From the NCBI GenBank assembly GCA_030278955.1, contig JAOANR010000004.1:52765459-52829458 (forward strand): 64,000 nt of DNA, given 5' to 3'. The notes beneath the pieces are model-generated. The model was not told the origin of the DNA and did no database searches. It saw nothing but the letters and a program-made list of their open reading frames with translations. The stretch's first letter is position 1. Each line of letters opens with the position of its first letter. This DNA comes from Hygrophila difformis. Taxonomy: Eukaryota; Streptophyta; Magnoliopsida; Lamiales; Acanthaceae. Made by a program: the position numbers and the translations under genes. This document shows, piece after piece, positions 1 to 64,000 of this stretch.

Positions 1-436
1 CACAGTAAATAGCCCAAGAAATAAACACATGACATATTTTTGGGAATCATTTTCTCAATATTACCAAAAACAAAAAATGGTTTAAACACACCCATTGATT
101 AAGTGTTTTCAACCCACAAATACAAAATATAAAACTGGAAAATAAAATGAACATTAGCTACACTTATTTATTGCAAAGCATAAATTAAAACTAGACTAAA
201 ATCTACATCTACATGGCATGAAAATAAATTAAACTACATCTACCTACACTAATTTTGGAGAGCACAGTGGTGCCTCCAAAACAGTAAACTAAACTAAAGT
301 GTAGCTAGGTTACTGTTCAAGGGGGTGGGAGGTTATATTTATAGAGGTGGAAAACTAGCCCTAGGCCCATTAGGCCCATCTGGTCGCCAAACAACTGCTT
401 TGTCGCGGAACAAATTGGTTAGAGACAAAACACTTT
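1..436. other. Gene-free, possible reverse-strand LTR piece
   Basis: No credible coding sequence. A TATAAAT-type box is readable on the minus strand at about 337-343, followed (leftward) by unremarkable leader-like sequence, and GGCCCA motifs lie just to its right (363-380). The same arrangement recurs near 4240-4340, so this may be part of a minus-oriented LTR, but no partner repeat or element end is visible because the window starts here. Confidence 0.25.
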
Positions 437-500
437 TTAGCTCCAAGATGGCGCCCAGGAGGGGCAGGAGTTCGAGTCCCAGGGAATAAGACGAAAATCC
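437..500 (+). repeat. SINE-like tRNA-derived head
   Basis: An A-box-like stretch (438-451) is followed about 30 bases later by a good RNA polymerase III B box, GAGTTCGAGTCCC at 468-480. The spacing is that of tRNA-derived SINEs. No tail or target duplication could be placed, so this is only a probable remnant. Confidence 0.35.
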
Positions 501-640
501 CTTACCCAGTGGGACCTCGACTCCAGGGACCTTTTAATCAATTGGGCATGTGAGAAATAAATGAGGGAGGTCACGTGACCTCTGTCTCTGTCTTGGTTTT
601 CTCTCACTGCCGCGGAGTAATGGCTGTCTCTGGGCGCGAT

Positions 641-780
641 CCACTTTGTCGCGTAACATGGTTCCGCGACAAGATTTTGTGCCTTGATTCTCCTCTCACA
701 GTCTCGGAATAATTGTTGGGCGCGGAGCATTTTTCTGGGCGCGGAGCACTTTGTCGCGGTGTACACCTTCCGCGACAAAG
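641..780. repeat. Pair of short hairpin repeats
   Basis: Two related units each hold an inverted repeat built on TTGTCGCG/CGCGACAA. In the second unit, arms at 749-759 and 770-780 are perfect 11-bp complements around a 10-base loop. In the first, arms lie near 645-653 and 665-673. A third, decayed version with one clear arm lies near 392-425. The units are separated by related GGGCGCGGAGCA-type sequence. Function unknown. Confidence 0.6.
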
Positions 781-1664
781 GGTTATTTTCTCGACAGGCT
801 TTCTGCTCTCCCTTCATTTATTTTCTCTCTCTTTCGTCTTGCTTTCTCTTTCCCCATTTCATTTCTTCTTCTCTTTCCTGCTCCATTCCTCTCATCTTCT
901 TCAGTTTCTTCATTTTCGTTTCTTCTTCATTCTCGTTTCTGTTCTCGTTTCTGTCCTCCTCTTTCTTCTTCATTTTCATCCTCCATTTTCGTCTCTCTTC
1001 TTCTTCTATTTTTCTTCTTTCTTCTTCGTTTCTTGTCCAGTTTTTCCGATTTCCTTGTTGCTTGGAGCTTGGAGGGTTGCTGCGATAGTGTTGGTCGGAG
1101 CAGCGAAGGCGGAGCTCGGAGGCGGCTGCAGGGTGCGTGGCGACGGAGGACGGAGGGTTTCGGTTGAGGGGTGATGACAGATTTGGGGATGGGGCTGTGG
1201 TGCTCCGGTGGTGGCGTGAAGGGGCGATGGTGGATGAGGGCTGTCGGAATCGGAGGTTGAGGGGGTTGGAAATGGTGAAAAAGTGGGTGGTTGGAAATGG
1301 GTGTTGATGGTGGCTGGACTGAGGACGCCGTGGTGTTGGTGGCGTCGCGGTGGAAGGGATGGTGGTGGATTTGATTTGGGGGTTTTGATTGTTGGTGGTT
1401 GGAAATGGCCGCCGGAGCTCAGAGGCTGTGGTGGCAGGAGGAAGTAAGGGTCGGGACTGTGGTGGTGGCGACTTGCCGGAGCCTGGCCGGAGCGGCGGGA
1501 GTCGATGGGTTGGCAGTGGTGGTTGTTGGATGTGGTTCGCCGGAGGAGGGAGTGGAGGAGATGGAGATGGGATGAGGATGGAGGCTGGCCGGAGCATCGC
1601 CGGCCGACGGCGGCGGCGGCGTGGCGGCGGGAATTAGGGTAGGGGTTAGGGTTAGGTTAGGGTT
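781..1664. other. CT-rich then G-rich low-complexity DNA
   Basis: The plus strand is strongly pyrimidine-rich from about 785 to 1050, then rich in GGTGG and CGGAG motifs to about 1632. It ends in a short telomere-like run of TTAGGG-type units (1634-1664). The open frames here encode only Ser/Phe- or Pro/Ser-rich low-complexity peptides and I do not believe them. The composition resembles the leader part of the Copia LTR at 57839-58784, so an LTR or 5' leader origin is possible. Confidence 0.4.
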
Positions 1665-2309
1665 TGATGGTTGGGCTTGGTTTATTGGGCTCTGGAGTGT
1701 TTGGGCTTGGACAATGGTGTAGTGGGCCTGAGACAAGTATTGGACTGGAATTAATTGTTGTTGGGCTGGCTCCTTGGTGCTAAAATGGATTAATTTGGAC
1801 TGGATTGGACTTGCAACACTTGGACCAAATTACCTGTAATTAATTTAAATTAACAGTAATTAGTGGACCATTTATTTTTATTGAAAACAGAAAATGAAAA
1901 CAGAGATAAACCTAAGAAATAAATAAATATAAACATCAAAATGTAAAAAAATAATATAAATATAATATTTATTCTACTAGATTATTTGGTTTGTGCTCCA
2001 TTTAATGACCCATGTTCCACCGAATAGACAACATCAAACCAAATTAATCAAGTGTATGATTTTTAATATTTTTATCATGTTTTTGGGTTTTTTTTAATAT
2101 GAAAATAATAAAAATAACAATATTTTTGTGTTTTTCAATACCAGCTTATTATTTATACAAACTTGCATAAATCTGTTAAATTCAACTGCTTTCTTATTTA
2201 AATAAGACCGGAATGCGATCAAATGTCCGTTTTAGACACGGAAATAGATTGAAAATAATGGTCAATTTTGGCCATTATCACTCCTCATTAAAGAAAAACT
2301 CATTATTTG
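1665..2309. other. AT-rich intergenic DNA
   Basis: Several TGGGC motifs occur between 1670 and 1770, then AT-rich sequence. No gene, repeat pair or structured element was recognised. Confidence 0.5.
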
Positions 2310-2589
2310 GGATAAAAAATTTTTATCGGTAGAATGATTATGAGCACGTCTGAATTAACCAAAATCCTCATTTGATTTCAGAGGAAAAAATTCACACCCG
2401 CATTTTGTTTTACTATGACTATAAAAAAAGTCAATGTCATCAATATTTAAAGAATGTTGGACTCTATTTTTAAAAAATCAATTTTTACTCATGTTAGTGA
2501 TATGTTGCAATATATCGTATCATTAGAAAGAGGGGACTCCAAGTATTAATATGTAATTAAGATTAATTAACCCAAGATACTATAAGAAT

Positions 2590-3150
2590 GTTGTTTACAA
2601 TGAAAATTATATATGACAGAAATTTGCACAATGAATTCTTCATGTTGGTGATGGTAATTTGTAAATCTGGTATTGATCTTGATGATATACAATTAGATGT
2701 GACATTTATAGATGATAATTTTATAAACTCTACGGGAGATCTTATAGCGGTAATGTTTTTAGAGTACTTATACAAATATAAACCGCACCACATCAAATCA
2801 AGATATTTTTAAAGATATTTCTATACTAATCCCTACGAATGAGATTGTTAATACAATCAACGATTAGATCATGGAACGTATGTCCGCAAATGAAAATGTA
2901 TATATATCAGTTCTAACAATATTTGTCAAGAGGATGAAAGCATAGATAATACCAATAAATTATTTTTACTGAAATATCTAAACACGATCAATTATTCTGG
3001 ATAACCGGATCATGAAATAAAGTTGAATTAGGGTTGCATAGTCATTCTTATTAGGAATATAGATCCATCAAATAAAGTGTGCAATGTAAATAGGTTGATA
3101 GTAACTAAGATGTAGAACCATATTATTGAGGTTAAACTAATTTTCAGGAA
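2590..3150 (+). pseudogene. Decayed Helitron/PIF1-type helicase, copy 1
   Basis: This is a remnant of the C-terminal half of the PIF1-like helicase of plant Helitron transposons. Read across stops and frame changes, it keeps the ordered signatures of that family: a degraded version of the GDGK region, then ILIPTNEIVNTIND (about 2824-2865), then a peptide close to NTIxxSGxPxHEIKL, then RNIDPSN (about 3055-3075), and RLIVTKM (about 3090-3112). At least three in-frame stops show it is not functional. A second, shorter copy follows about 848 bp downstream. Assignment rests on the motif order, which is family knowledge; the motifs themselves are visible. Confidence 0.75.
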
Positions 3151-3436
3151 ACCATGAAAGTAAAAAATTCTTAATTGGTAGAATGATTATGAGTCTATCT
3201 GATTTAACCAAATTCCTCATTCGATTCTAGATGAGAAAATTTCAACTTGTAGTTTGTTTTGCTATGATTATAAACAAAAGTCAATGCTAATCTTTAAAGA
3301 ATGTTGGACTTTATCTTCCTAAACCAGTTTTTAGCTATGAACAGTTATGTTGTAATATTTCGAGTCACTAGCAAGATGTGGCTCAAAGTATTAATATGCA
3401 ATTAAGAATGATTAACTCAAGATATCATAAGAAATA

Positions 3437-3700
3437 TTGTTTACAATGAAATTTATATATAACAGAAAATTTGCAAAATGGATACTCGGTGTAGGTGATG
3501 GTAAGGCCGGTATTGATTTTGAAGATCTGCAATCATATGTGATGTTTCCGTATGATATTCCCATAAATTATATGGGTGATCCTATAGCGACAATTTTTAA
3601 GAGTACATATACAAATATAAACTGCACCACTTCAAATTCAGACATTTTTAAAGAGAGTACTATATTAGGCCATACCAATGAGATTTTCAGTAATGAAATT
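3437..3700 (+). pseudogene. Decayed Helitron/PIF1-type helicase, copy 2
   Basis: Direct duplicate of part of the helicase remnant starting near 2590, offset about 848 bp. It preserves FAKWILGVGDGK (about 3468-3503), GDPIATIF and a worn version of the LAPTNE signature (HTNEIF near 3675-3690). It has a 109-codon open frame but lacks every upstream helicase motif and the C-terminal part still present in copy 1. The sequence 5' of each copy (from about 2310 and 3160) is also shared, so the duplication includes about 500 bp of flanking sequence. Confidence 0.7.
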
Positions 3701-3877
3701 TTTGTGAGAGCATTTTTCATATTACACTTAATACTTATATTTAAATTTTGTTTTATTTTCATTTAAATTTTAAATTAAATAAAAATATTATTTTAATTAT
3801 TATTTTTATTGATTTGTTAAGTTTGTACTGCATAAGCCACAGAAACTAAAGAAAACGGTATAATATGATTTCTTAAA

Positions 3878-4811
3878 GGGCGTTTGTTTGTGTGTTTTGG
3901 GACAGATTATCTAATTATTGCTGTAGGTGCAAAAAAATGCGTAGACAGAAACTGCAAAATAATTTTATTAATTTCACAAGAAATGTCTACAATTACAGAG
4001 AATTTCAATGAATTTAAAAGAAATATGTGAAGATCAAACGATATGAGTGTTCGACTTCTGTTACTCCTTTGATTCCTCCAACCTTGAAGACGTCGAGATG
4101 CTTTTGTGCTTCTTCTTCGGCTTCTTGGAATTTCTGCAGCGTTTTGTTGCTGTAGATCTCAAGTGTTTGAGTCTTGAGAGTGATTAGGGTATGAAGATGT
4201 ATGTCTGGAAGTGAAGTGGTGACCCCAATATGTGACAGAGTGCCTCTATTTATAGAGGAAAAACCCTAGGGCTTGTGGATGATGGACCAATCAATGGGCT
4301 GGTCCAATCCACATTTCTATCGGGTCAGTGAGCATGTGAGCCTTTCATCTGGGCTTTGTTCACCTTGATTGATTTCCATGGACTGGCCTGCTTTAAGTGT
4401 CCATTGGATCATAGGCATGTGGGTCTTTCATTTGGACTTGTCCACATTGGCCCAATATAATTAAATCCATTTGGCTTGATGGATCTAAATGGCCCAATAA
4501 ATATTAATAATTATTTCAAGCATTTAATTTATTTAAAATGCCTAAAATTAATTAATATTTAAATTTGCACGTGTCGCATTTTTAGTGGCGAATAAATTTC
4601 ACGTGTTTACAATTGCGTTTGCAAAACGCAAATAATCAGTTAATCATGTCTGTGTATTAACTTCCAATAATCTATTATTTGTGTTTTGAGGGAATGAAAA
4701 CTATTTTCTTGCAGCTACATTTTGGTGTGCAAGAAAATTGTGTTCAGCCAAAAATAGATTTTACTCAATTGTTGCCTTTTGAGGTAATGAAAAACGCACA
4801 TCCAAACACCC
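3878..4811. mobile_element. hAT-like element with terminal inverted repeats
   Basis: The left end GGGCGTTTGTTTGTGTG and the right end, read in reverse complement (GGGTGTTTGGATGTGCG), form imperfect terminal inverted repeats in TTCTTAAA/TCTTAGTT flanks that may be a worn 8-bp target duplication. The inside has no transposase. It holds a minus-oriented TATA box (about 4246-4253) preceded by GGCCCA-rich sequence, which looks like an inserted or captured LTR-like segment (roughly 3930-4620). Superfamily is inferred from the GGGYGTTTG end. Confidence 0.5.
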
Positions 4812-5291
4812 TCTTAGTTAGTTTTAAAAATAGTTAAATTATATTATTATATACATCCTGTTTCAAATAGATATAAAATCATGCACATTTTTCATTACTC
4901 AAAATAAAATTTTTTATTATTTTATACAATATAAGTATATATATTATATAAAATTTATAATTATGCTCGTCGAGTCTCGACGGGTTATTTACTAGTTTAT
5001 TACTATTTCCTCATATGTCTGTTATGTTTGATTGCATGCGGAGTTCAATACAATTATATAACAATTAATATTTTAAAATGTGTATAAAATAAAAGTTTTA
5101 AAATTATATTATATAAAACTACGGGATTAACAAATCTAATAAAACCCAACTTGATTATTCTTTTATTGTATCATTGAATCAAAATTGTGTCAAAATTCCA
5201 CACAGAACAATATCAAAACCTCAAATTTGAGTTTGATATTGTTCTTTAATTTGTTTAAAATAGACATATATAATAAGATGGACCGAATTCA
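4812..5291. other. AT-rich intergenic DNA
   Basis: No coding sequence, repeat pair or regulatory structure recognised. Confidence 0.5.
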
Positions 5292-5555
5292 CTTCCTCCG
5301 TTCTTATATATTCGCTCCATTTGCATAGTAACAACTATTCATTGAGTAACTTTGATTAATTTTTTTAACATGGTTCTATAATATAAAACATAGTCAAGTG
5401 AGATCTTGTTAGATTCGTCTAATCACGTAGTTTTAGAATATTAATTTTTTTTTTATAATTTTTACTTATATAAAATATGAGTTATTATTAGTTAAAAATA
5501 TTTATTGAATTGCGTGAAATACAGAAATTGTGTAGTTATTTAAGAATAGAGGTAG
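5292..5555. mobile_element. Stowaway-like MITE, family A copy 1
   Basis: Starts with a TTCCTCCGTTC terminal repeat and ends GAGGTAG followed by TA. It carries the family core (AGTCAAGTGAGATCTTGTTAG then TTCGTCTAATC). About 260 bp, no coding capacity. Ends are more worn than in other copies. Confidence 0.65.
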
Positions 5556-5608
5556 TATTTAAAAGTATTGCAAAAAAATCAATAAACCTACATGGCTACA
5601 AATATATA

Positions 5609-5872
5609 CTCCCTCCATTTTTGTATAACTGTAACATTGGTAAATTTGGTACTGTTCACATATGCACTTTCATTTAAAGTTTTATCATAGTTATACAAGT
5701 TAAAACATAGTCAAGTTGGATCTTGTTAGATTCGTCTCGTCGAGTAGTTTTTAAATATCAAACTTTTAGAATTTTTACTTGTACCGAACTTGAGTTATTA
5801 ATGATTTAAAATGTGTATTGAATTGGATTGCGTGCATTGTGGGTCCGTTACAATTTTTAGAAAACGGAGGGA
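5609..5872. mobile_element. Stowaway-like MITE, family A copy 2
   Basis: TA-CTCCCTCCATT at the left and AACGGAGGGA at the right are inverted. The internal core (GATCTTGTTAGATTCGTCT) is shared with copy 1, which lies immediately upstream, so two copies sit nose to tail near each other. No coding capacity. Confidence 0.75.
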
Positions 5873-8040
5873 ATCTCAATAAACCTACGTAATCCCCATC
5901 CCCTTAACGGAACAAAGTTTTTGTTTAAGGGATGGGAGAAACTATTTTAAAGAATTTAATGAGAATAAAAAATTTCATGTTGAATTTTATAATAAAATGT
6001 ATATTTACTTATTTAGTATAATAATTATAAAAAATTACATGCGTGAAACATAAAAGATTATAAAAATCCTAATGTGTGTCCCAAGATTGAAGTTGAACAA
6101 GGTTCAAATCTTAATTTACTAAGAAATTTCTTGGTTTTTTTTTTTTTTTAAAAAAATACAATTATGTATTGTTCATCATAAAAATTATTTTTTTTACGAC
6201 TAATCTGTTTCTAGGGTAAATTACGACATTAACTATTTGTGTCTTACCCAAAAAAAAACTATTTGTGGGTATCGCGTAATCTGCCGATTTAATCGCGAGA
6301 ATTATTTTGGACGTACGAGTTTTTAATGGGCTCCGTTGTGATTTATGGGTTGAAAAGTAATGTGGTGCAGCCAACTATTCTATTTCTTATTGGGCTCAGT
6401 TATTGTCCAATATGCATCCAATCAGTTGGGATCGTCGCCCATTTCTGATACCAGTGAGGTAGGGTTTCTCTGCTCTTACCGATTTCCAAATCATTCCCCC
6501 GAGGCCCGACTAGAAACTTTTTTTGGAAATGATGGAACGGTGAAAGGATCTTGTTGATCAGCTACTGTCATTGGCAATTTGCGATGCTGAATGGTTGGAA
6601 GTTGGATCCATCATTCTATTGGATTTTTGGTAATATACTAATACTGCATCAACAATAGATACTTCCGTTTGGGTAGCAATGCAAGGATACGATCGTATCA
6701 TTCGTATGGATGATGCATTTCAATTATCAGGTATTTAGACTTGGGAATTGAATCCTGGTCAGCGTAAAGTTGGATAAGGCGATAAGGTTAAATCAGTCAA
6801 GTCTGATTAGGCAGGAATTTTGTGAACACATAGCATGTGCTCTGCTTTTCTGTTATGCATTGATTGATCCTTGTGGCTAATTTGGATTGATCAATACAGA
6901 GTTAGTAACAAATGGTATGGGTTTTCATGGGCACTGGTTGTGATTTATCATTTATGGAATCCAGGTGTTCGATAATTAACATTTTTGGCAAATTGTAATG
7001 GACGTATCTGTTAGATGGTAAAGGGAAGGGGACAAAATAAGTAGTGGCATCCATTTGAGTTGGATCCCTTTCATTCGATATTTTGACATAATATCAACCC
7101 CACTAATCTCTCTGGAAGTAATGTGCACCAATCGATTTGAGTACTTCCATTGGAAAGAAGTTGAGAATATGCAGTGCATATGCAATGGCATTTGGTGGCC
7201 ATATGTTTTCTATTGCAACATTTTGTTCTCTGTTGTAACTTGATCATGCCCTTTACTGTTCTTTTGGTCGCCTATTGGAGATCTGGTCCAGATAGGCCGA
7301 TGCCATTTTAGTATATTGAAGATTAAATTTTTAATTAGATAGATATGTTAAAGTATTGACAAGGTCGACATCCAGTCATGAATTCATCATGCCTTTTTTC
7401 CTTTCTTGATGGCTCTGATAGACATTGTTAGACTCTTGCAATTGTAAGCTAATGTTTATTGATTCTTCCATCACGTCTTTCTGTTTGCATCCCAATGATA
7501 TATTAAGTCTACTTGCAGCTCTCCTTTATTTATATTTATTTATATGTGCTAAAGTATTCTATTGCTGTTGCCTACAGGCTACAGTACATGGTCCACTTGT
7601 AAGGTCAACTTAAACTGCTCCATCTTTGGATTCCCAATTCCAAAGGTAAATAAAAGCTTGTTAAAGGATCAGCTGGAAAAACTCTTTACTCACTTTGCTT
7701 CCACTACAAGACCATTTGAGCAACTCCAAGAATGATAGATCGTAACTTTTGGATGCATCCCAGTTGGGACCATTCTGCTAGAAACATTTAGCATAATGGA
7801 TCGGAGTCGGAGCAGAATTACTTTTAATGAGATCTCAGGTAAGCATGTAATAAAGTGGACCGGATCTCACTCACTTTATATTCTGAGGACAATTTGGTCA
7901 ATTTGGTTTGCCTTACACCAAATAGATCTATTCACAAAGTCAGTATTGTAAAAACACCCAAAATCAAGGGCATTTCTCTATTCAATTGTACTATTATATA
8001 TAACCACAATAAGAGCTCTTAGTTTTGGCATGTGAAAGGA
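5873..8040. promoter_or_regulatory. Intergenic DNA and promoter of the ADF gene
   Basis: No complete gene is visible. A good TATA box, TATATATAA, lies at about 7995-8003, some 47-55 bases before the ADF start codon and correctly oriented. Further upstream, TGGGC motifs (6329, 6392) and a TAGGGTTT telo-box-like motif (6461-6468) look like parts of another promoter or 5' exon. A short coding-like peptide ending in a stop occurs near 6546-6635. I could not join these into a gene. Confidence 0.45.
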
Positions 8041-8049
8041 ATTGCAACC

Positions 8050-8699
8050 ATGGCTATGGCTTTCAAGATGGTAATGTCTACTTCATCAAACTCTCATTTC
8101 TCCTTTCTCTCAGAAACACTGATGCAGCGCACTAGTTTTATGTACTACAACATGTATGTTTGTATCTGTGTCTGTAAAAGGCGACGACAGGAATGTGGGT
8201 GACAGAGGAATGCAAGGCCTCGTACATGGAGATGAAGTGGAAGAAGGTATCCAGGTTCATAGTATTCAAGATTGATGAGGGCTCCAAGCTGCTGAAAGTC
8301 GACAAGGTCGGCGCAGCCGGCGAAGGCTACAAGGAACTGGCAGCAGCCTTGCCAGTGGACGACTGTCGGTATGCTGTCTTCGATTACGATTTTGTCACGG
8401 TCGACAATTGCCGGAAGAGCAAGATCTTCTTCATAGCCTGGTTTGTTATCATCAATTCCTTCGTTTAACCAAATCAGATCATTAATATTAAATTAACCTT
8501 GATAAGATCATCAATCAATGACTTTCTATTTTTTTTTTTGGTCAGGGCTCCAACGGGATCAAGAATCAGGGAGAAAATTCTTTATGCAACATCCAAGGAT
8601 GGATTGAGGAGAGCATTGGATGGAATCCATTACGAGTTGCAAGCTACCGATCCAACAGAGATGGGGTTCGACGTTATCAACGATCGAGTGCTCAAATAA
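8050..8699 (+). CDS. ADF5: Actin-depolymerizing factor, ADF5-like
   Basis: Small actin-binding protein of the ADF/cofilin family. ADFs bind F- and G-actin in the cytoplasm and remodel filaments; the plant subclass that this N-terminus resembles is reported to bundle filaments rather than sever them. Three exons, 8050-8070, 8181-8440 and 8546-8699, have GT-AG introns and give 144 aa, the normal size for the family. The first exon is only MAMAFKM, and a seven-codon first exon beginning MAMAFKM is what I recall for Arabidopsis ADF5. The ADF-H domain fills the rest: WKKVSRFIVFKID, DDCRYAVFDYDFV, the actin-binding stretch CRKSKIFFIAW, LYATSKDGLRRALDG and the closing ELQATDPTEMGFDVI. The regulatory Ser near the N-terminus of many ADFs is replaced by Thr (ATTG). 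The start is supported by the TATA box just upstream. Subclass assignment is from memory of homologues. Confidence 0.93.
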
Positions 8700-10064
8700 T
8701 TGAAATGGTAACAACAACAACAACAACAACAATAATGTATGTTTGGTGTACCTTTCATGATTAGCATTTGTCAAATCTTGTTTTGGAATTTAACAACTTT
8801 AGTTTAATTTAATAATTTCCCCACTTGTTGATTATGCAATACTTATATGTTTATGTTATGCCTATCTTTTGCCATTATAATTAATATTAATAATAATGTT
8901 AAGTATTAATCTCAGATGCTCGGCATTCCCTTTCCTGTGGGTGGCTTGTCCTTTGTGGTACCTGTTGTTTATAAAGAAAAAGGTTCTTTTAAAAGGAGGG
9001 GTAACCGAAATCCCTTAAAGCATACTCTTTTACTTTTCACTTTTAGAAATTAAGCTGTTTAATTAGGATAGGTAATAATCTTAACTGTAGCTTGATCTTA
9101 GAAGGCTGTTTTTATCGGCTATAGTAATTTTGTAAAGAAGAACTACGACAATCGTTGCTGTCATCCAGTCCAATTGGGTCTACTTTGAAATAAATGTGAT
9201 TTGTTCATATACAAAAACTAGTTACCCTCTACTCTCTAGTCTCCCCTACCCCATCTGTTTTGTTTTGTTGGTTTGATAATGACAATTTTCCTAATATTTG
9301 CTGTTCCACTTCCACCTATGGGTAGGATCTGGATAACTTTCTCATCAACTAACTGATTAGATTAGAATTATGAAGTAGTAATTTTCACCATCCAAGATAT
9401 GAATTGAAGTTTACCTCCAAGTTGAATGTCCCCAAACCTTGAATGGCCCAGCTCTTTCCATCATCCATGGATTTGAGATACATTAGTGATGATTAGACTG
9501 AAACTGTCCATCTATAGCTCAGCTAGCAGAGCTCCTCCCTCTACATCAACTTCCCCAGGACTTTGGCATAAGAGTGAGTCTCTATATTGCTGGTTTGCAC
9601 TTTAACACAACCAGGACGGTAATGACTACAAACATAAGCATGGCTTGCTTAAACTCATACTCATCTTTTTGTGTGTGTGGGTGGGTGTTCTACAATCTAC
9701 GGTACCAGCCAATTACTTGTTCGGATGGTTTTGAGTGTTGGGGGGGACACTTACCAAAAACAGAATAATGGGTGTCGTGTAATTGGGATATGGGAGTGTA
9801 TTAAAAATGTAAGTTGTATACACTCTCTAGCAATAAACACGCTAATCATTGAGCCATATGTTTCATGTTTGTGAATGGATGAATTCAACCATGTTCCTCG
9901 TGTATTAGATATATGAACAATAGGTAAAATTTTGTTCTGAATTGGGGTGCCCCGTTACTACATAAACCACTGAATGGCTACCGTCCAAGATTCATTATAG
10001 GATAACTTATGGCCCATTAAAATTCCTCAGCGCTTTGGGAACGACTATTAACTTAAGGCTCACC
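8700..10064. other. Intergenic DNA downstream of ADF
   Basis: Contains a short CAA-repeat in the ADF 3' region (8709-8733) and AT-rich candidate polyadenylation sequence near 8731-8905. A tRNA-like A box near 9514-9534 lacks a B box. The last eight bases (10057-10064, GGCTCACC) are the left target duplication of the next element. No other gene seen. Confidence 0.5.
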
Positions 10065-10591
10065 TAGGGGTTGGAAATAGGGTAGGTCGGGCTAGGCTTA
10101 AATTTGTACGGCCTAGGCCTACTTTGATTTTATACGGCCTGAGCCTGGCCTATTACCTGCAATAGGCCTATTTTATAAGCATGAGACTGACCTATTTATT
10201 TAAATAGATCAGGTTTTAAGCTTCTAATAGCCTGATTAAGTTTATTTTAAAATTAAGTTAAAATTATTTTAAATATATTTGGATATAATTATAAGGTTGT
10301 AAAACATAAATTTGTGCACTTGAGCAATACTTTATCCACGGTTACATACTGGGGGAAATCTATATATATTTTAGAAACTATTTAAGATCAAATTAATATT
10401 ATTTTACATAAGATAATAATATTAATATCACATACTTTCTTTGTATTCATGAATCTGCAACATTTACTCTGTGCAATAAATATAAATATACTAATAATAA
10501 TTATAAGTAGGCCGACCTGATAGGCCTAATAGGCTCTTTATAAAGGCTTTCAAAATGGCCTGTCAGGTAGCCTGACCTATTCCCACCTCTA
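10065..10591. mobile_element. hAT-type MITE with perfect 8-bp target duplication
   Basis: Element of 527 bp with ends TAGGGGTTGGAA and, in reverse complement, TAGAGGTGGGAA. It is flanked by perfect direct repeats GGCTCACC at 10057-10064 and 10592-10599, the 8-bp size made by hAT transposases. Interior is AT-rich with GGCCTA-type subterminal repeats in both arms. It has no transposase, so it must be mobilised in trans. Confidence 0.88.
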
Positions 10592-10799
10592 GGCTCACCA
10601 CTATAATAAATCTTTTATTTTTGGTTGAGGAAATTACATTATTGACACGCGAGAGTTGTTAGTTGTTCGAGATAATAATTTTTAGGCAAGCAGTTAAAAT
10701 AATGAATAATCTCTTGATAAAATAATCAAATAATCAAATTATTAGTTGAGGTCAATTTCAACACTAGGTTGAACCACTTGCGTGAAATAAAATACAGTA

Positions 10800-11059
10800 C
10801 TCCCTCCGTTTCTAAATAAGTGTTACGTTTTGACTTTTTTTACTGTTCATTATAGCACTTTGACTTATATTTTTCTTATAGTTATACAAGAAAAAATATA
10901 GTCAAATGAGATCTTGTTGGATTCGTCTCATCTTGTAGTTTTTAAATATCAAAATTTTAGAATTTGTACTTGTACCGAATTTGAGTTATTAATAATTTAA
11001 AATGTGCATTGGCAAACGTGCAGAAGAGAAACGTAACACTTAAAAAGAAACGGAGGTAG
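10800..11059. mobile_element. Stowaway-like MITE, family A copy 3
   Basis: 260 bp, bounded by TA on both sides (10798-10799 and 11060-11061), with inverted ends CTCCCTCCGTTTC and GAAACGGAGGTAG. Carries the family A core. One of the best preserved copies. Confidence 0.85.
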
Positions 11060-11234
11060 TATGTAACTATCACAATGTAGATATGGATCACACCGTCTCC
11101 CTCTCTCTCTCTATATATACACACTTATGACAGGCGGTTTACGGTTTAGTTAACTTGCATAAATGTATGTATTTATATAAAATCTAAACCTTAACATCCT
11201 GGTTGCAAATTAAAACCCTTGAAAATAGAGCAAT

Positions 11235-11236
11235 AA

Positions 11237-11273
<37 letters not shown>
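11235..11273. repeat. AAT microsatellite
   Basis: About 13 uninterrupted trinucleotide units of ATA/AAT. Flanking sequence is AT-rich and non-coding. Confidence 0.95.
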
Positions 11274-11274
<1 letters not shown>

Positions 11275-11583
11275 ATTTAATTTTTAGCTGTCATATAAGG
11301 CTGGCAATAGTGTATATGGATCACTTCACCGATCACACTCAGAGACTATCTATGCATTTATGTTATGGTTCACCATGCCACATCATATATATCCTTGTCG
11401 GCATCATATCCCAAAGTCAATATTATAGTAATTTATTTTTTTTTTTTTGAGAAGACAAAATCTTATTTCCGGGCAAAAACCAAACATTATAGTAATTTAT
11501 AATTACTAGCATTTTATTCAGCTCCATATATGATATGCACGCACACATTATACATATAGATAACACCTAATAATGTACACCAA

Positions 11584-11870
11584 CAGTCGCGAAACGAGGA
11601 TTCCGAGGGACCGATTTCCATTCAAAAATTTGTCATGGAATATCAATATAGTAAAAACTAAGCACAATCTATTTAGGTATTATTGAAATAATATTGTACA
11701 AAATAAAAATATAAACTAAAGTTAAAAAATCCCACCAAGGGAGGGTTTTTTTTTTTTTTTTCTATATTGCCATATCACTAGATTATGTATATTAAAGCTA
11801 TAGTACAAAAATTATGGAGGGGCCGGGGCCACTCCTTTTGTATGCCTAGTTTCGCCCCTGTACACTAATA
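11584..11870. mobile_element. Short hAT-type MITE
   Basis: 287 bp between CAGTCGCGAAACGAGG and the reverse complement of CAGGGGCGAAACTAGG. Flanks TACACCAA and TACACTAA match at 7 of 8 positions and are read as an 8-bp target duplication. Contains a long T run at about 11747-11761. No coding capacity. Confidence 0.7.
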
Positions 11871-11918
11871 CATGTATCTTCCATCATTCTCGATCACCAC
11901 AAAAGTCATCAACATATA

Positions 11919-12170
11919 CTACATCCATCTCGGTGTTTTTGTCACAGATGATTTTTTGGCACTATTCACTGTTTAACTTTTTTTCGAATATTTATCATAA
12001 CTATGTAAGAAAAAACATAGTCAAGTGAGATCTTGTTAGATACGTCTAATCTTGTAGTTTTTGACAATCAAGTTTTTATGCATTTTCGTTGTACACAATT
12101 TAAGTTATTAACTATTAAAAATGTGTATCCGTATACGTGCTGGGTGGGTCCGTAATGGAAAAAGAAACCT
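11919..12170. mobile_element. Stowaway-like MITE, family A copy 4 (worn)
   Basis: Begins after TA with a degraded CTACATCCATCTC end and contains the family core near 12020-12060 (AGTCAAGTGAGATCTTGTTAG). The right end is degenerate, so its border is approximate. Confidence 0.6.
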
Positions 12171-12548
12171 TAATTTTTTTGCTATCTGTTTCGGTTATTA
12201 CATCCACGCGAGGTGCGATCAAGAAGACATCAAGTACATATGTTGTCCTAAGCAAAGGGTAACCAAGCACCGGTTCTACGTGCAGTGTAGGATGTGATCG
12301 GCGGCGTATACCAACAGTAGCGAGGGCCGTCGACCGTCGTAAGTTCCTTGGCAATTGGCATCATCATCGTCATCTTTTTGTCGTGCGTAGATGATATAGT
12401 ACTGGGCCTGAGCCCAATTCAGGCCCATTGGGCTAAGAATATAAGTACTCCGTTTACACATGGCGATTACGCATTTACCCATGCATGCGCCGTCGTCGAC
12501 TATTGTAAGTGCCATCCAAATTTATTATTCTAATCTCATATATAGAGT

Positions 12549-12590
12549 GTGCAAAGTGCAAAGTGCAGAGTGCCGAGTGCAGAGTGCAGT
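12549..12590. repeat. Heptamer tandem repeat
   Basis: About six head-to-tail copies of a 7-bp unit of the type GTGCAGA/GTGCAAA, each differing by one base or none. Non-coding surroundings. Confidence 0.85.
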
Positions 12591-12730
12591 GTTATTTATT
12601 AATTAGTAAAAAGGAAAAGGTTTAAATTTAATTGGCGTGCAAACCAAATATGGGTTTAGAATTGACACAAGTAGTAGTTTAATTTAAATTATTAGTAGGT
12701 GTTGCTAGGTGCATATGCATATATATAGTA

Positions 12731-12965
12731 CTTCATCTGTTCTCTTTTAAATGCAACATTCCTGCATTTCACGTCGTCCAAGACATATTTTTAAAGGTTA
12801 ATAACTCAAATTGTACATAAATAAAAATTATAAAAATTTGATATTCTAAAACTACGTGATTAGACGAATCTAACAAGATTTCACTTGATTATGTTTTTTC
12901 TTATATAACCATATTAAAAAAATTAATCAAAGTTACTCAATGAATAGTATATAATACTCAGGAAT
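12731..12965. mobile_element. Stowaway-like MITE, family A copy 5 (reverse)
   Basis: Core sequence is present as the reverse complement (GATTAGACGAATCTAACAAG near 12860-12880), so it is inserted in the opposite orientation to copies 1-4. Left end after TA is CTTCATCTGTTCTC; right end is worn. Confidence 0.65.
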
Positions 12966-13622
12966 GTTTGAAAGTGGTATGGAATATTCATGAATCTTTC
13001 CACTGTGGTTCCTGCGGGCACACTCCTTATTAATGGCCATTTATACAACTTCCTGTTGGATCATCTCAATTCAAACTGTAATAATTATCCACTTTATCAT
13101 TTAATTATATATCATCATTATTAACCAATTACTACTACTTATATTAACCAATTATTTAATGTCCTGGAGATCGAGTATTTAATTGAATCATCCCGGGCTG
13201 ACGGTGAGGCAATACGGATAAGACAATTAGGTTACTATGCAGAAACCTAGTTGTCTGCATATCCGGACATGTTCCACCACAGGCTTCAAGATGCTACGTG
13301 TCCTTATGGTGTCAATAGAAAGAGAATCTGAGACACAGTAATCAACAAACATTCCACTTGTAGCCATTTATTGGCAATGGAAAGAGAATCCAATTAGCCC
13401 AAATTAATGGATGAAATTAAGTTAATAATTTGTAACTGCCATTCTCGAAAAGTTTCAGTTACAGAAATGTGTTGAGGGCTATGCTGAATCGGGAGAAAAG
13501 TCAGGCCATTCGACGGGACGGAGAGTACGACAATGGTGGATTTGAACGACTTCCCGGAGGATTTGGTGGACGACCTCAACAATGCAGCAGCGTCGGATAA
13601 CATTTCATTAAGGGGTGGGTAG
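12966..13622. other. Intergenic DNA with a short exon-like stretch
   Basis: Mostly AT-rich. At 13531-13620 an ATG opens a frame reading MVDLNDFPEDLVDDLNNAAA and ending in a stop next to the following MITE. Codon use and the acidic, Leu-spaced sequence look coding, but I do not recognise the protein and no splice partner was found. The last eight bases (13615-13622) are the target duplication of the next element. Confidence 0.4.
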
Positions 13623-14357
13623 TAGGGGTGGACACGGTTCGGTTATCCGGAGATTTTCAGGTATTTGTATTTGTATTTGAACCGGGCAAATACTTAGATG
13701 AAGTATTTGTATTTGTAACCGGACTCCTCGGTTAACCGGGGATTCGGTTTCGATTCGATTCAGCGGTTAAGCGATTCGGTTCGAATATTTTGTCCAAGCC
13801 CATTAAACTTTATAATCAAATCTTCATTTCTTAATTCTTAACCTTTGCAGGTTTATTTCTGAGGTTATTATAATACAATAATAAAAAAAGATCATATAAC
13901 TCTAAAATTCGGTGGTTCCTTTTAGTGTTATCAAAATATATTAGTATATTTAAAACATCTTAGTGTATTGTCTATTTCAATATTGAGTATTCTTAAGGGC
14001 AAAAAATTAATATAGGACATATTTTTTTAATTATCTTTACTTTCTAATATTTATTTTATTATATATTTAAATAATTTAATAAATAATGAAATATATTATT
14101 GATATATAATAATATACCATAAAATATGTATAATATATACAATATATATAATTTTTTAAAACACAATAAATATATTCGGTTTGGTTCGATTAATCGGGAA
14201 AAAAATTTAAAGTATTTGTATTTGTATTTGAACCGGGCAAATACTTAAATGAAGTATTTGTATTTGAACCGGAGTCCTCGGTTAACCGGAAATTCGGTTC
14301 GATTTCGATTCGATTTTGCGGTTCAGCGAATCGGTTCGAATTTTTTGCCCACCCCTA
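13623..14357. mobile_element. hAT-type MITE with perfect 8-bp target duplication
   Basis: 735 bp, ends TAGGGGTGGACACGG and the reverse complement of TAGGGGTGGGCAAAA. Flanked by perfect direct repeats GTGGGTAG at 13615-13622 and 14358-14365. Subterminal GTATTTGTATTTGAACCGG-type repeats and GGTTAACCG/TTCGGTTCGA motifs occur in both arms; the middle is AT-rich. No transposase. Confidence 0.88.
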
Positions 14358-14365
14358 GTGGGTAG

Positions 14366-15235
14366 CATAAATGTGGTAGAGGTGCAACTGAAAAGAGACA
14401 AAGCAATCTAGAGACTGATGGAAATGCATCATCAATGAGCGGAACATCTTTAATACATAATAGAACATTATTCATGCAACAATATAACATGATGTGATAT
14501 GGGTTATATCACTGGCATTTAAAAAGTATACCGGGCATGAATAGAGGATCAGAAAGCAGCAGATATGGAACACAGTAGTGTAATAAAAAGAGCACATCGG
14601 ACTTATATGTATAGCACAATTAGAATTATCATGATTGAAAATATGAACAAGGCAGATGGTGAATGATGTGAGTTATGAACATGCAAGACGCATGGATCAT
14701 CTACTGCCACATGAATTTCGCACAACAAAAAGGGAAAAATTTGAGGCCCACCACACGTGTCTCTGCATTAGTCAATATTCTGCCATGATTTAAGGAACAC
14801 ATAATTGGAAGGAGCATTAATTTGGGCACAACTGATGAAGCTTAAAAAGGAAAGAAACAAAATAATACAGTGAGCTGTCAAGCAAAAAGAAAAAAACACT
14901 AGCAAGGCATACAAATAGAAGCGTCAGGAACTGCGGACTCCGCATACAAACCTACTCCCGGATAAGAAACTCTTGTTCTATCTCTCTACAATAAAAACAC
15001 TTGAATGACTCCAAAAAACACTCTATTTAAAATTTTAAATATTAATTTCACCCACATTATTACACTTGCAAATTTCATACTCCAAACAGTGCCTTAGACC
15101 CCTTATAATTAGGCTTTCAATTACTACTACCAGAAAATCTCAAAATACAGTTTTATCTTTATTCTGCAGTTTACTACACACAACTGTCTGAATTCTGATT
15201 CTCGCCCCATTTTCATAACGTGATCCGATATTTCA
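14366..15235. other. Intergenic DNA 3' of the AAP gene
   Basis: AT-rich, no open frame of interest. The part adjoining 15236 should contain the 3' UTR and polyadenylation signals of the permease gene, which is transcribed leftward. Confidence 0.5.
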
Positions 15236-17631
15236 TCAATAGCTCGTCTTGAAGGGCCTGTACGTCTTGAGATCAAGCACCACACCCGCCACCGATCCCA
15301 CGGCCGCCGCCACCGATACCATCAGACAGGCCATGCTCAGCATCTGCAGCCCAATCCACCTGCTCGTCCACTTCCCAATCCTGTTCTGTGCAATGTACAT
15401 CTCCACCGGAAAATACACCGTCAGCGGCCAAAACCCCAGCGCCCCCAGTATCCCCACCACGTCGTTGAAAAACGGCAGCAGCATCGATATCACGGTCGTC
15501 AGCGCCACGAATCCAGTTCTCCAGAACAAGCGGAAGAAGTTGAGCCGGTACGCGCCGTAGAACGGGAGGCTCATGTCGTATTCCGCCGTCACGAAGCTGC
15601 TCCTGCTCCACCTCTGCGCGCTCCATTTCTCCACAAATGCAAATAACGGCTGACAGAACACCTGTTGGTTTATAATTTTCAACTTTCTGTTATTGTACAT
15701 GTATGTATGATGGATGTAATAAAGGGAAAAAATTGCATCTTTAGTCCTGTAACTTTACTATGCTATGCTAATTCAAAAAATTTACAGGCCCAAATAACAA
15801 GTGAGGTTGTGTTTTTGTGTACTGGATTGTGTGATTGATTAGTTATTACTCCCTCGACTTTTTTGGCATTGTTCATTGTTCAGCTTTGACTCAATGTTTT
15901 GTAAGTATATATTTGGGAAAAATAGTGCATTGGATTGTGTACAGAAGTCAAACAAGACAAGTTAAATGAGACATGGGACAGAGGGAGTACTTGGTAGGCG
16001 CCAACGAGGTGCACAACAATGGCGATATTCGCGATGTCGAGCAGCCAATAAGGATCGTAGAATCCGAAGCCCGTGAGGAGATTTCCGGGCGCGTCGTCTC
16101 CAAACGCAGCGTAGCCCATGCATCCGCAGAGCAGGTAGAAAATTGTGGTCACGCAGATGCTTATGGAGGTGGCTTTCTTCATGGTCTTGTGCTCTGCTGG
16201 AGGGGATTTCACCGTGTCCTGGAAATTATCCATGTAATTAATTAATTAATGAATGCTTTTCTATGCATTATATATTCATTTTTGGCACAAAAAGAAAAGG
16301 AGTATATATACCTGGATTTCGATGAGGATGATGGAGAAGGAGTAAGCGAAGGCGATGGCTCCTAGGGCTTGTAAGCTCCTCCAGAACTTCTGGCTAGGCG
16401 AAACTATTCCGGCGTGCGTCATTGTCCCGATGCTGATGCCGGTCAGGCTTCCCTTGAAGCTTTTATTTTCAGCAGTCGTGGCGATGCCTAGTGATAGACC
16501 GACGGCCGAGTACGTGAAGGACATGACCGCTGCAACTATGGACAGCCACCAGACCTGGTCGAAATCCGGTATCTGAGAGAACAGAATCTCTATGATTCCG
16601 AAGGTTATCATGTCTCCATTGCTCGACATATGGCATTTGCTCTTCTTGTGTGTCTTGTGGAAACAATTTGATCTTTTTATGGCTCTGCAAGGGAAAACAA
16701 TAACCTAGACATCAACTTTACAATCCATGGTCTGATCATTGTCTGAACTCTGAATACGAAGTTTCAAAAGCTTAATCAAGTCTCAACTTACAGCATGCTA
16801 ACTGAGGCAGCAATTGTGTAGCCGATGGCTATGCCGAATAGGTTGAGGTACTGAATCAGACCGCAAATCTTCACCTTTCGGCCGCCTGCACCATAAAAGG
16901 AACAAAACGTCCATCAATGTCCGAACTCAGCCCTAATTATAAGTTTATAACATATATACATAGACCTCAGCGGGAACAAACACTTACCCAAATTGTTTCT
17001 AACAGCGTCCATGTACGTGTAGTTTCTCTGTCCCGTTACGGGGTCCCCTGTCCGGTAACACATGGACAGAAGGCTCGAGGTGTAAAGATTGACAAAAGCA
17101 AAAAGGGACATGACCATCGGTCCAGCAACCCATCCCAGCTGCGCCACGGCCCAAGCCAGCGATAGGACACCCGAACCAATCACAGCAGTTATAATATGTG
17201 AAGTTGCAGTAAACAAAGTCCCTAAAAAAAAAATACTAACAGACATCAACTTTTCCGGCAAAGTTTTTTCTTCATATGATGACACGTGTAGCTTAGTGAG
17301 AGAGAACTACCTGTTCTTTTGAGTTTTCCGTCGTCATCAAAGCACTTGGCGTAGTTTGCCTGGATGTTTGTAGCTTCTTCGGTGTCGGTATTTTGAGGCT
17401 TCTTCGCGGATTCCACTTGGAGGTAATGCCTGATATCCTGCCTTTCTTCAACCTGACAACAAAATATCAAACAACGGCACTACTTAGTTTCTTAATTAAA
17501 GTTTGTTGAAACAATAAATATTATTCTACTGCAGAGCAGCAGCGCTAGGTAGTGATTTTTTATTTGATTACAACGCCGTTGTAGATTCTTGAGGGGAGCG
17601 TTCGACTTCTAGGTAGCATGCTCATGCTCAT
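15236..17631 (-). CDS. AAP: Amino acid permease, AAP family
   Basis: Proton-coupled amino acid importer of the plasma membrane (AAP branch of the amino acid/auxin permease family). Seven exons: 17631-17572, 17452-17311, 17221-16988, 16885-16792, 16684-16312, 16218-15991 and 15661-15236. All introns are GT-AG and phases agree throughout, giving 518 aa. The signature N-terminal core GSGVLSLAWAVAQLGW follows SHIITAVI in exon 3; YMDAVRNNLG closes that exon; NLFGIAIGYTIAAS is in exon 4; exon 6 ends GAYQ and exon 7 opens VFCQPLFAFVEKW, as in known AAPs. C-terminus is PVEMYIAQNRIGKWTSRWI then a final helix and LDLKTYRPFKTSY. The cytosolic N-terminus is about 30-40 aa longer than most AAPs. Intron 6 carries a MITE directly at its donor. 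Which AAP paralogue it is cannot be decided by eye; AAP2/AAP3-like is likely. Confidence 0.95.
15849..15987. mobile_element. Stowaway-like MITE in AAP intron 6
   Basis: 139-bp element with inverted ends CTCCCTCGACTT and the reverse complement of CTCCCTCTGTCC, between TA dinucleotides (15847-15848, 15988-15989). It has parts of the family A sequence but is about half length, an internal-deletion derivative. On the coding strand its first base is intron position +4, directly after GTA of the donor. Confidence 0.85.
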
Positions 17632-18470
17632 ACTTGTTCTCTAAATTATTCTTGCAACACAGAAAAGAGGGGGTATTCCAACTTCCAAGAGGAATTGAAG
17701 TGATGGTGATGGATGGTTGAAAGGGGGTAGAGCAGGAGGGTTAAGTTTATATAGGCAGGCAGATTCCAAGATTGGTGGCATTTCTCTGTTGGTAAGAATT
17801 GGACAAGGAGGATAAGACTGATTAGTGCAAGAAGCGTACGACCAGAGAGACATTTAGGTTTTCTACGCGTATAATACAATGCTGCTACTGCAGTACTGCA
17901 TGATTTAATTGGTTGGCGGCTCCTCCATGTTTAATTCAGGGTAGTGCTAAATAGACACCCAGCCTTGAAAATAGCGAAGGGAGTGTGTGGTGAGTGGAAT
18001 TCCATGCAGCATTAATTACATTCATTTGTTTTTTCCCATCTTTTCAATTTCCTAATAACTTTTACTATTGATTGAGTACAATTATAACAAGAAGAAATGG
18101 ATGAGAATTAAAGTGTCCCATGAAATAATTTAAATTTTAAATAATTTTCATTGTATACTTATTGTATTGCTCGTTCTAATTTTAATTATTTTTTATTATG
18201 AAAATTATTTATTTATGATCTAAATAGTTCATTCACAGTAAAAAATATATCCAAACCATAAATATATGCATATGAAATTATAAATGTAAAATAAAATTTG
18301 TTCTACAAAAAGGTCAATTAAAAACCCATATCAAAATTTATTACTAGTAAAATATTTGTCTAATTTAATAAACAAAAATTTAAGCATATCATTAATAATT
18401 TTTTTATTTAATTTTTTTTGCATTAAAGCTAAGATTCGTTTTCACATAATTTCAAAGCTTCAAAAACTAT
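17632..18470 (-). promoter_or_regulatory. AAP promoter region and AT-rich upstream DNA
   Basis: A TATATAAA box on the minus strand at 17746-17753 lies about 115 bases before the AAP start codon. The short leader is pyrimidine-rich. Beyond about 18000 the sequence is AT-rich with nothing recognisable up to the CACTA end at 18471. Confidence 0.6.
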
Positions 18471-18839
18471 CACTACAAGAAAAAAATGGATTAGCGACCG
18501 TCAAATTCGGTCGCTAAAAGGAAACATGAGTCGCTATTTCGGCTTAGCGACCGTCTTAACGACCGCAAGACGCCGGTCGCTAAAAGGTCCGTTAGTAAAT
18601 TTTCAACGACCGGAAAAAAAATCGGACCGAATTTAGCGACCAATTTAGCGACCAAAATTTTCGGTCGCGGAACTTAACAACCGAATTGGCGACCGAAATA
18701 TTCGTTTACTAAAAAGATCTCAATTTTTTATTTTTTATTTTCGCAACCGCATTAGCAACCGAAATTTTCGGTCGCTAATTTTAGCGACCGAATTAGCGTC
18801 CGAAGATTTCGGTAGCTAAAAAACTTCAAAAATTAGAAA

Positions 18840-19012
18840 TTTGAACTCAGTTAGGCTAGAATCCACCACCTCCTCATCGCCAGCCCCACTCATAACCACC
18901 TCGCCCAACCCTTACACCACAACTAATAGCACGTCATGTGTCATATATAATAATCCCCTAGGTGCTGGGGAGAAGGCTCGAACCACGCGCGCGTACCACT
19001 GGGATGCCTCAT
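18840..19012 (-). repeat. Possible SINE inside the CACTA element
   Basis: On the minus strand a B box, GTGGTTCGAGCC (about 18970-18985), is preceded by an A-box-like CCAGTGGTA. The GC content is well above its AT-rich surroundings. The 68-codon open frame over it is not believed to be a gene. Confidence 0.3.
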
Positions 19013-19069
19013 GTTTCATGTCATTGCATGGAATGTGTTATATATAATATATATCTATAAATTTGTAAA

Positions 19070-19560
19070 GTCATAACTTAAAAATAAAATAAAAACTAAA
19101 TTATTAAATAAGATAAAATCAAAATTTATTAAATAAAATAAAATAAAAACAAAATTATTAAATAAAATATAAAAAAACTAAAATTATAAATGAAATAAAA
19201 CAAAAATAAATTATTAAAGAAAATATAAAACATTAAAAAATTCTTAATAAAAACTTAAATTATTAAATAAAATAAAATTAAAAGTAAAATTATTATATAA
19301 AACAAAATAAAAACTAAAATTATTAAATAAAATAAAAGAAAAACTAAAATTATTAAATAAAATAAAATTAAAAATAAAATTATTAAATAAAAGAAAATAA
19401 AAACTAAAATTATTAAATAAAATAAAAATCTAAAATTATTAAATAAAAGTAAAATTATTACATAAAATAAAAATCTAAAATTATTAAATAAAATAAAAAA
19501 AACCGAAATTATTAAATAAAATAAAATAAAAAGTAAAATTATATCTATAAATTTGTAAAG
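19070..19560. repeat. AT-rich minisatellite
   Basis: Roughly twenty imperfect head-to-tail units of about 20-26 bp of the type AAACTAAAATTATTAAATAA, lying between the two subterminal arrays of the CACTA element. Confidence 0.8.
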
Positions 19561-20525
19561 TCATAACTTTCATTTTTTACTTTTAACACTGTTCATTAAT
19601 AAATAAATAATAAAATTAATTAAGTATATTATTAAGATAATAAAAATTAAAATAGAAAGGAAGTAATATTAATGAAATATTAATATAAAACCGATAATTA
19701 ACTAAGTCTAATAATTAAATTAAAAATTTTCAATATAAAATATTAAATTCAATAATTAAATAACAAAATAGAATAAAATATATAATATAATTAATTAATA
19801 AAAATAAAGGAATTAAATAAAATAGTAAATTATTCAAAAATTTAAATGGAAAAAAATAATAAAATATTATTTTTAATTAAAGGAATAAGTAAAATAAATA
19901 AGTAAAATCAATAAATAAAATAATTAAATAAATAAGTAAAATAAATAAGTAGATAAATAATAAATTCAATAACTTCTTTAAAAAAAATAATATTCAAATT
20001 AAATGATAACAGAAAAATAAAAAATATTTATATTGATAATATTATTATTCTAATAAAGTTATAATAAATATTTAAATCATAAAATAAATTAATAAATTTA
20101 AGGAGAATATTATTAAATTAATTTAAAATAAGTTAAATATAAAAGAATTATAAAAGCTTAGCCACCGAATTTTTCGGTCGCTATGTCGGTCGCTAACCAT
20201 AATAAAAAGTTTAAAAATTTTAAAAAAATTGAAAAAAAATTAGCAACCGCAAATTTCGATCGCTAATTCGGTCGCTAACAGGGACCCATTTTTATATTGG
20301 TCGTTAATTCGGTCGCCAGTTAGCCACCAAATCTAATCGGTCGCAATTTTGGTCGCGAATTTGCGATAGAAAATGTTCGGTCACTAAATCGGTCGTTAAC
20401 ATCAGCGACCATCATTTTCGGTCGCAATTTCGGTTGCTATTGCATATATAAATAATTATTTTGAAATAAAAAAATTTAACATAAAATCATATAAAACTAA
20501 ATAAAAGTAGTAATTACATATTTAA

Positions 20526-20526
<1 letters not shown>

Positions 20527-20596
<70 letters not shown>
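20527..20596. repeat. TAA microsatellite
   Basis: About 23 uninterrupted TAA units, just outside the right subterminal array of the CACTA remnant. Confidence 0.95.
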
Positions 20597-20774
20597 TGCT
20601 TGTGTAAAATCACACACTCCATAGAAAATGAAAAAAAAAAAGAAAAAAACAAAATATAATGTAATTAATGGTATGAATATCCATCCTAACCTCATTTCAC
20701 TACTTTTAAGGAAGTGAATATTTATTGGGGTGTCTAATTAGTATATGATGGGTGTTTATTTAGCCAATCTCTTA

Positions 20775-21729
20775 GGCCCTGTTCTCTAGAACTTATTTTC
20801 AGGACTTATTACTTATTTTTTTTTCAAAATCAGATCAGACCAGATCAGATAAGAAATATTCAGATCAAACCAGATCAAATCAGATCAGATCAGACCAGAC
20901 CAGAAACATTCAGACCAGACCAGACCAGACCAGATCAGATCATTATAATAAAATTATATAATTACATATAATATTTTTTATAAAAAGTAAAAAAATATAG
21001 CAATACAAATATTATTTATATTGTAGTTATTTAAAAATAATTCTAAAAATATTCTTTTGCTCACAAAACATTATTTAAATATACTAGTCACGTTCTTAAT
21101 ATATTTTATATTATAAATACTTTCAAAATAGTTTTAAATACTTTCATTAAATATGTTTAAAATATATAATAATGATAATAACAAAAATAATAATAATATT
21201 ATTAATAAAAGTTGTAATTAACTCTTAATAATTATTATTTTATTAACTATTATTACAATTATAATTAATTAACTATTAATAAATTAATTATTATTGAAAA
21301 TACTAATATATAATAAATACTGTATTAGTAATTAGTAGTAATAATTAACAATAATAATAAAAACAATTAATTAATTATTATTACTATTATATAATAATAA
21401 TAATAAACTAATCACTAATTTATTAATAAATTATTTTTTAATAATTACTAATTTATTGTTATTTTATAATAAATTAATTATTAATTTTATTATTATTATC
21501 ATTATTATTATTATTATTATTATTATTGTTACTATTATTATTACCATAAATCTAATTAGAATTAAAATATAAATAAAATAAGATCAGACCAGATCAATTC
21601 AGATCAGATCAGACCAGATCAGATGGAATCAGATCAGACCAGACCAGACCAGACAAATTCAGATCAGACCAGACCAGGTCTTATAAATTCAGATCAGACC
21701 AGAAAAATTAAGGCCTAGAGAACAGGGCC
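20775..21729. mobile_element. PIF/Harbinger-type element with pentamer arrays
   Basis: 955 bp with perfect 15-bp terminal inverted repeats GGCCCTGTTCTCTAG and the target duplication TTA on both sides (20772-20774, 21730-21732), as made by PIF/Harbinger transposases. Each arm carries a long array of the pentamer CAGAT/CAGAC (about 20829-20940 and 21580-21705). Both arrays run in the same direction, not inverted. The middle (20940-21575) is extremely AT-rich with TAA/TTA runs. No transposase; non-autonomous. Confidence 0.85.
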
Positions 21730-21929
21730 TTAATTAATTTCCACTTTGATAGGCTAGGGAGATATTTTGTGTCCACTATATTTGTGAGATAGTTGTGTTT
21801 CTGTAGCTACTAATATTTGAGAGGCAGATCAGATAGATATATACTCATGTTACATATGCATGGTGCATATGGAAAATTTAAGTGTGGGTAAGTATAATTA
21901 GTTCTATAGTTTGGTAATAACTAATATTA

Positions 21930-22186
21930 CCTCCGTTCCTTTTTAATTGTCACGGACCCACATTTCACGCAATCCAATACACATTTTTAATCGTTAATAA
22001 CTCAAATTCCATACAAATAAAAATTATGAAAATTTGATGTTCTAAATCTATGCGATTAGACGAATCCAATAATATCTCTCTTGACTATATTTTATCTTAT
22101 ATAATTGTATTAAAAAGTTGAATCAAAGTTAAACAATGAACAGTGTCAAAACCCCAACTGTGTCAATTAATAAGGAACAAAGGAAG
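21930..22186. mobile_element. Stowaway-like MITE, family A copy 6 (reverse)
   Basis: 257 bp between TA dinucleotides (21928-21929, 22187-22188), ends CCTCCGTTCC and GGAACAAAGGAAG. The core occurs as reverse complement (GATTAGACGAATCCAATAA). Non-coding. Confidence 0.8.
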
Positions 22187-22248
22187 TATGTACATTATAC
22201 CCAATCATTTAGATATGGGGTTTTAAGAGATAAAAAACTACTTATATA

Positions 22249-22517
22249 CTCCCTCTGCGTCATGCATCTTTCCTCAAAAAAATCTAACATTTGCATAGTA
22301 AATACTATTCACTCGGTAAGTTTGATTCGACTTTTTAACACTGTTACATAAGATAAAATATAGTCAATTGAGATATTGTTAGATTTGTCTAATCACATCA
22401 AATAATTTTATAATATTAAAGTTTTATAAATTTCTATAATACTTCTATAAAATTTGAGATATAACTCTTTAAAAATGTGTATTGAATTACATGAAAACAA
22501 TGAATGTTAACTTCTTT
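22249..22517. mobile_element. Stowaway-like MITE, family A copy 7
   Basis: Follows copy 6 at about 60 bp in the opposite orientation. Left end after TA is CTCCCTCTGCGTC; core near 22355-22395. The right end merges into a GA microsatellite (22523-22544), so the border is approximate. Confidence 0.65.
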
Positions 22518-24733
22518 TGATGAGAGAGAGAGAGAGAGGAGAGAGTATGATGTATTGTGATGCAATGCAAGTGGAGGAGGCACATAACACAGAGTGCACT
22601 TTCTTTTCCAGTCTATTCATCCACTAGCTAACAGGGAACAAGTCCTTTTTTTTAATTTAAAAAAAAAAGAAATTATTGGCATATGAATATCAGTAAAGGT
22701 GTGTGGGATATTTGTAACAAATAGAAAGTAGGGTGGGGAATCGAATTCCAAAACTAGTAGAGTTAAAACTTAATCTTGACCATTAAATTGATTTTAAATC
22801 GATTTGCCATTAAAATATATACTGGTAAAGCTACTAAAACTTAATATTGTGTTCGAGTCTTAATATTCTTTATACCATTTGTTACCAGACTCCATCAGTC
22901 TTTGCCCCTGGAGATTTGGGCAACTATAAAGTTAAAAATAAATAAATAAATAAATGTTATTTACTGATTGGGGGGGGGGGGGGGGGGGGGGTGGGTGTAA
23001 AATGGGAAATGGAGTTGAGGAAAGCAATAGAATGCTTATCCATAGCATGATGGTGAGTGAGAATATAATTGAGAAACTAAAAGGTGATTAAAACAAGTTG
23101 AATATAAATAAGTGGAGTCCCTTCTTGTCTGTCGTCTGGCTGGTTGAGAAGACTACCACAGAACCCTCAACCTCACCTTCAATATACACACACACACAAA
23201 CCTATTTTGCAACTCCTTTGTACCATCACATTTTTTAACTAACATTGTGATTCATGATTTCCACTATACTCCTCACTTTTGCCCCAACGTGACTGACACC
23301 TATTACTGTACACTGCTTTTGTTTGTGCTTCAAACAATCAATCCAACCATATATGCACATAACCCCATTTTTAGTATTGCGTTTCATTCCCAAATCCAAA
23401 CCTTTTTTTTTTATATATATAAGTACTTATTAGGTATTGCAAGTTGAGACACTCCATTATCATTTATCAACAATGATTTTACTTTTTAAATGAAAACAGT
23501 CCTACACGAGACACACGCACGCCGCAATTTGTGTAGTGGTTGACTGACTTCAAAGTTGGAAGTCAAAGACACAAAGGAGTACTGTTGTCCTAGTGGGTTT
23601 TGGGCCTAGAGAGCTCTTGGGTTCATATATTTAAGTGTTGGGCCCTAACTGAGCCCAATTTATTTGGGCCACTAGACTATGCAATTTAATTACTGGGCTT
23701 CATTTCACTTTAACAGCCCATCTTTTAGCCCAAGATTAAAGAATAAATACCTAAGCGCGCATCTTGTTTATTATTTTTATTTTTTTTTTATACTGGGGAT
23801 GAAGACTTAGCCCAATTAGTTAACTTCCTCGACTTCCAAAAAAAAATAATTCATGCCATCTAATCAAAACTACAACCATACGCATATATTGACCATTAAA
23901 CCATTCCCATCACCTTGTGTTAATTTTTAACTTCTTAAGTGCAATCAATGAATATGCTTTAATAGAAAATGAGTTCAAAGAAAAAAGCAATTGGATAAGA
24001 TTGAATAATAAAATCAAAAGGTTGATACGCCCAACTTGTCGGCATGATTTATTTTGGCAACAAAATGTTTTCACCAATTGAATAATAATGAACAGTTCAA
24101 TAGTTCAAGTTGTCTAGATTCAAAGAAAAAAAATGTCAGAATTAAATTCTACCTACTACTTGGCAGTCAAATGATACTTGATCCACAATTTTGTAGAGAC
24201 TAGAAAAATAAAATTGGGTGGATTATTAATTAGGCAATGCTTAGTACAGTAGAGTACCAAACTGTGGGTAGGTGGTGGGCCGATTCCCAATATAGAATCC
24301 ATTATAATTTCATAATGGGCCAATGGACCCACTTTATTATAAATATATCATATTGATGCCTTGAAAATGTGTACAATCTTAGCTACCAAATTAACAACAC
24401 AATTTAGATTCAACTAAAATACAAATTGAACAATTAAGAAAAAGTATGTGGATTGTTAAAGGAAATGAAAAAAGGTGAAAAAGAAGCCATGATACTACTT
24501 ACTAATTATAAACCAAACCCTTCTAGAAGACAAGGACTTGATGAAGAAAAGTGGGGCCCATAATAGTGTATTGGGCTGGGCCCAATGGGCCCACAGCCGC
24601 AACGGAGAAAATGATGGGCGGCTACCCATAAACAGTGGAGTTGGTAGGAGTGACATTTCTATTGCCCCACTTAAGGCCCATCATATTCCATTAATTTACA
24701 AGTTTGCCACTCCCTCTACCAAACCTCAATTAT
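22518..24733. other. Intergenic DNA, including a 22-G tract
   Basis: Contains a GA microsatellite (22523-22544) and an uninterrupted run of 22 G residues at 22970-22991. A tRNA-like B box (GTTCGAGTC near 22852) and a cluster of TGGGCC/GGCCCA-type motifs (23595-23735) are also present. No gene recognised. Confidence 0.5.
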
Positions 24734-24738
24734 AAAAG

Positions 24739-25075
24739 TGTTGTGAAATATTAACCTATTAGCTTAATTAAATATACTAGTAGTATGCAAGTATGTAAAA
24801 GTATATCCGAATAGATACTAAAATCAAGTGATGAAATGTGAGTGTAATGAACAAGATGTAATGATGCAATCGATGGGACAAGAGGAATGACAAGGGAAAA
24901 TGAGGTAATCATGAATTCTTATTCATTTCATCATAGTCCAATTGATATGAATACACCTAATATTTATAGGCAATAGCAACATAGATTAGTCACTTCTTCT
25001 TTAAGCCACAATTAGACAAGTGTGGCTATGTGTCTTCACATGTGGGCATGCATTTTATTTTCTTGACACATAACA
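24739..25075 (-). repeat. 3' LTR of the decayed Copia element
   Basis: 337 bp, ends TGTTGTG...CATAACA. On the element's strand it runs TGTTATGTG to CACAACA. Contains TATAAATATT on the minus strand near 24959-24968. Identical by reading to 28116-28452. Confidence 0.93.
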
Positions 25076-28000
25076 CTCCCCCTTGCATGCCCATCACACT
25101 AAGAATATGCCTCGTTAAAACCTTACTAGGAAAAAACCCTGTGGGAAAAAATCCTAGTGAAGGAAAAAGAGTACAATATTCTCGTGTTGAATTCTCCCCC
25201 TGATTTCGACTTCATTTGAGATCTTTGGGTGTTTCTCCCCCTGACTTGAATTTCATGTCAATTTACTTTTGTAATTTCACAAAAGTTGCTATAGGCAATG
25301 CCTTGGTAATAAATCCGCTAAGATATAGTCCTTTTGGACAAAATATTTCGTTATTTTATTATTTTGATTTAAATGAATCATTTATCGATTCATGAGCTCG
25401 GCCGAGCATTAAGCATTCAGCGGATATCCCTTTTTCATTGGGAATTATTTAACACCTTTTCAGGTAGTGGATGCACCCAATTTGCAAACCAATGCAAAAT
25501 TTGGTTTTACCAAATCATAGATCTCAAATTCATTTTTTTCCCCTTTCAGTAGTGCATATTAACTTCATAACGGATAATTTGGGGGATATTTATCTTCCGG
25601 ACGATACTATAATTTATTTTTCTATCATATGAAGGATTGTATATAAGAAATCCAAGTCTATCGTCCTTTGAAGATAGTAAATTATATCTTTCAATCTCAA
25701 TGCCATTTATGTAGCCTTCTTTTGTTAGACTTTCACTGAGGTTAGTAAATAACATGCATTCAAATTGCACATAGAGCCAAGATTTTATTTTTCCGACATT
25801 CATCAACCGATTTAGGTTTGCAATATGGGTTCCAAATATATTTGCTTGTGACGACTGATTGAGATCTCATTATTTTTAAGGTATGGGCCCTGCTCTTTTG
25901 GAGCAATTTGCTCTTTTCTAGAGCTTGTTTCAACAATTCGTCACTTTATAAAATTTGTAAACCTCGAGGATTTTTGTAGTTGGAACCAGATGATTTACCG
26001 TACTTCAAGCGTGCAAAATATTCATTTTTCACGTTTGTAATTGGTCCATTTAGGACATAATCGGAACCAAGTGATTATCTTGTGCCACAATTATTTTACT
26101 AGGGCAACAAGTTTTCCTTGGGTAATGCCGATATGATACGCTTGGTTTGCAATTTACGCAATATAGTTTTTTCAATCACAATAATATATTTTCGGTTGAT
26201 CCATATCTCCCCCTAATGTCGGAAAATAATAATCTGCAAACCATATATAAAATCACCATACTTTGGTACCAAATATAATTTATTAATGGTGATTTATTTC
26301 CGACATATGTATACCCAATCGTCATTGGTAGCCCAATTAGGGTGGCATAATGGGGGACTTATATCGCACACCCAAATATACTTTAATTTACTAAACATTG
26401 GGCTTATGTTAATGTTAGTGAGAGAGAATTAATGACAATCTGTCGGCTTTATTTTCATAAGCGTTGCTACATAGCATGTCCCCAAAATGTTGTAGGTAAC
26501 TTTGACCTTATCAACCCTGCGTGCAATTTAATTATTACTTATTTTGGCATATATTTTGGCCAGGCCTGGCTTGCACGCGTTTAAAATTCAAAACCACCAT
26601 CCAATCGTATTTTCTTTATTGGATGTATGTGTGCCCACAATTTAATTATATGTGCAAGCAACGCATATATATTCATTTGAATTTAAATTTCCAATAATTC
26701 ACCCCAGCATGATGCTTTTAGGAGGATGCCCAAGCCGATCGTGCCAAGTAAGAAAATTATGAGTAGACTTCAGGTCTACCACATGATATATTTCAACGCT
26801 ACTCAGCTTTAATTTGTATGGTATATGCCAGATATTGATGCAATTTTCTTTTAATTTCTTTGCATCATAATCTGAGTAATCAAGAAATAATGTTATTGCC
26901 TCATTCTGTATTTTATAGTGATGAATTTTTCCGAATATCACTGAAGCTTAGTAAGCTCTTTCGAGATTTTCTCGAGAATAGTGCATATTCAAGCACAATT
27001 TTTCTTCTCCTTCAGGAGATGTACAATGACTCTTCTAGAGTCCTTTTGAACTTCCACTGATTTTATTAGCTGTGGGTTTTCCCATTTTCAATTGGAATAA
27101 TAGCTTTTACTTTTCAATAAAATGTGTGCAATGGCAGTGTCAATGAGGCAGATACCCTTGGCTTCATTTGATTTTGGCATCTCTTTATCTTTCCAAGAAG
27201 GCAGACACAAGTGTATAATTTATATACACAAAAGAATATTCAAATCACAAGGGGATTATAATGGGGAGTAAATGCATGAATTTTCATTTCATTTGGCACT
27301 AATATTGTGCTCAATGAATTTATTTAAGCCAATGTGTGTGATATCATATTTCACTTTATTATCACATCCATCATCGTGATCAATACGATTTATTTCAACC
27401 TTAGGGCCTTTCATTTTTCCTTCCTTTTAGAGGATTCATATAAATAAGCCACATGTCTAGCCAAATGACATTTACATGTCTAAAGAATTTTGATATAACA
27501 ATAAATTTAATTCATGGTATTAAACCTCCATTGGGTTTATAAAGGCCTCGTCATCATATGGACAATTTATTTATAATTCCGGGGAGTTCATATTTTCATT
27601 TTCCCAATAACTCAACCCGGTTCAATTTTCGGATCACGATTTCAATAATATTTTGCCTTTTGGCTTAACATAATCACACCCTTTTCATATATAGGCGTAA
27701 TAGACTTTTTATATCACTTTGGAGATTTCATAATTCCTCCGGTTTTACGGTTTTACCGGGCACATATATATCCTCTTTTCGGGTTTATCCCATTTTGGGG
27801 TTTTCGCAGCATTTCTTCTTTATACAACGATTTGATTCGTGCCATCATTCATTTGATTCCGCCACTATTGGACAATAATTCGAATCCCTTCTCAATCCCG
27901 GTGGGATGTTATTTTTCTTGGCATATTGAGGCCAATTTCATTTTTGCTCGATTGACCCAAATTATGGGTATAGGGATAAAACCCCAATTCTGTAAGGTTA

Positions 28001-28115
28001 GTCGTAGAAATAAAATTGAAATTATAAATAAATAAATATTACCTCCAACGATAATCTTTATAGATTTGAAACTTCCTCCGGCAGCACTTCCATAGAGTTA
28101 TTCGTGCTGATAACG

Positions 28116-28452
28116 TGTTGTGAAATATTAACCTATTAGCTTAATTAAATATACTAGTAGTATGCAAGTATGTAAAAGTATATCCGAATAGATACTAAAA
28201 TCAAGTGATGAAATGTGAGTGTAATGAACAAGATGTAATGATGCAATCGATGGGACAAGAGGAATGACAAGGGAAAATGAGGTAATCATGAATTCTTATT
28301 CATTTCATCATAGTCCAATTGATATGAATACACCTAATATTTATAGGCAATAGCAACATAGATTAGTCACTTCTTCTTTAAGCCACAATTAGACAAGTGT
28401 GGCTATGTGTCTTCACATGTGGGCATGCATTTTATTTTCTTGACACATAACA
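28116..28452 (-). repeat. 5' LTR of the decayed Copia element
   Basis: 337 bp, identical by reading to 24739-25075. On the minus strand this is the promoter-bearing LTR, followed at 28115 and below by the primer-binding site region. Confidence 0.93.
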
Positions 28453-28609
28453 AAAAGTACTTTTTATCTTTTCTTTCAATTTTGAGACGTTCGTGATGGA
28501 ATGGAATTTGTTCATAGTCATTATGACTAAACTTTTATGGTTACAAAAGTATTTAAAGGATACAGATGATTTAAGAAACATGATATATATATATATACTA
28601 GGATTCTTC

Positions 28610-28636
28610 GGTGGCGCGCGCCACGCAGCGCGCACC
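28610..28636 (-). terminator. Helitron 3' terminal hairpin
   Basis: Arms GGTG(G)CGCGC and GCGCGCACC pair around a short loop with one bulged base. It lies in otherwise AT-rich DNA, 12 bases before the CTAG end, which is the position of the hairpin thought to end Helitron rolling-circle transfer. A perfect 14-bp palindrome, GTGGCGCGCGCCAC, lies within it. Confidence 0.65.
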
Positions 28637-28919
28637 CGGTGAAGAAAAAATATTATGGAAAACTATAATAAGACATTCAAAACTAAAATAAAAGCAAAGC
28701 TAAGATAAATTTAACTGTAAATTTAGGTTATAAGAATCAACTTGTAACTAAGCTATCTCAAGAAAATTTAAGAACATAATTTAAGAAAATCAGTTCCTCA
28801 AATAACAAGTTCAATCTAGAATTACAATCTAGAAAAATATGGAAGAAAAGAGAGAATGTTTCGAAACAAAAAATGATGATAACATGGTGAATAGTCAAAT
28901 AGGGATATCAGTTTTGCAC

Positions 28920-29044
28920 CTCATAATTAGAAATTGGCTGATTGCAAGCATGACAACGGAAGCATTCTGGATGTGAAACAACTCCCATGCAGCTCAAATA
29001 TATCTTCCATGGTCAATTTCCCAATTGCAGCGAGCACAGAATCA
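28920..29044 (-). pseudogene. LIM-domain exon fragment, DA1/DAR type
   Basis: On the minus strand this reads CARCNWEIDHGRY, then after a 2-base insertion LSCMGVVSHPECFRCHACNQ and PISNYE, followed directly by a GT donor at 28919-28918. This matches the LIM zinc-finger exon of the plant ubiquitin receptors/peptidases of the DA1 and DA1-related family, with zinc ligands C-x2-C and H-x2-C-x2-C kept. The frameshift and the replacement of the usual Trp before HPEC by Ser show it is not functional. The rest of the DA1 gene was not found. Confidence 0.75.
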
Positions 29045-30343
29045 ACAAAGAAAGTGAACACAAATAAATTTGCTCACAAGTAGATCTATTACCGATTAAG
29101 TTATGATTTCCCGAACAAAGTGAAACAGATGACTGGGAACCTAGAGACCAACAGGGGAAAAAAAAAAAAAAAGTCATGATTTTCCCAAATAAATGCGATT
29201 AAAAGGATTCCAAAATTTTTCAGAATGGCAGTGCAATTCTGCAACCGCAAACATGGAAACAAATATTAAAAAGGGGTATGATGTGGCCTAAACTTTCGAA
29301 CTTGGAAACAAAGTGAAACAGATGACTCAGAACCTAGAAACAAACAGAAAAACGTAATAAGGTAATAGGAATTTCAGAGTTATACAGTACGACAGCAACA
29401 ATTCCTTGGTTTCATTTCTGCCTCAGGAGTTAAAAAAATAAATAAATAAATAAATAGAATGAATATCGACATAAACTAATCAACACAAGATCTTCGGAGA
29501 TATTACAATTAAAAGGAAACAGAGCAAGACGCAATGGAAATTGAAGTTACCTTATGGAGAGAAGCAGGGGAAGGAGATTCAAGTGAAGTCACCATGGGAG
29601 AGCTTTGATATTAACAAATAACAATGAGAACCAAGTCAGTAAGCGCAATACAGATGGTTAAACGAAGCCACTGTAAGATCAGAGTATTCACCAAATAGAA
29701 ACATCGACGGGACTTCTATGAACACTGTAAGCTCAGAGTATTTCCCACATATGTAATAGAAACTAATTTCTCCATCAAAACCCCATGTTAAACGAAGCCA
29801 AAGTTTCCGCTAACCATCTGCAAAATATTCCCAATATACCAATAAAGCAAGAACCTGGGAAAAAGTAGCATATATGTTGTAATAAAAAAACGCAAGGTCT
29901 TAAAGAGTCTGATGATGCACCTTCCAAAAAATTCAGAAGTAAATGGTAAAAGCAAGAGACAAACAGAGGAATGGAAAAAAGGAATAATCTAATGGGAGCT
30001 AAATAACCAACCGGTTGCACGGAGAAAAAGATAAATAGAATATCACTCGTAACAAAAAATCTAAACTTGAGTGTACGCCATTTCCTATAGCAAAGGCCTG
30101 CACTTGTAACTCGTAAGTAATATGGAGCTTTGCAGGTTGTTCCGCTATGAGGCAATTCTACACCCTAATTAGATGGTGAATGTTGACAAGAAAAAGTGTA
30201 TGGTAAAAAGAATACAATTTTAAAAATAAAAAATCACATTTATCGAACAAATGTATTAAACTGATCTTCAGGCATAAAATGATCATCACTGTATTGATGG
30301 CAAAACTGGCCAGTGGCCACCAATACAAAAGTCATGTACTCAC

Positions 30344-30517
30344 GTACAACCTGAAAAGCAGCTCCACGGCATTGCTTGCATCATCTGATTTCATAAAATC
30401 ATCAACAATGAAACCATCTGACCTATATTTTTCAAGGGAAAATTCTGTCCAATACAAGAGGCCAACAAAACTAAGAGTGGTAAAAACCACAAAAATGGAC
30501 AAGAAGTTGAGACCCAT
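30344..30517 (-). pseudogene. First-exon fragment of a RIN2/AMFR-like E3 ligase
   Basis: Starts at an ATG (30517) and reads MGLNFLSIFVV, then LSFVGLLYWTEFSLEKYRSD, and AVELLFRLY, ending at a GTGAGT donor (30343). This resembles the first transmembrane segment and following helix of plant RIN2/RIN3 (gp78/AMFR-like) membrane E3 ligases, which carry MG, LSFxGLQxWTE and ELL motifs here. Later exons (RING, CUE) are absent from the window. Family assignment is from memory and less certain than that of the LIM fragment. Confidence 0.5.
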
Positions 30518-30533
30518 TGAAAATTAATATACA

Positions 30534-30746
30534 GAGCCCTTCCAATGAATCCGAAAACCGCCAAAGCCCAAACTTTTCATGAGAAAAACAAGGGCTTTTA
30601 TCATTTTCTCAAAACCAACCACCATATCCAACACATCGAAACTGGATATATTTTAGGTTTTAAAGTAAAAAAAAGAACCCTATAAATTATTTTGTAATAT
30701 CTTGTCTCACAGCAGCTCCTGCAAAAATGAGCAACAATTCAAACCC
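30534..30746. repeat. 213-bp direct duplicate, copy A
   Basis: Nearly identical to 31981-32193, differing at a handful of positions. On the minus strand it directly precedes the RIN2-like exon. The TTTGGCAG splice acceptor of copy B is TTTGGCGG here. Confidence 0.95.
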
Positions 30747-31234
30747 ATCAATCTCTGACTTTAGAATCTCTGAAAAATGTATGAAGCAAAAATGGACAAG
30801 AAAGTTTCCAGGAATAAAAACCAAGGAGCTCTAAGAAAAGACAGTCCCATCAATCTTTAGTTACAAATCAGCAAGATGCATAAGAAATTTGAACAACTTT
30901 TGTAATTCGTTTGTTTGAAATATTGAAGACAAACAATTTTTTGAGGGGTAAAAGATTGAAGACAACAAAGTCACAAATAAACTACTACACCTGTACTCAA
31001 AGGGGAGTGACATAAATAAAAACCTAGAACTTTTACTTTAATAATGTAAAACCCTCATTTTTGGCATAAAGGGAGGCAGGGTGTTACTACCAGTCTGCCA
31101 GCTTGGAAGTAAAGTTCATTCATGACTTCGAACTTTCACCGCTTATCTATTAATAAAGGTTTTTTTTCTATTTGTTAATGGGGCCTAGAGCTAGGACAGA
31201 GGCTTTCGAAAGTAAAAGTTGATCTAACAAATAT

Positions 31235-31315
31235 ATAAATCAACATGAGCTCTTTTCTAGTGGACTGACGCACACCCTAGGAGACTTCCAATGAGGTCAC
31301 TCATCCGAGAAATAT
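31235..31315 (-). repeat. Possible 5S rRNA-derived fragment
   Basis: The minus strand reads GGATGAGTGACCTCATTGGA and then AGTCTCC...GTGTGCGTCAG, which resembles the 3' third of plant 5S rRNA (GGATGGGTGACC...GGAAGTCC). Only this part is recognisable; it could come from a 5S-derived SINE or from an LTR carrying a 5S-like segment. Confidence 0.35.
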
Positions 31316-31716
31316 AAGTAAAAATTCCCATCCAAAAAGAAATGCATGTACTAAAAATGTTGAATTACAATAGAACAAAATTAATAAAACTCGCCTATCT
31401 TATTACCCAATAGAATATCATCAAAGCCAAGTTCACTTTAGTTCATAATAATAATAATTTCTACTTCTCAACAGAAAGTGATTATCTAAAAACATCTAAG
31501 CAAATGCACACCCCACATACGCAAGCTGCTTCCTGTTATGTGCATAACTAAAACTGCCACGACATATCATTGGTGAAAAGATAAATAAATCAAACAATCA
31601 GGGTGGACAAATTTTACAAAAGAAAAGAAGCATGACAACTTATGACAGGCATTCATAGTTAGAATCTGGCAATATAAAAAAGCAACAAAGTAGAAATGTG
31701 TAAGAGGTTCAATTAC

Positions 31717-32004
31717 CAGTCGCCACATCAACCACAACAGGGCGGCCATAGTTCCTCCTGGAATTGTTTTTCGCCTGGAAGAAGAATTGGTCAAAAGTCA
31801 ACAAATACATGAATCCACACTAAGGCATACATTAAAACACATTAAACACAATAAATAACAATGAGAAATGGACAGTGATATGATGTACTTGTGCAAATGC
31901 TCTCGGTGAAGAAATAACAACATCATCATCAATTGCTTCTACATCAATTGGTGCAGGCAGCAGTATAGAAACTCCTTCTTGAGCCCTTCCAGTGAATCCG
32001 AAAA
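31717..32004 (-). pseudogene. Two exons of an RNF4-like RING E3 gene (no RING)
   Basis: Exon 32004-31889 (acceptor TTTGGCAG, donor GTACATC) encodes a peptide ending PIDVEAIDDDVVISSPRAFAQ. After a GT-AG intron, exon 31774-31717 continues AKNNSRRNYGRPVVVDVAT to a GTAATT donor. Splicing is in phase. The DDDVV-SSPRAFA-AKNNSRR block is typical of a small group of plant RNF4/SLX8-like RING proteins. The RING finger that should follow was not found downstream, and no convincing start exon precedes it, so I read it as a captured fragment. If a RING exon exists elsewhere, this would instead be a gene interrupted by the element. Confidence 0.6.
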
Positions 32005-32193
32005 CTGCCAAAGCCCAAACTTTTCATGAGAAAAACAAGGGCTTTTATCATTTTCTCAACACCAACCACCATATCCAACACATCGAAACTGGATGTATTT
32101 TAGGTTTTAAAGTAAAAAAAAGAACCCTATAAATTATTTTGTAATATCCTGTCTCACAGCAGCTCCTGCAAAAATGAGCAACAATTCAAACCC
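31981..32193. repeat. 213-bp direct duplicate, copy B
   Basis: Partner of 30534-30746. Its left part overlaps the RNF4-like exon and its acceptor; the rest is the intron in front of it. Confidence 0.95.
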
Positions 32194-33032
32194 TTTTTAC
32201 CGAGATGCATAAGCCCCAGAATAACCCTAATTTATACAATTAAACCAAAACCAAGCATGATGAACACCAAAAATAAAATTAAGGCAATAAAATAGAGTCA
32301 ACACCAACAAACAAGCGAAGAACGCTAAAAAAAGTTTAAAATTTCCCGGAATATCAAAACCCATCAATAAACTCACCGCAGCCGCTCGAACCTGCGCAGA
32401 TGGAGGCTGCTTCTGTACAGGAAGCGCAGAAGGTGACCCTGGTATCCTGCCGCTTTTGCTGACGGCGGGGAGGGGGAAGAGCGGAGGGCTGAGACCGGAG
32501 GCGCAGGGCGGAGCGTCGAGGCGGGACCGAGCAGCGTACCACCGACCCACCCTTTACACCAGTGATGTGGCCACGAGCAACGCGAGGGCGGCGCAAGGAC
32601 ACAGCCAATTTCATACCCAATCACTGCATTTCATCCCCAATTTTGAGGCCCCAACACTTTAACCGTAAAATTAGAGTGAATCCTTACCTTAACGAGCTCC
32701 TGCCGAGAGGGAGAATGAGACGAAGGGCTGCGAAGGGGACTGGAAACCAGAGGCTGAAAGAGGCGAGCACACAGAGAATTTGAAGCCGAGGGAATTGGGG
32801 ATGGGAAGATTCATAAAAATGGTACCGGCCGAGGAGCACACAATTGGGGATGGGAAACAAAATTAGGTCAAATGAAACGCAGGTCTGCAAGGACAGCGAT
32901 GAAGAGGCGGCGGATGCGTGGCAGCGCTTCAACCAAAGAATGTGCGACGGTAGGGGCGGATTCTGAAAATACGACTTGGAGGTGCCAGTGCCGAATCTGA
33001 CGGGCCGAAATGTTCCACCCACAGCCGCACCG
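32194..33032 (-). other. GC-rich leader-like part of the Helitron
   Basis: The GC content jumps above the surroundings. Several open frames overlap on the minus strand (for example 32620-32354 and 32550-32227) and a possible donor, GCTGCG followed by GTGAGT, lies at about 32373. The peptides match nothing I know. It looks like 5' UTR and first-exon sequence captured from a host gene. Confidence 0.35.
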
Positions 33033-33201
33033 GCGAACAATCGGGCGATCCGGCTGTGACGGAAAAAAGATTGGGGATTTAAACAGAATAATGCAGATAA
33101 GGAATTGGGGAAAGCACCGAGCGAACAATCGGGCGATCCGGCTGTGACGGAAAAAGGATTGGGGATTTAAACAGAATAACGCAGATAAGGAATTGGGGAA
33201 A
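33033..33201. repeat. Tandem duplication, 88-bp period
   Basis: Two copies of an 81-bp unit (33033-33113 and 33121-33201) separated by 7 bases. They differ by one or two substitutions and lie near the Helitron 5' end. Confidence 0.93.
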
Positions 33202-33338
33202 TAGGCAAGAGACGAGGTTTTGGGGAAATAGGCAAGAAGAAAATGCGAAGGCAAGAAGGGCAAATCGGGCAATTCAACCCTACATTTACTATTCCTCCCA
33301 ACAGTAACCAGGCATTGCATATATATATATATATTAGA

Positions 33339-35400
33339 TATATATAAAATATTATTTGTGTAGTCAACTTATTTTCCACTTAAGTTGATTGGGGAATTAA
33401 TCATATTTTTCATGTATGCCATAAAAGCAAAATAAGATCCTTTAAAAAGAGACTTCACAAATCACAACACTTGTGGTTCTGACAAACTTTGTAGTTTTCA
33501 TGGAAAATTATGTAAGGGTGAATTATGTAGAGGCCTAGAGGGTTTGGATATAGTATGTTGAACTAGAAAAATTCAACAAGTGCTGATGTGTTGACTCGAT
33601 TAGTACGTCGGGCTGAATATTGATAATGCATGTGATGTGTAGTATAGGAAAACCTTCAGCAATTCGATAGGAACTGATTAAGCTCCCAAATTAAATCCTA
33701 TATAATTGGATTTATATAATCACCTTTTAATTGGATTTATTAGCTAGACATATCTATCTATAGAGGAAAAATAGTAATAAAAGTGAAGTTAAATAATTGA
33801 GTAAGTGGAACTGTACAACACCTACAAATTGATTGAGGCTTATTGAATTTTCCTGTGTCAAACTATCAGTGGTTGCCATTTTCCCATGTGACCTGCACGT
33901 GATCTTACACCAAAGCAAATTTGACTTTTGGTTTTTTTTAAAAAAAAATAAAATAAAATAGAAAAATATAATTGGTTCTTTTTATATAATTACCTTAGCT
34001 TCATTAGAATCACTTAATTTAAAATACTGCTACTATAAGTCTTATAAAAAATTGGAAGTTACTACAAGGCTTACCTATCTCCATCTTTGCATGTGAATTG
34101 TGATGCTGTGACCTGTGAATAAATATAATTTTTAAAAAAAATAAGATAAATTAAAAAAGTTTCCAGGCTTGGTAGAAAGACAATAATTACCACATTCATG
34201 GAGACATCACAGACAAATATTAGTATTCTCAAGGGAACTATCATATATGGTCACAGTTATATTATTATTTCACCTTTAATTATAACTCATTATCAGTATT
34301 ATACTTCAGCATCCCGTATAAATTTACTAAAATATTTAGTGATTTTATAGTAGTGAATTATGTAAATATGAAATTTCAGGATTAAATAATTTGGGTAAGA
34401 ATTTAATATATATATATAATTATTTTTATTATAAATATATGGTTATATATAGAGAGGAATAGAGATATAGATATATTTTAAGTGTTGAGTCACTCCCTAA
34501 ATTTTATCTAAAAAATTACTTAAAAATAAGAATTGTGTGTACTTAACCAACTTCAATCCATAACAATTGATGGCATGTTAAACTATAGCAGTAATAACTT
34601 TATTAATTAATGAATAAATTTGTTGAAGTGGGCTAAAATATCTTATGGAAGCTTCTAAAGTCTATACCTAACACATTTGATAATGTGCAAACAAAAAGAA
34701 AATTTAAAACATATAACAAAAATGAATAAATAAAGTATGCATCACTGGGGAAAAAGAAGTGAACTTTTCCAATTGCAAAGGGCCACTCCATCTTGGGGTT
34801 TCTGATAATTAAATAAAGTAAGTATGATGCCTTTTTTTTTTCACACTCCATTTGGGCGAAACCTATGTATCAATTTTTTTTTCTATTTGACTATTAAGTA
34901 TTAAATTTTAAAATTATGTTCAATGATCTTATTTCTTTGTCTCATTTAATTTCAATATTGTAATTATACTACAAGAAATCTCACCGTTTGAAATGAATTG
35001 TGTAACAGGGATAAAATATCAGCATTATGTTATATATTTTAGATTTAAGAAAAAATTAAAAATTTGGAAAAACGATTTAAAATTAGAAGTAGATATGACT
35101 TGTTTTGGATCCCTCTCACAAGCCCTTCGTTTTCAACTACTAAAAATATTCCTCTTCACATAGTTTATTAGTGATCTCAAAATGGGTAGGTGTTTTTTAA
35201 TTCTTACTTTTGTTTTATTTGTTTTTAATTCAAAACTAGAAATAACATAAAATATATATATATAACACCCACCGTACCGGCACCCCCAAAATAAAAAATA
35301 ATAATAAAACAAAACAAAAGAAAAGTAAGTAATTAAAATTATGCCTACATCTCAATTTTTTAATAAGAGGAAAAACACCTTCAACAATTGAGAAATTCAA
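33339..35400. other. AT-rich intergenic DNA
   Basis: No gene recognised. A CACTA-like ACTACAAGAAAT string occurs at about 34969-34980 but without subterminal repeats or partner end. Confidence 0.5.
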
Positions 35401-35418
35401 TATACCAATTATTATCAA

Positions 35419-35520
35419 ATGCAGTTGGTCTGAGCGGTATAAGATTTTGGTAACTTAAGTAAATGTCTCGGGTTCGAGCTTAAAATTACAAAATGCAATA
35501 TGAAGTATTTCTCAAAATAT
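35419..35520 (+). repeat. SINE, tRNA-derived
   Basis: A box TTGGTCTGAGCGG (35425-35437) and B box GGGTTCGAGCT (35470-35480) have correct order and spacing for a polymerase III promoter of tRNA origin. The cloverleaf 3' half is missing, so this is a SINE head and not a tRNA gene. Confidence 0.55.
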
Positions 35521-36240
35521 TTCAAAAGAATGGATAATTGAGTGATAAAGAAACTAAAGACATGCGTACATTATACTACAGAGCCAATTAATAGTAGAAG
35601 TTATGTATAGACTGTTTAGTAAGAAAAAAAAATAATAATTATAGTAGAAGTGTAGGGACTTTTATATGATTGAATTTGCACATCAAAAATTTGCCTCTGA
35701 AGTAGCTATATATATCAAGTTGAGATCTCCAGAGCCAATTAATGTATCAATGGGGTGTCATCATTATGTAGTAATCAACATCACAGTCTTTTGTGATTTT
35801 TAATAAGCTTAATTGTAATGTTATATGAAAATAAAGAGGAAAACAAAAGGGGCAAATATTAGGAGGCAAGCCTCCCCAGATATAAACAAAGGTATTGATG
35901 ATCTGCTGTATACAGTAATGATGAAGAGATGACACACCTCACATATTATACAATGCTTAGGTCTTTCAACTCAAAAAATTTTAACACGTTCAAAAAAATT
36001 AGGGGGCCGAATATTTTGAGACCGGGGACCTAATATATTCGACACAATTCATTTGAATTGTTGAAATTATAATATCTAGTGCTTTTAACTTTACAAAGCC
36101 ATTGGTGAAATTGACACATAATTTCATGAGCATCTTTATTTTTTTGTGCCAAATAGCAATTTCATGAGCACCTTAAAATGGTAAATTTAGTGCCAAGCTC
36201 CATCTTTATCTCATGTGCATTGTATAACAATTTGGCAAGA
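35521..36240. other. AT-rich intergenic DNA
   Basis: Nothing recognised. Confidence 0.5.
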
Positions 36241-36249
36241 ACTATAGAG

Positions 36250-36330
36250 TATGAGGACTTGGTTAAGTGGATAAGTTATTTGTCTTCTAATCTTATGGTT
36301 AAGATTCAATTTCCAACCCGACTCTCTATC
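36250..36330 (+). repeat. SINE-like tRNA-derived head
   Basis: A-box-like TTGGTTAAGTGGATAAG (36259-36275) and B-box-like GGTTAAGATTCAAT (36298-36311) lie about 30 bases apart. No boundaries found. Confidence 0.4.
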
Positions 36331-38169
36331 ATTCTCATTTGTAGTTTCTCTATTATGGATTCTCACTACCTTTTTTCTTTGGTTAATAGCTTTGTAAAAA
36401 GAAATTAAAAATAAATATGACGAGAACAAAAGAAATGACAAGTTAAAAATCTATGGCAAGATTTGGTACTGATTTATATTTTATATATATTGGGACGTTT
36501 GAAAGTTGAAAATTTTCTTCAAAAAAGTAAAATTTGGGTTCGATTTGAAAACATGGCAAAGAAAACTTATCAGTAGTTCGGTTTTCTTTAATAATATAAA
36601 CCTGCCCATGTCTTCTAGCAACAAAATAACAAACAAAAAGATGCATATGTCAAATAAAATGTCCGTCCGAATTGAACAAGCTGAATTATAATTGCACATA
36701 CTGAATATGTTCAATTTTAATTTAATCACATCAACTTTTTTTTTTTTCAAAATATTTGACTTCCCTACCAAATTCATGACAAGAAAACACCCAACATAGC
36801 CATTTGCCAAAAGCTGACTTTCAATGCCCTTTTCTGAACTTCAAAGTTTCAAATAATTGATCATTAATTCTTCTGCACTTTCCAACAGATATTTAAAAAA
36901 AAAAAAAAACAATGCCACTACTACTTTATTTATAACAATAATACAAGACCAAAGAATAAAGATCAGGATCTATTAATAACGTATTGACAATTTGTTACAG
37001 AAAATTGTAATTATTGAAGTAATGTGTATGTGTACACCAATGTATAGGGATTATAGGGAGTTTGGTAAGAACAATTTGTAATTTAACAGGTGAAACAAAT
37101 GAATGGAGCTTGAATTTGTTGGAATAATTTATTAATAGGTGAATTAATTACCATAAAAATTAAGCTTGATTGGCCATAGCCCATCTTTTTATTGTAATTA
37201 ACAAATTAGACTTAAATTAAGCTACATTCAAGATTAATTAAACATGCATTGAGCTTATTGAACTAATTCTCCATTCAATTCATTAGTAATAATTTAAGTT
37301 AGGCTCGAAAATCTAACATCAACTAATGCCAAACAGCAGCAGCCCTACCCCATATTCACCCACTTTCTGTGTCTTGTATCTTTCTCATCCTCTCAGAGCT
37401 TATCCTTTGCCACACATCATATTTCCTTTCTCTTATTATTACTTTTTTTCTTGAATAAAGACAAACAAGTAGGTAAATTGGAACCCAAAATTATTACAAA
37501 AGTTATGGATGCAAAAATGGGATTGAAATTCAACCATGACAGGGTTGAAAAATAAATGAACTGGTCAATTTTGGAATTGAATACTTTCTGTCTTTTGGGC
37601 TTATATATGATTTCTATTTAGCAGAAAAAGAAATGAAAGAAAATAAATTAATTAATGGCATTAAGATGACTTGGCCGGGTTCTTTGTACTAATTACTCTA
37701 GTGTGCAGTTTGTAACTTATTTATTAGTAAATAGTATATTTAATATTTCTGGTCGCCACAAAGAAATATTTGATCCATATATGTACCAGAAGGTAACCAA
37801 ATTAGTTCCAGAATTTAATGAAAATCTGGACCACTTTTTACCAGAATTTCCACTGCAGTATAGAAATGGGTGACTACGCATGAGATATTAATGATCTTAC
37901 ACCAAACTTTCTTCAATTTTGTAGGTATGAGTTTGAAACATTCACCAAATCCCTAACAAGCTGAGATGTGTATGCAAGTCGTGTAATACTCCAACTCCAC
38001 ACTGATTTTACCTTTTAAACAGTAAAATATTGTTACCACAGTTGCCTGCACAAACAAGATTAATACTTCACGTTACCCAATCCTTTTGTAATACTGTGAA
38101 CTAACTAACCATTAGTATTAATAATACATTGAACTGAAAAAAGGTTATTATGTAGTAAAAATTCGATTT
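36331..38169. other. AT-rich intergenic DNA 3' of the MYB gene
   Basis: No open frame or repeat pair of interest. The stretch next to 38170 should contain the MYB 3' UTR (transcribed leftward). Confidence 0.5.
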
Positions 38170-39073
38170 TTATTTCATCTCCAGGCTTGTGTAGCCAAAA
38201 ACCCCAGATTTTAGGCCCAGAAAATTGTACCCAGAAGTAGAACTAATTACACCATTCCCTTTACTACAACTGCAGTCTTTGCTGTTTTGAATCCCGAGGC
38301 TACAAGCAAAGCACAAGTTATTATTACCGCCCGTCGTTGCTGTCCCAATTGGATCCTGAAAATTATTGATTTGTTGGTGATGATCATGAGGAGGGCTGAT
38401 TCTGAGATCAAGATTCAAATCCGGGCACTTTATGGCTTCCCTAATTGGGCTGTTCAATGCCGCCTTTTGGATTGAATTGTTCTCCTCTGACTTTGGATTT
38501 GCGGCTGAAAAAGAAATCGTCGTCGCTGTCGTCGTCGCCGTTATTGTTGTCGTCGTCGCTGCTGCTGCTGCTGTAAGGGGAACTGCTTTCGAAGACGGAT
38601 CATTGATTGGCCTGTGTGTTGTGGGATCGATTCCTCGGCTCAGAAGCTTCCTCCTTATGTGAGTGTTCCAGTAATTCTTGATCTCATTGTCCGTTCTCCC
38701 CGGCAACCTTCCGGCAATCAAAGACCACCTGGAGGAAAGGACAGAAGTAATTAAAATTCAATTGTTTTGTATTGTACAAAACACAATTGTATAAAAAAAA
38801 TTAGACTTACTTGTTGCCGAGGTGGCTGTGGAGTTTGATGATGAGCTCATCCTCTTCTTCCGTGAAGTTGCCGCGTTTGAGATCGGGGCGGAGATAATTG
38901 ATCCAGCGGAGGCGGCAGCTCTTGCCGCAGCGGAGGAGGCCGGCGGCCTTGGGGAGGGAGCGCCAGCAGCCCTCGCCGTGGGCACGGATATAAGCGATGA
39001 GACGGTCATCTTCTTCCTTAGTCCAAGCGCCTTTGTTGGTGTGGGCTTTCTCGCAGCAAGGAGACCTCCCCAT
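38170..39073 (-). CDS. MYB4: R2R3-MYB repressor, subgroup 4 (MYB4/MYB308-like)
   Basis: Nuclear DNA-binding protein of the R2R3-MYB family; subgroup 4 members repress phenylpropanoid and lignin genes. Exon 1 is 39073-38811 and exon 2 is 38728-38170, joined across an 82-bp GT-AG intron, giving 273 aa. It opens [20 protein letters not shown], with R2 (about 13-63) and R3 (about 66-114) containing Trp17, 37, 57, Phe70, Trp89 and Trp108. Subgroup marks follow: [14 protein letters not shown] (C1), the EAR-type repression motif DLNLDLRIS at about 191-199 (C2), a Cys cluster at 227/230/240/242 (C3), and the C-terminal YNFLGLKSG...SLEMK (C4). The usual intron within R2 is absent. The bHLH-contact motif has His84 where a Leu is expected. 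An Ala/Thr-rich tract (about 139-160) is encoded by trinucleotide repeats. The first ATG of the longer frame, 39112, is rejected because family proteins start MGRSPCC. Confidence 0.95.
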
Positions 39074-39427
39074 GATATAGTAGTGTATTGGCAAAGCTGG
39101 AAAAATAATCAACTCAAAAGGCTCAAGACTTAAAGCTTCTCCTAGAGTGAAGATATATATACTTTTGCACTTTTTTTTTTCCTTCTGGTTTCTTATACTA
39201 TATGGGATGGGTTTAATTAAAGGGGTACACTTGACACTGGAGGGGATGTATCATGTATTGAATTATGTCTAGCAACTTGAGACTCAATGCCTTGATGTGG
39301 GCTGGTGGTATATATATAAATGCTTTTGACTCAATTGTGAGAGAGAGAGAGAGAGTAAATGCTTCTAGATGTGAGTTGGTGAGGCAGGTTGGAGTAGAGT
39401 GGGAGCTGTGTTGGTGCATATCATTTA
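39074..39427 (-). promoter_or_regulatory. MYB promoter region
   Basis: A TATATATA box on the minus strand at about 39152-39162 lies about 80 bases before the start codon. A GA microsatellite occurs at 39339-39354. Two MITEs sit further upstream (39428-39948). Confidence 0.6.
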
Positions 39428-39686
39428 CTTCCTCCGTTCCTTATTAAATGCACATTTGAGATTTTGTTACTGTTCATTGAGTAACTTTGATTCGACTTTT
39501 TAATGCAGTTATATAAGATAAAATATAGTCAAGTGGGATCTTGTTGGATTCGTCTAATCGCATAGATTTAGAATATCAAATTTTCAAAATTTTTACATGT
39601 ATACATTTTGAGTTATGAATGATTAAAAATGTGTATTGGATTGCGTGAAATGTGGGTCCGTAGCATTTAAAAAGGAACGGAGGAAG
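39428..39686. mobile_element. Stowaway-like MITE, family A copy 8
   Basis: 259 bp between TA dinucleotides (39426-39427, 39687-39688). Inverted ends CTTCCTCCGTTCC and GGAACGGAGGAAG are perfect, and the family A core is intact. It is in the upstream region of the MYB gene, about 350 bp before its start codon. Confidence 0.9.
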
Positions 39687-39695
39687 TATATAATA

Positions 39696-39948
39696 CTCCC
39701 TCCGTTCCAAAATAGTAGTCTTTTTAGAGATGAAAAAGTGTTCCACAATAGTTGTCATTTTGGGTATTTCTATGAAAGTTTTCCAATATTACCCCCCTTA
39801 TTCCCCCAATGGTATTTATTCTCTCTCCACCCCAAGTATATTTCTTGGAAAGTGAGAGGGGTAGAAATGGAAGATTGTGTGGTAATAATTGTGTTTCTTG
39901 GTTTGTGTAATATTTGCTAGAAAGACAACTAAAAAAGAACGGAGGGAG
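39696..39948. mobile_element. Stowaway-like MITE, family B
   Basis: 253 bp between TA dinucleotides (39694-39695, 39949-39950), with inverted ends CTCCCTCCGTTCC and GAACGGAGGGAG. Its interior differs from family A: subterminal TAGTTGTC/GACAACTA-type arms. It lies 9 bp from copy 8, so two unrelated MITEs are stacked in the MYB upstream region. Confidence 0.88.
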
Positions 39949-41888
39949 TAATATAATGTGTGTGTGTGTGTATATATACATGAGAGAATCATTACCATTA
40001 TCATATTGATATAGGGAAAATGTATGGATGTGTCATTTAGTGTGTTTAGCAAAAGTGAGGTATTAATGAAAGGCAACCTTCAGGTAGGTGTGTGTAAAGT
40101 AATACAGGTAGACAAAAGCTGGTGCGTTCTGAACTACCTTTGATTAATAATTGTCACTTGAAAATCATAACCCTGATATAAATTTGGAAACACAAACACA
40201 TCAGATATTTTTCACAAGCTGACTAATACAGTAATAACTCATCACTCCACTGTAATTCCAACTGGCGAATCAAATGTAAATGTACTACAGTTAAAATGTC
40301 TTCTTTGGGCAACTGATTTTAGTTGTCTATCATGCAGAAAGGAAATATATACATCTATATATATATATATATATATATATATAATGCACTCACCACACAG
40401 TACACACGTGCAGGGTTAAAAAGTAGATCTAATCCAAGTTATGTAAAATGCAAAACCCTAGTGGGGACTAAGAAACATAATAATGCTTTTGTTATTTAGT
40501 TAGTTGTGGGTGGGAGGGATTAATTAAGCCGAAAACCATTACATCCAAAATGGCTTCTATTTTTTGGCATAGTCATGATGGCAATATTTAGACTTGGTGG
40601 TTGGTTGTGCTTTTATTATATTTGGTGCTCCAACATGCACTACAATACGTTATAAAAAGGAAAAAAAAAGTAAATTGTGCAATATACACCAACATATATA
40701 AAAAAATATACTACTAATTTGTATAAAGGCTTCTAGAAGGTTTGGAGGAAAATGAAATGATGGAGAGTGTGGTTGTAGTTGGATGTGGGCTTGGGCACTG
40801 AATTCTTTCTTATAGCCTAGCTTATGGTGCAAGTTTTAGTGTAGGGAGGTGAGGTTGGTTGAATAGACCCTATTTGGGGTTGTTATATCATACCCCATTC
40901 CCCATGTCCAATTTTCATATGCTTCATCATCTATTATGATCCACCAACTAGTAATTTTCACTGCCCACCCCCAACTTCTATTTAATCCGCAATGACAGAG
41001 GGACAAGAATGTTCATGGGGCCAAAATTATTTTATTGTTTTTTTTTTTTTTTTTTTTTTATAAATGTAAAGGGAATAGTTAAGCATCTACAGATGGTGTC
41101 TGGGTCTACAATATGTTTATATAGAGCGGTAGACAATAATCTGGAAACATAAGATGTGAGCCAACTCATGTGCCTTGGGAACAGACAGACAGACACAACA
41201 AGACTCATGTGGGCATTGTCTTGAAAACACTCTTACCTACTTCTTTTGGTTTACTTCCCTACATTCCATGTGAGATCCACTTCAAAACTAGGCTGTGTGT
41301 CAACTCACCCTTACTAGGTGGGCAATCATAGATATAATAACAAAATTTTAGATTGAATTTCCTGAAATTCCTTCAATCATTCATCTCTATTTAGTCATGC
41401 TATTTCCAGAGAGAACATTGGTGTATCACAGCTCAATTATTCTCCAATACGCACGTGTATGAATGGGATCTAATATGCACCTATGTTATGCAGTGTGTGG
41501 ATCAGGATTAAGATAAGCAAGAAACATATATGAGCAATAGGGCCATTTTGCTACGTCTTCCATATGAATCATATTTTCCATAGACGATAAGAGGAATGTG
41601 TATATATTAGTGTAGGTTAATTACCTTGTATCAATCATAGGCCAGTGTCGCAGAGAAAATTCCTTCTGTCCTAGCAAACTGTAAATCTGTATGACAACAA
41701 AGTCACCTCCCATCCTTGATTAGCACAAAAACCAAATTATAAAGCATTTGATATATCTCACAATTTACTGGATTTAGTGCAGATAACCAAGGATTACGTA
41801 ACTGCCAAAGAAACACTTTCTGCCAGGATGATGCCGCCTTTCCAGAGTTTCAGGCTGTGCCTGAATTCAGAAAGCTTTAATGTGGAGT
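39949..41888. other. Intergenic DNA between MITEs and Gypsy element
   Basis: Contains a TG/TA microsatellite (39956-39977), an AT microsatellite (about 40356-40382) and a T run (41039-41059). No gene recognised. The last five bases (41884-41888, GGAGT) are the left target duplication of the Gypsy element. Confidence 0.5.
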
Positions 41889-42548
41889 TGTTGGGGCCAT
41901 ATGGAATAGTGGGCCGCGAAAGAGCTATTGGGCCATAAGACATGGGCCGGAAGAAAGAGGAAGTCCAAAAAGAAGAATGGGCTCGAGATTGGCAAGGCCG
42001 AAAGCACATAGTAAACCAAGGGAAGAGATCGGAGCTGATGAAGATTTCGGCCGAAATGGGTGGAAATAGCCGAAACCAAAACAACCGAATCGAAGAGAGA
42101 AAGAATTCGGCTCAGAGGAGTTAGCCGGAGAGCGGTTATTCCAGCTCCGGCTATAAATAGGGGACGACACACTCAAAATCAGGGAGATCAATCCAACCCC
42201 CAAATTACCTTTATCAATTTTAATTCCTTGTTATCTTTACTGCTTTCTTTACAGCTTTCCTTTACAGCTTTCCTTAGAATCTAGCCTAGTTTGTAGCGGT
42301 TACCACTTCCAAATCCACCGTTGCTCCTTAGCAGCTGGTAGTTTGGTTCTCTGTCTTTGGTGAATTCCGCCGTTGTTTCTTAACAACAGGCAGATTCTCC
42401 GTTGTATCGTGTTATTGTTGGTCAATTCAAGGAAGATTCATTCAATTGTGGGCGCATTATTGTTAATTCGAACCCGTAATCGGTTTGATCCTTTTCCGAT
42501 AGCCTCCCTTGAGGAGAAAAAGGTCCTTGGCTGCACCAGAGCCAAACA
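41889..42548 (+). repeat. 5' LTR of the Gypsy element
   Basis: 660 bp, TGTTGGGG...AAACA. TATA box CTATAAATAG at 42151-42160. Identical by reading to 53810-54469. A TGG-starting primer-binding site follows after one base (42550 on); I do not name the tRNA. Confidence 0.95.
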
Positions 42549-42572
42549 GTGGCACGCCCAGTGGGACGCGGA

Positions 42573-45500
42573 ATGGCGTTTGAACAAGCAACTCCAGCAG
42601 CAAACACGGCGGCGAGGACCGACTTGCCGCCGATTCAGGAAGAACGCGCACCAGAAGCCGGAGAATTCCCCCCAGGGTTCCCCGGACCATCACATTTCCA
42701 TAATCAGGAGTTTTCAAACGATGATTTAACCCCGCGATTCCGAGATCAGGTTCAATTTATGGTGGAGGCGGCGGTTACCAACTCGGTTCGCCAAATCGAA
42801 GGAAATATCCTGGCAGCAATGCCAGCCATGTTTAGAGCCGAAATTGCGAGGAGTATGTATCCGATGGGAGCGCAGCAAGCTCCAGTGGCGCAAAATCCAC
42901 CACAAAATCTTCACAATTTTCAGCAGCAGGCCTTTAGGCCGCCAGGAGGGCATGGAGCTCGGCCTTTTGTTCCTCCGCAGCAGAGGTACGATCAGCAGCA
43001 GAATCAACCGCCTCAACCAGTAGTTCAACCGCCTGCTCCAGTGGTTCAACAGCAATACGCACCACTTCAGCAGAATCCACCACAACTGGTTGATAGAGAG
43101 CTAATTGCCGAGATTATTCGCACACAGTTTGGGAATCTCATCGGCCAGGAGAATAGGCCGATGTATCGGAAACCTTATCCGGATTACATCGAGGAGCAGT
43201 ATCCACTGCCTAGAGGGGTGAAGGTTCCAGATTTTAACACTTTTTCTGGAGAAGTCGGCCGCTCTACCATCGAGCATATCGGCCGATTTACAGCTCAGTG
43301 TACCAGAATCGCGCAAAATGATTTTCACAAGCTAATATTGTTCAGTTTGTCATTAACTGGCCCAGCATTCGAGTGGTACATTAATCTGCCAGCGGGATCG
43401 GTCAATACTTGGGCCGAAATGGAGCGGTTATTCCATGACCGATTCTATAATACTAGTCCGGAAGTTTCGGTAGTTGATCTGACGTCAACCAAACAGAAGG
43501 CGTCGGAATCGGTTACTGAATTCATGGAGAGATTTTATGCAGTGAAGGCTCAGGTGAAGACAATGCTGCCTGAGCATGAATATATTCAAATTTTAAAGCA
43601 GAATTTGAAGTTTGCCATCAAGGACAGATTGATGGTAACAAGACCGAGGACGGTAGCCGAATTAACGGCTGAAGCAATAAGGATGGAGACATATTTGGCG
43701 GAACAGGCGGCTTTCAAATCAAGCCGAAGTCAAAGTGGAAGGTCACAACCTATCCAGTCAGCTGCCTCATTTGCTGAATCTCTGGATAGATGTGAAATTC
43801 AGGAAGAGTACAACGCGGAAGACGTTCCTGCATTAGCCGAAGTCGCGAGGGCAGAGTTAATCATAAAAAAGCCTATGACTTGTCCAGCACTTCGGCCAGC
43901 AAGAGGCAAGGAGAAAGAAGGAGGAGATGAATCTCAAAGGTTTTACTCTTTCGACTTGTCACAAATGGACGAAATATTTGATTATTGTCAGAAGAACGGA
44001 TTGCTAGAGTTTAAAGGAAACCATCCACAGCCTACCAAGGATCAGTTGGAGGCCGGATGGTGCAGATTTCACGGATCAGCCACTCATTCCACGGCCATTT
44101 GTGGGCATTTTAGGAAGCTGATTCAGAAACATGTTGATGATGGGAAGCTGAAGTTCCCAGAAAGGCTTATGGCAGTCGATAAGAATCCGTTCCCAGCTGC
44201 CAACATGGTGATGGTGCAGCCCAACCAGAATAAATCGGTGCATGACCGATTGGGGGATCAAACATCATCTAGCAAGAGCTCTGTGCACGATCGGCTTGGG
44301 GATCAGCCATCGGCTCAGAAGTCAGGAGTATGGAAAAGGCTAGGATCTCCGAAGGGAAAAGAGAAAGTTACAAATGTCTTTGACCGATTGGGGAACTATG
44401 AGGTAAAAGAGTGGATCAAGCAATCGGAGAAACATCAGGAGATCGAGGTTGGAGATAGGAGTGAGAGACCGACGTTGAAAATCATAACCAACGGATGGGA
44501 CTCAGAGATGAAGTTAACAGCCGATAAGCAGAATGGAAAGACTGTGATACAGATCACAGTCCCTGAAGAAGCAGTTAGCCCCGAAATGAAAAAGCTTAGA
44601 AGGCCACCATCAAATACTCAGGTAGGCCGATGGGTCCGAAACTCTCCAGAAAGAAGGCATTTCGATCAGCGCCGACATGACCATTCAGCTTGGAGGGCAG
44701 AGGGGAGGAAAGTCCCAAAAGGAAAGGGATCATATCGTACTTTCAAACGAAGAATGCAACGGCTTAAAGCAGCTGCTGCTTCTGAGCAAGAGGAGTATGA
44801 TATGATGCATATGGAAGAGGACTTCCCTGATGACTGTTCGTTCTCGGGAGGACGAATACTCAATAGGGTATTTTCCGCTCGTTTGAGGTCCGAATCAAAA
44901 GAAGAGAGGAAGCCGAAAGAAAGACAGGATCGGCTGAAGAACAAGACTGAGTTTCGGCCGAAAGTAGTTCAGCCAAAAGCTGAAAGTGAGCAGCCGAAAG
45001 AGGAATGGAAGCCTAGACCAGTCCGAACCAGGGAGTGGAAGCCGAAGACAACTATCATTCCGAATAGTGATACACCCCCTGTTGGGCAATTTAAGTTCGA
45101 CTTCGGATCTAGCGCGAATATGGTGACAGTAACCACCGAAGAGAAAGAGGAGTATTGGTCGGATTCCGAACCAGCTGTGGTTTTCTGTCAAAAGGATGGA
45201 GAATACTATGGTGATGAAGAACCCATAGTGGATTTTTGTTTCGATAAACTTGAGGTATTTCGGCCGGAAGCCGAAATAGAGAAATCTTTTGAGGAAGGAT
45301 ATAAGGCATTCGTTCCAGAAGCTCAACCAGGTACGATTTTGCCTCCAACTGCGCAAATGTCCCAGCATGTGAGGCCTTTATACGTTAAAGGTTGGGTCAA
45401 TGGGAGACCACTAAGAAGAATGTTTATCGACGGTGGGGCCACAGTTAATATCATGCCACTATCCACGCTAACGAAGATAGGCCGCTCGAAGGAAGATTTA

Positions 45501-45935
45501 CTCCCTACGAGAATGAAGGTAATGAGTTTTGTGGGGGCTCAAACCGCGGCCGAAGGATGTATACTGGCGGATGTCACGGTCGGAACAATATCAATTCCGA
45601 CCATGTTCTTTGTGGTGGATGCAGAAGTTCCGTATGCGGCCCTATTAGGCCGATGCTGGATTCATACATCCCGATGTTTGCCATCAACGCTTCACCAGAA
45701 AGTATGGTTCTGGAAGAAAGATGGCACAGTAGAAGAAGTGGATGGAGATCAACCTCCATTTCCAGTCAGCTCAGCCGGACGAATTGATGCGGTGTTATAT
45801 GAAGAACCGATTCAACCATTCCTAGCAGTGGTAGGGGATCGGTACCCGCAGGTGATCGAGTGTGATTGGACAGATTTGGGGTTTGAAATCAGATACCAGG
45901 CCGATGAACGGCCAGTCGAAGAAGAAAGTAAATGA
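42573..45935 (+). CDS. gag-pro: Gypsy ORF1: Gag and aspartic protease
   Basis: 1120 aa structural polyprotein of the retrotransposon. A Gln/Pro-rich N-terminus leads into the retrotransposon Gag domain (about residues 225-345, with FEWYINLP and RFYNTS), then WCRFHGSATHSTAICGHF (about 490-515), the place of the zinc-knuckle-like motif of Tat Gags. A charged Lys/Glu/Arg-rich region follows. Near the C-terminus is a retroviral-type protease with the active-site loop FIDGGATVNIM (about 951-962) and ALLGRCW. The frame is open back into the LTR, but the first ATG after the primer site is 42573 and is taken as start. The stop overlaps the start of the pol ORF (ATGA). The repeated SVHDRLGDQ unit (about 555-620) is a small internal duplication. 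Confidence 0.93.
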   Translation: MAFEQATPAANTAARTDLPPIQEERAPEAGEFPPGFPGPSHFHNQEFSNDDLTPRFRDQVQFMVEAAVTNSVRQIEGNILAAMPAMFRAEIARSMYPMGAQQAPVAQNPPQNLHNFQQQAFRPPGGHGARPFVPPQQRYDQQQNQPPQPVVQPPAPVVQQQYAPLQQNPPQLVDRELIAEIIRTQFGNLIGQENRPMYRKPYPDYIEEQYPLPRGVKVPDFNTFSGEVGRSTIEHIGRFTAQCTRIAQNDFHKLILFSLSLTGPAFEWYINLPAGSVNTWAEMERLFHDRFYNTSPEVSVVDLTSTKQKASESVTEFMERFYAVKAQVKTMLPEHEYIQILKQNLKFAIKDRLMVTRPRTVAELTAEAIRMETYLAEQAAFKSSRSQSGRSQPIQSAASFAESLDRCEIQEEYNAEDVPALAEVARAELIIKKPMTCPALRPARGKEKEGGDESQRFYSFDLSQMDEIFDYCQKNGLLEFKGNHPQPTKDQLEAGWCRFHGSATHSTAICGHFRKLIQKHVDDGKLKFPERLMAVDKNPFPAANMVMVQPNQNKSVHDRLGDQTSSSKSSVHDRLGDQPSAQKSGVWKRLGSPKGKEKVTNVFDRLGNYEVKEWIKQSEKHQEIEVGDRSERPTLKIITNGWDSEMKLTADKQNGKTVIQITVPEEAVSPEMKKLRRPPSNTQVGRWVRNSPERRHFDQRRHDHSAWRAEGRKVPKGKGSYRTFKRRMQRLKAAAASEQEEYDMMHMEEDFPDDCSFSGGRILNRVFSARLRSESKEERKPKERQDRLKNKTEFRPKVVQPKAESEQPKEEWKPRPVRTREWKPKTTIIPNSDTPPVGQFKFDFGSSANMVTVTTEEKEEYWSDSEPAVVFCQKDGEYYGDEEPIVDFCFDKLEVFRPEAEIEKSFEEGYKAFVPEAQPGTILPPTAQMSQHVRPLYVKGWVNGRPLRRMFIDGGATVNIMPLSTLTKIGRSKEDLLPTRMKVMSFVGAQTAAEGCILADVTVGTISIPTMFFVVDAEVPYAALLGRCWIHTSRCLPSTLHQKVWFWKKDGTVEEVDGDQPPFPVSSAGRIDAVLYEEPIQPFLAVVGDRYPQVIECDWTDLGFEIRYQADERPVEEESK

Positions 45936-48900
45936 TGGAGTCACAACCGAATCAAGCGACCGAGTTCGAGTCGGCCGAACTCGGAATTTCAGATGACAGA
46001 GCAGGATGGAGCGATTTAATAGACGCAATTCCAAAGCGAACGCCGGATTTCAAAGCTCAAGACCCCTTGAAAATGGTCAATGTTGGTACAGACGAACACC
46101 CGAGGGAGATCCCGTTGAGTGCGAATCTTGATCAGCAGATGACAAGCCGATTCAAGGAGGTTCTAGTCGAATTCAAGGATTGTTTCGCATGGGACTATAC
46201 AGAGATGCCAGGATTGGAGCGGTCGATTGTAGAGCACAGACTGCCTATTAAAGAAGGATTCAGGCCGCATAAACAGCCGGCCAGGAGGGCAGCGCCCGAA
46301 ATAGTCCCAAAAATAAAAGAAGAAATAGAGAAATTGTTAGCGGCCGGGTTTGTTAGGCCAGCTAAATATGTAGAATGGCTATCAAATATTGTTCCTGTAA
46401 TAAAGAAGAATGGAAAATTGAGAGTTTGCATTGATTTCAGAAATCTTAATATAGCCACTCCAAAAGATGAGTATATGATGCCTATTGTTGACTTGTTGAT
46501 CGATTCGGCCGCAAAACAGGGGATGCTATCTTTTATGGATGGATATTCAGGATACAACCAAATTTTTATGGCCGAAGAAGACATTCACAAGACTGCATTT
46601 CGGTGCCCTGGCGCCATAGGGATATATGAATGGGTGGTGATGCCATTCGGATTGAAGAATGCAGGAGCCACATACCAGAGAGCCATGAACTATGTTTTCC
46701 ATGACCTCATAGGCGATTGTGTTGAAGTCTATATTGATGACGTCATGGTCCGATCCAAGGATATCGAAAGCCACTTGAACGATTTGCGGAAGGTATTCGC
46801 GAGAATGAGGCTGCATGGAGTCAAAATGAATCCAGCCAAGTGTGCTTTCGGAGTACAGGCAGGAAATTTTCTCGGGTTCCTGGTACATAACAAAGGAATA
46901 GAAGTTGACGCGAACAAAACCCGGGCCATCCAAGAAGCCAAACCTCCACATGATAAGAAGAGTCTACAAAAGTTTCTTGGAAAGATCGGTTTTCTGAGAC
47001 GATTCTTGGCAAATGCGGCTGGAAAGTCGAAACCACTAACCGATTTATTGAGGTTAAAGAGGGAAGAGGAGTTCAAATGGGGAATTGACCAGCAAAAAGC
47101 CTTCGAACAATTGAAGCAGGATTTGATGAATCCACCTGTGTTGGTTCCTCCAATTTTAGGACGGCCCTTGAAGTTGTATATAGCAGCAGCCGAAGAATCT
47201 ATTGGAGCATTACTGGCGCAAGAAGACGATGAAGGAAGGGATCGGGCGATTTACTATCTTAGTCGAATCCTAAGGGACGCCGAAGTAAGGTACTCGCCGA
47301 TTCATAAACTATGTTTAAGTCTTTATCATGCATGCCAGAAATTAGAATATTATATTCAGCCAAGGCAAGTGATAGTAGTAGCTTCGGTTGACATAGTTAA
47401 GATTATGATGAATGATCCGGTCAGTAGCCGAAGAATGGCCAAATGGGCCATGAAGTTAAATGCGTACGATTTGAGATATCAACCTTTGAGGGCTATGAAA
47501 GGACAGATTGTAGCCGATTTTCTGGCTGATCATGTGATGCACCCGATAACCGATGACATCGATCATCAGGGTCGGCCGAAAGAAGTTGGAGAGATAGGAA
47601 TTGTATACTTGCAACCATGGGTAATGACATTTGATGGTTCTAAAGCCGCTTCAGGAGTTGGAGCAGGGTTTACCCTACAAACGCCGGAGGGCAGGATATA
47701 CAAATATTTCGTGCAACTACCAGAGTCATATACGAACAACCAAGCCGAATATAAAGCGTTAATTTCGGGATTACAACGATTGATAGAAGAAGGAGTCAGA
47801 GCAATCATTGTCAAAGGGGACTCGCAAGTAGTTGTCCAGCAACTGCTAGGTGATTTTTCGGTTAAGAGTTCGCAGTTGATTAGATTGTATGAAGAAGCGG
47901 TTACTTTGTTAGAGGAATTTGATGAGGTGTACATTGAATACATCCCGAGAGAAAAGAACGAAGAAGCCAATGAATTGGCTCAACATGCAGCTAAATATCG
48001 GTTGATGCCGATAGCAGGAAATGTAGAAGTGCGTTTGGCCGAAACAGAGAAGGCCGAATGGATAAAAAAGATAGCACAGATATTAGAAGATCCTTCGGAG
48101 GCTAATCCAGCCGAAAAACGGAAAGCGATGGACTACGTCATAATAGGAGGATTATTATTCAAGCGTGCTATTGATGGAATATTGCTCAGATGCGTCGGAG
48201 AAGAAGACGCTAGAAGGGTAATGGGAGAGGTTCATGAAGGAGTATGTGGTGCACATCGGGCAGGAAAGTCGATGAAGTGGAGCATTATTCGGCTGGGATA
48301 TTATTGGCCGAATATGGGTCCTGATTGTGAAAGATATGCAAGAGGATGCACCGAATGTCAAAAGCATGGGCCGATTCAGAAGTTACCGGCCGAAGAATTG
48401 CATATAATGATCAAACCATGGCCATTCAGAGGATGGGCCATGGACATCATAGGAAAAATTCATCCCTCGTCGTCGAAAAGACATGAGTTCGTGCTAGTAG
48501 CAACAGATTACTTCACGAAATGGGCCGAAGCTCAGGCGTATGTCAGTATTTCACAAGAAGAGGTGATTGAGTTCATTAAGAGACGGTTGATTTATAGATT
48601 CGGGATCCCACAGACGATTTTAACAGATAGAGGGACTGTATTTGTGGGAGAAAAAGTCAAGGCCTTTGCGAACGAATACGGGATAAAAATTGTGCATTCG
48701 TCACCATATTACCCGCAAGGAAATGGACAAGCAGAGGCCACAAACAAACAGCTAATAGGAATCATAAAGAAAATGATTGAAGATCAACCAAGAAAATGGC
48801 ACGAAAAGTTATCTGAAGCACTGTGGGCTTATCGAAATGCCAAAACCTCAGCTACTGGGTTCACACCATTTCGGCTGACCTATGGAATGGATGCAGTATT

Positions 48901-49330
48901 GCCAGCCGAAATAACAGTGCCGACTTTGAGAACAAGCCAGGCGGATTCAATGTCAGCCGAACAGTATGATTGTGCAATGAAAGATGAGTTATTGGAGATA
49001 AATGCCAATCGAGTGCAGGCTTTTGAGAATTTGCAGAAAAATAAAGATATTGTGGCCGATTGGTACAATAAGCGAATTCGTCTTAAGCGATTTGAAGTTG
49101 GAGACTTAGTTTGGAAAGTTATATGGCCGCCTAAGCAAAAGGATGGCCGATTAGGTAAGTGGAGTCCCAATTGGGAGGGACCATTTATTGTTCATACAAG
49201 ATTACCGAATGGAGCGTACGTGTTGGTGGACGAAAATGGTGAGCAGATGTCAAATCCAGTTAATGCAAGATACATGAAGAAATATTATCCATCAGTGTGG
49301 GATCAAACATTAAGCGATGCGAAAAAGTAA
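45932..49330 (+). CDS. pol: Gypsy ORF2: reverse transcriptase, RNase H, integrase
   Basis: 1132 aa polymerase polyprotein. Reverse transcriptase spans about 130-330 with CIDFRNLN, the catalytic VYIDDVMV (about 266-273) and FLGFLVH. A first RNase H-like domain follows (about 400-540, ending KGQIVADFLADH). A second, archaeal-type RNase H begins MTFDGSKAASGVGAGF (about 565-690, with YTNNQAEYKAL and KGDSQVV). Integrase has the zinc-binding H-x-H/C-x2-C region (HEGVCGAH...CTECQKHG, about 766-810) and the DDE core (MDIIG, TDRGTVF, GQAEATNK; about 835-935). No stops or frame breaks. ORF2 is in a different frame from ORF1 and its ATG shares four bases with the ORF1 stop, so it needs re-initiation, frameshifting or splicing to be made. 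Confidence 0.95.
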   Translation: MMESQPNQATEFESAELGISDDRAGWSDLIDAIPKRTPDFKAQDPLKMVNVGTDEHPREIPLSANLDQQMTSRFKEVLVEFKDCFAWDYTEMPGLERSIVEHRLPIKEGFRPHKQPARRAAPEIVPKIKEEIEKLLAAGFVRPAKYVEWLSNIVPVIKKNGKLRVCIDFRNLNIATPKDEYMMPIVDLLIDSAAKQGMLSFMDGYSGYNQIFMAEEDIHKTAFRCPGAIGIYEWVVMPFGLKNAGATYQRAMNYVFHDLIGDCVEVYIDDVMVRSKDIESHLNDLRKVFARMRLHGVKMNPAKCAFGVQAGNFLGFLVHNKGIEVDANKTRAIQEAKPPHDKKSLQKFLGKIGFLRRFLANAAGKSKPLTDLLRLKREEEFKWGIDQQKAFEQLKQDLMNPPVLVPPILGRPLKLYIAAAEESIGALLAQEDDEGRDRAIYYLSRILRDAEVRYSPIHKLCLSLYHACQKLEYYIQPRQVIVVASVDIVKIMMNDPVSSRRMAKWAMKLNAYDLRYQPLRAMKGQIVADFLADHVMHPITDDIDHQGRPKEVGEIGIVYLQPWVMTFDGSKAASGVGAGFTLQTPEGRIYKYFVQLPESYTNNQAEYKALISGLQRLIEEGVRAIIVKGDSQVVVQQLLGDFSVKSSQLIRLYEEAVTLLEEFDEVYIEYIPREKNEEANELAQHAAKYRLMPIAGNVEVRLAETEKAEWIKKIAQILEDPSEANPAEKRKAMDYVIIGGLLFKRAIDGILLRCVGEEDARRVMGEVHEGVCGAHRAGKSMKWSIIRLGYYWPNMGPDCERYARGCTECQKHGPIQKLPAEELHIMIKPWPFRGWAMDIIGKIHPSSSKRHEFVLVATDYFTKWAEAQAYVSISQEEVIEFIKRRLIYRFGIPQTILTDRGTVFVGEKVKAFANEYGIKIVHSSPYYPQGNGQAEATNKQLIGIIKKMIEDQPRKWHEKLSEALWAYRNAKTSATGFTPFRLTYGMDAVLPAEITVPTLRTSQADSMSAEQYDCAMKDELLEINANRVQAFENLQKNKDIVADWYNKRIRLKRFEVGDLVWKVIWPPKQKDGRLGKWSPNWEGPFIVHTRLPNGAYVLVDENGEQMSNPVNARYMKKYYPSVWDQTLSDAKK

Positions 49331-50323
49331 AGATTTTATTGCATGAACGAATAAGTACAAAGAAGGTGCTACTTCGGCCGAAAGCGGCGTCGATAGCCCG
49401 AAATTACAATATACAAGGGAAACGTCCTGGCCTAAAGCGGCTAGAAAGAGGCAGAGGCAAATGGGATCTGAAGTGGTAGATGGCCAACATTCATTCCCAA
49501 GCCCAGATTCTTCTAGTCGGCGGGAGAAGAGATGGCTGTGCCACGAAAGCCAACTCCCAGACCAGGAAGAAGAAAATTTTAATTTGCTCCAGCAAGGATA
49601 CCCCCTTCTTAGCATTGAAGATAGGGATGAAATTCGAGGGGTATGGCCTTCGGAGCTCAGAAAATAATTCGGTCCCATAGAAAGGCGCGATTATTATTCG
49701 ACCGCCCAAGACTTTGGGACCGATATTAGTAAGATTACGACGGGTCACAACAACAAGAGGGGATAGGGCAGAGCCCAAGTATGACCGTCGGAATACATGT
49801 TGAGAAAAGTGTGAGAAGATCCCAGTGTGTATGAAGATAATAGTGAGAAGATTAGTTGAACTCGCGTTGCATATAAAAGGGGTTTTCGGTTTATAAGTAA
49901 AGGACCAACCGAAGAGCCAACGGGCCAAGGGGGCCAGGGAGGAGAAGGAATTAAAAGCATCGAGATGTTCATGACTGGTGTTTGCTAGATTACGGAACAA
50001 GAAGTGAAGAGGAGTTGGTATTTATAGAGAAGAATGGAGAGACGTCAGTTACAACAAAAAAAAAAAAAAAAGGAAACGTAAAGAAGAAAGCATTGATTAC
50101 GGAAGAAACGCTTCAAGAATCCCAATAAAGCTGTAGAAGATAATATGGTATCAGAAAATATCCTTGGGAACAGGGAAGAAAAAGGCAAAATAAGTCCGCA
50201 AAAAGACAAACATTTTATAATGGGCCGATTAGGTATACAGGGCGAATCGGCCAAAATGATAGCCAAGAGTACAGTAAAGGAGGATACTATTACATCCAAA
50301 AAAGAAAATAACAACAACAAAGT
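49331..50323. other. Spacer between pol and the antisense gene
   Basis: About 1 kb. Open frames up to 169 codons on the minus strand (50000-49491) are not recognisable. An A run lies at 50053-50071. It probably holds the convergent 3' ends of the sense and antisense transcripts. Confidence 0.45.
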
Positions 50324-53300
50324 TCAATCCCCACTCAAATCATAAGCGATGTCTTCACCGAAGTCACTGGTAAGAGGAGCGGCCGAAGTACTAGTAGAGG
50401 TCGGATCCAATACCGATTGAAACTCCCGATACGATCGAGCTTCAGCTTCGGCCGAAACCAGAGGATCATCGGGTTGAGACGAGAAAAGCTTGTCGGTAGT
50501 GTCTTCGAAAGAATCACGTGGAGCATCTAAGAAGAGAAATTAAAAGAAAAGGAAGACATAATCATCGAATATCGTCAGGATCAAAAGAACAAATTAAATA
50601 TTACCAGAATTCTTCGGATTATCCCCTGAAGGAGGATTGATGAGAAGATTATCAGAAGACATTGAAGTATTTGGCGCCGAAGGAAGTTGAATCGCGACAG
50701 CACGAATCCGATCAAGCGCCTTCTGAGTGTCTGACCACAAGTCGCGGAAAACATTAAGGACGGTATCACTGAAGGATAATCTCAAAGCAAGGTAGTCTGT
50801 TGTCTCTTTAAGACTAACAAGTTTGTCCCGCGGAGCTTGAGCAGATTTGTGGAGCTCTTTTATAAGTCCTTGCAAGTGAGCCGATTCTTGGTCAACTTCG
50901 GCTAAGGCATTCTTCACACCTTGTGCCTCATGTTGAAGACGGCTGATTTCATAGTCAATGGCAGAGAGGCGATTCAAGTAATTGGATCTGAGGCCATCAT
51001 TGGCCGACAATTGACTCATATAAGAATGGTAGTCAGAAGCATGTTTATCAAATTCCTCCCTGTGAAGGGTAAGGGAAGTATGCTCATCTTCAAGGGTTTT
51101 GCGAAAAACCAAGAGACTGTGAAGCTCCATGTCTATCCGTAATAGACAAGTGAACATTGCATCAACGACTTTGGACAAGCCAGAGACCAGAAGGTCTTGA
51201 GGAAAAGTCCGCTTGATATAAGAGATAAGCAATAGGATGGGCCTGGTCTGAACGGAGAAGGCGTTGGGTGATTCAGAAATCAAGAGATCAAGCTTATCCA
51301 AGCAGGCTTTAAAAGAACGAGGAAGTTCCGACGAAGAAGAAGCAAATGAAAGGGAAAAGAAATCATCTAGAACAGCCTTATCCGGGAAAGGTGAAGGAGG
51401 ATTAACATTGCCAACGGCCAATTCTCCCAGCCGAGTGTGTACAGGGGAGGGGTTAGGAATAGAGCCAATGGAAGAAGAGGGAAGAGCTACGGCTAAAGAA
51501 GTAGTCGAAATGGGAACAGCCGAACCAGTGTTGCCACCCTCAGGCGCTCGAGAAGTCAATCCCAGCCCCATATCGGCCGAAGGAACAGGAGTGGTACTTG
51601 AAGTGATAGCCGGGTCCTCATCAATAGGATCAAGGGCCGTAGATGAGGGATTAGGTGATTCAGAAGGGCCGGAAGAGACGGTGACTCGAAGAGCCTAGAG
51701 GAAAAAAAAAAAAAAAGGAGAGGGAGACAAATATTAAAAGGAAGATGGTGAGGAAAAAAATAAATATAGAAGAAAAGAACGGCATGAGACCTGATCAGCA
51801 GACGAGGCTGAACCCGGAAGAGGCGAACGGGCCGAACGTCGCAGCGTCTTGGGTGCCGGTTCTTTTTTCGACTTCCCTGAACCAGAAGTAGCACGTTTGC
51901 GTTTTCCGGAAGTAGCGGGAGCAGACGAAATACGCGGATGAGGGGGAAGAGAGGAAACATCATCTAAAGCAGCCCCTGCAAGACGAAAGAAAAAGGGAAA
52001 ATGTGAGAGAAGTGTACGATACACAATAAAAAGAAAGCCGAAAGACTTACTAAGTAAAGGAAGTAGAGGGTCATCCTCTTGAGAAGAGCAGGAGTAATCA
52101 GGGGCTGAACCAACAACCGAAAACATCATAATACCTGGAAAGCCGCGAGAGACAAGGAGGCTCTGCAAGTTAGTGCCAAAATTAGCATAAGAAAGAGCTT
52201 TTTCCCACCAGGTATCGAAACGCTCAGTTGAAAGACCAGGACGGATGTCGAAGGAGCGAACTTCAAAGTTGCAAATCCGGAGGGCCCAAATACGACAGAG
52301 ATTTCGGCTGTTCTCAGAGCCGAATCCTTTGAAGGATTTGCTGTATCGATTCGGGTCCCCATAGAGAGGAACAACCACATCCTGAACAAAGCCGAATTGA
52401 CGGCTAACTAAGTGAGGATTGTAAACCTCAGAAGGGATAGAGTGGTCAGGGGGGACGAACAACGAACAGTTGAAAATGTGACGAGGAATGATACAAGCAT
52501 TCCAGACTTGAGCGAACGCCTTTGGAAGAGGTCTACCGAAAGGGGGAGTGTTAATAGCCGAAACCCAACTATCCGGAGTGCCAGAATACAGGTGGCAGGA
52601 AGAAGGACTAAGTGGGGATCGGCTCATAAAATAGTAGATCCATTGTTCAGAGCGCATTTCGGGAAACCGAACCCCGAGAAGATCGTTGGCGGAAGGATGG
52701 GTAGTCTCGAAGGGTTGAGGTTCCAAAAGGGACATATCCCTGAAATGCCATACCAACCAGAGGTGAAGGAACCAAAGAGGACCATGAGACCGGCTAGAGT
52801 GGCCGTCAGCCCATCCATAAACCAAGGAAGACATGCCAGAATATAGATGTGCCAAGAAGTAGTCGGCGAGAGGCAAATGATTCTTTTTCATAAGAGCCTT
52901 GGCCAGAGGGTAGGTCTCAAAAATAACATTCTTGGCAGGGGCGCACCAAAAGAATCGGCTGAGGAAATGCATCATAAAAGCCACAGATTCGTCCTCAGAG
53001 AATTCGGCCTTATCCTCACGATACTTGCTAATCCATGAAGCAAAGGTGAGCCCAGAAACAAAACCGGTGTTCTTTGTATTAGGCTTGTCGGAGTCAGTAA
53101 CCCCTAAGACAGGCTTTCCAAGAGAAGGCAAGTCCAGAAGAAGCTTAACATCCTCGATGGTTGGAGTCATCATACCCCATGGGAAACAGAAACAGTTGAT
53201 GGATGGGTTCCAGAAGCAAAGGAGGGCCTGAATATAATTGTAAGTAGTAGGAAAGGGTTGAGTACTCAGCTTAATCAGGTGAATAATGCCAGAGTCAGTC

Positions 53301-53596
53301 CAACCTAATCCGCAATGAGGAAGGGCCCTGTCGTACCAAGCAACATGTTCCTGGGTCACCAACGGCCAAGTACTGAGAGGGCCGAAAAGCTTGACAGAGA
53401 AATAGTCCGAAAACAAGGGGATCGTCTTCGATTCCCCAAAGAGAACAGAAGCAGAAATCGTGGCCTCTGCTGAAGTCGCAAGAGGCCCAAGAGTAACGAG
53501 GGCATCATCAATAAGACGGAGCGAAGAAGTTTCAGCTAGGGAATCTTCAACATCTTTGATTTTTTGAGAGGAAGGGGAAAGAGTCGGTTGCGCCAT
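50324..53596 (-). CDS. Antisense gene in Gypsy element: plant mobile domain plus coiled coil
   Basis: Convergent gene inside the retrotransposon. Proposed exons: 53596-52051, 51975-51791, 51694-50605 and 50526-50324. All three introns are GT-AG, phases agree, and the product is about 1007 aa. The N-terminal 470 residues resemble the plant mobile domain of MAIN/MAIL1-type proteins: WYDRALPHCGLGW, LLCFWNPSINCFCFPWGMMT and TIEDVKLLLDLP are diagnostic. A basic patch KRKRATSGSGKSKKEP (about 540-555) could be a nuclear signal. The C-terminal part has a predicted coiled coil (about 775-880, e.g. LEDEHTSLTLHREEFDKH). A TTTATAA box lies on the minus strand near 53661-53668. Plant-mobile-domain genes are known passengers of Ty3/Gypsy elements, in which their role is unclear. 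The domain call is strong; the exon joins are inference. Confidence 0.8.
51976..52050 (-). other. 75-bp frame-neutral intron of the antisense gene
   Basis: GTAAGT donor (52050) and CTTGCAG acceptor (51976) bound exactly 75 bases with no stop, so retention would add 25 hydrophobic residues and keep the frame. Confidence 0.65.
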
Positions 53597-53794
53597 CGAT
53601 AAAGAGGAAAAAAGGGCGAGAAGACGAAGGGAGAGTAAATAAGCAGGAAAGAGGGAAATGGTTATAAAAACAAAGTAAGGGCAAACGAAAAGGCGTAGAA
53701 GAACGTGACCGGATATTAAGGAGGAGTTAGCGCACGAAGAGGAAGAGAGAGAGAGAAGTTACTTGGGCTCCTTCGCATGGAAGCAATTCGCCCA

Positions 53795-53809
53795 AGTAAG
53801 GAGGGCATC
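53795..53809 (+). other. Polypurine tract of the Gypsy element
   Basis: Purine-rich AAGTAAGGAGGGCATC abuts the 3' LTR and is the expected primer site for plus-strand synthesis. Confidence 0.7.
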
Positions 53810-54469
53810 TGTTGGGGCCATATGGAATAGTGGGCCGCGAAAGAGCTATTGGGCCATAAGACATGGGCCGGAAGAAAGAGGAAGTCCAAAAAGAAGAATG
53901 GGCTCGAGATTGGCAAGGCCGAAAGCACATAGTAAACCAAGGGAAGAGATCGGAGCTGATGAAGATTTCGGCCGAAATGGGTGGAAATAGCCGAAACCAA
54001 AACAACCGAATCGAAGAGAGAAAGAATTCGGCTCAGAGGAGTTAGCCGGAGAGCGGTTATTCCAGCTCCGGCTATAAATAGGGGACGACACACTCAAAAT
54101 CAGGGAGATCAATCCAACCCCCAAATTACCTTTATCAATTTTAATTCCTTGTTATCTTTACTGCTTTCTTTACAGCTTTCCTTTACAGCTTTCCTTAGAA
54201 TCTAGCCTAGTTTGTAGCGGTTACCACTTCCAAATCCACCGTTGCTCCTTAGCAGCTGGTAGTTTGGTTCTCTGTCTTTGGTGAATTCCGCCGTTGTTTC
54301 TTAACAACAGGCAGATTCTCCGTTGTATCGTGTTATTGTTGGTCAATTCAAGGAAGATTCATTCAATTGTGGGCGCATTATTGTTAATTCGAACCCGTAA
54401 TCGGTTTGATCCTTTTCCGATAGCCTCCCTTGAGGAGAAAAAGGTCCTTGGCTGCACCAGAGCCAAACA
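53810..54469 (+). repeat. 3' LTR of the Gypsy element
   Basis: 660 bp, identical by reading to 41889-42548. TATA box at about 54072-54081. Followed by GGAGT. Confidence 0.95.
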
Positions 54470-54474
54470 GGAGT

Positions 54475-57400
54475 GAAATATCCTAAACAGGATCTTAATC
54501 CTAAATGAGATTGGAAACTCAGAGCACCCAATTCTTACCTGTTAATCTCCTTCTTCCCCAAGGTTGTGGCAACAGACCAGCTTACACCAAATAAACAGTT
54601 GCTGACACTTAACTTATATTATCTTTGGACTTCAATATTGAACTGCTCCATCTTCCATCAATAACAATAAGAATATGAAGTATTGAAAACCCTGCCAAAA
54701 TCAGTAATCTTTGTCTCTTATCAGATGACACCAAACAGAATGCAACAATGTGACATATACAGTGGCAAACGTCGGTGCAAAATCCATATGCTCATATGTT
54801 AAAGTGCTTTTTGTAACATGCTTGGAGCCAGTTTGCAAGCCTCTCGTTTCTTGCACATTACAACTTTAGCATGTGTTTTTAGCTCAAGGAACACAAGGCA
54901 GCAGTCAAGGTCAATAATTATACCACTGCAGGCTGCAGCTCAATTTGGATCCATTCGAGTCAGTGAGACTAAACTTTTCATTTATCCTTTTTTCTGGTTG
55001 AAAACATCAGCCAGATTAAAATCAACATAACCCAATGTTTCCTGAATGTTTTGAACAGCAAACCATCAGTCATAACCCAATTATCATCGAATACCTTGAA
55101 AGCGTCCCCAAATGCCCACTTTTTACCAGCCAACAGTTTACCAAAAACCGATAAACGCATACAAACGAATCATTCACTCATACATTATTACCAACACCCA
55201 TTGACTGAATGCAAAAAGCAAGACTGAGCTACATTAAGTAGATTCAAGAGCGAAGAAGGCATTTTATCTGACAATTACATGACCTAGAACTCTAAAAAGG
55301 CAAAAACAAATAAATACTTCCCCCAAGTATTCCCACATCTTATCCGCCGAGTAATTAAATTAAATAATGAAACAGATTAACTCGTCCCTTCAGAGCAAGC
55401 GCACCGTCGGCCACCACGGCGGCATGTGACTGAAGACCGGCAGCTAAAACTACACAGCCAGTAAGGTCTAGTTGTGATTTTGTGACTTGTGTAGTTGTGT
55501 GTCGTATTGTTGAGGCCTCCTAAAACAAAAACGGTCGATCCATTTCCATGCTGTTGGGCTTACAGCAATTTAATGGGCCATTTCCTCTTTTAATAGCCCA
55601 AAAATTTAATCGCTTTCACGGCCCATTCTAATATATACAGCATCAGTAAAATATTTTCCGGTGGTAGCATTCATATAATTTTTTTACTACCTCCAACTTT
55701 ATTTTCTAGAACATAAAAACAACATACCATCTTTGTATACTCTTCGGGGAATCAGGCTGCAGCTTACATGGCCTAGGAAGGTGTTAAAGGTTGTTATGGG
55801 AGTTGGACTCAATGGATAGGCCACCAGACCAGATTTTGCCTGTTTTCTTTGATGATGCTAGGCGGTTTCACTACTTGCGTATATATAGATAGCTCTTCTT
55901 TTTGTTGTTGATCTTTTCCTCGTATAGACGAAAGAAAAGATCCCATCTTTGTTGAAAGAAAGCTTCTATGAAACAGTTTCAAGCAATTAACCTATGGATG
56001 GCTTAGGAAGACACCACAGAGTAGAATGATATGCAATGCAAAGTTCAAGCATGATAGTAGTATGTGATAACAAGATGCAGTTGGCTTATGAGTTTTCAAG
56101 GTCCAACTTCTAACGGTAATGTAAACTAGTGTCAACTAACTACTAACAAGAAAGGGCAGAGTAAAATCAGAACACCACCCGCGAATTATTTGGCTTGATC
56201 AGCAGCAGCAGCCATATACATATACTTGTGACTGAGTTGCACATATACTTGTGACTCATCAGCAGCAGCCATATACATAAAGTTCCTCGCAGTCATATAC
56301 ATAAAGTTCTAGACCATATGTTCTGAACTTTAACGACTGATGAATTCTTCATTACACTCTATTAAATTTTTTAAGCTTCACTGTAGTCTTTTTCAGAGGA
56401 GACTTTGAAAATGAAGGTAATATTAATATTACTCCCAAGATACCTGGTATATTTCTTGTTTATCTGTGGAGTCCTGGCAAAATTATCCCCGTGGGCCGTA
56501 GCATGGAGTCCCTATACTGCAATTTAGGAGATGCATTGTACATATAAACTCAGTTCTTGACAGAAACTTAAGAAAAGTAAAGCATATATCTTCTAAAAGT
56601 ACATGTATGAACAACATAAGATGAGCTGTGGATGATCAATTCAATGCCCATTGAAAGTGATATCACACAGGACACTTTCACAACAAAAACTGGAATGCCA
56701 GGTCTACAATGAAATTTGTAAAGCTGCTCCTCCTTTTTTCTTATGGAAATGTCATAAAGACATACAATGAATTCATACCCGCAAAATCATGAAAAAGGCT
56801 ACTAGCAAGTGACATGAGATCAGCACCACCAAATTCAGCCCAATATCAACATGCAGCAGGAGAAAAGCCAACAGATCATGAAAGAATGCTAATAAGGAAT
56901 GATTGAGCAAATACGTATATGAATGGTTTGTTTAATTTTTTAGAAAGACAACTAATAATGAATGGAGCAAGTCTGGAAGCGAAGGCTACTAAGGTGATTC
57001 ATACATGATTGAGCAAAGGCCTGCACATTCACAACCAGTAGCATCCAGAAAACCACACTTAAATCTAGGCACACAGAAATAAATGAGAAGAATTCTTGAA
57101 AGACCAAAATCTTGACATACTAATAGCAAGCTGATGGCACAGCTCTAAACTAGTACTATCTTTTTTTATTTTTTTTTTAATTTTTTTTTTAAAAGTAGCA
57201 GGTAACATTAACAGTAACTTTTAGTCTACTGTATGCTTTAATAGTAATGGCAACATTCGGACTCCACGCTCATTAATGAAAGGCTGCATAATCAAGTCCT
57301 TCCCTCACTGGCCTTAAAACCTGCCATGACAACATTTTCAATTCTCTTCGAAGGTACAAAGCATAATCATTAATCAATTCACATATCCAACTTACAAAAA

Positions 57401-57838
57401 GGAAATGAAGCTTGGCATTGATCTAGTGGCAGTTTGGTGACCTACTCATAATATGCCCGGTCCTGCAGATAAGCAACAGAGTTTGAACATACAATAGCAT
57501 ATCGAAGAAACTAAATAATTGTGATGGTTCTGATGTTTTAATTTCAACTGACACAGAAACATTTATTGAATGATTAATATATAAAATTTCAAAAAAAAAA
57601 AAAAAAAACAAAAAAAGGAGAATTCCAAAAGAGATTGATCCCTGAGCTAAAAAGCAGGTGCTAATGATTGTACCACGAGACTCAAATTCATCATATTCAC
57701 TCCTGCATTTTGAAATTTCCTTGAAGATGATTGGAGTAACAATATAGAATCTAAGCCATATAGAGACTTAAACAGAGACAAGCAACTCAGCTGCAACCAA
57801 ATAGATTCAACACTTCACACCAGTATCCCTAAATTAAT
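54475..57838. other. Intergenic DNA between Gypsy and Copia elements
   Basis: Holds a C2-like gene relic (54907-55160), a cluster of TGGGC/GCCCA motifs (55552-55625), short CATATACATA-type repeats (56210-56310), and A/T runs (57160-57195, 57590-57609). No intact gene was recognised. Confidence 0.5.
54907..55160 (-). pseudogene. Fragment of a C2-domain protein
   Basis: The minus strand reads FGKLLAGKKWAFGDAFKVFD and DNWVMTDGLLFK, then after frameshifts ETLGYVDFNLADVFNQK and RINEKFSLTDSNGSKLSCSL with QW, then stops. The LGYVDxNLADVxN...RINEKxxLxDSxNGxxxxxLQW order resembles the C-terminal C2 half of plant lipid-binding proteins that I recall, but I cannot name the family with certainty. At least two frame changes indicate a relic, or the last exon of a gene broken by insertions. 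Confidence 0.4.
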
Positions 57839-58784
57839 TGTTGGATTGTGGCCCAATTTCAGTAGCCCATATTAGGCCCATGAAGGCATTTGCTGAGGCC
57901 CTATTTTTGATCCTATACTAATACTCCCTCCCAACCGAAAAACAATAACCCTTCATTCTCTTCCTCCTGTTTTGTAGCAGCGCCCCCCCTCTCTTTTCTC
58001 CTTCTCTTCTCAGTTCCCCTCCACTCTCTTTTTGTGTCTCCTTCACATCACTTAGGATAGATTAGTTCTACATCTTGAGTGAGTGTGTGAGAGTGTTGAT
58101 AAGTGAAAGGGGGTTGGGTTGATGTGAGCTTCTTCCCTTTTAGAGCCTTGGTGGCTAGGTCGCCGGAGAAGTGGGTTTCCGGCGAAGGGATTGAGAGGCC
58201 GAGGGTGTTCGTGTCGCTGCGGAGGGGCTGTGATAAGGGTGGTGGCGTGCACAGCGGAGCTGTGGCGTTGGTGGCTGTCCGGCAGCTTCTGGCGGTGGTC
58301 CGGCGGTGGTCCGGCAGTGGTCCGGCGGTGGCCGGCAGTGGTCCGGTGTGGTGGTGTCGGCAGCGCCTTGGTGGTGGTTCCGGCGGAGCTTGGTGTTCTT
58401 GTAGAGTGTGTCTCATTTGGGAGCTCCGAGCCTACATATTAATAGATCTTTATAGATCTATTTGGTATCTCTATTTCCTTTTAATATTAGTTGTTGTATT
58501 TTTCTTGTTTCTACTAACCATGGTGTAGATCTAAGAAGTGGACAACAAAGAGACTAAGACTGGACTGTTGGAGAAAGAAAACGACGGAGACGAATCTGTC
58601 CGGAGAGACCGAGCCAGATCGCGACTGGCATGGACTTCAAAGGAAGTTTCTTGATCGTTGTTTCTAATTTTAGTATTTATGAGAGAATCATGTATTGGTG
58701 AGGCTAAAGCCTTGTAAATCCCATAGTTAGGTCTTTTGGGTTGTAATAGAATAGGTTAAAACAGGGTACCGGGTTTACCCAACA
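57839..58784 (+). repeat. 5' LTR of the Copia element
   Basis: 946 bp, TGTTGGATTG...CCCAACA. Contains GGCCCA motifs at the left, a pyrimidine-rich tract (57950-58050) and a G-rich array of GGTCCGGCGGTGGTCCGGC-type units (58290-58345). Confidence 0.93.
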
Positions 58785-58785
58785 G

Positions 58786-58797
58786 TGGTATCAGAGC
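58786..58797 (+). other. Primer-binding site, tRNA-iMet type
   Basis: TGGTATCAGAGC one base after the LTR is the standard Copia primer-binding site, complementary to the 3' end of initiator methionine tRNA. Confidence 0.95.
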
Positions 58798-59414
58798 CAT
58801 AGGCCACTTTGGGACGGGGGTTGGTCAAGGCACCCCCGCAAGGTAAAATAGCTTGATCCATCTTTTTTACAGTTTTAAGATAATATTCTTTTTCTGGATT
58901 GTTGCTTGAAATATGTGATTTTTCATGCTTGGAGCTTTGTGCTTTAAAATCTGGAAATATTATGCTTAAACTGTGTTTTTTATTCTCTGCATTTTGTTGT
59001 GCATAAACTGTTTTGTGTGGTGTTATTAGTGAATTGTGCATTTTCTGTGTTATTGTGCTTTGTGTGCAAAATTTGTGGATTTGAAATTTTTGGGAATAGA
59101 AAATCTGATTTCTTATTCCCTGAAAAAGCAGATTCCTGAAAATCTTGAAAGTTGTGATTTTTTGGGAATATGTGAAAATCAATCCAAATTTTGAAAAGTG
59201 ACTGTTTGGACTATTGGGCCTCCCAAAAATTGATTTTGGGCCTGCCCAACAGTTGGGTCAATTCTGAAAATTTTTGGGCATCCAAAATTAATTTGGGTTT
59301 GCTTCAAAAAATTAAAAGGATGTTATATGCTATAGGGTGGAAGTAATTGTGGTTAGTTGGCTAAGTGTTTGAGCACTTGTTTGCTCATTCTGATTAAAAA
59401 GGCCAAACACAATA
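58798..59414 (+). other. Copia 5' leader
   Basis: About 600 bases of non-coding leader between the primer-binding site and the gag-pol ATG, T-rich, with GGGCC motifs near 59217-59250. No gene seen. Confidence 0.7.
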
Positions 59415-62400
59415 ATGACCTCCACCTCAAATAGCATAGTTCTTTTTAATGGAAAGAACGACTTCAGCATCTGGCAAGTTAAGATGCGTTGTTTTCTTGT
59501 CCAACAAAGAGTTTATAATGCAATTGATCAACTCTTTGATAACGAAGTTACTGAAGCTAAAAAGACTGAAGTAGATGAACTTGCTAAATCTGCCATAATC
59601 TTAAGTTTATCTGATGCTGTCCTTAGAAAAGTTAGTGATTGCAAAACAGCCAAGGACCTTTGGGAGAGGCTGTCTGAACTGTATGCTGAGTCATCTTTGT
59701 CTTCTAGAATATTCCTGCTTGGTAAATTTTTTAAATTTAAATTGGATATATCTAGAGACTTAGATGAGGGTTTAGATAATTTTACTAAACTGGTTCAAGA
59801 CATTAAAGCAACTGGTGATAAGCATATAGATGATTATGTGCCTATAGTGTTGTTGAATGCCATCCCTGATAGTTATTCTGATGTAAAATCTGCTATCCAA
59901 TATGCTAGAGATGATTTGACTTTAGATCATGTGATTAAGAGTCTAAAGAACAAAGAACTTGAAATGAAGAATTCCTCTAAGCATTCTGATAAGGTGTTTA
60001 TGACTAGGGGTAGGTCTTGGAAAAATAGTAATCACCAACAGCATAACGATAGGGGCAGAAGCAATGCTAGGGGTCAGTCTAAATCACATAGATCTCAGTC
60101 AAGAGGTAAACATGATAAGAAATGTTACAACTGTGGTAGAAAGGGCCATTTCATTAAAGATTGTAGACTCCCTAATAAAGAGAAAAATCAAATTGATAAT
60201 CAGAACAATGAGGTTAATGCTGTGACTGATGTAGCAGTTAGGCATGATGAACTTTTGATGGTTCATGATATGAATTGTTTTTCTGATGTTAATATGGCTA
60301 AAGATGTTTCTAAATCTGTGTGGTTGTTAGACTCAGGGTGCACCTCCCATATGTCTCCTCATGTTGAATTATTTGATTCCTATCAACCTGTTAAAAATGA
60401 CTTTGTGTTCATGGGTAATGACAATAGATGTCCTGTCTTAGGTATAGGAAAAATTGTCTTACAATTTGAGAATGGGACAAGATTCAGCCTTGATTCTGTG
60501 AAACATGTGCCTGATTTGTCTTACAATTTGATTTCTCTTGCGACCTTGCAGAAGAAAGGTTTAGAAGGGAGAATTGGTAATGACATGATTAAAATGTTCA
60601 AAGGGAATTTGATGTTGTTTAAGGCCATTATCAAGAATAATCTTTTTGTGGTCTCTAATGTGGTTAATTATGCTTTTGCTGCTAATTCTAGTTCTAGTTC
60701 TGATAAGGTTAAACAGAATACGCTTTTGTGGCATGCTAGACTAGGGCATATGAGTGATAAAGGCATGAAATTTCTGAAAGATGCTGGTTGTTTAAAATCT
60801 GATTTATGTGAAGTTGATCTTTGTGAATCATGCTTAGCTGGTAAACAACATAGAGTGTCTTTTAACTCTTCATATCCTGTTGGGATAAAATCCACCCGTG
60901 TACTTGAGTACATTCATGCTGATGTGTGGGGTCCATCTTCGACGCCCACACATGGTGGTAGAAGATACTTCTTATCTATCATGGATGATTTTTCTAGAAA
61001 AGTTTGGGTATTTCTCATGCAAAACAAATCTGATGTTTTTGGGAACTTTAAACACTGGAAAGCTTTGATTGAAAATCAAACTGGTTTAAAGATTGGTACA
61101 CTTAGGACAGATAATGGGCTTGAATTTTGTAATCACCAAATGGATACTTTGTGTGCTGAATCTGGTATTAGAAGGCATAAATCTGTTCCTTACTCACCTC
61201 AACAGAATGGGGTAATTGAAAGAATGAACAGAACTTTATTAGAAAAGGTTAGGTGCTTGATGGCACCTACTGGCCTTTCTAAGAAGTTCTGGGGTGAAGC
61301 ACTGATGACAGCTGCTTACTTAGTTAATAAATCACCCAATGCCCCTTTAAATGGTAAATCTCCTGATTCTGTCTTTTTTGGTAAACCTGTTGATTATGGA
61401 CATCTTAGAGTGTTTGGATGTTCAGCTTTTGTGCATACTAGTAATGATAAATTGGACCCTAGAACCAAGAAATGTATTTTCTTAGGTTATCCTGAGGGAA
61501 TTAAGGGTTACAGGTTGTTTGATAGATCAGAGGGTGGTTTTAAAATCATTGTTAGTAGGGATGTGATTTTTAATGAATCTGAATTTCCTATGAAAGTTTT
61601 TGAGAATGATAGTACTTCTGTTGAGGTGGAGTCTTCTTCTGTGGAACATTCTGTGAATTTGCCTGCTCCCATTGTTGTGCCTAATGTGATTGAAAATGCT
61701 GAAATTGCTGATCCCAATTTACATGTGAACGAGGAACCCATAACTGATACTCATGATATTGATACCCATGATATTGATGAAGGTGGAGCTCAGAATGAAG
61801 AAATTATTCCTAAAAATGATTTGAATGATCTTAGTGATTATATGCTAGCTAGGGATAGAGCTAGAAGAGTAGGTAAAACTCCTGCTAGGTTATCTGATTT
61901 TGTTCTTACTACTTATGCTATGACTGTGTGTGAAGAACTTAATAATCTAGAGCATAAATCATATTCTGAAGCTGTTAAGTCTAAACAGGCTAGTAAGTGG
62001 CTTAGTGCTATGAATAAGGAAATTGAATCATTACATAAAAATGAAACATGGCTGTTGATTCCTAGGGCTGAAAATATTTCTGTGATTGACTGTAAATGGA
62101 TTTTTAAAATCAAACAGGAAAGTAATGGTGAGAGGTATAAGGCTAGGCTTGTAGCTAAGGGCTTTACTCAGAAAGAGGGTGTAGATTATTCTGAAATATT
62201 TGCACCTGTTGCTAAATTCACTACTATTAGAGTAATGCTTGCCTTAGTTGCTCATTTTGATTGGGAGCTTATACAAATGGATGTTAAAACTGCTTTCTTG
62301 CATGGTGACATAGATAAGAAAATTTGTATGAAGCAACCTGAAGGTTTTGTGGATAAAACCAAACCCAATCATGTATGCCTGTTGAAAAAAGCTTTGTATG

Positions 62401-63503
62401 GACTAAAACAAGCACCTAGACAGTGGAACATTAAGTTTGATAAATGCATGAAAGACATAGGATTCACCAGATCTAAATTTGATCATTGCTTATATCTGAA
62501 AGATGTGAAATATGTGCCTATGTTCTTATTGCTTTATGTTGATGATATGTTGCTTGTTAGTCCTTGCATGAAAAGCATTGTTGAGGTTCAAAATTGTTTG
62601 AACAAGAGTTTTGACATGAAGAATCTAGGAGAAGCCAAATGCATTCTTGGAATGCATATAGTTAGGGATAGGGCTAATTCAACCCTAATCCTTAACCAGG
62701 CTGAATATGTGAAGAAAATTCTCTCTAGATTCAAGATGTCAAATGCTAAACCTTTTGGTTGTCCTCTTGCTTCTCATTTCGTGTTGACTAAAGAACAGTG
62801 CCCTAAAAATGAATCTGAAATGAAAGATATGGAATCTGTCCCTTATGCTCATGCCATTGGTTCTGTTATGTATTTGATGATTTCTACTAGGCCTGATTTA
62901 GCTTATCCTATAAGTTGTTTGAGCAGATTTATGGCTAATCCTGGTAGACCACATTGGGAAGCTTTAAAATGGCTTTTGAGATACTTAATCAAGTCTATGC
63001 ATTATTCTCTGTGTTTTTCTAAATGGCATGATGATATGTTTGTGACTGGTTATGTAGACTCTAACTTTGCTAATGATAGGGATAGTAGGAAGTCTACTAC
63101 ATCCTATGTGTTCACTCTAGGTGGGTCTTGTGTGAGTTGGAAATCTCAATTGCAATCTGTTGTTGCTTTATCCACTACTGAGTCTGAATTCATTGCCATA
63201 ACTGAAGCTTTTAAAGAGGGAATCTGGTTTAGTGGTCTGATGCATGAACTAGGATTGAAAAATGAGATTACCATTTTTTCTGATAGCCAATCTGCGATTC
63301 AGTTAAGCAAACATCATGTTTTTCATGATAGGTCTAAACATATTGATGTTAAGTACCACTTCATGAGGGACAATGTTGAGTGTGAAAAACTTAAACTGGA
63401 TAAAATTGCTTCTGAATTTAATCCTGCTGATATGGGAACTAAGTGTTTGCCTACTGAGAAAATGATGGCATGCATGAAAATCCTTCACTTTGATTTTGGT
63501 TAA
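59415..63503 (+). CDS. gag-pol: Copia Gag-Pol polyprotein, intact
   Basis: 1362 aa, no stops. Gag (about 1-220, FNGKNDFSIWQVKM at the start) ends with a CCHC zinc knuckle CYNCGRKGHFIKDC (about 237-250). Protease has LDSGCTSHM (about 305). The GAG-pre-integrase motif is LLWHARLGHMS (about 436). Integrase has DVWGPS, LRTDNGLEF and the PQQNGVIER Glu (about 495-605). Reverse transcriptase has KWIFKIK, MDVKTAFLHGD and the catalytic LLYVDDMLLV (about 1040). RNase H has GYVDSNFANDRDSRKST (about 1213) and LSTTESEF (about 1255), ending LPTEKMM. Length and order are those of an autonomous plant Ty1/Copia element, close to Tork/Tnt1-type; the lineage is a judgement by eye. Codon use is AT-rich compared with the Gypsy ORFs. 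Confidence 0.96.
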   Translation: MTSTSNSIVLFNGKNDFSIWQVKMRCFLVQQRVYNAIDQLFDNEVTEAKKTEVDELAKSAIILSLSDAVLRKVSDCKTAKDLWERLSELYAESSLSSRIFLLGKFFKFKLDISRDLDEGLDNFTKLVQDIKATGDKHIDDYVPIVLLNAIPDSYSDVKSAIQYARDDLTLDHVIKSLKNKELEMKNSSKHSDKVFMTRGRSWKNSNHQQHNDRGRSNARGQSKSHRSQSRGKHDKKCYNCGRKGHFIKDCRLPNKEKNQIDNQNNEVNAVTDVAVRHDELLMVHDMNCFSDVNMAKDVSKSVWLLDSGCTSHMSPHVELFDSYQPVKNDFVFMGNDNRCPVLGIGKIVLQFENGTRFSLDSVKHVPDLSYNLISLATLQKKGLEGRIGNDMIKMFKGNLMLFKAIIKNNLFVVSNVVNYAFAANSSSSSDKVKQNTLLWHARLGHMSDKGMKFLKDAGCLKSDLCEVDLCESCLAGKQHRVSFNSSYPVGIKSTRVLEYIHADVWGPSSTPTHGGRRYFLSIMDDFSRKVWVFLMQNKSDVFGNFKHWKALIENQTGLKIGTLRTDNGLEFCNHQMDTLCAESGIRRHKSVPYSPQQNGVIERMNRTLLEKVRCLMAPTGLSKKFWGEALMTAAYLVNKSPNAPLNGKSPDSVFFGKPVDYGHLRVFGCSAFVHTSNDKLDPRTKKCIFLGYPEGIKGYRLFDRSEGGFKIIVSRDVIFNESEFPMKVFENDSTSVEVESSSVEHSVNLPAPIVVPNVIENAEIADPNLHVNEEPITDTHDIDTHDIDEGGAQNEEIIPKNDLNDLSDYMLARDRARRVGKTPARLSDFVLTTYAMTVCEELNNLEHKSYSEAVKSKQASKWLSAMNKEIESLHKNETWLLIPRAENISVIDCKWIFKIKQESNGERYKARLVAKGFTQKEGVDYSEIFAPVAKFTTIRVMLALVAHFDWELIQMDVKTAFLHGDIDKKICMKQPEGFVDKTKPNHVCLLKKALYGLKQAPRQWNIKFDKCMKDIGFTRSKFDHCLYLKDVKYVPMFLLLYVDDMLLVSPCMKSIVEVQNCLNKSFDMKNLGEAKCILGMHIVRDRANSTLILNQAEYVKKILSRFKMSNAKPFGCPLASHFVLTKEQCPKNESEMKDMESVPYAHAIGSVMYLMISTRPDLAYPISCLSRFMANPGRPHWEALKWLLRYLIKSMHYSLCFSKWHDDMFVTGYVDSNFANDRDSRKSTTSYVFTLGGSCVSWKSQLQSVVALSTTESEFIAITEAFKEGIWFSGLMHELGLKNEITIFSDSQSAIQLSKHHVFHDRSKHIDVKYHFMRDNVECEKLKLDKIASEFNPADMGTKCLPTEKMMACMKILHFDFG

Positions 63504-63667
63504 TGTGTGCATGTCTCTTATGTTTTTGATGCATGTCAGCATGTGTGAATACTTTGTGTATATTGTTGGTATGTGACTGGGAAGTGAAGGTACCAAAGGC
63601 GATGACGAAAACTGCCCCAAATTGAGCACACTCGTCACTAAGTCTGAAAGTGGGCCAAGGTGGAGAT
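63504..63667 (+). other. Copia 3' untranslated region and polypurine tract
   Basis: Short non-coding stretch. Purine-rich CCAAGGTGGAGAT directly before the 3' LTR is the plus-strand primer site. Confidence 0.75.
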
Positions 63668-64000
63668 TGTTGGATTGTGGCCCAATTTCAGTAGCCCATA
63701 TTAGGCCCATGAAGGCATTTGCTGAGGCCCTATTTTTGATCCTATACTAATACTCCCTCCCAACCGAAAAACAATAACCCTTCATTCTCTTCCTCATGTT
63801 TTGTAGCAGCGCCCCCCCTCTCTTTTCTCCTTCTCTTCTCAGTTCCCCTCCACTCTCTTTTTTGTGTCTCCTTCACATCACTTAGGATAGATTAGTTCTA
63901 CATCTTGAGTGAGTGTGTGAGAGTGTTGATAAGTGAAAGGGGGTTGGGTTGATGTGAGCTTCTTCCCTTTTAGAGCCTTGGTGGCTAGGTCGCCGGAGAA
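63668..64000 (+). repeat. 3' LTR of the Copia element (partial)
   Basis: First 333 bp, matching 57839-58170 with one C-to-A change and one extra T. Expected to continue to about 64,613. Confidence 0.93.

Follow-up and report, generated by a model that had tools for sequence, protein, structure and literature searches.

Why should a retrotransposon keep a long, spliced gene open on the strand opposite to its own gag and pol, and what could such a gene do for the element that carries it? No class of plant transposons is more abundant than the LTR retrotransposons, and the one studied here, found in a window of 64,000 nucleotides of Hygrophila difformis DNA (the whole stretch that was analysed), is a Ty3/gypsy element of 12.6 kb. 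The earlier note on this DNA had described an intact Gypsy element with identical LTRs, and this description holds: the two LTRs, 660 bp each, have the same sequence, and GGAGT stands on both sides of the element (Table 1). In pol, Pfam places the reverse transcriptase at residues 158-316, RT_RNaseH at 411-512, RVT_3 at 567-686 and H2C2/rve at 758-928. The second RNase H thus sits between RNase H and integrase, as in the Tat lineage at the Ogre/Retand level. With regard to Ogre, the gag-pro and pol ORFs share 4 nt and leave no intron-like gap; with regard to Retand, PF04195 (TRP28) was absent from the joined antisense protein at E≤0.001 and from exons 1 and 3 at E≤10. We read the element as a member of a large Tat-type Gypsy family with recent activity. 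Its interior parts have a purine fraction of 0.57-0.77, compared with 0.50-0.52 outside, but we give this strand composition little weight, because it fits a long residence of the gene but also T-rich codon use.

The predicted exon junctions of the antisense gene (52051/51975, 51791/51694 and 50605/50526) give 1007 codons and a stop, in agreement with the earlier note, which had joined the minus-strand frames behind pol through three GT-AG introns into a gene of about this length. Frame 0, followed from the ATG through the whole gene, contains stops at 51736 and 51697 in intron 2, at 50596 and 50542 in intron 3, and the terminator at 50326. Since intron 1 has no in-frame stop, its retention would likewise preserve the frame. 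For intron 3, in-frame rival acceptors score equal or better with the splice weights used, which are not those of a prediction tool. Could a frame of this length be open by chance? The stop-free run in the region between pol and the 3' LTR is 674 codons, compared with a maximum of 310 among 2000 dinucleotide shuffles, and on this, together with the sister copies, we reject a chance open frame. The note had named stop-filled frames in sister copies as evidence against the gene and dN/dS as a measure of constraint. We compared eight sister copies found elsewhere in this genome, picked by hand from best-match lists like the five copies of pol and five of gag that we used, so that damaged copies are under-represented. 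They showed no exon indel, GT-AG kept in 24 of 24 introns, a stop in one copy and a dN/dS of 0.131-0.182. Purifying selection acts on the antisense gene. The identical LTRs and open frame of a single young copy, from which the note had suggested selection or very recent capture, would not alone be sufficient to show this. Exon 1 matches at least 84 scored places in the genome at 94-100% identity, these being the best of 3357 first-look candidates; the 150 reverse transcriptase places were likewise the best of 21410.

Table 1. Features of the element and its antisense gene (positions in the window; PMD, plant mobile domain)
Feature	Position	Strand	Remarks
Target site duplication GGAGT	41884..41888; other copy 54470-54474		flanks both element ends
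5' LTR	41889..42548	+	TG...CA; TATAAAT at 42152; RGCCGAW five times (41996-42112)
Span of dispersed RGCCGAW	41996..53386		74 sites, 5' LTR to antisense gene start; 79 including 3' LTR
gag-pro ORF	42549..45935	+	25 RGCCGAW sites
pol ORF	45932..49330	+	RT, RNase H, second RNase H (RVT_3), integrase; 22 RGCCGAW sites
Antisense PMD gene	50324..53596	-	4 exons, 1007 aa, behind pol
Exon 4	50324..50526	-	acidic tail and stop; no indel in 8/8 sister copies
Intron 3	50527..50604	-	78 nt, GT-AG; acceptor least certain
Exon 3	50605..51694	-	no indel in 8/8 sister copies
Predicted long helices / coiled coil	50687..51184	-	residues 748-913
Intron 2	51695..51790	-	96 nt, GT-AG
Exon 2	51791..51975	-	no indel in 8/8 sister copies
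Basic patch, NLS-like	51821..51904	-	residues 540-567, KRKR...
Intron 1	51976..52050	-	75 nt, GT-AG
Exon 1	52051..53596	-	no indel in 8/8 sister copies
PMD match	52661..53290	-	residues 103-312, PF10536
Likely promoter of antisense gene (candidate)	53597..53809	-	TTATAA at 53667-53662; RGCCGAW absent
3' LTR	53810..54469	+	same sequence as 5' LTR

The N-terminal plant mobile domain that had been read from the sequence was found by a profile search (PF10536, E=1.6e-30, 106.9 bits against a gathering cut-off of 34.9), and at E≤0.001 Pfam reported no other domain in the joined protein. The basic patch and the C-terminal coiled coil, also claimed before, were recovered: the top C-terminal heptad contrast was matched by none of 300 shuffles, and a single-sequence structure model gave the C-terminal part long helices (block pLDDT up to 87, mean 53). 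The fold model of exon 1, which holds the PMD, had a pLDDT of 31.5 and was unusable. Searching the PDB by sequence gave no credible relative (the best, at E=0.12, was an antibody), and searching it with an alignment gave no match. Among proteins, the full-length query found no relatives, exon 1 found P0001 and P0002, and the alignment added P0003 from Prunus armeniaca, whose C-terminus shows no significant similarity to that of the antisense protein and no signal in the heptad test. In viral_contigs there was no match for PMD or pol, and in genome_contigs there was no match.

A further feature of the element, unreported in the earlier note, is the 7-bp word RGCCGAW. It occurs 74 times in the element, where 6.7 are expected, and 11 times in the remaining 51.4 kb of the window, where 9.0 are expected. 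Its occurrence along the element is a new observation; in open-access titles and abstracts we noticed no dispersed coding-sequence word in any LTR retrotransposon. The counts exceed those of all synonymous shuffles in gag-pro, pol and the antisense gene (0 of 1000 each), and the strictest shuffle, which keeps codon-border dinucleotides, also failed to reach them (0 of 2000 each); under this control the bare core GCCGA stands out less (6, 0 and 6 of 2000, respectively). The word is sharp, ACCGA being the only raised one (1.6-fold) among the 15 one-base neighbours of the core, and masking RGCCGAW leaves no other enriched word. The palindrome TCGGCCGA is present 8 times, in excess, as is expected of a dimeric DNA binder. 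RGCCGAW is also present in sister copies of the element. Four-fold sites inside it were variable in 9 of 95 cases, against 295 of 1356 elsewhere (p=0.0038), a difference which is clear only when the three genes are pooled, as here, the single genes giving weak results (p 0.12, 0.48 and 0.04). For the antisense gene p ranged from 0.016 to 0.115 with the choice of reference copy, and control cores in the same test were 0 to 42% variable, in small numbers. Counting by cells (4/212 vs 394/3912) overcounts, because the copies share ancestry.

The same genome holds a sister family in which a PMD frame likewise lies antisense at the equivalent position, its PMD being about 27-29% identical. There RGCCGAW occurs at 0.9-1.7 per kb (all 18 loci counted), and no comparably sharp word was found in the 6 of 18 loci compared with a Markov model or the 3 of 18 compared with synonymous shuffles; in three of the 18 a few words barely exceeded the maxima of 60 synonymous shuffles. 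GCCGA was mildly raised in three loci (20, 27 and 23 vs 14.4, 14.5 and 13.8). This family has a PMD frame without a sharp word, so PMD and word are not always coupled.

What could connect the gene with the word? Taken together, they suggest that the element labels its own DNA and can recognise it. The antisense gene would give a spliced, probably nuclear protein which the element requires, composed of the PMD, the basic patch and a coiled coil for dimerisation. Its antisense position would preserve the introns during the RNA cycle, and its own promoter probably adjoins the 3' LTR. RGCCGAW, carried as a word of double-stranded DNA by the LTR and the three coding genes, may serve as an address, and its most likely reader would be the PMD protein, which as a dimer would recognise it on the element's own copies and keep them accessible, through anti-silencing or self-activation. 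That the protein, as a dimer, reads RGCCGAW on element copies and keeps them accessible in the manner of VANC is a proposal which we make tentatively, as possible rather than probable. Against it speak the uncoupling of PMD and word in the sister family, the spread of the word through coding sequence where VANC sites keep to noncoding repeats, its absence from the 5' flank of the antisense gene and the weakness of silent-site conservation in single genes. That the synonymous sites hold a self-identification code, read by the antisense-encoded PMD/coiled-coil protein so that its own copies are de-silenced, seems to us doubtful. Alternatively, RGCCGAW could be a true protein site with another reader, either from the host (a transcription factor or a protein of chromatin) or from the element itself (integrase or Gag). 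The PMD protein would then have a separate role, for instance as a decoy for the MAIN/MAIL1/PP7L pathway. We take this alternative seriously, while leaning against it. The sister family with its PMD and no sharp word speaks for such a reader, as do the five sites directly upstream of the LTR TATA box and the DOWN motif linked to targets of MAIN/MAIL1, given in PMC9899485 as CATGCAGTTT, which differs from RGCCGAW. A promoter factor, however, would leave unexplained why the sites run at even density through gag and pol and on through the antisense gene (KS p=0.40).

Is it possible that the word acts in genomic RNA, as a packaging or processing signal read by Gag? The plus orientation is indeed commoner (52 vs 22), but shuffles of composition and codons yield the same ratio: the core counts are 56 and 23 where about 22.2 and 9.4 are expected, so that each orientation is enriched about 2.5-fold. 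The excess of palindromes, and the presence of the word in the antisense gene and LTR, also argue against an RNA-level word, which we do not favour and consider improbable. We see similarly little likelihood in RGCCGAW being a readerless by-product of mutation or codon context. It contains a CpG, and the composition of the element is unlike its surroundings; however, other CpG contexts in the element are not raised and the word exceeds shuffles that preserve codon-border dinucleotides, and these tests, with the shifted dipeptides (6, 21 and 5 of 1000 shuffles), disfavour a CpG or codon-pair artefact. The word is moreover found in several codon phases, on both strands and in the LTR, and its silent sites are less variable. 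It is very improbable that the antisense transcript acts solely as RNA, forming dsRNA that curbs transposition; this has been suggested for antisense ORFs generally (PMC7264820), and tea PMD genes give phasiRNAs (PMC10673657), but the low dN/dS and conserved splicing show selection at the protein level, and both functions may coexist. Recent passive capture of a host PMD gene, with which the open frame and identical LTRs of this copy would agree, is hardly credible and we reject it, given the near-identical places and purifying selection, a sister family with the same antisense layout at such low identity, host-like PMD matches (L002, L003) only about 25% identical across the domain, and Gypsy-encoded PMDs already described across angiosperms (PMC5418596, PMC6317226, PMC9289625); of the earlier note's two suggestions, selection stands and capture does not. 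A PMD tree of 14 rows, drawn with regard to clades A1 and A2 of PMD-A, had a key split of 79/79 and contained no named references; its rows L001 and L005, taken from the wrong strand, are meaningless.

In the parts of the cited literature consulted, no molecular function is established for Tat antisense genes or for PMD. If the PMD protein reads the word, PMD would gain a molecular role in sequence-specific DNA recognition, retrotransposons would possess sequence-specific self-recognition, and the host proteins MAIN and MAIL1 may be kin to a retrotransposon module for DNA recognition. LTR retrotransposons would then contain an anti-silencing system independent of VANC. Whatever its reader, a word maintained through synonymous codon choice in three genes is unusual. 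Its presence along the whole element makes the idea of interference with host silencing, which the note had offered as speculation, testable. RGCCGAW is ready for an immediate binding assay, and the PMD protein of its family is under selection.

How does this element compare with known systems? The antisense ORFs of Tat/Retand elements (Grande gene23, RIRE2, Retand; TRP28) have the same position between pol and the 3' LTR and the same orientation, and Grande gene23 is driven by a promoter of its own and gives a product that is nuclear (PMC7264820). The sizes of the LTR, interior and pol-3' LTR region fall within the Retand range (PMC11963269). In that survey TRP28 (PF04195) is encoded by 97% of the recent Retand clusters, and its main text does not mention PMD, whereas here the antisense domain is PMD instead of TRP28, with three introns and a measured constraint. 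Like the Gypsy-encoded PMDs (PMD-A, PMC5418596; Ogre eORFs, PMC6317226, where PMD occurs in 57% of Ogre elements), our gene encodes a PF10536 protein, above the gathering score, between the LTRs of a Gypsy element; unlike Ogre, this element lacks the intron-like gap between gag-pro and pol. A dispersed word is not described in those parts of the Gypsy-PMD papers that we consulted. VANC/VANDAL offers a precedent in which a protein encoded by a transposable element likewise comes with a short word peculiar to the family of that element (PMC5735166, PMC10398659), YAGTATTAY for VANC21 (PMC5735166). However, VANDALs are DNA transposons with a different word, binding is inferred in our case, and the VANC sites lie in noncoding tandem repeats while RGCCGAW runs evenly through coding sequence. 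Lastly, host MAIN/MAIL1 (PMD-C), tied to silencing of transposable elements along with PP7L (PMC7156037), belong to the same PMD family but are stand-alone host genes outside transposable elements, whereas the gene described here lies between intact LTRs and has at least 84 near-identical places in its genome.

Identical LTRs and a 5-bp duplication, GGAGT, on both sides of the Gypsy element mean that its insertion is complete. Pfam profiles place RT, RNase H, a second RNase H and integrase in pol, the domain order of Ogre/Retand elements by the criterion in the accessible part of PMC6317226. The gag-pro stop and pol start share only ATGA (45926-45940). Just upstream of this overlap the pol frame is closed, and the overlap itself contains no XXXYYYZ slippery heptamer, so pol may depend on reinitiation. 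The family is large: in the source genome (915 Mb, 246 contigs) we scored the best 150 of 21410 first-look RT candidates, and all 150, the window's own copy too, were printed at 99% identity.

Features of the Gypsy element and of the rest of the window
Feature	Position	Description
5' LTR	41889-42548	660 bp, TG...CA
TGGGCC	41910-41948	three copies within 40 bases, U3-like part of LTR, TGGGCT at 41978; we take the TGGGCC copies to be site II-like
gag-pro ORF	42549-45935	open
pol ORF	45932-49330	open
Inverted repeat	53759-53799	perfect, 10 bp, TTACTTGGGC / GCCCAAGTAA, between antisense gene and 3' LTR, just before the LTR
3' LTR	53810-54469	660 bp, TG...CA, identical to 5' LTR
Copia LTR element	57837-64000	1362-codon open ORF; end repeats 57837-58170 and 63666-64000, 99.4% identical, the last touching the window end
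Direct copies	24735-28452	two of 341 bp, 99.7% identical, 3.4 kb apart, without long ORF; possible LTRs of another young element
Minus-strand exon	38170-38721	about 3 kb from the Gypsy element; by eye presumably C-terminal part of an R2R3-MYB repressor
Minus-strand exon	15236-15700	by eye presumably the end of an amino-acid permease
Scattered repeats (5334-39693)	near 5334, 5600, 10790, 11939, 12724, 21924, 22288, 39426	about 140-280 bp, 69-88% alike, both orientations; possibly MITEs

The earlier note joined two minus-strand frames behind pol, through three introns, into one gene of about 1007 codons, and we arrive at the same model: four exons giving 1007 codons, introns of 75, 96 and 78 nt, and frame-0 stops confined to introns 2 and 3 and the gene end. 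Between pol and the 3' LTR a stop-free run reaches 674 codons, against a maximum of 310 in 2000 dinucleotide shuffles. The domains it had named were also found. Pfam places the plant mobile domain (PMD) at residues 103-312 (E=1.6e-30) and the basic patch lies at 540-567. The C-terminal coiled coil appears as a heptad signal that 0/300 shuffles match, as long helices in a single-sequence model and as weak coiled-coil-type profile matches, all under cut-offs. A TATA-like TTATAA, 71 bases upstream of the ATG, is the putative promoter.

Is this protein under selection, as had been suspected? Eight further copies (L027-L034), 92-98% identical to the window over the gene, contain no exon indel and keep GT-AG in 24/24 introns; their intron 2 identity is 73-80%, gaps counted. 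Each gives a dN/dS of 0.131-0.182 against the window gene. Pooled pN/pS is lowest in residues 103-490 (0.108), followed by 748-913 (0.152) and 491-747 (0.26), and is higher at the ends (0.31 for 914-1007, 0.34 for 1-102). One of the eight has a stop, at codon 974, and exon 1 is stop-free at 80 of 84 scored places (94-100% identity, window included), the best 84 of 3357 first-look candidates. This sampling of the best-scoring copies under-represents damaged ones. Intact exons, kept splice sites, low dN/dS and a mostly open exon 1 indicate that the spliced antisense protein is under selection; the way the exons have evolved also backs the splice model. Two more places, G000:C1:27060387-27061931 and G000:C11:47255224-47256768, match exon 1 at 100% identity, pointing to very recent transposition.

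Very recent capture of the gene, the other possibility raised in the earlier note, is not supported. In a sister family of the same genome (18 loci, L009-L026), every locus carries a PMD frame antisense to pol; its PMD is 27-29% identical to the window's, and its pol DNA 67-69% identical (aligned pieces of 227-2008 bases). The host-like PMDs L002 and L003 match at about 25% identity across 327 residues, and L004 at 32%, but across 118 residues only. A 14-row tree, with two rows (L001, L005) misread, sets transposon-type PMDs apart from L002-L004 with weak support (79/79). The accessible parts of the literature describe Gypsy-only PMD-A clades (PMC5418596) and a PMD carried by 57% of Ogre elements (PMC6317226); among atypical domains of plant Gypsy consensuses, PMD is the commonest (PMC9289625). 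Taken together, these comparisons speak for an old PMD-Gypsy partnership. PMD matches in the genome form several groups (L001-L026 among them): near-full host-like genes, an open 113-bit group that is the sister family, and one whose domain is interrupted by a near-constant 12-14 stops, perhaps because it contains an intron.

A hexamer count made in a search for promoter elements brought out GCCGAA, with 54 occurrences in 11.9 kb of the element and 8 in the rest of the window. Its core GCCGA/TCGGC is flanked by a purine in 80/90 cases and by A/T in 79/90, giving RGCCGAW. This word occurs 74 times in the 5' LTR plus interior (mean 6.7, maximum 14 in 100 dinucleotide shuffles) and 11 times outside the element, where 9.0 are expected. 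Under synonymous shuffles, which preserve protein sequence and codon usage, observed and expected counts were 25/4.81 in gag-pro, 22/4.54 in pol and 17/3.83 in the antisense gene (each 0/1000); the core had z=10.0, while no 5-mer exceeded 4.46 in 200 shuffles. A stricter shuffle, also keeping codon-border dinucleotides, gave expectations of 12.1, 8.7 and 6.5, and matched RGCCGAW in 0/2000 for each ORF and the bare core in 6, 0 and 6 of 2000. Against dinucleotide shuffles the LTR has 5 (0.39 expected, 0/1000), the pol-gene gap 4 (0.58, 3/1000) and the introns 1 (0.03, 32/1000); the word is absent from the antisense gene's 5' flank (0.14 expected) and from the window's copia ORF (0.29 expected). 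When each of the three ORFs is cut into thirds, all nine parts are enriched; the sites are evenly spread (KS p=0.40; 3-10 per kb), and there are 8 occurrences of TCGGCCGA. One-base changes to the core give 15 neighbours, of which ACCGA alone is raised (1.64-fold); masking left no other outstanding word in the element. Alanine is encoded by GCC before GAN in 14/17 cases in pol (20/79 elsewhere, p=2e-5) and 9/18 in gag-pro (12/66 elsewhere, p=0.012). All three proteins have more core-capable dipeptides than expected (as many arise in 6, 21 and 5 out of 1000 amino-acid shuffles), whereas copia does not (175/1000). The core lies 56 times on the plus and 23 times on the minus strand of the three ORFs, against summed shuffle means of about 22.2 and 9.4; both orientations are thus enriched alike, about 2.5-fold, which fits a double-stranded DNA site rather than an RNA word.

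The word is kept in other copies: 18-19 per gene span (8 copies; window 18), 23-26 per pol stretch (5 copies; window 22) and 22-25 per gag stretch (5 copies; window 25). Pooled four-fold sites vary in 9/95 cases inside the word and 295/1356 outside (p=0.0038), a test that is weak by gene (gag p=0.12, pol p=0.48, antisense p=0.04); CpG four-fold sites alone give 5/47 versus 51/209 (p=0.05). Whole 7-mers were kept at 0.87, 0.87 and 0.91 in the three genes, versus 0.76, 0.72 and 0.68 for other CpG-centred 7-mers; out of 5000 random control sets, 115, 61 and 0 reached the observed values.

Could word and PMD be a fixed pair? The sister family is the main result against this. Its 18 loci have 0.9-1.7 RGCCGAW per kb, versus 6.2 in the window element, and in the three loci tested with synonymous shuffles the top words exceed the maxima of 60 shuffles slightly if at all: GCCGCC (z=5.5, maximum 5.48) and CATCA (4.9, 4.55) in L019, ATGATG (5.2, 4.87) and CATGA (4.6, 4.46) in L011, none in L013. 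With an antisense PMD gene, little RGCCGAW and no comparably sharp word there, the word is a property of the window element's family and not a necessary partner of the gene. The core is mildly raised in those three loci (20, 27 and 23 versus about 14 in synonymous shuffles), perhaps as a weakened or fading version of the window element's system.

A duplex word that is sharp and prone to form palindromes, spread over the element and held at silent sites, would call for a sequence-specific reader. A candidate is the element's own antisense PMD protein, which is under strong constraint and has the look of a nuclear, dimeric protein. VANC21 offers the nearest working model: according to the accessible part of PMC5735166 it binds YAGTATTAY in VANDAL21 and causes methylation to be lost along the element. 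By this analogy, and given the silent-site-held word and the constrained, nuclear-looking protein, we tentatively favour self-recognition, in which the PMD protein would find its element through the word and protect it from silencing or undo that silencing. That some other protein reads the same word is nearly as likely. Two components seem new, as we met neither in the open-access literature searched: an antisense PMD gene that has three introns and whose constraint has been measured, and a word that codon choice maintains along the whole element. Antisense ORFs behind pol are already known in Tat elements, and PMD cargo in Gypsy elements, as here; gene23 of Grande, as cited in the accessible part of PMC7264820, has its own promoter and a nuclear product.
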